A stretch of 64,000 nt of DNA from positions 16,320,769 through 16,384,768 of the forward strand of contig NC_089727.1 of assembly GCF_035083965.1 (NCBI RefSeq). Reading direction: 5' to 3'. The notes under the pieces are model-generated. The model made no database searches and had not been told where the DNA came from. It saw nothing but the letters and a program-made list of their open reading frames with translations. Shown in pieces: positions 1 to 64,000 of this stretch (the first letter of the stretch is position 1; each line of letters starts with the position of its first letter). This DNA comes from Branchiostoma lanceolatum (lineage: Eukaryota; Chordata; Leptocardii; Amphioxiformes; Branchiostomatidae). A program made the translations under genes and the position numbers.

Positions 1-291
1 TTTGTTTGCTGTTCACGACAGACAGCTAGGGCTGATATAGAAAAGGAAACAGGTAACGTTAACTGTACAAATGTATTTCCATTGCCTAAGTACGGACCAA
101 TTAATACACAAGAAGGCTCTCCGTTTAATATTAGCCCAAGCACCATTTAAACCAACAGGACAAAACAAGCAATCAAATAAACAAGCTAAATGTAGTTCAC
201 ATCAACAAAATCTATCAACACGTATTTCAATATATTTTGTAAACCCAGATATGGCAACACCTGGGGTTATTGCTCTATTTGTTTTCATCTA

Positions 292-305
292 TTTATTCCT
301 TTATT
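292..305 (-). terminator. Polyadenylation signals of receptor gene A
   Basis: Two AATAAA hexamers on the minus strand (read as TTTATT at 292-297 and 300-305) lie about 85-95 bases past the stop codon of receptor gene A. This is the expected spacing for a short 3' UTR. The rest of positions 1-291 shows no coding region or element that I recognise. Confidence 0.5.
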
Positions 306-388
306 TGTCTCAGGTACAAATGTACAGCCCCAGCCTCGGTATCTGATTCCATAGCTCTCTTTACAAAAATTGATATAAGTCGGCACCA

Positions 389-3300
389 TTACTCATCCTG
401 CGTTGTGATCTCCCTGCAAATGTTCTTAACAAGGTCATAGAACCCGTATTTGTTCAAGGTCGTGATGATGTCCGCCATCTTGATTTCCCGCGCAGAAGAT
501 TCTGTCAGCAGCACACGGAACAGGGGTTCGGACGGGTCGGCTATTCCCGTGGAGTTGGCCGCTGCGACTTTGTCTTTGTCAACACCCAAGTCGATGAAGA
601 CGTTCTTGTAGTCATGTTCTCCTGGAAGGGCTGGGCGTTGGTTGATTTTCGAAGCTATGACCTGTTGTATGTCGATTGTTAGATGGTCCTCTATGGGCAT
701 ACCTGTTAAGGGAAAGGTGATAGTAAAATTCCAAAGAATCCACATTGCTCATGACATTGTATATGGGTTCATGGCATTGTTTATAATAATGATAATAATG
801 TTTTTTATTGGTCAGAAATTACCCGCAACATTTGGCTGCCTATTAGCGCTGAATTGATGCAGGGTATTACAGGTTTCACACAATACACAACATATATGAT
901 ATCTTATCCACACTTGCATTTTGTGGAACTGTCGCAAAGGGTCTGGGCGGCTGCCATTCGGCGCCACCAGGTGACCTCAATACGACCTTCCCCAACTGAA
1001 GGATTATGCAATATATTTCTGAGTGGTTTTCTGTTGGGTAGATACTGAGGAAGTTAGTACTTTCCATTTTTTTTAAATCTTCAATGCTAAGAGACAAGCT
1101 GGAGAGGACAAAGCTTTTTAAGGGATGCCTACCTTTCCCAGCTTCCTTCCCCATCGCGACAAGCCTCTCATATTCGGCACCTTGGGGAGTATGGACCACA
1201 CCGTGACCACAGCTGCCTTGTGGAAGACTCACATCGTTTGGGGACATATCTGTAGATGTACATTGTATAATCATGGCTGGAATGAACATCAATAGCCCTG
1301 AGTACCAGCCTTTTTAGCTTCCGTGCGCTACCCAAGCGGCCGGCAGCGGAGCTTGGGTAGCGCAGCGGACCTAGGGTAGCGGACGGAAGCTAAAAAGGCT
1401 GGCACTCAGGCTAGACATCAATGGTGCTGGGATATTTAGATATGTCTACGTACACACTCCATTCAATTTGAATCTATAATGCCTTTCTATGTTTTGGGGC
1501 TTCCTTACAATATAAGAAAAGAGATCTTCCAGAATCGCACTTTAGAAGGCGCATATAAAGAAATTACGTACAGATTTATTAAAAGACATTCAATACAGTT
1601 ATACGTTTGCTCACCCGCGCAGACAGGGTTGGACTGGACAAGTGAAGCAGCTTTGTCCACCACCATATCCTCCTCCGTCGTGTCTGAAACGGAAATGATT
1701 CTCTTTTAACTTTCAGTACAGGAAATGTAACGACAGGAAACGTAACGACAAGATAAGACTATAATAATTGTTTCACCTGCTTGCTTGAAGTAAGACGCGC
1801 TTGAGAAACTGTCCATGCATTTGACTCTAGGGTTTTCGTCGCAGGCAATTTAATACCAAACGTAAATGTTTCATTTAGCAGTTTAGATACTAGGGTAGCC
1901 TTTTCCTAACGAATAAAACTACTGGACCTGCACCGATCATAAAGAGGTGACCTACCCACAGCTTTCGGAAGAGTTGCCAGCTCTATGTCCGATGTTTTGT
2001 TCCCCTTTTGTTCATCATATGAACGATATCGGTACACGAAGTAGGAAAACAGGAGGACGATCAGAAGTGTTGTCACAAACCCGGCGCCAATGGCTCCCCA
2101 TCCAATTGAATTATCAAGTTCCGCTTCTGCATAAGATATGTCACCAAGTATGTTGAAAGATATAGATGAACTAGTAAAGTAGCACATATTAGTCCCGGGT
2201 TTCCATGTCCTTTATGTCAGCACCATGTGCTGTGTGAATATTTTTTCTATGATATGGCAGTTGGCACATGTAGTCCAAAACTCCGACAACAACAATAACA
2301 AGAACAAAACAGGTTCTGAAACATAACTTGAAGTCTATATGGGCTGTCGACAAAATTGATATACAAGCCTTCAGATGTTTCCATGTTTTACCATAAGATA
2401 TATGATGTGCGTGTCAGATTTCGAAAGTAAGCTTCACTGTCTAAACTAAAGAGTAACACGATAAGACTTGACTTGATATAAAGCCAACACTGCATCAGAA
2501 ATAGGTGCCAAAGAGTTTTGACTTCTTCTTTGCTTACTTTTGGTTGCCTTAGTTGATCGACGAAGCCTCATGACTAAGGACGAGCTTGTTGGGGGTTTTA
2601 CTTCTCGTAGAGTGACGACGGTAGCGTACATTATGGCCATCTGCTCAGATGTTGTTAGTTTGTCTGGGGTTACCGATGGCGTCACTGAGGGCTGTAGTTC
2701 GCATTCCTGTCACCAGGAGTCGGCCTTCGTGCACTTTCGGCAGTATCGTGTGTTGCCGATTTTGGCATCATCAAAGTTTTCATAATAACTGAAAACAATA
2801 TTGAAAGAGCTATTTTATGTCATTTCCTTAGGGATATACCCTGATTTAAGTATCAGTTGTTAAAGATCGCATCCTTCGCAAACTGACTACATAGGTATGA
2901 AGCTAACAAATATCATGCCTGCAAGTATGTTTGGACTTATGAAAATTCCCTTTTGAGAAATGTGAGAAAAGTTAAGTCTATCCGTCTCTTACCCCTGTTT
3001 ACAACCACCACATCTGGTCTGGTTGTAGATGTTACACTCCATGTCAACAGTGCGCCCGTAAACATCGCACAGAACGCAGAATCTCTCTATGCCCGAAGCA
3101 CACGTCTTCCCAGGGTTGGGTTCACATGGCCGGCATGTCTGTGGTATCCCGAATCCGCACTGGGTCACAATTGTAGTCCCTGGGTCACAACTCTAGTGCA
3201 AAACATTATCATAAAGACCTGTGTTAATTGATGTGTTGTACTACGTATTTACACGTGAAATGGTAATAGAAATGCTCATATGTGTATTGCAACTCGTTGT

Positions 3301-3978
3301 AAGATACATGCACTTTACTTATGATTCACCAATACACGTAAATATGAAAGGAAACCTACCGTAGGACAACGAATACACTCGAGATTTCCCGATCTGGTCC
3401 GGGCTTCGTAGTAGTTCGGCCCGCAACTAGTCCCTGACCTCTTCCCATGGCGTATATGCTGTCCTTGTGCCAGAGATGCCTTTGGGAGAAGAACAACAAA
3501 TACAGATGTATATGCTCCACTGTACCAGAGATTTCCATTCCCTCAATTTGATTATAACGCCTTCGAGCACTTTGTTTAGCTAGAGACGCAATAGATTGAA
3601 ATCACCGTAGATATACAAAGGATATAATTGTATACCTAAACCCGCACATTACCGGGAAAAAGTGAGCTCTTTCGTCTTCCACAACTGTCTCAGAAAAAGA
3701 AGTCAAACCCAAATAAGTCAGCATTTAGAAGTTGACAGGCTATACTGTTAGGGAGGGCTATACATTGTTTTTCTGTCCTTTTCATGTTAATTGCCCATGA
3801 GCACGAATTTGCGATAGACTTGCACTACTTGTCATGACTTGCACTTACAGGTTTTATCATCGTGGCGTTACCGTTATTGTGTTTTACAATACTTTAATTA
3901 CGATCTCATTGTAAGTTGACTTACCACGAATACAACCCCTAGAAATGCTGCCAATGAATGTTTTCGTGAATTCAACAT
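389..3978 (-). CDS. TNF-receptor-superfamily death-domain receptor A (seven exons, one in-frame stop)
   Basis: Coding exons in transcription order: 3925-3978, 3360-3479, 2993-3192, 2538-2788, 1956-2126, 1133-1249, 389-702 (1227 nt, 409 codons with the stop). All junctions are GT-AG and all phases agree. Exon 1 gives a signal peptide (MLNSRKHSLAAFLGVVFV). Exons 2-4 give cysteine repeats with C-x2-C pairs such as CVLC and CGGC. The membrane helix is at about residues 217-240, followed by the basic stop-transfer YRYR. The last exon (about residues 305-408) is a death-fold helical bundle matching those of genes B to D. Only one exon lies between helix and death domain, the shortest linker of the four. 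Codon 151 is TGA (2710-2712), just after the last CRKC motif; downstream exons stay open and in phase. This could be a soluble decoy, a null allele or a sequence error. Ligand binding is inferred from the family. Confidence 0.8.
1294..1414. mobile_element. Short inverted-repeat (hAT-like) MITE in an intron of receptor A
   Basis: The ends form a near-perfect inverted repeat of about 30 bases (AGCCTGAGTGCCAGCC, then TTTTTAGCTTCCGT). The element is flanked by an exact 8-bp direct duplication, ACATCAAT, at 1286-1293 and 1415-1422. An 8-bp duplication fits hAT-type transposition. No coding capacity is present. It lies in the intron between the membrane exon and the linker exon. Confidence 0.75.
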
Positions 3979-6900
3979 CTTGATATGATGTCTGTATGCT
4001 GAATGGACTGTTTACGATGTAGTGCAACTGCAAAGGCAATCGCAAACAAATATGTCATAAAAGCAATACGCAAGTAGTGACACATAAGAGTACATGCTGA
4101 GTAAACTATTGGGCGTTGTAGGGGTGCTAATGAAACAAGTACAAGGTACACAGTTCCAGTGGGACTACGATCCAAAAGTATGTAAGAGCAATATTACCCA
4201 ATCACATGTTTGTAACAAATGTCTTAGAGCTTAAGGCACTCGCGTTGCATTGTGGGATTTGGAGTTTGCAAGGCACTTTCACTTGCCCTCAGGTGAGCTG
4301 TATGTTGCAGTGCAGGTCCCTCTTTGTTCGTGCGTGCTAAAACAGAGCGAAAGTTACAGGTCAGATTGCTCTTAATCCAGAAGGCTTTTTGACATTGTGC
4401 AAGTGGTGTAATTGGTAGGGAATGGTGGAGGTCGATTGCATCAGCATTGCCCAACAGTTCGACCTGTAGACTTTGGACGTTCGGGACACAACGGTTTAGG
4501 TGCATTATTGACCAAGGTTCAGTGAGTGCAGGTTATGTACCCAGCACCTGAAAGAGCAAGTCGGAACTCTTGCAATGACAACCTGGGAATATGGATCTTG
4601 CAGAGGTAGGTTTGCTTCCAAGCGTGTCATTTGCAGTGTGTATGTGGCGCGCAGTGCTGGCGTATTGTGTTTACTAAATAGTTTCCCGCCATCTTTTTTG
4701 GCGGTAAACGCCAGGTAAACATTAGCTCAGGTAGGCGATACGCCCCCGCCTCCGGCAGGCACACAAAGGCAGACAGCACTATAGCAGGTATATAGGCTTA
4801 CACAGTACTAGTAGTTATCGGTGATTGTAGCAGGGGACCTTTCATGCAGTGCAGCCAACTGAATAGGGGCAACTCCCATTGTGTCTTAAGGAATGCAATT
4901 TACTTTACATTTCACTTGAGTTTGTGACAAACGTACCAGTGCAGTGAAAGGCCATATCACCGTTGTCATCTGTGCCAAAGTGATGTAAGTTAATTTTATA
5001 AAGATAACGTTAGATATCAAATTATTCGTGGTGTCTACCTCCAATTGTGCACAATTTAACCTTTGTGATCTCTGAGGGTAATTTGTATTCTGGTCACGTT
5101 CACCTGTACAGGTACACAGAGACTGCCCTTTGACCTGTGACCTTACTGTGGCAATGTTGTTCCATCTCACTTGGCAGCTGGTATTAAAAGGCTTTTTGAC
5201 AGATGCCGCAATCGTAATGTGTTTTCTCTTTTAAGCGGCGGGGTGCACCGAATATACAGATATTACTAATTAAACAGTTAATTTGCTGACTAAATTTCTT
5301 TCCATGAAAATATCAGGTGAAAGGTAGAAAGAATAATTCTATATATCAATTCCCCATTATTTTTAGCAGTGCTAAAAACTAAAACCAGAGGTATCACAAT
5401 GGACTAAGTTGAATTCAAGTTAATGTAGGTGTAGCGTGCACCCTTGTCGTTGTGGTGCTCTTCTGTCAATGTCATAAATAGCTAAAACAATTACTGACCT
5501 TCTAATCTTTTTTGTTTCAATTAACACAAAATCTGGTCTCTTGAAAACTTTATATCTTCCGGCATTTGGAATTCGAAGAGTTTGTAGTTTTTAAGGGACG
5601 ATTGACGTAAATGAATTTGTTACACAAATATGACGCCTGTTGTGAGGGCAAAGTTACGGATTGATTAAAAAACACATTAGATGTCATTGGATCTGCAAGT
5701 AACAGATTTCTCTCTCAGCATATAAGATGTGGCCGTAAGGAACAAAAGGCTAGGAAAGCGAACATGAGGCAATTGGCAATTTGGTCGTGGAGATATGTAT
5801 AGGTGTGTTTGACATGCCAAATATGGCGCCCGGTTGGTCAAACCGGCGTGGAAAACCGTGCAAGTTGTCATACCAAGGATCCTTGGTCCTACTGACAATT
5901 CATGACATCTTTCTGGTCATTTACACGGTTATATTCCAGCAAGTAGTAACTTTAGATACCCTCTCTCACGTAACAAGCATAAAATGATGTCACAAATGAA
6001 GGAAAACTTTGTCAGGAAACTAGATTCAACCGGTACCGGCCTGCGCCGGTTTGCCCAACCCCACCCCACGTGGTTCGTACTACGTGCCGTAATATGCCCC
6101 TTTCATAGTAAAACACCGACAAATTCACTACTCCAAATCTCTACACTCGCCCAATGAGCGTTTAAGTTACATCAGGAACAGAAACAAGTGTAGACTTACC
6201 TGACTTCTCTTACCGTGGGTGGATGACTGCGTGACAAGACGCGACTACGGTAAAATTCACCGGCGGTGCATGAGTGACAAAGGGGATTCCCCTTTGCAGT
6301 CGCGTAAGCAGTCTCCGTGGAGGGCGATAAGCTATGCAATTACTTACATGGTTGAGTACCATTTTAGCTCTCCTGAAGAGTCTGTCAACGAGGCTGCTAG
6401 AGTTGCATCAGCCTCATTCACCAAGTTGAACAGAGATATACATGTACATGATATTCGTCCACCTTGAAAACCCAACGTCATGTAACGAGCTTTAAGATCT
6501 ATGGGATGCCCTGTAGAATTTGTGAAATTGTTTAGCACAAATGGTATATAGCTAATATGTAAGAGCATGAATATGGTTAGTTCTTCTAGAAAAAGATCTG
6601 ACTTGCAACAGTTAAGGAGCAGATTCTGGCACACTTGGGGAGGGAATAAGTTCCATGTTTTCCATGTAAACAGTTCACATCTTTCTGTGTTATGATTTGG
6701 CATGTTCCTTGAACACCTTAGTGTAATATTTTTGTACAAACTCGCCAGGAGGCTATATGTGCCAGGAGGCTTATCATTATCATTATTATTATTATTGTTA
6801 TTACTCCGGGAAGGAGGATGACCTCCTTCTGGGAGTATTGGGAATGCATTTGTTTGCGCGTTCGCAGCTATTACTCACGATCCCGTTGTCGCATTGGTGT

Positions 6901-8920
6901 GTAACTTGGCATATCGTTTGCCTGGTTCGGCGTGGGGATGCACAATAGCTTTGTTACACCACAACTACTTTAAACGTCAATCCAATATCGTAATTGCACC
7001 CCTATAATTAATGCTATGTCCCACTGCCCTGCCATAGGGACCATGTTATAATCCGTTATGCATGACTGGAATACTTCAGGCAGATACGGGGTATAAATCT
7101 TCCTTACTTGCTGTGATCGTATAGTCACTGTTACATAAAAAAATAGACAACGTGCATCACCACACGCAACCTAGGAAACGATATACCAAGTTACATACCA
7201 ATGCGGCAACGGGAATTGTGAGTTTTAGCTGCGAACATGTGCCGAGTGAGCTCCAGTCTGTGTATTAAGTATGCCGTGTCCCTCGCAACTCGCATACAGT
7301 ATGTGCGCACGGGACGGACGATGTATTTTTACGCACAGTGTGAAAATGGCAAATCTCTGGACCTTCAAACCTACCACACTTGTAGTTTAGAATACGGAGG
7401 CTGTGACAATGTAAAAAGTTTACACAGGGGATGAAAGATTGTTGAGAAATATCTCTCAGAAAAGTGCGCGCGCCAGTGTCACTTCCGGGTAGTTAGATCC
7501 GGTGACCTTTGACCTTCGTGAAATGTTACGATAATATAGATTTGCCTTTTTTTATTGCAAATAGCTTGATAGCTATAGATCAGGCTGGCCTGCAATAAAT
7601 TGTGGGAAGAGGATTTACTGCATATTTGTGATTTCTGATACATCTTAGTTGTAAGGCTGAATGGTTCGTTGATAATTGAAAAGGGGCCATCTAGATCTAA
7701 CTTTGTGACTTTTCCCGGAATTTCTAGATCCCATCTGTGCCATGCTGTAAAAACATACTTTTCAGCAGGTTGACCACTCCTGTATTGAAAGAAAAAGATA
7801 AACAAACACTTTTTCTTTACTTGCTCTAAAACACTACTTGGACTGAGCAGAGATGCAATTTGTGTGGGTCAATACTTGTACATACTATAAATACTTCACG
7901 GAGAATTGTGTCCTACGGACTCTTGTTATTATTATTATAAAATCAAACATTCAATACAAGTTGGTTTCTCAACACTGAATAAGTTTATTCCCAGAAAAAT
8001 AGCAGCCAGTCCTTGATTATTTACAATATTAAAATCTCCAATATTAATAGGAATAGTAAATGTTCCAACGTCAAGTTTTTGAGATCGTGCCCTCGCAAAG
8101 ATACTCCATGCCGTTACAAACTTATATGAATGTTTCCACTGTTTCCACATTCACCAAAATGATATGATAACAACTTCCATCCTACCATGTCAAAAATAAT
8201 AAAACATACTATTATAAATTTCTCCACAGTATAACACTGCTATCGCCAACTTGTCATACTCCTCGACCCTACCTTTTGGTTTAACTGAACATGCAACACT
8301 CCCCTATGTGGTGGATACAAAACATTGTTTCCACAATAACAAATAGTTGGCCAACGTACAAAAATATTACATCTTTTACCAGTTACGGCTTATGGCTTCA
8401 ACACCAGCTCATAAGCTTAGTAAAGCAGCATATCCAGCAGCATAGGTTTGTACAAAAACTACATAAGCTATCGTGATACTATCAACAATAGAATCGTCAT
8501 TGCTATATCATGAACTATGGCAGAACAATGCTCTTTATAAGTCACCATTGTTGTGACAGAAACATAACTTAACTGTACACTATGTTCATCCATTTCCTAC
8601 ATTGAACATATATTTACCGAATGTAACTTTCAACAAGCCTGCTTGTTTTAAGCCTTTCTACTTTTCAACTGTTTGCTGTACTATCAAATCATCTTCCATG
8701 AAATCATTTCTGACCCATTACACTGAAATACATTATATACACAGCTCTCAAAAGCTCTCCAAAAATTAAAATACGATATACACAAGTCTCAATTCTCACA
8801 CCTTGGCTACAATGGATCGCCCAATATTCACAGAAGTATGAGGGTCATGGATTGTACAGTCATGTTAATTTGCATGCCTTTCTTTAACATAACCCATAAT
8901 CTATCTAACGTTACGTATCC
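3979..8920. other. Intergenic region between receptors A and B
   Basis: No convincing coding exon is seen. A plausible 5' non-coding exon of gene A ends in a strong minus-strand donor (CAG then GTAAGT) at 6200, with a possible acceptor about 13 bases before the gene A start codon. Around 6780-6850 there is an ATT-rich run and a small palindrome. AT-rich sequence at about 7960-8920 is probably the 3' UTR of gene B; AATAAA on the minus strand lies at 7984-7989. Confidence 0.4.
6200..6292 (-). promoter_or_regulatory. Candidate promoter and first non-coding exon of receptor A with kappaB-type palindrome
   Basis: GGGGATTCCCC at 6282-6292 is a perfect match to the NF-kappaB consensus. It sits about 80 bases upstream of a strong donor (exon end 6200, GTAAGTCT) on the receptor strand. 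If that donor belongs to gene A, the motif would be at the promoter. No TATA box is obvious. Assignment to gene A is inference. Confidence 0.35.
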
Positions 8921-11900
8921 TTAGCTCTCACATGTTTGTTCCACATTAGGCACGTCACTTGTTTCTGGCTTGAAACTCATGACTTGGGTGCACAGGTACA
9001 TAACAGCTTCGTAAAATTCGTACCTATGAAGTACATATATCAGATCTGACATGTGCTTCTCATACCTGTAGGCATAGCTCTCTAGGTACTGCAAGAGTGA
9101 CAACGTTGGGCTGGTGATAGTTTTGTTTTTGTGACAGGTGTCAATCTTGTCTTTGGGCACACCCAGAGCCTGGAACACGTTCTGGTAAGATGGGTCTGTG
9201 GGTAGGACACTGCCCTGGTCCAGTATTTGTGCCAGGCGTTGTACAACGTCATAACTCTGGAGACCATCCTCCAGGGATATATCTGTTGGCCAAACGAGGA
9301 AAACGTATCTTAGCAAGCAAGATAGGTTGCCGATCAAACGATCAGCAATTTTTTATCTTTCTTTTAGGATTTTACGAATGAAAGGCTCAGAACCAAACAT
9401 ACGCATGCTCGTTAGATCCGTTCGTGACAGGATTCAGGAATGCCTTTGATAACCTTATATCCCCTAAATGGTTTCAGTATGCACATGTATTTCATTCAAG
9501 CTTATAACGACCATTGTGTCAAATTATGCCTCAAGTCGAGGCTGCAAAATGGTTGTAGATGCAAGTGACTACAGTTTAACAAATGCCACACCTGAACACA
9601 TATCACACACTACAACTGTTCTGCAAGTGTGGTATACAGCCATAGTTGTGTTGTACCTTTCCCCTTCTTAAGGGCACTTTCAAGCTTCTCTCTATATTTG
9701 GTGTCTTGCCCCTCGTCCACAGTGGTCTGTGTTAGAGGCTGTTGTTCATCATCCGCCTGGGGGTCACGTTCTTCTGAGATGTCTTCAGTTGGTTCCAAGG
9801 AGTTGCTATGAATATTGTCGTGACAACCAGCGGTGAAGAAAGTAGTAGTTTGTGTTCCAGCAAACTTCCCCTTTGAACAAAACAGAAAAAAAACAGTTCA
9901 ATTGAATTTAGATAAAGACTACAGCCTTTAGACCTCAGTACATATGCATATGCATATACTACAATTATATGTAACGATATTTGGTCTCTAAATAAACTAG
10001 CGTGGAATCTTGTAATTTTTAGCTTACATTACAGCTTACTCTTTGATTTCTCCATGTCGCTGTTTCAGTCCATTTCACTGAATAGATAGTTAGCAAATGT
10101 ACATTAACAAACTCATACAATCTAATGGTTAAAACAACTAAACGCAGTTCCAAATTCTTACCGAGTCACGACTTGTTGAAGGCACAGGAGACCTGTCTCT
10201 CTTAGGTTTGTCCAGGGGACCGGGAGCAGTGATTTGGATTGTTGGAGTAGATTGTAGAGGTGTGGGGTTAGCTGCCTCCACCTCCAGTCGTAACTGAAGT
10301 CCTTGAAAACGGTTATCTTCTTCTGTTGCTTCTGTATACAAACAAAGATAATACAGCAGATAATGAATAGATTATCCCAAATAAATGCACGATTAGATAT
10401 ATTATTACTGAGGTCTGTGGCAGCCAATGTGATACTGAATGAAAGAATAGAGGGAACAAAAGTAATGAAAAGTGCAAATGAAATACAAGATTAAAGAAAT
10501 GTAAACCTTTACTTTTAAGACACATTTAAAGTGATTCAAAGTAAAAGTAAATGATGTGGGCATTGCAATCGCTTTTGAAAACGTGTGCAGCTCATTTGTG
10601 AACATAACTCACCATGATCGCTGAATACATCGTCTGAATAACCCGTCGTGTCTTCCACTGTAGTCATGGAGTTGGAATTGCTGAGGCCCATATTGTGGAG
10701 ACCTGAAAGCATTATGTGACATATATCATTAGAGGGCTCTATCTATGATTGGATTATGCGAAAGATGAGGTTCTTTGTACTTACGAACAAATTTGTGTGT
10801 AATGTGTATAATCTTTCAACTGGGGCAAGCATGAAGCATTAGATTTTCTTGCATTGCATTTTCCTTTATCAATACATTATTTCCCTCCCCCTCTCTCTGT
10901 CTCTCTATATATACATGTATATAGATACATATATATACATACATATGATATACATATTTTCAGTGTTGACGAATGAGCTTAAAATGTGTGAAAAGCAATT
11001 GTTTTCAATAAATTGAACAATAAAAATCAATAATTTCGGTCTCGGTATCAATATCTATTATCGAAGTTAGATGCATAATATCACAAATCAGACCTACCCC
11101 TAGCCCTAGGTGAAACTGAAGGCGTGCTCACTGCACTGTTGGCCTCCGAATTCGCTGCAGAAGCCATGAGAAACTGCAGCTCTTCTTTTGTCCCTGGTAC
11201 CAGGAGGAACGGTCCTGTAGAGAGCTGGTTGTTGAGGGACGGTTTCCTCTTCTCTCTTGTGTTGTTAGTCGTCATATTTGTCAGGGCATCAGTCTCATCT
11301 TCCACTACGGCCATATCTAAAACAATAGGACAATGGAAGACATGATTATGAAGACATGAGAATTTGGTGCTTTTCATATTGCACAAAAATGACCCATTGA
11401 CATTGGAATCTTTATATTAAAATATTAGATAATTGCACTCGAATTCCTAGTCGAAGAAACGAAGGCTCTCTGCTGTGATATAGTGCTCATATTTGATCAT
11501 AATTAGGAAATTCAAAACCTTACCACGAGATCAAGATTACAAGTTATAAAGTCGCTCTTGGTTATATCAGTAGTGCTTCAAATGAAAGCGATGAAGCTGC
11601 AGCACAATGTGTCGGTTTGATAACTTGTATACTGAAAAGACTCTTTTTTACACAACCAAGAGATTTATTCCACCGACGTTTCGGTGACCACATAGCAATG
11701 CAGCACAGGTGTCGCTGTTTATACATAATAATGAGACGGTGGAATAAATCTCTTGGTTGTGTAAAAAAGAGTATTTTTATACAAGTTATCAAACCGACAC
11801 ATTGTGCTGCAGCTTCATCGCTTTTATTTGAAGCACCACTGATATAACCAAGAGCGATTTACAAGTAGAAAAATGTCAAAATACCTGCCAGAGCCTTCAT

Positions 11901-13808
11901 CCGGAGTGGGGACACCTGTTTACAAGGTACTACTTCTTTTGAGTTTCCCCCTCTTCGTGCGCAAGGTCTGCCCAACGTTTTGATGGCATACACGACAATC
12001 AGAACCACCAGGATCACCACGAACACTGACAGTAGAGCCAGCAGCACTGGCCATGCGTTCTCCATACCGCGATGGTCTGTGTTCGCTGTCTTCTTGTTAA
12101 CTTCGTCATTGTCTGTATAGAGCAAAGCAGACTTTACTTAAGAGAAAGATTCAATAACAACAAAATATGAGCAAGCATGATATGGGTAATATAGATAACC
12201 ATATCACCGAAACGTCCTTTTTAGATTTATTTTCTAGTCGTCTTGGTTGAATAGTTAGATACACCGCAAAGAAATTATTTAGCTTCCATCGCCTATTTTG
12301 CTTTACAATTAAAGTGTAAATCAGATGCACTTGTGTACGAATCTTGATCAATCCTTTAAAACAGAAAGTTTTTTCTACCTTGCTTTGGTGCCATGTGTGA
12401 GCCTTTATGTACTGGAACTGCTGTTGGACTTGTCTGTGACTCTGCTGTTGTTGTCCTGTCTGGCGTTGACCGTGTGGTAGAGGTGGTTTTACATTCCGGG
12501 CGATCGTTCCTGTCTTCAGAGCAATGGAAACATTCATCCAACCAGTCGTCTTTGTAATACCTGTGGAGAAAAACGGAATCCTCACTTTAAACAAAAACTA
12601 CAAGCACAAGCTTAGTACATTGCTTTCCTTTCAACCCAACATACCTTTACAAGTTACTACTTGTCAATATCATCTAGGAGTATAATGAATACATGCACGT
12701 TTGAATTCACATTACTACCATGAACATATTTGACGTCAATTATCAAAGTTCATTGTTAACTCACTTTGATACATTTTAAACAAGTTAGGCAGGTGTACAT
12801 GTATTTGAAAAATAGTGGTTGGGCGTATATGTAACTTAGATTCACTATGCGGCTCAAGATGCCTTACTGAGGGACGACTGCGGTGTAAAAGATGTCGCTC
12901 AGCTTGAGGAATGAATCCACTCTACTTTATAAGTTAGATCCATTACATACCCTGGCAAGCAGTTCCCGCACTCTGCCTGGTTGTCCACCGTACAGGGATG
13001 TTTCTCCACTCTGTTCTCCATGCGACACATCCTACAGGTCCGTTCCACACCATCAGCGCACGTCTTGCCCTCCTCTTCACGACACTTCACACACTGCATT
13101 TCTTTCCCGTTACCGCATGATTCTTTGATGGTTTCGCCTATTTTGCACCTCTGTAATCATATCAATAAAGAGAAAGCAATAAATATGATTTATGATAGGT
13201 TCTGGCACATAGATGCAATGGTACCTCTTCGTTTCTGTCTCCATATACACGTCAAGTTATTTTTTGCGGTCGTGTCGCTTATCTCATACTAGTCATAGAC
13301 AGACGTAGGTCACAAACAGGATCGTGTACAGTTTACATCTGATATCGTCATAATTTTTTCCTGTGATTTTTGGTCCTATCAATACTGTTTTAAATCAATG
13401 ATTGCTATATTTATTACACAAACGTATCGAGAGAGACAATAAAAAACGATGAGAATACTTTACTGTTAAACAACCAGTGAAGTAATATAATGAGATTACC
13501 TGCTCTATAGGACACCTTCTGCATTTCCCGTTCGAATCGAGGTATCTGCCTGGTCTGTTGCACCTGCGAGTGGCTGTCGAGGGCTGGGGAAGAAAAGTTT
13601 GAATCTTAGATGAATATGCAGACACAAATGCGCATCATATCATACCTTCCTTTAACAATATAGGCGGGTACCAATGTCAAAACATGCACAACAATGACCA
13701 TGTATCCAAAACAAAGGTGGTGCTTACCAAAACAACGAGTAGAGAAACCAGAAGTGCTGTGAAGAAGAGTGAACTCATGTGGAAGCTTGTTCTTTGGTCT
13801 ATGGCCAT
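8921..13808 (-). CDS. TNF-receptor-superfamily death-domain receptor B (ten exons, 609 aa)
   Basis: Exons in order: 13728-13808, 13500-13583, 12951-13150, 12379-12560, 11885-12112, 11098-11316, 10613-10702, 10162-10331, 9657-9870, 8921-9282 (1830 nt). Every junction is GT-AG and every phase is consistent. Exon 1 is a signal peptide (SLFFTALLVSLLVVL). Exons 2-4 carry cysteine repeats (CRRC, CVKC, CRMC, CGNC, CFHC), then a Thr/Ser/Pro-rich stalk. The membrane helix is at about residues 202-225, with a basic and Cys-containing flank (GRPCARRGG). A long acidic linker of about 260 residues contains PLQST at about 386-390, which fits the PxQxT TRAF-binding pattern. The C-terminal death-fold domain spans about 490-609. 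A role as a plasma-membrane cytokine receptor is inferred from the family. The cytoplasmic linker has three more exons than gene A. ATG codons 1 and 11 are both possible starts. Confidence 0.85.
11545..11858. mobile_element. Foldback repeat element in an intron of receptor B
   Basis: Arms of about 130 bases (11552 to about 11685, and about 11725 to 11857) are inverted copies of each other. They start TCGCTCTTGGTTATATCAG and include a stretch matching TTACACAACCAAGAGA. The short centre holds GACGTTTCGGTG. An 8-bp direct repeat, TTACAAGT, lies at 11537-11544 and 11859-11866. GAAACGTC-type motifs are common at the ends of Penelope-like and related retroelements, so a terminal remnant is possible. 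The class is uncertain. Confidence 0.55.
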
Positions 13809-14136
13809 GGTGTTCTACTGTGATCTGCTGTCATGCAACTTGGCAACATAGGAAAATATCATAGTTAGAAAAAAAATCTAATGATTCTAGAAAGCATAAC
13901 CAGGACCACAGGAAGAGTAGCTGCAATGTACTTGTATATTGCCAAGCTAATTGTGGATCTGAATGAACTCAACTCAACTCAACCGCTGTGTTTTGTTTAA
14001 GTAAACAATTGTTGCCATGTTGGCGTCATCCGCTAGGTGTCGTTCATTACCATGAATTGGCAACTTGCCTATATGAGGTCATGGCAAGTGACACGATTAC
14101 TTACAGCACTTTTCTTCCTTAGCCCCGCCCACTATT

Positions 14137-14255
14137 CCTTATAAGGACTGGTAGGAATGTTACACTAAACAACTTATCTGTGTTAATCAAAGTTGTATGA
14201 CTCAGTCTTACCCACACTATTCCATTTCGTCACGTGTTTTTACAGGGTATAAAAG
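14137..14255. promoter_or_regulatory. CArG, AP-1, E-box and TATA cluster upstream of receptor B
   Basis: A perfect CArG box CCTTATAAGG (14137-14146), an AP-1 site TGACTCA (about 14199), CACGTG (about 14231) and TATAAAAG (14248-14255) follow each other on the plus strand. They lie 330-450 bases upstream of the gene B start codon. The TATA box points away from gene B. The minus strand also reads TATAAGG within the CArG box, followed by a GC box and a GTAAGT donor near 14100. The site could therefore drive transcription both ways. Confidence 0.45.
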
Positions 14256-14311
14256 AGAGGATTTGGGCATCGCTGCGTCAGTGTACAGAGAAGAACGAGA
14301 ACTCCACAGCA

Positions 14312-14503
14312 ATGGCTGTACCAAAACTAGAACATTTCCAGATGGAAAACGGAACATTTCCTTCAGGTTTGAGATACGCCGAGGCTACATCTAGTTGGAA
14401 ACGGCTTGATACCAATGGATTAACTACATTAGGACCGATGGTGTTGAAATTGTGTGCCTTGGATTTGTGAGATTCGTTCGGAGCGAACCGAAGACACTCA
14501 GAG
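14312..14503 (+). other. Possible divergent transcript exon opposite receptor B
   Basis: About 60 bases downstream of the plus-strand TATAAAAG is an ATG opening a 52-codon frame (starting MAVPKLEHF) that ends at 14470. A donor (CAGAG then GTAAGAA) follows at 14503. I do not recognise the peptide. It may be a leader or non-coding exon of a divergent RNA rather than a protein gene. Confidence 0.2.
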
Positions 14504-17449
14504 GTAAGAAACCTTCTTGAATCAGTATACTAGTATTGCATTCCATATTCCACTTCCCTATGGAAGTACACATACATTTTAACATGTGAAATTTGTTTAA
14601 GCATTATCTAAGGGTATCCGACCCGATGACAGGAAAGTCAAAAAAAGAAACTTTACTTAAACGAACTGTATCGTCTAGAACTTCCACGTAACTCGATGAA
14701 AAATCCAGACTAGATATTTCTGTTGCTGGAAAAGGGTAAAATGACTACCCGTTCAGCTTCACTCTCCCTTCGTACTTTTACCATTTTTTTGTATTTTCCA
14801 ACCATCATGTACCTCAAGCACATTGAAAGAAAATTTCAAGTTTTATAATATATAAGGTAGCTATCCTACTTTCAGTAGTAGCAACATGTTTGTATCAAGT
14901 TGGCAATAATGTGTGAATCCATATATGGGGAACGGATGATGTATGAAGTCTACACTAAAAATAGCCAGTTCGTCACTCAGGCCACACGTACAAGTGGTTG
15001 TAGTATGAACAACAGTTTATTTGCTTATCTTGTTAATAAGTACTGTAAAGACCTATGGTCTGGAGTGCGTCATACAGTCAGGAAAGTGCTCTCCACAACA
15101 TGTTTGTTGCGCACTATATGTTGTCATTCAGTAAACAGGCAGAGTCAAGATCACATGCTTGTCATAATGGCCACAAGTTTGATTAGATCACTTTTCCATT
15201 GACAAACAACTTTTTCCTTGTCATTCACGGAGCCGCACTTTGAAATTACTAATTGTATTTTTCTGTGAAAACTTTCAAGAGGAACAATTTACAAAAAACA
15301 CTGTGTTTGTCATATGCAGGATTGATGTTAACGGTAAGCAGATAACATGAGTCATAATCACATGCTTGTCAAGTGGCCGAGAATGATTTACATTACCTTC
15401 AGTGGACAAATTGATAATGTGGTTTTTCCTGTTATTTAGAGAACCACCCGATACCTGTGCAGTATATTTTCTGCCGTAGGGGTCGTTTTACCTGCCTGTC
15501 TTTAATGATGCGGAGGGAGTCACGTGAGCTGCATTTTAACTAACAGTTCAGTAGACTGATACGCGCGCATGCCCTGTAGCGTTTTCTCACTTAGGGCAAT
15601 TTGATATACCCCCTTTTCTTAAAGCCCCTTTGCACTATTACAGAAAGCTTACATGTGTACCTCACGGCTTTCACGAAAGCGACGAAATAGTTTGAAGCCA
15701 GTTTGTCTATTATTGAAATCTTACCTCACGCCTTTCACATAAAACGGTTAACATGAAATAGTTTAAAAACCCACATCCTTAAAATCATTTCTAGGCGAGG
15801 AAGCATATCTGGCAAACAGAGAAAATGCCCGACAAGATTAAAACAGAAACGCAATTGCACAATTACGCAACGTTTTCCTGAGGTTTGCATTAAATTTAAA
15901 AGTGATTTTTATAGTTATTCCACAACATATGATATCATCAGATACAAAAAACATAAATATTGGAAAATGTAATGATTCAATAGCTGAACCAACCTTAAGC
16001 CTACGGAGTGCAGTGTGCTGAGCTGTAGTGTGAGGTCTTGTGCGAGTGTGAAAAACAGACACATCTAAGGAATCACCCAAGCAATGGAATTCTAAATCAC
16101 ACCCTCAAGGACGTCATAACGTTTCCATGGTAACATTGACGTCTGTAAGACGTCTTAACCAACAGCAGACAGCGCGATCGAGATCAAAATCACGGGTCAA
16201 CAAAAAACATACCAAAGTCAAGACACCGTAAATAAACAGGTCATTGACGTCACAATGCACTCAGGTGAGGTGTGGGGGTAAAAATAGACATCGGGCCACA
16301 AGAGAACAATGAACTGTTTACTGGAGAATGGCACCGGTAACAAACGGGCGAAAAATACCATTTCTCCAGCAAAAACAATTACTGAGCCCCGATATGTTGA
16401 AAATAGCGAGTCAGCGCTCCCCCCAAAACCTAAACGCCAGCGCAGCGGCGCCAGGGAAGCCTGGAAAGGAGGCTAGATTAAGGGCTTGAAATGATCTGGT
16501 AGTGCACAATATGCTTCCTAAGATCGATGCAAGTTATGACTGCTAGTGCATGCAATCAACTTTCAGTTAAGTTCTTCAGGTCAAAGTGTCTGGTACGACC
16601 ATATGCCTCTGCGCCCTTCTTTTACTCAAAAGTATCCAGCATAAACATTTCTATTTTGTACTTTGTGGTTGACCAATCGAGAGTCACTGTACTTTTTGTT
16701 GTGTCAGTAAAGCTTCACGTATGTCTTACAACTGTTGAGAGGTAGCTCAGAAGGAGGAAACGATGCTAGGCAAAGTTGATAACTTCAAACAAAGGTTCAG
16801 AGCAAATACTGACTGTTGTAGTACGAAGTATCAGATTGATGTTTGGATTCTTCTGGGGAACTCCCGCGCTTTATTAGCAGAGGGTTTCTGGGGTGTTCTC
16901 AGCACATATCCAGAAACCTTTGAGCAAATATGTTCTTTTCAACACTTTTATGCTATCGAAAAACCTGACCACGACTCTTCTCTTTTAATGAGGCGATAAA
17001 TGAAAAATTGGTCATTATGCATAATTATATAATGATTCTTATTTTTAGCACCACACCACCCTTCGTCCACGCCATATACGGCAAGAAGTTCAAATACCTC
17101 CAGGCAGCGGTTGCTATGCAACTACTGTCGTCATATGTAATACGCAGAAAAACATAATTGCTATGGACTGGGCAGAATGACAAAGCCACTTCAAGTGACT
17201 AAGTGAATAATTTTGTCCATAGGAATCTGGCCAAGCAAAATCTCATAAAGTATATTCAGTGCGACAAATCTGTTGTTTAGGGAGCAAATGCATTGTAATA
17301 TGTGCATTTGATTGATCCAAACTTCAAAAGACACACTTTGGTAACGCAACACTCCCAATTATATACGCTCATTTTTCTTATAGATCCTAGTGCTGTTGTT
17401 CTAAACATATCAAACTATGTGCAATACTTGATAGACATGCAATGAGAAA

Positions 17450-17451
17450 GT

Positions 17452-17482
<31 letters not shown>

Positions 17483-17798
17483 ACATGCACGCACACACAC
17501 ACACACAAACACACACACAAACACACACGCAGGTACACGCACGCACGCACGCACGCACAAACACACATACACACCACACACACGCACACACACACAGGCA
17601 CACGAACGCACGAACGCACGAACGCACGCACGCATGTGTACGAGCGCGCACACACGCACGCACGCACAAGCAAACACACACACCACACACACACACCACA
17701 CACACAAACACACACAGGCACACGCACGAACGCACGCATGTGTACGACCGCGCACACACCACACACACACAAACACACACACACGCGCACACACATAT
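17450..17798. repeat. CA/CACG microsatellite
   Basis: About 350 bases consist of (AC)n interspersed with ACGC and ACGA tetramers, with two near-identical blocks containing GCATGTGTACGA. The long Cys/Val and His/Thr reading frames here are artefacts of this repeat. Confidence 0.95.
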
Positions 17799-19873
17799 GC
17801 CCCCCGAAAAACTTAATACGTACAAACCTAATTTATCTTTGTAGCTTGTATGTTCCAACTCCCACCTGTAGCATTGCCGACGACTGCCGGTGAGCAACGT
17901 TCTTCCCCGCAAAATTCCTTCCTAATGCCCATATAGCTACAAAGTCTCAGGGCCTATGGGTGCTCTACGGGGGAATACCCCTGTCAGTCCGGATCGTTAA
18001 TGTATGCACAGTACCGTATCTGACGTAACGTTACACACAGAGAACAAAGAGGCCTTGTTTCACGCGGTGCGCACGTCATAATTGGTTGCCAGTGAGACAG
18101 CAGGTGAACCTTCGTGGTACCATTTGGTATCATGCAAAAGAAACTGGCAATTCTTTATTTTCATTTTGGTTACAAAAACTATTATTTTCTTGTACATTGA
18201 ATGCATACCTGCTATAGCACAAGGTCACAATTTATACGTGGTACGTACAATGTAAGGTGGCACGAGACTGTCAAACGGCAATGAGACTCAAAAGAGAGTG
18301 ACACTTGGAGGCAAGCAACCAGAAACGTTCAAAAATTGCTTTCCAGTTGCGTTGATATCCTCATCTAGCAGGTTGACGTTGTGGATAAGTACTGAGTTTG
18401 CATGGAAAGATACAACTGTTGGGTAATGGAAAAGTACAGTAAACCTTGGGCTATGGTGATCATATGACCTCTGGCTCTGATCCAAGACTATAATCATCCC
18501 CTTTGTGTGGCAACAACTGGGGAGGCACTGATATTTGGTGACTTAAAGTAAGTACTGGACGCTGAACAGACTTCCCGTATGACGAAAATGAACCTTTTCT
18601 TGAACCTTTTGGCACAGACATGTATCAGAACCCCCCCTCCAATTCCAGTATCGAAACACACCTGGTTTTGTACCCAGTGCTAATTTTTGTTATGAAAATG
18701 TTCACATAAAAAGGTTGTCGTTGTACATGTGGAAAAGTACCAGGCTGGGGTGGAAAGATACAGCTACGATATGTAATGGAAAACTACCAAACACCCAAGG
18801 CTATTGTCACATGGCTCTTGGCTCCAGTCCAAAAGCTAGGTCCTTGGTGGTTTACTAACAAATGCTGATTACTTCAATCAGCAATCTTGAATATTTTTGG
18901 TTGAAAATGAATGATTTATCACAAACTCAAATTACATTTGCTGAGACATTGCCGTCATTATGTCATAATGTTGGCAACATGTAAAATTTTCTATACTTTC
19001 ACATGGTACATAGTATTGATGAGAAAACCTTAAGCAGTTACATCCTAAGCAAGTGCAAATTAATGACACAAGACAAAATGATGTATTTGTGACCATTTAA
19101 TTCAAACGGAAGTCTCAATTTACAGATCACCGCCACCATCATGTACATGCCGTCCAAAAGTATTCCTTATGAAGCACTTATTGATAACCAGACGTCTTAT
19201 TTGCAGCAGTAATAGCAGTATATTTACACAACAAGTTATTATATACGCCCACGCTATCTACGTCGAGCTGTCCTTACTACGTATACCTAACGAATAATAA
19301 TAGCAACAAATATAGAGCGTTTGATGTTTACAAACATGTATTTCCCGTGATTTTACACAGAATGCAACAGTAGTAACTGTTAGCGGTTTCCGTTCCTTTG
19401 TGATGAAAAGTAGTCACCACAATCGCACACTATTCCCCTTCTCAAAGCACGATGGCTAAAACTTCAACAACGTCCACTTCTAAATCAGTGTAGTTTATCA
19501 TGCCGTGACACTCCTACAGCAACGTGCTTGCTGCCCTTGGCTGAGGCTAATAGACAAAGCGTATGTAATCGCGCTTTTCTGCTATTTCTACAGCAATGCT
19601 TGACCCGATCTGTGTCAGAGAACTTGAGTCTCAACAATTTGCAACACCGTCTTTGCCTTTGTGTCTTATCAGGAATGACTCTTAGTACTTCCAATAGGCT
19701 TTCTTACACTGGCATGGTGAAGCTCTGAGTAGCACGAATAACTTCAATGTACTAATAAGCTTGGCACACATCTGCATCGGTCTTATTATCCACCACTTCC
19801 ATCGCGTCCACTAGGGAGAGAGAGCGACGGCGTGCAAGTTAGATGTCTTAGCTTATATCTAACGAGAGCTCGT

Positions 19874-22800
19874 TCACGACTTAGGCTTTTGTATAGATTT
19901 CAACAGCTCATCGCAAAGAAAGTTTGCCGCGTCATATACCTTTAAACTGTGAAGGCGTTCTAAAACATTCCATACAGTGTGCCTGTTCATGGCATTACGG
20001 GACTGAAGTACTGCGAACAGGGCCAGGGTTGGGCTCCCAACAGATGGTGTGTTCACGGCCTCCAGCTCATGCTTAGTAAGGCCGAACTGCTCGAATTCGA
20101 AGAAGGTCCTCCAAGTCGGCATGGAGCTGGTAGGAGGGATCCTGTCAAGAAACACCGCTAACGTCTGCTGGATGTTGAAGCTGAACCATTCGTCATCCAG
20201 TAGAATCGCTGAAAAGGAAACACACAATTGTTCAAAGCCAAATACTTGCATTGACATCCATTCCATATCATTTCAAACACAGATTGTAACGAACTGATAG
20301 TTCTGAGTTGAAGAAGCTGGCCCTATCAAATTGAGATAGATACAAGTTACCACGTAAAACTTACAGGATGCTCGTTCTTTGCACCAAGTCAGTTTGGTTG
20401 CGTAGTCATTTGCTGTGTTGTTGGACACTGTGCGGCTGTCCTTGTGAAGTCTGGCCGTTTGTCCTGTATTAGAAAACATAACATAACACTCTTAGACGTG
20501 TTTATTGTAGTCCAATTTGCTTTCTGTGTTGAAAATTTATTTGTCATCTCAACTATAGCTAAACAAGAAACTGATGTTGAGTTACAGATATATTTCACAC
20601 TCCGTACCCAGTTTATCAAGGAATGTAAGAACATACCAGAAAGATCCAGAGATCCGGTGGGAGTCGAGGCCTGTGATGTGGTAGGTCCCTCAAAAGGTGT
20701 CTGAAAAATTAGATCAGAATGTTGAATATTAGTGGCGTTATTGTTATCTTCAAAGCCCGTACAAAACAAATGTTAGATGTAAGTAGATGGCACAACACTC
20801 TATGAAACATCCATTCCCGTACCTTGGCATCTCTGATAAGCTGGCCATGCTGAACATCTACTGGCTGGTTTCCATGTCCCTTGGGATAGGAGAACACGGT
20901 TTCTTCGATGTCACTCACTGGGAACGGAGACGGAGTTCCCTTCTTTGGCGAGGGTACAGCTTTGACTAGAAAAAAACAGCGATTTTGATCATACATGTAT
21001 GTGTATGTAAGTACCAAGGCTTAGTGAGAATATAGTCATGTGCATGAGTATTCCATAAGAAAGGTACGTAGGCTGGTATTGCTCATATATTGAGCCAGGT
21101 GAAGCTAACAAACAAACAAACTAACAAACAAACAATCAAACAAATCGACACCATTAGTCATCTATGATACCTGGTGACGAAGTTCTTGACCCAGATACGC
21201 GGAATTCTAGTTCACCCTCTGACGATGTCGATCTCCTTGGCATTTTCAGTTCTGTAAATTTTAGGTAGAAAAATAGTGCTGTATCACAATAGAATATAAT
21301 GTTGTGTCCAATGATTTTCTAGTTTTGTGTCGTAACCACTTAGCAGTTTTGGGTCTAGGTATACATGTCAGCACTGCTAATGAGCTATTGAATAGCAACC
21401 TGTACTAACTAACTAACATAACCTACTATCAATTATAAGGCAGAAAGGAAAATGCTTACTTGGCAGCTGCTTATGGCGTCTGGACTCCAATAGCTGCTGA
21501 CCATCCTCTGACTGATTCCTGCTGAAACATTTAGTCAAAATGTTATTGAAACAAAGACGTTTTATTTCAAAGAACTAAATTTACAGTTCATGGCCACAGG
21601 AAAATAAGGTCCAGTTTTGAATAATCTTTCCAATCAGTCCCCTCCGTACCTTGTCTTGCGTGCCTTGGTGAACTTGACTTTCTCGCTGCTCTGCTCTACA
21701 TGGCAGTGGTCATCCTCAGATTCTTCCGTGATGGATGAGCTCTCTTCTCTCGATTCTGTAACTGAATGATAAACACATTCTGTTCAAGGGGACATAACAA
21801 TTGTCTTGTAGTTATTGTAAAGTAAACCTTCTTTTTTTGTGCTTTATTTGTCACAAGCACCAGCCTTCAGAATATGTGCCATGTACGACAATTAGTACTC
21901 TTTACCTGTTGTGTCCGGAGACTCGGCATCACGAGCTGGTGCCCTGAGGTAGGGTCCACGTGGTTTGCAGAGTTTCTGCTTGAAAGCGACAAGCACCAAG
22001 GCGACTGTCAAAAAGATAACAGCAGCTGCAACAGCTACAGCGGCAATCACAATCCAACGTTGTGAGTCTTTATAATGCCTGCCGTCTGCTGGCCCTGGTA
22101 AAGCGTTATCTGGTAACAAATAGTAAAAGAATGAGTCGGTGACAAGGCCATGTAACAAACACTGTGAGATTGCTTAGCGACTAGACAACCATATACTAGT
22201 ATGCATAAGAGTTCTTGGAATAATGATATCTTCTGGCCCTTTTCTAAAGTTAAATGTTACAGAATGTGTGCTACATTTCAATACATCAATTCAATTGGAC
22301 ATTGCTTTAGATTGTTCATACTTACTCGCTATTACCGGGGCACATGCAATCACAGGATTCTCTCTACATTCGGACCTGTTGTTGGTCTCAGCTGAGCAGT
22401 CGATGCAGTGGACTTCCCCTTGGTTGTCGACTTTGGGGAAGTAACTGTGGATTATGAAAAAAAAAAATAACGGTCGATTGTGGAGCATTAATTAGGCGAA
22501 TACATATTAAGTAGTAAATCTTGGATTAGGCAACTTACGTACTTAGAGCTGGATTTCGACTTAATCACTGAAAGCCACTGACTGAAATTAGAATGATTTC
22601 AGCAATACATCTTACCGGTCAAGGCATCCATAGCAGACCCTGTCAAGGTAGGCGTCGCACTCACGAACGGTCTTCTTGTTCTGGCTTTCGCACGTGATGC
22701 AGTCCCGCACATTTCCCTTTGCACATGTTTTACCTGCCGGTAGGTCTGTGCAGGGTTCACATGTCAGGTCATTCCCGAACCCACAAGGTTCCTTCACCTT

Positions 22801-23291
22801 CTCTCCCGCCTGACAAGTCTGTAACATTGAGACATGGAATAAACAAATGTACACAAATGACACAAACTTAGACCATGTAATATCAAGAAGGTTAAATTAA
22901 CCTCCTTGGTAATATTGAATGGATAAGTCATTAATGAATTACACAAAGTTTTTTGTTGAATGAAAAGTGGTGATTCTTACCCGTCTGTTACAAGTCTTAC
23001 AGATCCCGTCCCTGTCTAGGTACTCTGAAGCTCCGCAGTCTTCACCGGCTGTTGGAACAGGGAAGCCCTGTTTTCAAAGAACACAGAAATACTAGTTTTA
23101 TTGGCATGTGGGTTTGTTTCTTTGTAAAATCTATCAGACGATGGTCGGATGTAGAATTCAGTGTTAAATTGATGTTGCCTGCAGTCCAACCATAGCTAAT
23201 ACATTGCATACTTAGTCTAAGTATTGCACAATAAGTCTTAAGCACTTACGAAAGCCAGGAGTAGTGTCAGTAGTCCTATAGTAATCAGCAT
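19874..23291 (-). CDS. TNF-receptor-superfamily death-domain receptor C (twelve exons, 514 aa)
   Basis: Exons in order: 23250-23291, 22981-23067, 22616-22818, 22326-22444, 21906-22109, 21650-21755, 21460-21521, 21171-21251, 20823-20965, 20637-20700, 20365-20463, 19874-20208 (1545 nt, phases all consistent). The signal peptide is MLITIGLLTLLLAF. Cysteine repeats contain CKTC, CEPC, CITC, CYGC and CIDC. The Ala/Val-rich membrane helix is at about residues 169-193, followed by KQKLCKPRG. Six small linker exons encode an acidic Ser/Glu-rich tail. The last linker exon carries a motif shared with gene D (QTA, then NxTAxxY, then TKL). The death-fold domain (about 404-514) has the TWRTFFE and SPTLALF blocks also present in D, so C and D are the closest pair. 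An acceptor just before the ATG implies a 5' non-coding exon. The function as a death or NF-kappaB receptor is inferred. Confidence 0.85.
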
Positions 23292-23706
23292 CTTCGTAGC
23301 TTCCACCTGAAAGTTTGTAAAGAGAGCGATTAGAATAACTCCAAATATATCGGTTACATTCTATTGTTTATTGTCCATGGCCGTTGTTCTTTGGGTGGTG
23401 GCACATAGCGTGACAGATGAAGCTAGCACTACTTTGCTACATATATCCTGACTAATACAGCATTGAAACATTGTACATGTATGGCCATCTTTATTGTCAT
23501 TTGAATCAGGGTGTTTTAAAATCAATATGCAGACTTATTTGACTTATCATGGCAATCAGGATAGTATTTCACAGATGATCATGAATAATGTCGCAAAAGG
23601 CAAGGTAATATTAAAATTACATATTGTCAAATACATGTACAGGATTTACAGGTGTGAAGACCTGCGACCTTTTTTGGTGTTCGTAGACATATCGTACCTC
23701 ATCTTA

Positions 23707-23831
23707 GTCACGTGACTGTCTATTGTTTCCACCCAAGTCTATGTGACTCACGCCTTCCATACCTTATAAGACAAGCTAAGTTTGGAAAACTTGTGAGTCA
23801 CCAACTATATACAGACACCAAAGTATAAAAG
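23707..23831. promoter_or_regulatory. E-box, CArG-like, AP-1 and TATA cluster upstream of receptor C
   Basis: TCACGTGA (about 23707), TGACTCAC (about 23743), CCTTATAAGA (23762-23771, one base off the CArG consensus), TGAGTCA (about 23791) and TATAAAAG (23824-23831) occupy 125 bases some 420-540 bases upstream of the gene C start codon. The same motif types occur upstream of gene B, again with TATAAAAG pointing away from the receptor. This could be a shared ancestral bidirectional promoter. Confidence 0.4.
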
Positions 23832-25485
23832 ACGGGCTCAGAACAAGCGTGTTCACTTCATCTCACGTATGGATACAGAACGTTAGGACCGAATTACCTG
23901 AGCTCATTGCGTGGATGGAAATTGACTTGGGATTACGTGGCAATACGTGCACTAGAGAGCTCATTGCTTCTCGTCAGGATCTTTTTACTTCAATGTATTT
24001 CATGTTGGAGGACCAACGCTGCAAGGGTCGGTGGATTTTTTTCATTACTGAGTGAAAAAGCCGGTTGAAGAGCGCTCGCGCAAGTCGGAAAAAGTCAAAT
24101 ACTTTCTTCCATCTGAAGTTTCAAGTTTGTGATTTTTTTGTGTTATCTTCTTGTAAAAAAGTCAACCCTGTATGGGTATTTTGTTGCAGCCGTTTTATGC
24201 AGCTATTGGTAATGATACAGTCCTACTATATTGATCATCCATGCTAACTTTTAAGGAGTAACTTTTGAAATTTAATAATTTCTATTCATCTGCATGAAAT
24301 GATGACCAATGTAAAACTAGCCAGCATGCATTGGGAGAAGCTAGTGTATTTGTAAAAGGACAATTTGTTCTGTTCTGAAATAACATATTGAATTCTCGTA
24401 TGCTTATTTCATAACCAACCGTTCATCTTCTGAATATATAAACTAAGATACAAAATGTAGAGGAAAATTGTCAAAATAGGTTCTAAAAGAAGCATGAGGC
24501 GGGCTCTAGACCATGCTGTTGATTTTGGACCAGGGCCAAATGCCGCACCCAAAATGAGTAACCGTCACGAGAGGCACAGGTGATCTCTGACGTCACACCT
24601 GATCCTGAGGTCAAACTTTCCGGTCGATTTACTCACAAAAGGCTTCGTGGAAGGACTTTCTTCCTGAATGTTCTGTAATATGTTTACACCAAAATGAATG
24701 TTCTCTTAGTACTAGAGAAATCCTTCCAAACGCACACGCAGAATTCTTGGTCAAGAGCTCTAAAAGATCAAATAAATCAGTGTTTTTACTCCTGACTAAT
24801 CATGTTTTAAGTAACAACTTAGGTGATTCTTCGCTGTCAGAATGCGACATGATGTCAGTTAACTGGAATACAAATTCCACAGCTATCAACATGATTGCTA
24901 AACTATCTTGATTGTTTATTTATCATTAAATCCAGAGAAGTAATTTTGAAAAGGCAAACGTTACGCAGCCAACCCCAAACAATTAGTAATCCTATCTTCG
25001 CCCCCTGGCCAGATAGTTTGAATGAGTGAAAAGCGGCATTTTGTGAGTACTAGGTACCCACACACTCAACAGGTTACATCCACATCACATTCCGGGGGTT
25101 GTAACAAACCTGTTGTAGTAACCACGAGGGAAAACAGGCCGGAAATTAGGTACAAGTGAGGAAAAACTTACCTTACAGTGCATAACCGCTTACAGCGTGT
25201 GGGCGCGCGAACTGCATTGAACACCTGAGAAATTGTGTCAACACCCCGCTTCTGGTGGGGCCAAAATGCAGTTCGCCCCCCTCTAGGGTGCGTCAAACAT
25301 ATTCTGTTCCTACCGTGCCTTTTTATCAGAAGGCAGATAATTTCTAACCAGTATGGTATCCGGCCAATCTACGTCTATGAAATGTCAGTGCAGCCATTCG
25401 ATCATTATGACAATTATGTCTCAAAAATCTGAAGACGGCGTCATAGGCCCCCCCTACTCAAGTAGATTCTGCTGTATTGGTTGAA

Positions 25486-25505
25486 TGACGTCAAGGGGAA
25501 TCCCC
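25486..25505. promoter_or_regulatory. Composite CRE plus kappaB palindrome upstream of receptor C
   Basis: TGACGTCA (25486-25493) is followed after one base by GGGGAATCCCC (25495-25505). Both are perfect palindromic or near-palindromic consensus sites for bZIP and Rel factors. The pair lies about 300 bases upstream of the candidate first exon of gene C (donor at 25172). The arrangement recurs at 56141-56159. Confidence 0.45.
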
Positions 25506-27303
25506 TTGTAATTACCGTCCCCGTATGTAGGTTAATCAGTAAAGAAGAGTGCATCAAGTCGGAAAAGATATATCTAAGTCTGATCTTGCCTCTGTGAAAA
25601 TCTAATCTCAAAGACACTGTCACCCCAAGAGGACGATGGCCATGCCATTATTTCCCTTTCAATATGTCTGGAACTTCTATAGGACTCATACGCGTGTTAT
25701 TGACAGATGCCCTCACTATTAAGCACTCCACTAAGAGACCTGTTACATGATGCCAAGAGCAGGTTGTATGTTTTTACAGCATTTGTAAATGCTAGTTCTA
25801 CAGTCAAGCTCGGAACCGACTGCAAGAAAGGAATGAACCGAAGTGTATCACAACAGGTGATACCACAACAACAGAGCAACCATGATAAGCAAAGTGCCTA
25901 GTCACAACAGTGCCTAATGACCCGTGCATAGCCACTGTGTAGACATGTGCAGACCCGTTGTACTAGTAAACGGCGAAACATTGTGCATTTTCTCCCTCTA
26001 TTAGATACAGATGATCCCTTAATATGTATGTTTAGATCTAGATTGTCAGCATTACCATTATTTCCACAGGCATAACACAAAAGGCCATAAGAGTGTACCA
26101 TTACCATTCAGTAGCTTATACTGTACCCGCAAGGATAGTTTTGGAGAAGTTTCACCGGCCGTCCCCAACCGTAAGTTAATTCTCTTCACATCGATCCTGC
26201 GAATTTTCCCAACTTAGTGCGTGAGGTATTTTAACTACAACGAGCATTTCAAGCGTGATTTAACGAGAGGTATATTTCAGTAAACAGTATATTAGACTTC
26301 CGGGTAATACAGCCCTATTCGAGTATTCCTATCAATATGCCAGACACCGAGATAATAATTTACCTGGAATATGCATGATATATCTATGACTTCTCTACCA
26401 TGTACCATAATCTTGATCTTTGTTCTGCGATGAATCATACAGTGTACACTTACCTGTTGGCTTTTCCATCCGTATGCTGACTTTGATCTGCGCAAAAGGT
26501 AGTGAACGTACGCACCACAAGGGAATCACGTGAAGTGGAAAAGTACTTGGTATTGTTTACATTGTTTACCTGTCTTATGGACTTGCGCGCTCTAAGTGCA
26601 GTTATATGCACGTGGAATATCTTTTTTTAGCAAATTTGACAGATGCATCATCATAGATATTTCAAAATATAGAGATTGTACTGAGTGTAAGGAAAGTTGT
26701 CTCGGTTCCTTTGTTAATTTCTGGACAGTATAAAATGCAGTATCAAATTTCTGCCCTCCCCCTAAATGTGTGGTACATGCCCACAATGACAAAATGGAAA
26801 CTTCCTACATGTCCACAGTGACATAATGGAAACTTTCTACACTCTACACTTGTTTTCAGCAGCCTCTGACGTTGCAATGCTATTTTTGTACATGCATATT
26901 TAGGCATTCGTATTGTTTGTCATCTGTAGGTTCTAGGAAGTGAAGTTATTCATAGAACCAGTCACATGAAAGCAAATCGGACGACACACCTGAATTACAT
27001 TAGATTTCTTACAGAAGTATGTTAAAAACATTCCAATAGACCAGATTTAAAATAATTATCATGCGCTAAAATACATTAAGAAGTTACTTTGGACGTACGA
27101 ACGAGGACAGACGAATAGAGCTTTAAACTAGGTTTTGAATGTCTTTCAGAGTCCTCATAACAAACGAGTCACTGTGACGTTTGGTCTTGCTAAGTGGTAA
27201 TTTGTACATGTGTCGGCCGGCTCCCAACGTCCGTTAACAAGGCTGGACTCCAGGCTAATGTCATGTATGTAAAAGAAACATGATCATGATATGATTTTCT
27301 AAT

Positions 27304-27434
27304 CTCCAAGCAGATCTCCACGGTGTTAAAATCGTGTACAAGCTAGCCAGAGAAGCTCCAGTCAGCCAGGGAAGTTGTCAGGCACCTTCTGCCAGTTGGA
27401 TACAGTCTTTGCAACCGTTGGGTCTGCTTGGAGA
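27304..27434. mobile_element. Short MITE with CTCCAAGCAGA ends
   Basis: Inverted ends CTCCAAGCAGA and TCTGCTTGGAG bound about 130 non-coding bases. A CTAAT direct repeat touches both sides (27299-27303 and 27435-27439). Single ends or relatives with the same terminus occur at about 45072, 50170 and 58632. Confidence 0.6.
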
Positions 27435-29032
27435 CTAATGATTTTCCACAATTTGGCATTGTGTAGATCGTCACTTTATTTGTCGCCTAGCATAAGATTA
27501 AGACTCTTCCAGCTAATACTATAATATCGGCAAGCTGTAGTCCTTGTTTGATAACAACTATCAAATAGCTATAGCCTCCAAATGGCGCCATAATTCAATA
27601 TACATACTATGACAGACAGAGCATTGCAAATATTTGCCAGACGAGAGCAAATATAGTCTGTTAGCTATTACATATTAGACCGTTTGGTGGTAAAAGCATG
27701 GTTATAGTGACATTCTCTTAAATAAGTACCACTGAAGTGTTTTTCAACATTATTCAACATTAGAACAGTGGCAGTTACTTTGATTAGGCAGCAGTTGCCA
27801 AAAATGTAACAAAGTATAGATTTTATCATACATAAACAATAATGAAAATAAGGAAAATACACTAATAAGGAAAACATATCTAAAGTTTCCTTACATAAGT
27901 TTCATACAAGAATCACGGTAAAACTAATAAAACGAGCTGTAAACAAATAGCAAGCCTACATATATAGAAAGAAGCCTTGTGCCAACTACAACGACAAGTA
28001 CTGTATGAGCAAAGTTGTGTCCGGTGTTTCACAGCACCACGGCATTTCCTTTTAAAATGCCGTCTCTTTGAGGGGACACAAGTGCGCTCACATAGTGTAA
28101 TGGCACCAACAAATGAACGTTTAGAACTTTGTTACAAAGAATTAAGGTAATTGTATTCTACCTCAGACCATAAAATTCTATACACGCTTTACTCATCCTT
28201 TGACAATGGGACGTCTAGAAAATGATGTCAGTTTGACAGTAAAAAGGTTAATAGGCAAAAATAGATAAACTCTAATGTATCTTATGTATGTTGTGGCACT
28301 ATTCTAGACTTCACGCCCATCTCGACGTAATTGATAGGTCTGGATCAAAGGTCAATCTTTCCCAGCCAATGTGCTTCTAGATTTTCATGAAGGGGCATGA
28401 AGGTCGTCTACTTTGCATAGTTGTAAACAAACAGGCTTGGGGCGAGTAAACAGCTCACCCTGTGCCTTGTCGACTATTTTTCCATGTCTCTAATAGATTG
28501 AATATGTGACGAGTGATTTGTCAGTTTCAAGAGCAATTCAGAGAATGCTATATAGTTAGTTATCCTTCGCTAAAACGAACACTTGTCGTCCTTTTACATG
28601 TCTTAGATTACATTTGCCCCTGACCCGCTACCCTCAGGTCTTTGTGCCGTGCCGTGTTACCGGAACAAAACAACAAACTCCTCTGGGTTGCCAGCAACGG
28701 AAAATTCCGCTACCACGTGCTTAGGGGTAATGTTTCTCTGCTCGGTCTATTTCCTCCTATTCGAAGAAGTTGTAACTTTTGTTTGGAACAATGTCAAAAC
28801 GATTAGCAAATATCGTCCAATTGGCCACGTCATTACGGCAACGTCATGGAGATTCCCCTCCTAACCATGTGGACTTCGCGTGTTCGCTCTGAAATCTAAA
28901 GTTCTGGAACTTTAAAAAAACATTAACACCAGTTTTACCATCAGTTGGACCAACACATTGCCTTTAGGTAAACACCAAGTCTGAATCAAAATCCCTCTTT
29001 TACTATGATAAGTAATACGCCGCTCAGTTCAT

Positions 29033-29035
<3 letters not shown>

Positions 29036-29093
<58 letters not shown>
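29036..29093. repeat. CT dinucleotide microsatellite
   Basis: About 29 uninterrupted CT units, downstream of receptor gene D. Confidence 0.95.
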
Positions 29094-29101
<8 letters not shown>

Positions 29102-29550
29102 TCTGATAACAGTTTAGCCCAGAAAAATAACCACAATGCACGTTTTGTTTAATGTTTGCTGCTCATAACATGTATCAAAGATATAAAATGTACTAAACTA
29201 CATACATGTATAGACAATACTGCTACTCATGTACTATATATATACAATATGACTGTACACTGTACATCTTGAATCTCGAGCAAAAAAAGCAGTAGTTCAG
29301 CAACGCCCCATGTCTCACAATGACATAAACTCACATAACAGTCCAAAACAACAAGTTAACAATGTCCTCTAAACTCAGGATCATAGAAAATGTCTTGCTT
29401 TGACAATGGCTTGTCTTGTCAGTTGCAAGTTCCGGTCACAACATTTATAGGATATATTCGATCGTATAGCACAAGTAATACTGTAATGGCCTTAAGTTAT
29501 ATACAAACGTTTACATATTTCTTTTACACATACTCTACTTAAGTTGCTGT

Positions 29551-29957
29551 CTATGATTCTGACCCTTCATCAACTTCTATTTGAGTGTGCTCACTAAAGT
29601 CTGTGTTCATAATCTCGTCACACAGATAGTCTACAAGTCCAGTAAACTTTGTTTTGTCTAAGGCCTCTAAAACGTGTCCAACTGTTAACATGTTCATGAA
29701 ATTTCTAGTTTCTAGGACCTTAAACAGTGCAAGAGTCGGGCTGTCTACCCGGGTGTTGTTCACAGAGTCCATGTCAAGCTTCTCTAGGTGACCGAGGGTC
29801 TCGAAAAACGTCCTCCAGTTGGGTAAGGAGGCTGCAGGGGGTATTTGGTCCAGCTTAGCTGATAGATGCTGCTGTCGGTCAAAGTTGAACCAGTCGTGTC
29901 TCAGCGGTATCTCTGTAACAGATATGGAACTATCAGTTTAGTGTCGTTGCTTTGCCT

Positions 29958-30022
<65 letters not shown>

Positions 30023-33000
30023 AGGTCGACCCCGGGGGGGGGGGTCAAGTCCATGCACGACTGCCGACCACACCAGTCTATCTGCCATGAATTGCCTTTA
30101 TAAAGGCAAGCCACAGGGAAAGTATACAATTTTGATTAACATAAAGTATGAATGATTGCTACAAATCCATCTTAGATATAGAGGACAATGGTTAATAGCT
30201 ACTGCGATATCTGTGTTAATCATTATAGTAGATATACAATATATCATCAACAAAATCTAAAAACACAAAAGAAACTGCATATACCCACCATATGCACGAT
30301 GGATATATTTGGCAAGTTTCGTCCTGTAGGCATTGGCTGTCTGGTTACTGCCGGGTGTCCGCTTGGTACTCTTATAGACTTGGGCTGTTTGACCTGATGA
30401 AACAAAAAAATTCATGTATTAATATTCTAGTTATCTACCAATTTATATCTATGTCTTATTTTGTCTTTGCAATGCTTATCAGACTCTATAATACAGGATC
30501 ACAACAGTGCACTACTGGCAGTGTAGATTCTTAGCATGAAAAAGGGCAGATATATGTACATGTTTTGGAAAATGACATTATGAAAGATGCTTGGCATTAT
30601 GAAGAAAGAAGGCATTATGAAAATTTAAGTAAGTCCCAACATTCCAGTGTTGGATATTTCAAGTTTAGCCCCTTTCTCATTAATGTTTCCTCCCTGGCTA
30701 AATTGGCATGTTGCCTTGTCATTGTTTTCTCATTAACAGATTAAGAAAGAACTGTAGCTGTACTGAATATTGACAGCTGGTCATGAAAGAATTCTAAATC
30801 TGATTTTTTTTGACCATATGGATGAGGTCATAAAGTTTTATTGCCCTTGATATGATTTTTTTCAAAGATAAAATACAGCACTTTGGTACATAACACTGCA
30901 ATGAAACTATGTTTTTCATGTGCATAATGATCAAAGCTACAAACGCACGTTCGCACAAATTGATATCTATGAAGTTGCCATATATTAGAAAATGATTTTT
31001 TTGATTAGGTAAAAACGATTATTTTCTAATAACTATGGCCGAACAATACATTAGAAGTTCATCGTAACATACCGGCTAAAACAACAACAGGTGACGATGG
31101 AAGACTTTCTGAACTCTCGGAATCTTTTCGGATGACTTCGGGCCCCGGAAAGACGAAGACATCCTCCGGAATCTCATCGTCTGTGATTCTGAACGGAGAA
31201 GACGTGCCCTCCAGTTCTTTGGACTTGTCTGATTTGTCCAACAACTTTTGGTGTGCACTGCTGCTTCCTTCGATGTTGTCACGTGGTAGCTCTGGCCACG
31301 GGAAGTCTGGTATCGCAAGGACTGTGGAGAATATTTGTAAACTTAAAATCCAACGTACGTAATGAATGCTTAAAGACAAATAAGCATTTACAGTGTAACA
31401 GCCCACATTGGCTTATGCGATATTGATAATGAATACACAATACTACTACTACTTCTGTTAGCCAGACTAGGAAGACAATGACATTTGACTGCACAAAGAA
31501 AAATGATGTTCAACAGACAGAAATAGTTCAAAGTATCAAGAAAACAATGTTTTTGACAGTTCATAGAGCACTACAATATACGATACAAAGTGGTATAAAG
31601 TATACAATAATGTATCCATCATTCACACTGAAATATGCTCATACATTGAAACTGAAATATCTTAATTTATACGTGACTTACCAGCTGCAGAAGCTGGCTG
31701 TGCAACAAAGTGTCCCTGATGATAACCAATGTCAAGTTCACCGGGATTCTCAGCACTGTTGGCTCCAGGTGTTTCACAGGCCTCAAGTGCATCTGTCTTA
31801 CTTGTACCTGCAATGCACAGAAGCAATAATGACATCAATGGCAGTTAATAACACTTCAAAATTAATTTATGAATGTCAACAAGCAAAACGTGCAATGTAC
31901 TAAAATCTTTTGAACTATTGGCACAAAGCTTTGTCTTGAATTAATCTTCTTTTAAAGACTACTTCAAGACATCCTAAATTGTCTTAACCTCATCAACATG
32001 CCTATTCAGAGTTTTGGTATAAAACCTGGTGTTCTCAGTCCTATCGTTAGTCACTGACGAAAGACAGTGGATGCTGTCTGAAACGTCTGTTTCAAAATCT
32101 TATCCAGTTGCTTGAGTAATTATTTTTGGCGTATCTTACTACCTGGATGTCTAACTTACATCAACGTAAAACGTGTAATGATTATACACATTTAAATTTA
32201 CCTCATCAATCAACCTTTCATCTATTCTACCTCAATGCTTTAGATTATACTAGACCGTTCCCCCTACGATTTTATTATGACAATGTTCTCACATATTTGC
32301 ATGGTAGTTATTGAGTCCAATGATTTTATAATTTATACTGTATTATTATGCATTGTATTGTATTGTATTAACTATGTATGTATTATGATAGTGTAATGAT
32401 TTTACTGCAGGTTATGTATATAAGTTGTATGTTTGTATTTGTGGGTCAGCCGTTTCCAGCGAGAGCTACCTAGGTTGACTCAGTGCAATGATTTGTCTCA
32501 TTGTCAATAAATACAAATACATGTACATGTGCCCTGAAGGATTCTGTTGTTCTCTATCCTACCTGTGCCATTCTCTGGGTCAAAGCTGTCCGACAGCTGT
32601 GGGCTCTTTCGTCTTTTCAACTGATCTTTTATCTTCTGCCACAGGCCGAGTCTGGTGGACAGAATAGCGGTGATGAGTAGCAGAAACATGACAGCTCCAA
32701 ACGTCACGCTCATGGCGACCATGGCATACATTGCAGGGGACTGCGGATGCGTTTGCTGCTGTGATACTTCCTCTGATGCTCCGGGATCTACGGAGGAGTA
32801 CAACTTATCAGCTACAACATCAATCCAGCAATCCATCAATCCATCAAGCAATCAATCAACCAACCAATCAATCAATCAGTCAACCAACCAACCAAATAAC
32901 CAACCAATCAATAAATCAATAAATCAACCAACCAACCAACCAATCAATCAATCAATCAATCAACCAATCAATCAATCAACCTATCAACCAATCACTCGTT

Positions 33001-34285
33001 CGCTCGATCAAACAGCCAAAGGAGGCAATCAATCAATTCACCTTACGAAACCAAACCCCTTACCACTTGGTTTCTTGACCACGACCTTTACAGGGCAGTC
33101 GGTGTTGTTTGTTTTGTCGAAGTCGCAGTGAATGCAATTAACTTTCCCCCAAGACGTGGCTTGCGCAAAGAATCTGAAAAACGAGACAGAAGCGTTAGAC
33201 TACCCGATGCGACATGACCACACGAGGAGGAGGGAGAGGCATATGTTTTTGAGTTATCATTGGAAATTTGGTCGTAAAAGTGGTTGAAACACAGGTTACA
33301 GTTCAAATATGTGTTTGAAAACCATGCGAAAGCTTAGGATTTACTATTTGAAAACATGCGTTTCTAGCTAGCTTAAAATCAATATAGCCAACGTACCCTT
33401 CTAAACATCCACCGCAAACGGTTTGTGAAAATTTGTTGCATGCTCTGACGGTTTTCTTCCCCTGGACGTCACACAGCACACAGGTCCGCTCAACACCCTT
33501 CTCACAGGTGTATCCCTCCGCCAAAGGGCTGCAATCTTCGCACACCACATCTTTACCGGACACGCACCGTTGTAGTATTCTCTGACCAGGTTCGCAGCCC
33601 TTTGTAGAAAAAAGGCAGTTCGTTAGTGTTTGAGATTTCATTGTGACACTGATACTAGCAAAATCATAATCATTATAATGTTCCATAGTAAAACACTGAC
33701 AGAGATTTCTACATCGCCCTTGAATATATGTATACTCTGGAATAGCTGTATACGTATTTGTGTCTCTGGAAGTGGGACAAGACAATGTGTGTTTGTGGCG
33801 GGAGAGTCAAAATTTTTATTTTGTGGATACTTACTCGGTTTGAACAACTTTTACACTGTTCTCCGTCAAGATACTGCCTTGTCCTGCATGTTTTTGCAGC
33901 ACTGACCGCAGAGGGCATGAAAGCTACAATCTGTAAGAAAAAAAAAGATTAACTCGGTAAGTTGAAGTTTCAAATTTTCTGTCTATCAACAGCAAATACC
34001 AAAGCCAACAGGTGTAGGTCATGGTTAACTAGAACTGTTGTGATCTCGTGTGAATGAAAAAAGGAAAACTTACATGTGTTGCAGATATTACAACGTGACT
34101 AGCTGACTCCGAATGAGGAAATCACATATGTAGCAGGAAACAATGAGAAACACACGTACCAGTAAACATGTGAAGAATATGATGTGTTTTAGTCTCCGCT
34201 CGGTGAGGTATGTTCTGGACGGTCGTCGTGCATTCGCAGTAGGCGTCAGAAGCAGACGAAAGGCAGGGCAATTCACAGACGACAT
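29551..34285 (-). CDS. TNF-receptor-superfamily death-domain receptor D (nine exons, 533 aa)
   Basis: Exons in order: 34160-34285, 33835-33930, 33397-33599, 33064-33173, 32563-32787, 31682-31807, 31073-31321, 30289-30393, 29551-29912 (1602 nt, all phases agree). The N-terminus has an unusually long basic n-region before the hydrophobic core HIIFFTCLL, which continues into exon 2. Cysteine repeats contain CKSC, CEDC, CVLC, CGGC and CIHC. The membrane helix is at about residues 199-222, followed by the basic KIKDQLKRRK. Three linker exons are acidic and Ser-rich. The last linker exon shares the QTA/NQTANAY/TKL block with gene C, and the death-fold domain (about 414-533) shares WRTFFE and SPTLALF with it. 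An acceptor ten bases before the ATG suggests a 5' non-coding exon. Signalling through its death domain is inferred from the family. Confidence 0.85.
29960..30022. repeat. CAT trinucleotide microsatellite
   Basis: About 21 CAT units lie in the last intron of receptor D, followed by a run of nine or more G. Confidence 0.95.
32030..32168 (+). repeat. Dispersed retroelement-like terminal repeat in an intron of receptor D
   Basis: The block contains CTGACGA, a GACAG/CTGTC hairpin, GAAACGTCTG and then TTATCCAGTTGCTTGAGTAA. The last part recurs at 40853-41000 and 50320-50425. Its hairpin and CTGACGA/GAAAC boxes are like those at the ends of Penelope-like elements. No coding part is attached. Confidence 0.45.
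32818..33003. repeat. AATC/AACC tetranucleotide microsatellite
   Basis: About 180 bases of CAATCAAT mixed with CAACCAAC fill much of the intron between the stalk and membrane exons of receptor D. Confidence 0.95.
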
Positions 34286-37200
34286 CTTCGCACATCTGAA
34301 TTAACAGGGGAATATTCCATATTATTGATTAGACGGTTCAAAGTTGGATTTTTCAAATTTCCCGCCAATACATGATCCGCCTTTACATGGGTCAACATAC
34401 TGACGCGCCAGGGTGGGGCATGACGTCACATGCCGTATCACATGTCGACACACAAGACTGACCAACGTTTGCTTTCTTGTTAGGACTATCGCTTATCTTT
34501 ATTTCAATAACATACCAACATGCCGACAGGAAAGGAAAAAAACAAATCAGAACTCAGATTAGAAATTGTACACCGGAACATGTAAGTCTGTCAGTTAACA
34601 GAAGAGTGAGCATAACACATTTTAGGGGACAGTGTATGTTTTCGGGTCACACTTACGTTCCAGAGGTACTGTACCCCTCGTCGTTTATACAGTGTTACAA
34701 GGGTTACTGATCTATTTAAATGTTTGGTAATCTTTTGTTGAATCTTAAGTGTCCATCATTTTCGAAGGAGATAACCAGTTGATCACGTCACCTAATCTAT
34801 CCTGTCAAATGTGTGAAAGTAAGAGGGTATAACACGGGAGCCTTGAAAATACTAAATTAAGGACATGCAACTCTAGACTTTAATGCTAGAGTTCGACACG
34901 AGCAAGAATTTATATGCCCGGCCAACCTAACAGTCTACATTTAACTGGTGACAACGTCTGCCTGGGTGACGTTTTATCCACTGTTCAGACATGTGTCTAC
35001 GAAAGGGGACCGTGCAATATTAGCGGAAAGTTTCAGAGACCAGCGCCAGTGCCAGTAAATGAAATCTCAGTGTCCGGCTCCTCATTATCAAGGACCACCA
35101 AGCTAAATAGAATGTCAGTATTATATCAGTAAGATGTGAGTAATACTTTGGAAGAATACTACCAAAAATACGTCTATTGACTATACAGTTCTGGAATTTT
35201 CTAACAATGTATAAGAAAACAGGATCACCTACCTACGCCCGCAACCACTCGGAAAAGAAATGAACAAATTTGGACTCAAAGCGGCGGTCCAGCCTCTTTC
35301 GCCCCGCCCACATCCGGCCTACGTCACTGATAGCCAACAAAGGTGAGGGCCTGACCATACAAAAACACTCCTACGCACCTGTGTGGAACAATGCCGATAG
35401 AAAAGGAGGGGCTGCTTTGGTTTGCACCTTAATGTCTCGCTATTTAGCTCCTGTTCGGCCGTTTGACGTCAAAAGCTGTTTATCAAAAACGTATTACCCC
35501 TGACTTCTTCGAATTTTGGTCTGACTCCAACCAAGGGCTTTCTCCTTATTTCCGGGTTGCGAAGTACATGTATTTTCGAGACGTAAAAATGGACAGACTC
35601 ATGTATAAGTGCACTTGATACTAGTAGTCTTTTTATGTACAACGATTTGAACTATCAATGAACTGTGCAGCTTTTATGCATGTTTCCTGCCGTGTGCACG
35701 TTCAAATAAACTTTTAAACCACCATCATGTTTCTTTAGGGGTGTTGTTCCCTTCGTTGTTTTCGTAGTTTCATAAATAGTATCAGATTTCTTCCCTTCTA
35801 TAGCTCTCAGTAAAGTTTATAGAAGTACGTCAGCGTTGCTGTGAGACCTGAATAAACCAACATGTTAACAATGCTCCCGGCAACGTCAACGTTAGATGAG
35901 TCATAAAGTCAACAATCTTGATCGACGTCGTTACGTCACAAGGAAGTAAAAAAGTATCAGATGAACGCACGATCACCACGTATTGCATCTTTGTCCTTAC
36001 ACTAAGGCTTACAGTGGTTTGAAACTCATTGTTTAGCGGTCAAGGGCACAATATAGTCTATACCCAGGGTACGGTAAACGCATTTAAGTTCGCGTGGTAT
36101 TTAGCGCCATTAAAGGCGAAAATGGAGTGTTGGTGCAGGTTTTAAGTTCACGGAAGCTAAGCGCTAAAGTCATACTGCTACAGTATTGGACAAAAATGTT
36201 CGCCGCGAAAACCGCGAACATAAAACCACCGCGAACATTTCTGCATTTACAGTATTACTTTATAGTGCCTTGTATATTCGGAGTAGATCTCAACAGCTCT
36301 ATATGTATTGACTTGAATGATTAGTCATGATAGATATACGAGACCTTTGACCTTTGTATGGCTGATAGAGCACTTAACGCTACCATGAATTCGACAGCCT
36401 TTTAATTCGAAACTTTTGAATATTGGCTTGCCAATTTAAGATTCAGCAGGGTAATGTAAAAACTGTTAATTGCAGGGATGGCGGCAAAAACAACATACAA
36501 CCTGATAAACTCAATGATTACCGAAATACTCAAAAGCCCGCTTGTTGATTTATCATACAATGGTCCGTAGGCGTAAAGGTTTCCTATCGTTATACTTGAA
36601 GCTCTCCATCCAAAGTTTGTAACTGAGATGGCATACATATATGTGTAGCATGAACTACTAGCAGTAGATAAAACAAAACAAATCAAACCATATGCATTTG
36701 GCCACAGCAAGTAAATTTTATGGATGACAGCGCGCTCATTAATTTTCGCCTGATGAGTGATTTTGAAAAGAAAAGAAAGATTCCCCCCAGAGATGGTCAA
36801 CATGACGAGAAAGTGTTATCAAAATGTGAAAATATATCGTATTGTAGCTTTGTTCCTGTGGAAGTGACACTGGTGGGGTATAGGCTTGACCGTAGTTTGA
36901 TAGTTGTAAAAGTCCATGTAAAACTAGCAACAATTTGGTCGCCAACGTTTTTGTCGAGTTTTCTATTTTCCCCTTTTTTCAAATCTGTGTCGCCATGCAG
37001 TGTCAAAGACAACGTCAACAAGATTGGCATCGTAAAATGACGTTGCCATGGCGACGGTGGACTCTGTTAGTGTTTCCGCTTTTTAGCCCACATGCAAATA
37101 ATGACCTCATTTGCATAGATTACATCAGTTGATCACATTCTCTACCAAATTCCTGACATTCCTGTGGACACATTCCTGTACAATTCCTAGAATTCTTGCA

Positions 37201-37518
37201 GACTGCACACAATACTATACCATTAGGCTCGCCCCTGAGGCGTCGCCAAAAACAAGCCGGAGCCGAACCTCTGCTTGGGGAGTTGACGTAAGTCAGATAC
37301 TAGTCTTGAATACAGAATGAAAAGCCGGCTTGCATGGCTGTGATACCATGTTTTGTCGCTTCAAATCTTTACAATGTTTATGGTGGTTATTTTGAAAATC
37401 TAGCCCTCTCGCATATTGAGTCTGCAGAGAATGTCATCCACAAGATTAACTTGCTGCTGTGTTATATGTATGACTTAACTTGACCGGTATGTATCGAGCC
37501 ATCAAAAAGGGACTTACC
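34286..37518. other. Intergenic region upstream of receptor D
   Basis: A candidate first-exon donor for gene D (GGAAC then GTAAGTGT on the minus strand) lies near 34655. TGACGTCA lies near 34418. A MITE is at 36070-36254. A hydrophobic 133-codon open frame at 36402-36803 has no supporting context and is not called. Otherwise nothing is recognised. Confidence 0.35.
36070..36254. mobile_element. MITE of the TACTGTAAATGCA family
   Basis: Imperfect inverted ends (TACGGTAAACGCAT and TGCATTTACAGTA) and an internal region with repeated GCGGTGGTTTTA-type blocks. About 185 bases, non-coding. A sister copy lies at 50960-51160 with the same internal CTACAGTATTGGACAAAAAT. Confidence 0.65.
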
Positions 37519-40500
37519 TTAATGTACATTCCATTCCTTTCCACGCCAGTCCATGTAATTATAAATCAATCCCGTCGATCGTAAGTGGCATTGGGAATCA
37601 TCGATAGGCGTGCACGGGCAAATATCTCTATTTTCCTTCCCCGCTTCTGCGACTTGAATCTTGATGACTTTCGGGCGTGACGGTCCTTGGGTGCTCGATT
37701 TTGTCGTTCCCACGACGGTGGGATTGGCGCTAAACATCCTTGTGTCGAGTGCCGACAATGGTGACACGGGGATACATATGTGGCTCTCGGCCTCTGAGCT
37801 CTCGCGATCGGCCTCTGAGCTCTCGGCCTCAAAGCTCTCCGCCTCTGAGCTCTCCGCCTCAAAGCTCTCCGCCTCTAAGCTCTCCGCCTCTAAGCTCTCC
37901 GCCTCTAAGCTCTCGGCCTCTAAGCTCTCCGCCTCTAAGCTCTCCGCCTCTAAGCTCTCCGCCTCTAAGCTCTCCGCCTCTAAGCTCTCCGCCTCTAAGC
38001 TCTCGGCCTCTAAGCTCTCCGCCTCTAAGCTCTCCGCCTCTAAGCTCTCGGCCTCTAAGCTCTCGGCCTCTAAGCTCTCCGCCTCGAGTAAGCTCTCGGC
38101 CTCCGAGCTCTCGGCCTCCGAGCTCTCGGACTCCAGAGAAACAGGTGTCTTGAAGGGTGCTACAAGACGCACACCTACAGAACGATACATACAGGTGGTT
38201 AACAATGTACATGTACTGACAAACACTGGACGTTTTGAGAAATTGCGAAGCTGGGTACTAAAATATGCCAAGCGCTAATCTCTTGGCAGATGTTGGGATG
38301 GAAGTTTGAACATTTTCTGACTGCCGAGCACTTATATGGTCTTTTATACTCACACGGGATGGATGGGTGCTTGTGACGGAAACCGCACAGCACGAAAAAC
38401 GATATTTAAGCATGCTTAAATGCTACGTAAAGAATGCGGTTTTTCATTCTTTTAGGTCTCTTTACGATACCTTTCCGAGTACGTAAAGTTGTCCTTTACG
38501 TGTCCTTTCCGGGAGTGCGTTTAGGTCCGTATTTGCACTTTTTACGTAACCTTTCCGTGCCATTAGGGTCCGTAAAGGGTTATTAAACAACTATTTAAGC
38601 ATGCTTAAATACTACTTAAAGGTTGCGGTTTTTTATTCTTTAAGTACTCTTTACGATACCTTTCCAGTGGTGCGTTTAGGTCCGTACTTTCACTATTTCC
38701 GTAACCTTTCCGTGCCATTAGGGTCCGTAAAGGCTTAGTAAACAACTATCTTTTAGAAATATTTACGGAAATTTTTCGTCGGAAAGCATGCATTTCCTGA
38801 AAACTTTCCTAAGTCTTTTCGCATCCTTTACTTAATATTTAATGAAAGACAGAAACAAATATATCTTTCCAACAATTTATTTCTTGACTTGTCTTTGCAA
38901 GTGTTACATTTCATGTTTTTATCTTCACATATACGTACTGAATACATTTTTAGACAATAACAATCTTTTAAAATGCAAACTCAACAACTGCCCTTCTCTT
39001 GGAGTCAGATATGGAACGGTGTAGAAAACATTTAGATAAAAGTTTCCACAGAACCAGAAGACTTTAACTAGTAGTACAATGCTAAAGTTTATATAGTGTT
39101 ACCCTATATTGCAAGTGCTGCCTCGTCCAAATTCAATGTCAAGTTGCCACAAGAATAATATTTTGGATTCAGAAAAATAGTATGACTACAGAACAAGAAG
39201 ACTTGCTTCTGCTTGTGATTACCCCTTAAGTAAGCAACACCATTACATGTGTGGTTTTCTACTGACAGGACTTACTACTAACATTATCTTTGCAAGTGTT
39301 ACATTTCATGTTTATATCTTCACACATACTTACTAAATAGTCTACAAATCCAAAAAATATATAATACAAAACAACATCATATAGGCTACATATTCTTGAA
39401 TCACATGCTTTTGCAATTGATCACCATTTCAAACATTACTTGATCTTCAGTGTCAACATTTTTAGACAATAACAATCTTTTTAAATGCGGGGTCTGGAAT
39501 GCTGGCCGCCACCGAGGGGGAGGGGGGATGTCAGTGATCTTGTTGCCATGTACCGGTTGACTTGTTGTAGTATTTCCGCTTGTGGTTGAAGAAAGTACTT
39601 CCAAGTACATGCTGCTGGCAGTGACCACAAAATTTGTGGTATGTTGGTTGTGTGCGAGTCAAATCGATACTGATCTCGACCTTTCTGCCTGGGTCTGCAA
39701 GAAAAAAATGCACCGGCATTGGTTACAGTGTAATGCAAACTAAGCTGGCAATGTTAGACAAGTATTTGACCTTTCTTTGTGCTATTGCATAAAACTTCTT
39801 GACTACTGTTGAACTACATTGTATCTATTTGTATGTGTATTTACATGTGTTTATTTAGTACATGTGAAATGAGAAGGGGCAGCGAATATCTGTGAAATGT
39901 TCTATTTGATTCCAGTAGGTGATATCTGGTGGGGAAGCAGGGATTAAAATTTCTGGTGATGCCAAATGGTTACAGGCAGTTTTCCCGGGAACTCAAGATC
40001 TAGAGTACTGGACTAGGAAGCCCTTAAGCAATCCGCATTAGCCTTGTATATATAGTTAACGGTGCACACCCCAGTTCTTCCGCGACCGGGGTCCACGGAA
40101 GTGCCCGACAAAAAAGTGACTAAAGGGTTTCGAGGGGCTGGGCTTGAGTTTAGATTTCTCATAATGTGCTTCGAACTGATATTAGATACTAGCATGGCTG
40201 AAAAGCGTATGAATTGGTGTGTTTTGGGTGAAAATTTCGTTTCGATCTGAGCCTTGCTTCCGGATATCCATCCGCGTTGATGGTGAAATGTCCCTTGGCC
40301 CGGGATTGACCTTTGTTGCGTTCTGTGGGTCATGCTGACATGCCTCGCGCCGTGGATGATTAAAGAAATCTAAGTACTAGAATTTTCTTTATAATTGGCT
40401 CGACTGTACGCTAGGTTTTGCTCTTTCTGACAACATCAGTCGTTTCTACCCAGAAATTTTTTCTACGAGTTTTATCCTACACAAAAGTGCCAAAATTTGA

Positions 40501-43417
40501 CCATCATATTTGACCTGAAAATTATGTTTTTGTCTCCTGATTTACCAAAATCAGAGAGGTAGAAGAAACAAAACTCAGCTGGTCCTGTAGCGGAAGGGAT
40601 AGGCTTTCATCCCATACACAGTTGATTTACTTCGGAATACTTCCCTGGAAGAGACAGTACCTAGACTCGAGGGTGCGCAGCCTCCAATTGAAACCCCAAA
40701 TAAACTGGGGTGTGCTCCCTTAATATATATTGTTACTAGTTAGCAATCTGCTTTCTACCTAATCCTCCCAAAATATATGTGATTAAATAAATTGATAAAC
40801 AAAAGCTATGTAATGACTTTTAAGTGTTTGTGAAAACAACAGATAGTCCTGGTACGCCAAAAATAATTACTCAAGCAACTGGATAAGGTTTCAAGTTTCT
40901 TTACAACATAATGTACAAAACCTTATCCAGTTGCTTGAGTAATTATTTTTGGCGTATCTTATTACCTGGATGTCTAACCTTCATCAACGATAGTCCTGGT
41001 AGTCTGATATAACATTATTACACATGTACAAATAAAATAACTTGTGCTAGTATTTCTTGCAAACTTTATAATATTTTAGTAAACTTACAGTTGACAGTCA
41101 ACAGCTCAGATAAGTCCTACAGAACTTCAACCAGTACCAAACAGTCGGTGTGCCTATTCAACAGTCAGGAGAGCACCGGAATACACCTAAAGAAGTGTGA
41201 AATCAGAATGTTTTGATTAGTACATATTGCAAGTTGCTATATTTTGGTGAAAACAATGTACATATAGCCCTATGAATAAGAAATCACTGCAATTTATTTC
41301 TCATCCACTCACATGTACATGTAGTGTCACTTTAAATTTCTACAAGGATATAATGTCCTTGGTTTCTGGTGTCAATTACACACACTGAATAATTCAACAC
41401 CAAAAAGTATGTACTTTATGATGCCATGCCATTATGTATGTATTAGACATACCCTACCACTTATTACGTATGTACACACTCAATTTTTCGATGCCCCTCC
41501 CCATTTTGACGGAAGTTTCTAAAAGATTCTAACGCAATACACATACAGTACATAATTATTCAATAATCTTAGCCCCCCCCCCCCCCCCCCCACACACACA
41601 CACGGTACTTGGGAAATGTGTGGACGTTCATAAAATTTGCGCTTTCTTTAGCACAAATCAGGTATAGCAGAAAACCCGCAGTTTTCCCGCAAATGCAGCA
41701 TGACCAGGTTTGTCGTGCTCTGATTGACCTATGACCCAAAATGGCGTCGCCCTGACACCTCACCCCAGAGGCAAGAAAGGGTAAAAAAAAACGCTAATGA
41801 TTGACAACACCTTGGGCCCGTTTTGGGGGCAGCCAAGCAAACTCTATTTAGTCGTCTTCTAATTATTTGTGTTGGACTCGAAGCGGATGTGCAATTTTAG
41901 TCTTTTATCCCAGCAAACAACGCTGTTGACTGTTTCACCGACTGTGACCTTTAGGAAAATGTGTTCTGAAAGAACAACGTTACTGAGGTCAAAAGACGCG
42001 GTGCAGATATTATCATGTTACTTGTGAAACACCCATACATCCATACATGCAACACAACTGTCATTGCATATACTAGCTGGCAGATAAGGTTCTTACCTAT
42101 GTAAACTTGGCTGTAACCTGTAGATGGAAGCCCACTTCGCCGTGGTACAGGTTACCTTCACGTCCTTGCTTCACGTCTGACAAGTTTGTTTCCCGCGCCT
42201 TAGGTATGGAAATTTTGTCACATGCGATGATCACGCTGTGTTCACGCGGGTACTGACCAATCACAGACTGAGCGCAATCGCTGGACCAATCAGAAGCTCA
42301 TAATCCCTCGAGGCGCGCTTTGCAGTTGTGTGCCTTGTGATATTATAATAGATTTTAAAGATGTAGTCTATATTTGGTAAGTCTATCAGACTTGGGCTCT
42401 GTAGAACTGTTACATGTAACTGTCAGTTAATGTCACACAGTGCCAGGCTTATAGCAATCCAATGGTTTTTATATCATGTATTCTTGGTTAGATTTACCCA
42501 CAACATACTATAATTCCATATCTGTTGTCTCTACATTTTAAAAGTTTATCATATAATCAAAGAGAAACTTGTCTTGGTCACTGTCCTGGTCAGAACACCT
42601 CAGCCGTCACTTGCAGACTGATGTTGTTTGCATTACTGCTAGTTTTATAGTAAGGTGAGAAATTTGAAGTGGAAACTGTGTATGGTTTTGACTATTGCAA
42701 TGTTGACTGTACGTCATGTTTAAACTATGAAAGCGATATGTTTACGTCACATTTATGCAATGCGTGAAGGTTATGAAAATATCTGCGTCTTAAATAGGTA
42801 TTTACGTTGTTCGGAAAGGATAAGGAAAGGTCAGTTTTATCTTTCAGTTGCCTTTCCAAAATCGTAAAGTCTGCTGAAATAATTCAATTTCTTTAATGGC
42901 TCTTAACGTAGTAAGGAAAGGCTGCGGAAAGGTCAACTTGTCTTTCAGTTGCCTTTCCGAAATCGTAAAGTTTGCTGAAATAATTCAATTACTTTAATAG
43001 CTCTTTACGTAATGAAGAAAGGCTACGGAAAGGTCAAAATTATCTTTCAGTTGCCTTTCCGAAATTGTAAAGTCTGCTGAAATATTCAACCACCTTTAAT
43101 ACATATTTACGTAGTTCGGAAAGTTGGCTTAAATATCAGTTTTCGTGCTGTGCCGGTCACATCCCAAAATGGCCCAAGCGAATTAAAGAGGCGAAAGAAA
43201 GAATCTCAGGTGGCAGTTGTGATCTCCGAGTTAAAGATTCTGACTGAGGTGTCGAAGGTGACACCACCGACGTACGTCCTAGGCCTTCTCCAAGAATGTG
43301 GACTTTCCTAGGCCTCTTCCTCGATAGCTTCTTTAAGGGGCAGAGGATACATCCAGCACACCCTAGTCTTGCCATCAAACCCGGCTTAGCTTCCGACTTT
43401 GATTCGGTGGTTCCCAT
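37519..43417 (-). CDS. Tentative two-exon gene F: acylated-type N-terminus plus LEAES pentapeptide repeats
   Basis: Proposed exons are 43276-43417 (142 nt) and 37519-38159 (641 nt), with a GTACGT donor, a TCTTGTAG acceptor and matching phases (260 aa). Exon 1 begins MGTTES, a match to the N-myristoylation pattern, followed by the clustered cysteines GCAGCILC and the basic [10 protein letters not shown]. This combination is typical of membrane-anchored cytosolic proteins. Exon 2 holds about two dozen LEAES-type units and a unique tail ([15 protein letters not shown]). I do not know the family. The join across the CACTA element rests only on splice signals and phase. A strong donor (AAG then GTAAGT) directly after the stop at 37519 is odd and could mean that the true last exons lie further on or that another frame is used. 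Confidence 0.3.
37785..38135. repeat. 15-bp minisatellite inside exon 2 of gene F
   Basis: About 23 copies of GCCTCTAAGCTCTCC, with variants carrying GAG or TCGG, sit in tandem. The unit is a multiple of three, so all frames stay open on both strands. On the minus strand it reads as LEAES repeats. Confidence 0.9.
39531..39694 (-). pseudogene. Zinc-finger exon remnant of the CACTA transposase
   Basis: A strong acceptor (TTTTTTTCTTGCAG) opens a frame containing [16 protein letters not shown], a C-x2-C...H pattern followed by basic and aromatic residues. C-x2-C...H motifs occur near the N-terminus of transposase-associated proteins of CACTA-like elements. No DDE catalytic region was found elsewhere in the element. 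Confidence 0.4.
40853..40956. repeat. Foldback repeat nested in the CACTA element
   Basis: Arms of about 37 bases (TACGCCAAAAATAATTACTC and its inverse) flank a 30-base centre. The right arm continues into TTACCTGGATGTCTAAC, as in the dispersed repeat at 32030-32168. It inserted after the CACTA element. Confidence 0.6.
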
Positions 43418-46400
43418 GTTTGGTTTGTCTTCAACTTGACAAATTCACTTATTCACAGCAAACTTTAGATATCGATACCTTGTTCGACTGTGAACAATCG
43501 AGAATAGGTGCGCGTGCCATAGCAACGGCCAGTGAGAGAACAAATGTTGCGTCTTGGATTATGCTATTCGACTGGAGGGGGGTGTGTGTATTTTTTTGCT
43601 AGGTAACGTTACATCGATATCTCGGCCTAGGAATCAAATTATTTTTCAAGGCAATTTTGAATGGGCGGGGGATTGTTTTATTTGCCGATCGCGTCAAAGA
43701 ATTAGCCTCTACTAGGCTCCGCGGATCGCTGGGAAAGTAGTAGTAATTGGTCCTAGCGTTATGCGGTAAATTATCACACGATGCGGAACACCCGTATCGA
43801 ACGTTTTCGCGGCCCAGGTATGACAATAACAAAGTTGCAATAAAAACTTCCTCTGCAAGTCGGAAACGGTCTTTTCAGTCAATCTGCTTTCAGGTTTGGT
43901 TCGAGCGGGACCTAAAAAGTATTTAAAGTACGTCCTGCAGTTGCATATGACCCAACATGACCCCATTTGAAAGTGGTCGGCAGAATGTTAAAAAAAACAC
44001 AATTTTTTTACTTATTTTGTAGATTGTACCCTCAACTTAAACATATTCGTTTGTCATGCTTCAGAAATGCACCCTAACGTTACTATAATTTTATTGGCTT
44101 CGATGTCAGTCAGTCTGTGGTCCTTATCATAGAAATCCCCATAGGCCGAAGACTGTGTTCTGCTACCTTAAGTTTATTATCTTCGCCGAGTACTTGTACT
44201 CGGAGAGGATTATGTTTTCGGTTGAAAAATCTGTTGGGTGGGTCTGAATGTATGTCAGGAGCATAACTCAAGAAAACTTCAATCAATCTTTATGATTTTT
44301 GGTAGGTGTGTAGTGGTTGTGTAAATGAAGGTCAAGTTCGAAAATGGTTTACCTTGCGTTTTTCAATAGTACTGCAGCGGACTTAGCATTTTTTTGTGTT
44401 TGTATGTAGGCAAAAAAAGTGACGGAAACGTTGATGGATCTTCATGTTTTTTTTGCAGGTGTGTAGATGTTGTGAAAACGGAGGTCAAGTTCAAAAATGG
44501 TTCTCCTGGCACTTTCCGTCGGTACTGCAGCGGGTTTTGTGTGGATGTGAATTTTCTTGTGGACAACATAACTCAAGAAGCTGTTGATGGATCCTTATGA
44601 TATTTAGTGGATGGGTAGGATTTACCGAAAGGAAGGTCAAGTTCGATAATGGGCCTTCTAGCGGGTACCAAAGGTACTGCAGCAGAGCTTCAAAATGTAG
44701 GGGCATATTTTCTGAAAGTGCTATGGTCATGATTTTTGTGTGGTAGATAGTTCATGCCACAGAAAGTAAGTTCTGTAAATTTTGGCCCCCTAGCGGCTTG
44801 TTAAGAACCGCAGTGGGTGTTTTTGTTTTGACATTCGGACATGAATAACTTGAGAATGGGTCGACAGATCGTCGTGATGTTTGGTATGTAGAGAGCTCGG
44901 ATGGTGCTTTACATAATCAATGACTAATTATGCAAATAAGGAGCTAATTTGCATAATTAGTAAGGAAAGTTTGTTAACCCACTGCCTTTCAATGGGACAT
45001 GGGACAGTGTCAGGTCATGTAAACAGATAGCCTTGCATAAACATACATGTAGGTCAAATAAATAAACTATTCTCCAAGCAGAGGTGTGGGTCCTGCTGGT
45101 TTTTGACGCGTTCAGTTTAAGCATTTTTGTTCAACACGGTTGGCGACATAACGAAATAGGGACAAAATAGAAAGCCTGACTAGAAACACCTAAAAACGTG
45201 CCAGATTTATTCTATTCATATGTATTGACTGTACTATTTCATCATCACTTTCAACTTTCAACACTGCCATATCGAACCTTTGTGGCCCATATAATATCAA
45301 CATACTCATATTTTTTCATGACCAGTTATAACATATATCAGCACACTCTACACATATACTAGTCCTGTACCACCAAATGATTTTTAACCCTATCTTAACT
45401 GGCCTCAATCGCCCAATCATAACGTCCAAATGGTATGGTGCATGATCAAATTTGCAGGGGGTGATAGGCACGTAAATATAAATCACTTTCCATAATAAGC
45501 CTTGATTATTTGGCGAAGATAATGTGTTTGTGGAACTCTAGTTTGCAGATGATACGGATTCAGTTTGTCGGTTAGAGCGAAATGATAACGTTTGTACTGT
45601 ATATTGAGAAGTAATTGAACGGTTACAGTTGTACTCCATCTAGTTATCACTAGATGGCGCTCAGTCACTGCCAATGCCATCCTAGATACGAATCGGCGAC
45701 TTGAACTCGGCGGCCAGTTTTACGTCTGCAGTAGTGCACTTTTAATTTTTTACCTGCGTGAACAATTTTCATTTTTAGCCCTTTTCTGTGGGCGTGTAGT
45801 GTGTCAACACCTTGCCCCTGTCTTGGCAGTCCCCCGGGGAGCCCAGAGACATCATAGTCGGTTAAGTGCCTGGGCAATATTGTATGAACTTCGGTCCACA
45901 TCGATCGTCTTCCAGGCTTGAGCCAGCGAAGTAAGTTAACTTACAGTCTTAATTTTGATGACGTAAGATCGTGATCGTGAGCAAAAATGTGTCAATTTTC
46001 CGGTAATTATATTGCCAAGACTGCAATGATTGTTTTAACTGGCACTGGCAGCGTCGCTTGCTTTTTGTGCTTCAATCACCTTTTGAAAAACAGCTGAGAA
46101 AGTTCATGAACACAAATTTTCTTTAGGGGGGGGGGGGCAAAAACGTTTTATTGTATGGGGCAGCCTCAGCTTTGTAGGACTTCGACTTGTAGCTGTGCTG
46201 TTTAAGACATGATGTTCCCTGGCTGATTTTGTGAAATCTAATTGTTGACGTTAGTTGGAAAAGGTTAGGAAAATATTGGCAGAAAAATATGTCACTAACA
46301 ATCACACCTGGCAGTAGAATTGTGCCTAATCGTAACTGTCACTTTTGTTGTTGTGTTAATTAGTTTTTTTTCTATGAGTGATTATCTGTTACCAATTAAA

Positions 46401-46482
46401 ACATTAGTAAAAGAGACTGAACTAAGCATCCATTGCAGCTTCTCAGTTTGTGAAGAATCAGCATTCCTGACACCTGTCAAAG
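43418..46482. other. Intergenic region with degenerate tandem repeats
   Basis: From about 44175 a repeated module of about 120-140 bases appears three or four times (GGTCAAGTTCGAAAATGG, then GGTACTGCAGCGG). It starts with the palindrome GAGTACTTGTACTCGG. A half copy of the CTCCAAGCAGAGG MITE lies near 45072. A poly-G tract is at 46127-46137. No gene is supported. Confidence 0.4.
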
Positions 46483-49400
46483 ATGTTCCCAAGTGTCGTG
46501 TTCAAAGACTGCACCTTTGAGGGCAATGAGATAAAAGTGCAGGTCAATAGTAACAACAACAACAACACAACTAATAATTATAACTATGGACAGCAGCAAC
46601 CAGGTTAGTTGTATATATCAATAATGTCATTTTGCAATTACAATTGAAATATTGTGAAACTTTGTTTTAATAACCCTTGCCCATACAGCATAAAGATACA
46701 CATTATGTTATGCAGGTGATATCTATGGTGTTCATTAGATTAATAAACCTTGAATTTTTACATAACATTCACTGAATAAGAGGTAATTTGTAATAATGAC
46801 CACTTGTCCATGTAATGACTGAATTCTAAGAATACATGCATATTTAGACATTACTTGATTTGTATGAAAATACTTGCCTTGATGAAACAATTGTAATTCC
46901 TTTTGTTATCGTGAAATGTTTTGAAATGGCACTGGGCCAATGTACCACTGATGTGATTTTTTAACAGTTACTGTTACATGTATCTCTCTCTCTTTCCCAT
47001 TTCGTTACATCATTATGCTTGTAACCATACATACCTTTTGTTTCTTTCCAAAACCTACCATCTGTTTCTTTCAAAACCATTTAATTCTTAATTGTTAGCT
47101 TTGATTTTTGTTTGACAATTGAAATGTAGGGGCAGACTCTTCTACTAACACACCACCAGAGGGAGGGAGACAGGAACACGATAGAGGACCTTCAGCACAT
47201 CAGGGGAACCAGGCTTCCAATGCTGCTCCAGACCCACAGTCCTTCCCACCCCCACATGATGAGGCTGACACACCTAGTAGCCTACCTAGCCTTGTCACTG
47301 CAAGCTCCTCGTGGGTGTCAAGTGATGACGCAGGCTGGGAGACAGATCTGTCATCTTCTAATAGCCAAGTAACCTCAGCAACCTCGGAAGATTTCACATC
47401 ACCAAAGCAGAGGGTAAATGAAGACGAGGGGAGAGCACAAGTTGCTGATAGGGCGGAACCAGTGGAAGACAATGGTGATGGGGAGGAGGAGGAGGAAGTA
47501 GAGGATGCTGCTGCTACTGAAGATGAAAAGTGGGAGGTGGAGAGCAAGGAAAAGGAGGGTGATTGCAGTTCCAGGGAGCTTGAGGATGTGCAGCTCAGCG
47601 TAGATGAAAGTGGTGGGTCTTCTGCCTCCATGTCTGCAGCTGGACCTTTGTTGAGCACAGGTTTGGGTTTGACCGGTGGTCAACAAACTGGGGACCAACC
47701 AATGTCCCTTCGCAATCACAGCGCTTCATCTGCAGTACATCGCCCTGAGACAGAGAACATTTCCCCATCCTCGGCAAGTTCACGCTTGAGCCCAGCTGTA
47801 TCACCTGCCGGACAGGTACAGGAAGAAGACACGCAAGCCCGGCTGACTGCAGGGCTACTCGGTGACCTGCCTAGAGATGACCGACCGGACACAGCAGCAC
47901 GGGACGAGATAGACCCAGAGATGGCGGCAATGCTAGGAAGGCTGAGAGAAGAGGACATCCCAGGTAATGGAATGGGTGAGCCTGAAGAAGAGGCAGCAGT
48001 AGACCCAAATGAGCAAGCCACAGGGCCGTCCAATGGAGATGCTTGCCCACCACAACCATGTCAACACCCTCGCATAATGCTGCAAGTCTCTCCAGAAGAA
48101 CCTATTGAAGGTCAGTTTCTTCAATGATTAATCATAGATCACTTAAAACAAAACTCTAGGCATTTTAGTGCTGTAGGTGTAAATGGTAACTATAGCTCTT
48201 TTGCCTTCATAGTGATATTTGTCAACATTGATTTAGATATTCTCTAAATGTGATGGTTACCGTAATGCAAGATGTTAATTTCAGGTGACACAGTGGATTT
48301 TGAGCTGCTGAATGTGCCCTTGCATGGGATCGGCGATGTGGAGTGGAAACACAACGGCAGACCTGTCCAACAAGCCTTCGGCCTCCACCATACCATCAAC
48401 AGTGTCAGCCAGACGGATGCTGGTGTCTACCAATGCATCGTATACAGAGAACAGAAAAAGATCAACGTTGTTGCTGTGGTGGAAGTGACGCTGCGTGTGA
48501 AGAGTAAGTTGAAAAGAATAAATGACTGTGTTAAGTTTGAAAAGAATGAATGACTGGATTCCAGCATTGTTTGATTTAATAGCTCTAGTCTGCTTCGAAT
48601 GGGGCGGAGTCACGACTGTTGGGAGTGGACCAAAACTAAGGAGGCTGGGCTCCAGGCAATATGGTTGGTTCATATCTTCCCGTTCATCAATGTTCTGTAT
48701 CAGATGTCCTCATTGGTTCTTACTGAGTCCTCTCTTCTCTTCATTGCAGAGTCCACAGATGTAACAGGACAGCCATGTGTAGAGGAGGAAGGTGGAAGTG
48801 ATGGAAGTCCTGGAAGGGAAGAACACCATCCAGGTACATTCTAAAATTATGAAATTATAGTTCAAAGGTATGATTCTTACATACAGTATAGATCAGTCAG
48901 AAAAAAGACTTCAGGCTTCATCATTTTTTTTCGTTGGTTTTTGAAAACATGAACTTGACTACATTCACTGCCTTAAACTGTATGTACCAACTTGTACATA
49001 CTTTTCCTTCTGACTCTCTTTTCATGTTCATATTCCAATATTGACATCTTTTAGAATCAGAGAACCAAAAATATGAATTGGTATCACCTTACCTTCCATT
49101 TGTAATCCCAACAGCAGCAGACAGAAGTGGAGATTCAAGCATGCAAACCAATGCTTCCCTTCCAGGCAGTGGACGTAATGGGCTGTCTGATCAGTCTGCA
49201 CCGGGCGGCAGGGACAGTGCTGCTGATGCACCTGTCCTTGGAGGTATGTTCAACGTTATTGCACCAGACAGAATAAGATTAAACAAGCTAACTCAAATGT
49301 ATGAACTTCACTGAATATGATCAACCTACAATTTTTCTATATGACACAAGGTCTAGATCTGTTACAGAATGATATAAAGGCATATCTAGTGTAAAGCTAA

Positions 49401-52271
49401 AAGCGGTCCCCAGAAAGTGCGAAATGGACAAAATGGAACGTTCCTTATATTTCACTATCTACTGGTATTTCATTTCATAATGTTACATATGTTTTAGTTT
49501 GATCCATTTCGTTCCATTTCGCACTTTCTGGGGACCCGCTAAAATATTGGGTTTTGACCCTGATATGTTCTACATTTCAGCAACTGCAGGAAATCCAGAT
49601 TACGAGTCCCTTCAACAGAGATATCAGCAGGGACAGAGGCTGATGAAGGAACACAATGACCTCTCATGTATGAACTTGCCATATAGAAATGTTCTATAGG
49701 TGTAGATTATAGATCATTAATGATATTTTTATAGTTGATGATAATTTTTTTCAAAATTCTATTTTCATACATGTAGTGTGATGTCTGACATATTTCTTGA
49801 TTTTGTCATTAAGGCAACTAATCACTAGATAATAGTAAAACAAAACAAAACAAGCTACCAAGAAACCTAAGCATACATTTTTCTTTTCACAGACTATCCA
49901 TTCTTGACCGGTCCATTTCCTGCTGACCAACGTGACTGTGTAGTCATGAATGCTGGACCAGGTGAAACCACGACACCGTTCGACCCGATGCTTGAAAAGC
50001 TGACTGCTACTACAGAGGTACCAGTGACCGCCAAGAAGACGTCTCCACCAAACCGCACAGCTCCCTTAGCTCTGAGTATAGAGAGGAAGGACAGTGCACA
50101 GTTTATGAAGGATGGCTCCAATGAACAGTCCGTTTCTGTAGGTCTCCTTTTATAATAACTGTCAACTACTACTCTCCAAGCAGAGGAGGGTCTTCGGCTG
50201 GTTTTTGACGTGTTTAAAGGCGTTTAGAAACACGTCAAAAACCAGCCGAAACCCCTCCTCTGCTTGGAGAGTAGTCAACTACAATGTAATTGTATTCTTA
50301 CATCGTTGAATGTTAGACATCCAGGTGATAAGGATGCAAGGTAACAGTCTCTCACAAAAGGAAGTGAATGCTACCTGAATACGTGTCCAATTTCTAGAAT
50401 ATATCCAGTTGCTTGAGTAACCAATACCTTGTGTAATTGTACTCTTGTAAGCTTTCATGTTGAGGGGGAGTATTTATATTTTTAATAGCAAAGTGAGCTT
50501 GAAGATATTAATAACAAAGCAAAAGTTATTGTCCACTTTCTCTTACTTTCAATTAGTGCATGAATGCATGTAGTGTTACACATAACATGTTGTTCATCAA
50601 TGCTGACTTTGACAATTTTTAAATCTTACCTGTGACGAATCTTTTGTATCAGCACATATTAACATCAGTCACCAAAACTAAATGTAACTATTGACTTGTG
50701 TCCTCTTTTCACATCAATTCTGGTGCATTGTCAAGTGATTAACATGTAGGTAAAAATATACATTAGTTGTGGAGTCATGGCTAAAAAACCTGGCCTGTAA
50801 TGTATTTGTTGTCTTCCATTTTAGGGTGGAGGAATAGGATCTGGAGAGACCAAGACGGACAGATCCGGGGCAAGTGGCAGCTCTGATAGGAGTGCCAGGG
50901 AACAGCCCTGTCGCAGGGGTTCGAGGTGTGTTTGTTTTTAGGTCATCGCAAAATTTGATTACTGTAAATGCATGTAAGTTTGCATGGTTTTTATTTCACG
51001 CTAAGGCGAAAATTGAGTGTTTGCGGTGGTTTTAAGTTTGCAGCAGCGCTATAATTACATACTGCTACAGTATTGGACAAAAATGTTTGCGGTGGCTTTA
51101 AGTTTGCTGTGAAACGGTTGCGAACATAAAACCACCGCAAACATTTCTGCATTTACAGTACTTTACTACCGTTTGTTTAAAATTTTTTATGTTATTGCCA
51201 TCAAACCCTACATTCTATTTCAGTTAGATCAAGACCAACATATAGTACATAGTTCTACCCCCACACTGATTAAAACACTTTGACACTTAATAATACTGTA
51301 TAATGTTGAGATGACTCTATAAAGTCTGACCTTTGTCTGCTTTTAAAGCCAATGATAACATTATCAACAAAATTCTACAAGGAAAAGTGCTGGTCCAGGA
51401 ATACACTTTTAATTCAATGTTGACTTAATCCCTCTTGTATTACAGTAGCTCATCAGGACAGAAAGATACAAGGTGTCCCGACAGGTCACCAGTCCAAACC
51501 AAAAAGTTGTCCGTCCCTGCCCAACCTGACATAAATCGTGAGTGTTCACAAGTTTTGCTTGAGTGCTTTTCTTGATCATGAACTTCAGTCACATGCTATT
51601 TATCTTTTCAGGTCTACGTGTAGTGTAACTTGTAGGTGTAGGTTTGTGTAAATGATAATATATTATAAAAAAAATTGTTGATCTCCACATTCATGTACAA
51701 ATGTACCATCACAAACCAAAACAACTTCATGTGCATAAAAAGGAACATGAATGATCATATTTAGTATCATAGCTATCTAGTACAAAATACTAGAGACATT
51801 GTATACAGACTGGAAATATTTTGTTATGTTATATATATATGCACCCATTCAAAGCTGTAACACAATGCAGGCTATGCCGCTATTATTGGCTACATAAGTC
51901 CTTCCTTATATTATATTTTGTTCATGTCATCATTAATCAAATACGATACATGCACATCTCTCTCCATAGCTACCTATTATAAGATCCCACTGTCGGAGCT
52001 CATGGATGATGCTGACCTTCTGGACGAGGTCAAGGTCAAGCTCGACCAGGACTGCTGCGGCCGCAAGAACTGGAAGAATCTGGGGTCGAAGTTTGGAATC
52101 CCACGCGATCAGCTGGAGAACTTTGCTTTCCACCGGAGGTGCACCGAGGCAGTGCTGGAGAGGGTCTCCTCAGAGAGTCCTGAAACCTCTGTGGGAGACC
52201 TTATGAATATTTTGTACCAAATAAAGAGGGGGGATGTGGTTGACATGATCAGACAGAACTTGGACATGTGA
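46483..52271 (+). CDS. Gene E: cytosolic Ig plus death-domain protein with Asn-rich N-terminus (ten exons, 806 aa)
   Basis: Exons: 46483-46603, 47130-48110, 48285-48503, 48750-48833, 49055-49243, 49581-49667, 49893-50137, 50825-50925, 51446-51537, 51970-52271. They total 2421 nt, all GT-AG, all in phase. An in-frame TGA 15 bases before the ATG supports the start. There is no signal peptide or membrane helix. Residues 1-40 contain KVQVNSNNNNNTTNNYNYG. Residues 41-367 are acidic, Ser/Pro-rich and probably disordered. Residues 368-440 form one Ig domain with VEWKHNG and DAGVYQC; the B-strand Cys is replaced by Leu, which is common in intracellular Ig folds. Residues 707-806 form a death domain with NWKNLGSKFGI. 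The combination of an Ig fold and a death domain in a soluble protein recalls MALT1, but no paracaspase domain is present. A role as an adaptor for death-domain receptors is inferred. Confidence 0.85.
49402..49540. mobile_element. Short MITE in intron 5 of gene E
   Basis: Inverted ends (AGCGGTCCCCAGAAAGTGCG and its near-exact inverse) bound a 139-base non-coding element. Confidence 0.65.
50170..50273. mobile_element. Palindromic MITE with 9-bp target duplication in intron 7 of gene E
   Basis: The 104-base element is almost entirely palindromic, with termini TACTCTCCAAGCAGAGGAGG. An exact 9-bp duplication, GTCAACTAC, flanks it (50161-50169 and 50274-50282). Perfect arms and an intact duplication point to a recent insertion. 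The 9-bp duplication suggests mobilisation by a Mutator-like transposase. Confidence 0.8.
50960..51160. mobile_element. MITE of the TACTGTAAATGCA family in intron 8 of gene E
   Basis: Ends TACTGTAAATGCA and TGCATTTACAGTA are exact inverts. The interior has three GCGGTGG(C/T)TTTAAG blocks. It is the sister of 36070-36254. Confidence 0.75.
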
Positions 52272-53951
52272 AAGGACAAAGTTTTAAACATTGTGTTGGA
52301 AAATAGGCCAGGTAACTTAGTAGTATTTTACCACAGTAATGTGTGATATCTCCAAACCTGATACACAACATGTGTATGTAGTTGTTTCTGGCTATGGAAG
52401 ACGCTAGTCGTCATCTCGATTAGAATCCGCTGATGATGTGATATACATCATAGTGTCTTACATATTTTTACGTGAGAGGCCTTGTGAGGAAAATATTAAT
52501 ATAATGACCACTTTGTATCCCCAAAGCCGGGATATGAGGCCTTTATAGATATTGAACATTTTTATGAAGATGTATTTGTATGAAATTTGAGCAAGCAGTG
52601 CTTGATTTTAATGGTGGGGACTCCACTTTAAAAATGATCCGAAGCCACAAAGTGTGCTTTTTAACAAGTTGTTTTTATGGGATGAATCTTTTTCTAAGTG
52701 TTGCAAAGTTAACGTGGTCATGTATATTCAGTCAGTCCATTCTAAAGATCTAGACTGACGATACTCAAGATATTGTGAAACTCCTAGCCTGTCAGTGTGG
52801 ACTTAATCAGGTACAAGTGTGTAGATATGGGATAAACTGTTTTCTTTTTATATGCTTGTAGAATTGAAAGATATGGAGTAGAAAGGAAGACTGGAAAATT
52901 GTCAATCATGTGTACATGTATGAAAGGATCATGGTGAAACAAACAATTTGTACACGGAATATCAATGTTTTGTGTTTATATGGTTACGTAAGTATGTTGT
53001 TACTTACTTATTGAATGTGGGACAAACTTGGTTGAAGAGGACGTAAAAGACAGAATGAATGGAAACTGAATGGGAACTTTATTAATGCTTCACTTGGTTA
53101 GATCCCGAGAGGAAGATTGATGATTATGTTACACCAGTCCTACATGTACATAGCTACAGTATGTATAATGTTACAATGAAATTTAACAACAGCATAATGT
53201 GTTTCAACAGCATAATGTGTTTCAACAGCATAATGTGTTTCAACAGCATAATGTGTTTCAACAGCATAATGTGTTTCAACAGCATAATGTGTTTCAACAG
53301 CATAATGTGTTTCAACAGCATAATGTGTTTCAACAGCATAATGTGAGAAAGTGACTTTAGCCAGGAGACATCATAAAAGCATAGGGCAGGGAGCAAAGCT
53401 CAGGATGTTAAAATTCCTGACAATGTTTTCCTTGTTTCTAGTTAGCCTCCATTGCCAGCACTTTGATATTGCCATTTTTGGATTGACAACATTGTAGGTT
53501 GCAAACATGTTCTCATGGGTCTTATGTAGAATGTTGGAATCTTGACCAAGGTCCAGTAGTAAAAGAAAAGTCAAGTTATATATCAAGTTATGGAATAAAA
53601 ACAAAACTGCATCAAGTCTCAAAATGCCTCACAGATATATGCTGCAATGCACAGTAGATAACATACTACCAAAAGGTGAGTCGCATACATGCACATAAGT
53701 ACAAACATTACTAGTACTCCTAACTAGTACCTGTGTACAGTAGGCATAAAGGAAAATCACATTGGGTCATGCCTGTAACAAAAAAAATTGACGTATCAAG
53801 ATCGTCTTTACCGAGTCCTTTTTTCTGCGATGGGACCATCACGTGACATTCAATCATGTGTTGCTGTACATGCATGGTCGCACTACTGACGGGAAAGTTC
53901 CATTTGTGGGACGTTGGTGTGCACTTCCGTTTCTCCTTTCTTAATGATACA
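52272..53951. other. Region between the convergent genes E and THAP-DDE
   Basis: This is probably mostly the 3' UTR of gene E, with AATAAA on the plus strand at 53594-53599. It contains the 18-bp minisatellite. No coding signal is seen. Confidence 0.4.
53187..53344. repeat. 18-bp minisatellite
   Basis: Nearly nine head-to-tail copies of AACAGCATAATGTGTTTC show no visible mismatch. They lie about 0.9 kb past the stop codon of gene E, possibly in its 3' UTR. Confidence 0.95.
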
Positions 53952-55572
53952 TCAGCGTTCAGGTGTTTGAAAGTTCACAAGATAAGCGCACACAACAAAA
54001 ATCTTCTCTAATAAAGTTTTCGTAACATAGAGCTTCAACCTTCTGTCCAATAGGCGGAACCTCTTTATCTGACCGATCATTCTTTTAACATGTGCTTGGG
54101 CCTTAGCGATTTTGTTTGATCTTAAAATCCCAGGACTTGTCAGCGCTAGCTGAGAGCGACCCACTCCTTTGGAGTCTGGGTTTCCTGACATGATACCCAA
54201 TGCACTCAGCTTAAGCTCCATGTGCATGGTGGACCCCTTGTCTGCCGAAACACTGTCGACTGCTTTTAAAGACTCCAGTAAGACCTCACTAGCTCTGTCA
54301 CCAAAGCATGCTGAGTAATATGTCACTGCAAGGGAGTGGCTACTGACACCAATCAAGAACTTGATGGTTTCATGTTTGTAGTTAGAATACAGCTGCTGCT
54401 CTCTTACAGTCAGGTGATCAGGCTCTGTGAACAACTTTGTGCAATCTAGAGTAACTACAACATCTGGAAACTCACAGAGACAATGCTCAGCCTTACCTTC
54501 TTCTACGACTTTCTTACATGGAAGTTCAAACATTGCTTTGAATTCTGTATACATCAAATCAACCCAAGAGGAAAATAGTTGGGAAAACTTATCCTCACTG
54601 ATAAGGAGTCTGGCTGAGGCATCCGACACTGGCACGCCAATCCTCAACCTCGTCATGACAACAAAGAACTCCTCTTCTAATGATACTGTTCCTTCATCTC
54701 CAAGTTCATTGTCAAGTGTGGCCTCCCCCCTCTCTACATGTAGGTCTGCCGCCTTAGGTTTCAGGTAGTTGAAAACTGCCATAAAGGTTCTGTAGTTGGG
54801 AAAGCCTGTCCAGAATCTTAATATCCCAGGATGGTCCTTTATATTTTCAAGGCACAGAGCAGCCTTCTTCAGCCTCATGTGTTCCGCCTTCAGTTCCTCC
54901 AGCTTCATCTGTACCCTTCTCACCTCCTCCATGTTTACAGTCTTCTCCTCTTGTGTTTTAATGTAGTCGTGGTCAGTCGTGGACCATACGGCCTTCTCGT
55001 CACCCATAAACATTTGTCTTCTGATCTGGTCATCAGGGGGAGGGTGTCTTCCTACTTGTGATGATGATGATGATGATGGGTGACTTGATGTTTCATACTC
55101 CATTCTGCGCTTCAGTGAAGTACCTGACTTAACAGTGACAACCTTGGCTGGAGTGACCACTTTGGCTGCATTAGCTGACTTTAGAATATCTTTGTTGGCA
55201 GTTGTAGCTGATTTTGGAGTGGCGGCCTTGGCTGGTGTAGACTCTTTTGGGCCTGACTGTCTGTTCCTGCTGATACCTACTGACACAACGTGTGTTTGAG
55301 TTTTTTCCGCTTCTTTTGACTCAAAGATAGTTGGAATGTAGCCAGCACTCCCGGGGATGTCAGACTTTCTACCGTACACAAAGTGTCGGGAGCACAGTTT
55401 TGTTGTGGTATTGGGTGTCCATGGTTGTGAGGGATTCATGGAGTTTACTTGTGTTATGGCTCTTACCCATAGTATCCGTCTATATGGAATCTGAGGCAGA
55501 GTGTAGAAACTGAGGTCTCGGTCCTTCTGTCTTGATGAATTGCACACACAACAGCGATCATTGCCTCCCATC
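53952..55572 (-). CDS. THAP zinc finger plus ISL2EU-type DDE transposase-like protein
   Basis: One long coding exon starts at the ATG at 55571 (539 aa), directly after the acceptor TTTTTGCAG. The N-terminus is a THAP domain (about residues 1-84), with C-x2-C at residues 7 and 10, a conserved Trp in LWVRAI, KLCSRHF and YIPTIF. A Ser/Thr/Lys-rich spacer and a coiled-coil segment (MEEVRRVQMKLEELK) follow. The C-terminal half matches DDE_Tnp_4 of ISL2EU elements: TLDCTKLF (first Asp), YSNYKHETIKFLIG, VSADKGS (second Asp), then AHVKRMIGQIKRFRLL. The family usually has HVE here, so the third catalytic residue is replaced by Lys. The frame is uninterrupted. No flanking inverted repeats were seen. 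It may be a domesticated DNA-binding protein or a recently inactivated transposon copy. It is convergent with gene E. Confidence 0.8.
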
Positions 55573-56068
55573 CTGCAAAAACAAATCATTCAATAAGGAG
55601 GTGCTTCATTTCTGTGTGCAAAGTTTAACAGATTCTTATCATAAAATCTTAAGGGACTGTACATTATTTACTTGGGGCAGGGCTGGTGCAAAGAAGACAC
55701 CAAAGAAGACCCCGGCTCAAAAAAAATTTCAATGGCCCTCCCCAGACCAAAAAATGTTTCAATGGGACTCCCCTCCCCTCATGAATGAGATCAATGAAGC
55801 TGGTGATTCCAATCGACATGATGAGGGTCATATGGACTACGAACAAAATTTGGATCTGATAGATTCATACTATTGAAATGATAGAGCTCAAAATTATTTT
55901 CCCGCCATAACACAGTTAACCCCCTCCCCCTTATCTATGATATCAAAACAAGTTCTGGCAAACTGGTACACTAACGCCTACATGTGTATATTGTTGGCAT
56001 TAGTACCCCAGTATATAGAGCACTGTCATAATGGCATTTGAATTGTAACTTGAGAAAAATCATTTTAC

Positions 56069-56159
56069 CTTCCTCCTGACTTTGGCTGGAAAATCAAAAT
56101 TAGTGGTCAGCGCGCGCGACTAACAAAGGATTGTGGGTAGTGACGTCAGGGGATTCCCC
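56069..56159 (-). promoter_or_regulatory. Candidate promoter and first non-coding exon of the THAP-DDE gene
   Basis: On the minus strand TGACGTCA (56141-56148) abuts GGGGATTCCCC (56149-56159). A donor (GGAGGAAG then GTAAAAT) lies at about 56068 and would splice to the acceptor before the start codon at 55571. Farther out are a second CRE (about 56403) and AAGATGGCG, a YY1-like motif (about 56430). Such host-like promoter elements and a 5' UTR intron fit a cellular gene. Confidence 0.4.
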
Positions 56160-58246
56160 GTGCTCCTCAGACGTTGGCATTTTCATATTCAGGGGCTCTT
56201 AGTAATTAACTGCTATAATTTTGTACACAAATTAGCATAACTTTAAATTTATTAAGGTAATTAACTTGTATAAACTAAGTTTACATGAATTTTGACATGT
56301 GGATTTCAAATTAGTATTTTATCTTTCGACTGATAGCGTTTCTACAAATACTCCCTCCACCATACGGAATGGATTATCCCAGCCTCAGGGGTCCTGCGCA
56401 ACTGACGTCATGGGAGGATAGAAAAAATCAAGATGGCGATCGTGGTTTTAGAGTAGAGTACTAACACAAATTTTGGTCGTGAAACGTCGTTTTTCACAGG
56501 ATAGTTCGGCAAATTTGCTCCCATTGAGTGGTAGAAATATTCTTCAAGAAGCACATGTGACATATAGGGATCGTGATGCAATATAGAGTTTGTTTAATCC
56601 TAGAACACGACTCACGTATACCGACGCGGATGGGACCTTCCAACTTGCAGACTTGAACTTGGGATCGTGTATTCACCGAAATACGGGAAATACGCGAAAT
56701 ACACGAAATACACGTCCGAAATACACGAAATACACTTGAAGATGGCTGAAATCTACCGAAATACAGTATGATTTGATGAATTAACATCACAGGTTGCCAT
56801 ATGCCGTCTTGAAATAATATATTTATAGCCCTGGCGACAAGAAAAAGACAGAAAATACTTCGCGATCCCGGCCACGTCCGGTCGCCGCCATCTTTCTTAC
56901 CATACACCATGATGTTTGTTTTTCAGTGGTGTCTTCTTCTGTGTCATTTACACAAAAAGGGTGGTGAAATGTACCGAAATACAGTATGATTTGATGAGCA
57001 AACATCATAGGTTGCTATATTTCGGCATAAAATAATATATTTATGGTCCTGGTGACAAGAAAAGGACAGAAAATACTTCGCGACCCCGGCCGGCCGCCGC
57101 GTCATCTTTCTTACCATACACCATGATGTTTGTTGTTAGTGGTATCCGAGGCATTTACACGAACATGGTAGTAAAATGTACCGACATACAGTATGATTTG
57201 ATGAGCAAACATCACAGGTTGCTGTATTTCGGCATGAAATAATCTATTTTTGGTCCTGGCGACAAGAAGAAGGCTACCCTGGGCTCCAGACTAGTACCGG
57301 GTCGCTAGCGATTTTCTTCGGCGGCCCAAGGACAGTCAGCCCGCCAGGTCTTAGAAATCACCCGGTGCGCCAATGCTAGGGTCACATTTCCAATCCGGAA
57401 AGTATGATATTCAAGAGAACAAAAACACAAAACGTACCCAAAATTATTTAAGAGCATAGCTTGTGCAAAAGTATTGACACACACTTGGATTTTTCGTTTC
57501 CGCAAACAGCCCGGCCGGGCCCCGGTTAGCATAATTAGGGTTCTGCGGGCTGGAGGCTCTGTGCCGCCGAAGGAACTGACTACAAGGTACCGGCTAAAGG
57601 GAACCGGCTAAAAGGCCCGATAAACAGTCTACTCTACTCTACTGGAACCCAGGGTAGATCCCGGCGAAATAAGAAAATGGCGAATATGCGATCACTCACT
57701 AGTATGCGATCCGGCGGCGGGATAGCCCTAAGTCTAAGGGATTTTCAAGGTCCTTGTTTATTATATGTTGTAGGAATTTTAATTAAAACCTATGCGGCCC
57801 GTCGGATAATAAGACTTTTTTTGCACTTTATATAACGTTAACGTTGCGACAATACCGCAAGACAGAGGCCAGTGAATAAGATTTCCCCCGCAAAATTCTT
57901 ATTGACAGGCTAAGCTAACCTGTCACAGTGTCAGTAAGATTTTCCCCGCTCTTGACATATACTAGTTAAAGCCTGTCAATAAGAACCTTAACCCTTGCCC
58001 TTATATAACCATAAACATGGTTCATAAATAACCAAGGAGGTTAAATATACAAGATAACATTTCCCCTGTGTTCACACGGGATGTTCCTGTGAATCACACA
58101 AAACCCGCATCCCTACCAAACCCTGAAGATGATCCTGTAAAATGGAGAAAAAAAATACTGACATTCCTTTAAATAAATAATTCATTTTTTGAATGTTAAG
58201 AACAGAAAAACGGATGTCAAAAAGATAGCCAAAAGAAATTGGATAT

Positions 58247-58312
58247 TGATGGATTTGAACTCACGATCTATGAACTCGCGATCTGCGGCCTACCAGTTGA
58301 GCTGACATGATT
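58247..58312 (-). repeat. tRNA-like remnant
   Basis: On the minus strand GTCAGCTCAACTGGTA resembles an A box and GAGTTCAAATCC resembles a B box, at tRNA spacing. The acceptor arm does not pair, so this is a tRNA pseudogene or SINE head, not a functional tRNA. Confidence 0.3.
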
Positions 58313-59045
58313 AACTCGTTCGGCTCGGTCATTCCAACGAGGCTATAACGTCCCAACACGTCAATTGGTAAGAAAGAGGACGCGGCGGCCGGCCGGGATC
58401 GCGAAGTATTTTCTGCGGATTTGTTTTCGCCGGGGCCATAAATGAATTATTCGATGCCGAAATGATGTTTGCTCATCAAATCATACTGTATGTCGGTACA
58501 TTTTACAACCATGTTCGGATACCATTAACAACAAACATACCATAATGCACCACAAGTCAGGAAATACATGATACCAAGGTTATATAACCTCCTTGGTAAT
58601 ACCTAAAGCTAATATATATAATATATATATAATCTCCAAGCAGATCACACGGCGGCAAAATAAATATTATAAGGGATGATATTGTCAAAGGGATGATATT
58701 TGCCAAGGAAGTTTGGTCGCCAGGGGGTTTCATTTGCTGGCAAATTATCAACTTTACCGTGGACTGACTCTACTGGACAATTTTACTTTTTTTTGCCGAA
58801 TTCTACGACCCATACGCTCGTAGGAAGGGATGGTAAAGGTTTGAGAAGTTCCTGCCCACTTGTTCTGTAATGTGTGGGGTTGTTATGTTTTCCTTTCGTC
58901 TGAATAAATCATAGGCTGTTATCTCTTTATAATCTCCCTTGTTATCATCAATTTCGCCACTTCCTAGCTTTGCCACTTTCTTACATTTCTACACGTTTTT
59001 TTTTTTTTTCAGGTAAATTTACCGTGAGACTGGAAGAAAGGACCA

Positions 59046-59450
59046 TTAGGCCTACTTAACATAATCTTTGTTCCAAATGCGTTCACGTTGAAATATGCGT
59101 TGTCGGGTTATCAAGGGTTTCTGTTTTTTTTGTTATCAAACTTATTGTCAACTTTATGTATTCGTTATTAAACTTATTGTCAACTTTCGTTCTTTTCTAA
59201 CCGACCTCAGGTTCTGACGCGTTTTGTTTTGTTTCAAGTTTTGAACGAAGACTTTTGTTTCGCCTACTTGATATAATCTTTGTTCCAGATGCGTTGACGT
59301 TGAAATATGCGTTGTTGGGTTACCCAGGGTTTCTGTTTTTTTGGTTATTAAACTTATTGTCAACTTTCGTTCTTTTCTAACACCTCAGGTTCTGACGCGT
59401 TTTGTTTTGTTTTAAGTTTTGAACGAAGACATTTGTTTCGCCTACTTAAG
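59046..59450. repeat. Tandem duplication of a ~200-bp unit inside the Mutator-like element
   Basis: Two copies start GCCTACTT, run through CGTTGAAATATGCGTTG and TTCTGACGCGTTTTG, and end AACGAAGAC. The first copy contains an extra internal duplication of AAACTTATTGTCAACTTT. Confidence 0.7.
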
Positions 59451-59577
59451 TTAATACCGTACTCACCGTTACTAACAGAAATCCAGTCACAGCAAACGTA
59501 CATTAGCAAACATCAACAAATGTATTTACAATGCAAAATGTTAAGACATTTACACCAAGAGCAAAAGCAAAATAAGT

Positions 59578-59885
59578 CACAAATCTATATTACGTAAAAT
59601 GGCAACATTCATGGAAAGTACGCAAGTTACTTACAAATCGGGTCTTTACATTTCTTGTTGAAGGTAAAGAAACCTAGTCACAAAGTTATTTCAGAAATGG
59701 CACAATCCATGAAAAAATTATATTACGAAAAATGGCAGCAACTATTTACAAATCGGGTCTTTACATTTCTTGTTAAAGGTAAAGAAACCTAGTCACAAAG
59801 TTATTTCAGAAATGGCACAATTCATTAAAAAATTATATCACGAAAAATGGCAACAATTATTTACAAATCGGTCTTTGCATGGCAA
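59578..59885. repeat. Tandem array of ~120-bp units inside the Mutator-like element
   Basis: Three copies share TTTACAAATCGGGTCTTTAC and AAACCTAGTCACAAAGTTAT. They are non-coding. Confidence 0.75.
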
Positions 59886-60039
59886 AAAAGGTGACACCAT
59901 GCAATAAAAGGCAAAGTGATAAATTGATTTCCTTCTAAAGTACAGAAAATCACCTTGATTGCTGACGCGCTATGAAAAGGTGTCAAGGTGTTAATCGGCT
60001 TGAAAATCACGTTGCATTTGTATGGCTTGCACACTTTCA

Positions 60040-60395
60040 TACGTTAAGAGATGCGACGTACCAACATACGTCGGGCCAAATTTCATACGTTTGGCATTCA
60101 AATAGTATGACAGAAGTGTAGTTCGCTGTCAACCATATAGCTGGAGATCACAGGTTAAGAGATGCGACGTACCAAATTTCATACGTCGGGCTAAATTTCA
60201 TATGTTTCGCATTCGATAGTATGACAAAAGTGTAGTTCGCTGTCAACCATATAACGTTAGCTGGAGCTCCGGAGATCACTGGTTTAATAAGAGATGCGAC
60301 GCGTACCAAATTTCATACGTCGGGCCAAATTTCATACATTTGGCACTCAAGTAGTATGATCAATATACAATGTCCTTGGTATGATAAAAGTGTAG
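60040..60395. repeat. Tandem array of ~115-bp units inside the Mutator-like element
   Basis: Three copies share AAGAGATGCGACGTACCAA, ATTTCATACGT and AAGTGTAGTTCGCTGTCAAC. Confidence 0.75.
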
Positions 60396-61751
60396 TTCGC
60401 TGTCAACTTTGGAAATGGAACCTTAGCATAACCATATAACCTCCTTGGCATAACTGGTTACAGTATTTCCTGCCGCGCAAAGGATGATGGTATAGCTTGA
60501 TCCGCCATATTTGTTCCTATATGAACGCTACCCGCCGAAGAGAAAGTTAGCCAAATCCGTTGCATTATCGCTTCTACACTGGCATATGGGCAGTATTTGG
60601 CAGGAAATCACATACAGGGAAAGTTTCTGACGATTGTTTAGTCATGAACGAACGTTGGACACCGCTGTATTGGATTTTTTGTTTGCCTACGAATCGGACC
60701 GCTAGTGTCGGTTGTAAAGAGACAAATCATGTTCACAAAGACCAAGTAGTTTACTATATGCTTGTAGTTTAATGTCGTGTAGTTTCATATTGTAATGTAA
60801 GCCAGTAGTCTTTAGTATCGCTTTAGACTAGCGGGGCAACTCGGGCGGACTCGGCGGGCGACATGGCGATTGACCCCGCTGGCGCACCCCCAAAGTACGC
60901 CGGCGCTATAGAATTCCTGCCGAGCAAAAAAAAAAAGAAGTTAGAATTATAGTAGTGTCAGGCTTCTAGATCGATATCTTCTCCAAACATTCACATATTA
61001 CGTGCTCAGTAAGTAAGGTGCCGAGTTGTCCCGGCCTAGGTGCCGAGTTGTCCTGATTGTCTAGGGGCCGTGTTGTCCTGATACCCAACACACATCATGG
61101 CGTATGGTAAGAAAGATGACGCGGCGGCCGGCCGGGGTCGCGAAGTATTTTCTGTCCTTTTCTTGTCACCAGGACCATAAATATATCATTTTATGCCGAA
61201 ATAAAGTAACCTGTGATGTTTGCTCATCAAATCATACTGTATTTCGGTACATTTCACCACCCTTTTTGTGTAAATGACACAGAAGAAGACACCACTGAAA
61301 AACAAACATCATGTGTATGGTAAGAAAGATGGCGGCGACCGGACGTGGCCGGGATCGCGAAGTATTTTCTGTCTTTTTCTTGTCGCCAGGGCTATAAATA
61401 TATTATTTCAAGACGGCATATGGCAACCTGTGATGTTAATTCATCAAATCATACTGTATTTCGGTAGATTTCAGCCATCTTCAAGTGTATTTCGTGTATT
61501 TCGGACGTGTATTTCGTGTATTTCGCGTATTTCCCGTATTTCGGTGAATACACGGACCGCTTGAACTTGAAGTTGAAGGGCTTCTACTTCTAGGAACTAG
61601 CTACTTCCAACTTGCTAAGGACTTTACCAACTTGCAGTACTAGTTCTACGCAAGGACATTCACAACAACAACCAATTCTGCGCGATACAAGCTGTCTTAT
61701 ATTATTAGATGATGGGGCTATAGTTGTTGTTGTACAAATTATAGGACAATC

Positions 61752-62170
61752 ATGAACCAGATAGTGTTCTTTACTTGGAGCGGGAATGTCGACGAACGCG
61801 AGCAGCCTCGAACATGTTCACTCGTCGTTGTTTTGCTGACACTGCTGGCCTTTGGTGGGGTTACCCAAGTCCAGTCGGCACCCCTAGAAAAGGTATGTCA
61901 AGTTCTTTCTTCCTAATCATAATGTTTCTAATCTGTCTACTAACTGCCAAAGTCAGATATCATACCACAAACCGTAGCTCAATCTGATTATACATATTAA
62001 ACAAGGGGGAGGGGATGGTCGTATTGGTCAAATATATTCATGATTCATTACATGCAGAAGCATTTATGTTGGTTTTATGTTCACTGGTTTCTCGGTGACT
62101 GAACTTAAAACCACCGCAATTTGTAATGTTCTAAACTTCTACTACTAGTGTGACCCATGCACCCCCTTGT
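61752..62170 (+). CDS. 5' exons of a secreted or membrane protein gene running off the window
   Basis: Exon 1 (61752-61892) encodes 47 residues with a signal-peptide-like core (CSLVVVLLTLLAFGG), then TQVQSAP as a plausible cleavage region, and ends at AAG then GTATGT in phase 0. A possible short exon 2 (62149-62170) reads CDPCTPL, with a C-x2-C pair, and ends at GTAAGT. No further exons are recognised before 64000. The start of a Cys-rich ectodomain is suggested, and a fifth TNF-receptor-like gene is possible but unproven. Confidence 0.35.
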
Positions 62171-64000
62171 GTAAGTGCCAGGCCTGGCGTGCAAGTTTGA
62201 AGGCAGGCGTCGCACGAGTAGATGTGGGAGTGTGTCGTGCCCCACGACTAAGAAGGGAAAGTATATGTAGTATCAAGCAAAAACTCCCTTCGTTATTCGC
62301 CACGGCTACATGTTGTGTTGCGCCGAATGGCGGTTATACCGGCTATATAGATACAGATACAGATGTACATGTAATGTGACGATTTGTTTGTACAATATTA
62401 TTGCATTACCGCATTAGTAGGTTACTAGCACTGTCACAAACTCAAATCCACCGCGAACACTAAATTTCGGAAAACGATACTAATGTCGTTTAATGCTTAG
62501 GTCAATTTCATAGTGAAAGTAAAAGATGTTAAAGGAAAAAAATGACTAAAATCTATTACTGTCTTGGAAAAAGAAGCCGAACCCAATAAGTTCGAATTTA
62601 GTGTCATTATCTACATGTACATCTAGGAAACCCCCAAATAGCCTCTTCAGGGGCAAAGTAGGGGGTGTTGAGGGCTAAGGCGGGCAGGCCTCCAGCCTGG
62701 CACGGAACGACTCGACGGTGGGAGCCGTCTCAGCCGGCAGGGTATTCCATTGTGGGATGGTGTGGGCAAAAATGAGTGTTTATATGTATAATTAGGTTCT
62801 TGCGTGAATGGTGTAAAACTTGAGAGGGTCTGCATGCCCTTTTTCGTGAAGCGTTCCGAGCGATTTTAATTCACCGTTAATCGTTACCGGCCGCCTGAAT
62901 TTACCGTTAAGCGTTATCGGTATATTAATCGTGTAGCGTTACTGGTCGTTTTAATTCCTCGTTAAGCGTTATTTGTCATCCTGAATTCAACGTTTTTAAG
63001 CGTTATTGAGTAATTCCTCGTTACGCAGGAAAAAGCATTTCAGTGGGTCAAGATTTCAAAATTTTCTCCAGGGAGCACACGGCTCCGGCAAAAATATTGT
63101 CAGATGGGCGTCGGCCCCCAAACTCAAGCTGAAACTCATCTGTATTTTTTCACAAACAGACATCATTAAACTTAACTTAAATTACCAGTAATATTTGCCC
63201 ATCGAAATGCAAGAAATAGCGGTGTCAAGAATTTTGCTCGCAAGCATGTCGCAGCTCCGGCGAGGTCTGGAGGGCGTGACGCCCCTCAAAAATCAAGCTG
63301 AAACTCTTCTGTATTTTTTCAAATATAGATGTCATAAAACTTAGCTTACTCTTCAGGAAAATCCCCCCCCCCTCAGAATGCAGGAAATAGCGTTTCAGAG
63401 GGTCAAGATCTCAAAATTTTCGTCGCGCCTTTGGCACTCGTCATTTGATCATGAAATTTCCTGTCGCCGCCGAATTTAAAGCGTTCGGAGCAGGCGTGCG
63501 AGAATGACATAGCGTAATAGGTCTCCTGCCACAAGATCAGGACGACTAGTGGCAAAAAACAGTCGTCTTCAGGGGTATCTCATGTTCTAAAAATGCTGAA
63601 TTTACCGTTAAGCGTTATCGGTCGGTCTGAATTTACCGTTAAGCGTTATCGGCTGGTCTGAATTTACCGTTAAGCGTTGCCAGGACCCCCCCATGCAGAC
63701 CCTCACTTGAGGTCGTGGCTCCCCCGGGTGGGCCCCTGGGCTGGTTTCAGCAAACTGTAAGTGTCTATATTAATATGATTGTACTTGCAATAAGCCTATC
63801 TATGGGCAGGAATTTGCAATAGAAATCTTCATTATTCAGTCTACCACGCTCTGTTTGTGAAAACGAGTTACATGAGGCAGGTGAGATAGTATCATCATGG
63901 TAGCGCTACCCTTTCCTGGCATGGATAAAGTCCTTATGCTTGTATACCTGTATATCCTGTTTCTCCTACTAGTTGAACCCAGGAGCAGTTCATTGTGATC
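62171..64000. other. Repeat-rich end of the window
   Basis: Apart from the LINE fragment there is a set of dispersed direct repeats: TGAATTTACCGTTAAGCGTT appears at about 62895 and three times at 63598-63680. Two related blocks (GAAATAGCG...GGTCAAGAT, at about 63215 and 63386) lie between. Inverted GGGTCTGCATG motifs at 62826 and 63694 may mark the ends of a non-coding element. No gene is called. Confidence 0.35.
62675..62835 (-). mobile_element. 3' end fragment of a LINE reverse-transcriptase ORF
   Basis: On the minus strand the sequence reads HTIPQWNTLPAE, then SFRARLEACPP and a stop. Upstream in another frame it reads DPLKFYTIHART. The IPxWNxLPxE block followed by SFRxRL is the C-terminal signature of CR1/L2-like LINE ORF2 proteins. 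A frameshift and an in-frame stop show that the fragment is decayed. Confidence 0.6.

Follow-up and report, generated by a model that had tools for sequence, protein, structure and literature searches.

FADD, EDARADD and Imd are soluble adaptors that carry a C-terminal death domain and no enzyme domain, and an immunoglobulin (Ig) fold is not known from any of these proteins, nor from TRADD. In the type 1 paracaspase MALT1, the death domain is N-terminal and is accompanied by Ig domains and a paracaspase domain, as described in passages of PMC5978004. Mixtures of Ig and death-fold domains have further precedents among immune-type proteins of marine invertebrates, namely oyster proteins with the order HEPN, immunoglobulin repeats, DED and TRADD-N, described in part of PMC8195603, and RLRs of lophotrochozoans onto which Ig or death domains have been grafted, which combine Ig with a cytosolic sensor (passages of PMC8998645). 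In lancelets, domain pairs have been gained unusually fast, by more than ten every million years, according to the text of PMC4284660. The same text names Ig domains as the most promiscuous in vertebrates and as used across all major deuterostome branches, attributes the Ig expansion almost wholly to 1-1 exons, and describes lancelet translocation regions as enriched in transposase fragments. The immune-domain hybrids of lancelets include TNFR-caspase and death-NACHT combinations (passages of PMC2575513).

A gene of the lancelet Branchiostoma lanceolatum, located in a window of 64,000 nt (the whole stretch of DNA that was analysed), is predicted to encode a protein that joins one Ig fold with a C-terminal death domain, hereafter the Ig-death protein. 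It resembles MALT1 as described in PMC5978004 in that death and Ig folds occur in one protein, whereas its death domain is C-terminal, its Ig fold is single and a protease domain was not detected. MALT1 chains are not among the PDB matches of the Ig or the death domain at E values up to 10, in single-sequence searches that are weak for such diverged domains. With the domain order reversed, no protease domain and no MALT1 chain in these matches, kinship with MALT1 is unsupported, and the comparison extends to fold content only. The likeness to TRADD, as far as PMC8195603 describes it, lies in a soluble protein with a C-terminal death domain and without an enzyme domain; Pfam matches to TRADD-N, DED or RHIM were not found in the Ig-death protein. 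The oyster and lophotrochozoan proteins differ, in the passages on them, by having other domains (HEPN, WD40, helicase), a DED, or the death domain in separate proteins, and the two-domain layout is not theirs.

Gene structure

The exons were rebuilt from the sequence and spliced by script, giving an 806-residue predicted protein and a stop codon (52269-52271) from ten exons at 46483-52271 on the plus strand (Table 1). The nine introns all have GT-AG boundaries, and the ten-exon, 806-residue gene proposed by the sequence-only reading was thus reproduced. The model with an Ig and a death domain is coherent, and this observation is confirmed.

Table 1. Coordinates in the window of the Ig-death gene and of the neighbouring receptor-like frames.
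Feature	Position	Strand	Description
Exon 1	46483..46603	+	start codon, Asn-rich N-terminal segment (~41 aa); Pfam: no known domain above cut-off; in-frame stop upstream
Exon 2	47130..48110	+	acidic low-complexity linker 1; Ig fold starts at the exon's end; phase 1-1
Exon 3	48285..48503	+	bulk of Ig fold (Ig_3 E 6.8e-6); phase 1-1
Exon 4	48750..48833	+	linker 2; phase 1-1
Exon 5	49055..49243	+	linker 2; phase 1-1
Exon 6	49581..49667	+	linker 2; phase 1-1
Exon 7	49893..50137	+	linker 2
Exon 8	50825..50925	+	linker 2
Exon 9	51446..51537	+	linker 2
Exon 10	51970..52271	+	C-terminal death domain, stop codon; Death 30.8 bits, E 3.2e-7
Receptor cysteine-rich frames	near 2992-3192, 12902-13156, 22615-22836, 33342-33626	-	chosen by eye, shared motif
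Receptor death-domain-like frames	392-748, 8924-9352, 19877-20272, 29554-29937	-	open frames
Receptor D death-domain-like exon	29554..29937	-	coordinates of the open frame containing it; Death 13.9 bits, under cut-off 22.6
Receptor D cysteine-rich exon	33306..33806	-	coordinates of the open frame containing it; TNFR_c6 14.4 bits for whole frame, under cut-off 29.4

Exon 2 is open over 981 bases, a property reached by none of 5000 shuffles in any of the three frames. It lacks a Met ahead of residue 208 (protein numbering) and is closely preceded by a stop codon, so that exon 2 requires an earlier coding exon. Exon 1 fits this role; it is also the exon of least certainty, being short and of ordinary GC (0.40, equalled or exceeded by 53% of random window segments). 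Exons 2-6 are each of phase 1-1 with a length divisible by three, so that isoforms lacking the Ig fold would preserve the reading frame, exon 3 (219 bases) being skippable in frame. Exons 7-9 preserve the frame as a block.

Two repeats accompany the gene. Intron 7 contains an inverted repeat of 48 bases (50168-50275; 96% complementary, 12 bases between the arms), which may be a small mobile element or may form a strong hairpin in the pre-mRNA. An 18-base tandem repeat of 8.8 copies with 100% matches is located at 53187-53345, about 0.9 kb past the stop codon. RNA families at the gathering threshold and tRNAs were not found in the 64,000-nt window.

Death and Ig domains of the predicted protein

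The Pfam family Death (PF00531) matches residues 738-803, with 30.8 bits for exon 10 and 25.4 bits in the whole protein, both over the cut-off of 22.6. The Ig fold was located at residues 354-420 by Ig_3, with 26.9 bits for the domain and 22.3 bits in the whole protein, below the curated cut-off of 30; the weaker models Ig_2 and I-set score 22.1 (cut-off 27) and 20.1 (cut-off 23.7). The predicted Ig fold is thus sub-threshold by the curated cut-off, yet the match is significant (E 6.8e-6). In the PDB, it matches an entry named immunoglobulin-like domain protein, with a total E of 5e-15 across 4 stretches, of which the best reaches an i-Evalue of 0.053 by itself, followed by a tail protein (6e-8), sidekick (3.1e-6) and contactin 4 (1.2e-5).

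Residues 354-437 contain a single Cys (418), within the motif DAGVYQC, and the second Cys of an extracellular-type Ig disulfide is absent from this interval; therefore, the usual intradomain disulfide cannot form. Disulfide-less Ig domains occur commonly within cells, as in titin and palladin, and a disulfide-free Ig fold fits the reducing cytosol. A 19-residue hydropathy scan of the 806-residue protein detected neither a membrane helix nor a hydrophobic signal segment. The peak value is 0.79 overall (two receptor helices reach 2.25 and 2.38) and 0.24 in the first 40 residues; the protein is therefore most likely soluble.

The linkers are long, acidic and polar, linker 1 having a net charge of about -47. 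With an E limit of 10, the whole protein has 5 listed Pfam families, none of them a peptidase or another catalytic domain; Pfam searches of linker 1 and linker 2 returned no domain, and linker 2 has no PDB match at E up to 1. The counts of TRAF6- and TRAF2-type motifs in the linkers lie under the shuffle mean and show no enrichment. One copy of PVQT (691) is present in the linkers, as in 13.8% of shuffles, and two Y..[LI] motifs, as in 5.3% of shuffles; one TRAF6-type PEEPIE (362) lies where the Ig segment begins, beyond the linkers that were shuffled.

Regarding the sequence-only reading, its claims of a C-terminal death domain, a single Ig fold, and a protein with no signal peptide, membrane helix or protease domain agree with these searches. 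In the profile search with both domains that it had proposed, the death domain passes its cut-off and the Ig match is significant but remains below the curated value of 30.

The neighbouring receptor-like array

Four receptor-like units (A to D) are arranged in tandem on the minus strand at window positions 392-33806, 8.5 to 11 kb apart. The cysteine-rich frames were taken by eye out of many listed open frames. Each unit has a hydrophobic stretch, with two candidates in the first. Among the four death-domain-like frames, only that at 8924-9352 exceeds the Pfam Death cut-off (23.3 bits); the frame of receptor D is a weak match (Table 1) and the other two have none. TNFR_c6, with a cut-off of 29.4, gives sub-threshold scores in two of the four cysteine-rich frames (18.7 for 33342-33626, and 10.9) and no match in the other two. 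The array is real in outline, and its detection by Pfam is poor.

The cysteine-rich frame of receptor D ends at 33806, about 12.7 kb from exon 1, in line with the distance of about 12 kb given by the sequence-only reading; the value is measured from the end of the open frame and not from the true 5′ end of D. The Ig-death gene and receptor D are on opposite strands and point away from each other. Of 176 open frames of at least 38 aa overlapping 33000-46400, eight in the interval 36-46 kb were scanned with Pfam, and none scored above cut-off, one giving a weak match of 14.5 bits. One scanned frame (37522-38274, minus) consists mostly of a 15-base tandem repeat, which extends over 37811-38127 with about 21 copies and 92% matches and leaves several frames open. 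Two similar short frames on the minus strand, 38831-38980 and 39262-39405, have the string MKCNTCKD in common and are perhaps a local duplication.

The death domain of the Ig-death protein shows 19-21% identity to the four receptor death domains; the other three receptor domains show 21-33% identity to that of the first receptor. In hhalign, the single death domain matched the receptor profile with a probability of 59% and an E value of 9e-5, and its score of 29.2 was reached by none of 200 shuffles (highest, 20.7), from which it follows that it and the receptor domains are distantly related as death domains. The exon 10 death domain is no recent duplicate of a receptor tail. When a profile of all five death domains was compared with the PDB, the closest solved death domains were those of p75NTR/NGFR, a membrane receptor (E 1.4e-5), and more weakly RIPK1, a kinase (E 0.07). 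As four of the five sequences in the profile are receptor sequences, the p75NTR match describes the receptors more than the Ig-death gene. When the death domain of the Ig-death protein was searched alone, unrelated proteins headed its PDB matches, namely an engineered TPR protein (E 0.012), cortactin (0.036) and a kinase entry (0.057), and NGFR followed at a non-significant E of 0.23.

Possible function of the Ig-death protein

The Ig-death protein may well be a soluble death-domain adaptor or scaffold, as suggested by the combination of a death domain, an Ig fold and acidic or polar linkers with no detected helix or enzyme domain. In such a mechanism, the death domain would dock on another death domain, either that of a receptor or that of a downstream death-domain protein, and the Ig fold or the linkers would hold a second partner; the protein could thereby bridge or block a death-domain complex. 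The relationship to the receptor death domains and the p75NTR and RIPK1 matches of the five-sequence profile speak for this reading; the hhalign probability of no more than 59%, the unrelated PDB proteins found ahead of NGFR, the acidity of all five death domains and the missing enrichment of TRAF-type motifs speak against it. Receptors A to D are possible partners. Gene nearness is weak evidence for joint function in animals, although the linkage itself is real.

A narrower form of the adaptor or scaffold reading is a dedicated adaptor of receptors A to D that selection has held nearby. The nearest receptor-like gene, about 12.7 kb off, and a distant death-domain relationship that exceeds 200 shuffles speak for such an arrangement, which is nevertheless unlikely, given that the gene and the receptors lie on opposite strands, that their death domains are only 19-21% identical, and that any two death domains would be expected to show some relationship. 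Moreover, all five death domains are acidic (pI 4.9-5.5), so that no simple charge complementarity is available for pairing. The interpretation given by the sequence-only reading, a lineage-specific adaptor physically linked to its receptors, thus stands as to a soluble protein with an Ig fold, a C-terminal death domain and no protease domain, about 12.7 kb from receptor D, whereas its service as an adaptor to these receptors is doubtful.

Alternatively, the Ig-death protein would be a negative regulator, whose soluble death domain competes with adaptors for the receptors while the Ig fold and the acidic linkers serve as an anchor. No effector domain was found by Pfam, in keeping with such a role. 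This reading overlaps with that of a scaffold, and no result separates it from a positive adaptor; we regard it as a rather improbable alternative.

Integrity of the gene model

An alternative to the predicted single gene is a model in which two genes were mis-joined, with the death domain of exon 10 and the Ig exon in different transcripts. In its favour, exons 4-9 are without homology support. Polyadenylation-like hexamers occur within the model, in four introns (46742, 48517, 49278 and 51269) and in exon 10 (52220). In addition, the open frame of exon 10 begins 109 bases before the acceptor and contains an ATG at 51924, upstream of the acceptor, which could start a product of its own. Against a mis-joined model, the frame is kept from exon 1 to exon 10 by the GT-AG chain. 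Because the exon ends were picked to preserve the frame, this phase agreement is partly by construction and is not independent evidence; for exon 7, a splice at the next GT (50142) would lead into stops and was not adopted. Base composition also argues against two genes, as the GC of the exons is 0.520 versus 0.334 in the introns (Mann-Whitney p 0.0002, both with all exons and with exons 4-9 alone), and every one of exons 4-9 is richer in GC than every intron. Compared with 2000 length-matched segments drawn at random from the window, exons 4-9 gave fractions of 0.13, 0.087, 0.23, 0.046, 0.009 and 0.194, with two of the six exons individually below 5% and a Fisher combined p of 0.002. Taken together, a two-gene model is decidedly unlikely.

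A more elaborate version of the adaptor reading, in which an exon-shuffled lancelet protein would use its disulfide-free Ig fold as a sensor or dock and its Asn-rich exon 1 for self-assembly in the service of a private four-receptor array, is very unlikely. For the 41-residue exon 1 peptide, the PDB yielded no matches beyond those to spherulin 3A (E 0.09) and a ParM fusion (E 1). A further, very improbable reading, a RHIM or amyloid-type adaptor in which exon 1 would act as a RIPK1-like assembly motif, was suggested by eye from the resemblance of FKDC and the VQVN core to a RHIM and from the Asn-rich composition (10 of 41 residues), and it was rejected, since Pfam RHIM gave no match at E up to 10 (42.5 bits for the positive control, which was human RIPK3 and not a divergent invertebrate RHIM), 2000 shuffles aligned as well in 20.5% of cases to the RIPK3 RHIM and in 11.2% to that of RIPK1, and the glycine in the core (V/I-Q-V/I-G) of RHIM proteins (RIPK1, RIPK3, ZBP1, TRIF) is Asn in exon 1, with unlike spacing.

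Origin of the domain pair

New domain pairs and the spread of Ig by phase 1-1 exons, both described for lancelet shuffled-domain proteins in the text of PMC4284660, are likenesses to the present gene, and from the phases of its exons we infer that the Ig exon was probably acquired via phase 1-1 exon shuffling. A DDE transposon protein is encoded 1.7 kb downstream, in a frame of 545 residues (53955-55589, minus) with THAP, HTH_Tnp_4 and DDE_Tnp_4 all above cut-off. The text passages of PMC4284660 and PMC2575513 make no mention of a soluble Ig-death pair. No title or abstract among the literature matches listed describes a soluble lancelet Ig-death protein, which says little on its absence from print. 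The Ig-death gene fits the documented domain shuffling of lancelets and would be one product of a known process.

The gene is an apparent clean case in which exon shuffling puts an Ig fold, mostly extracellular elsewhere, into a soluble death-domain protein. Given the rate of domain-pair gain in the account of PMC4284660, above ten per million years, such a new pair is less surprising in lancelets than it would be in a vertebrate. If the nearby receptors prove to be partners of the Ig-death protein, the lineage would be building a receptor-adaptor set within one locus.
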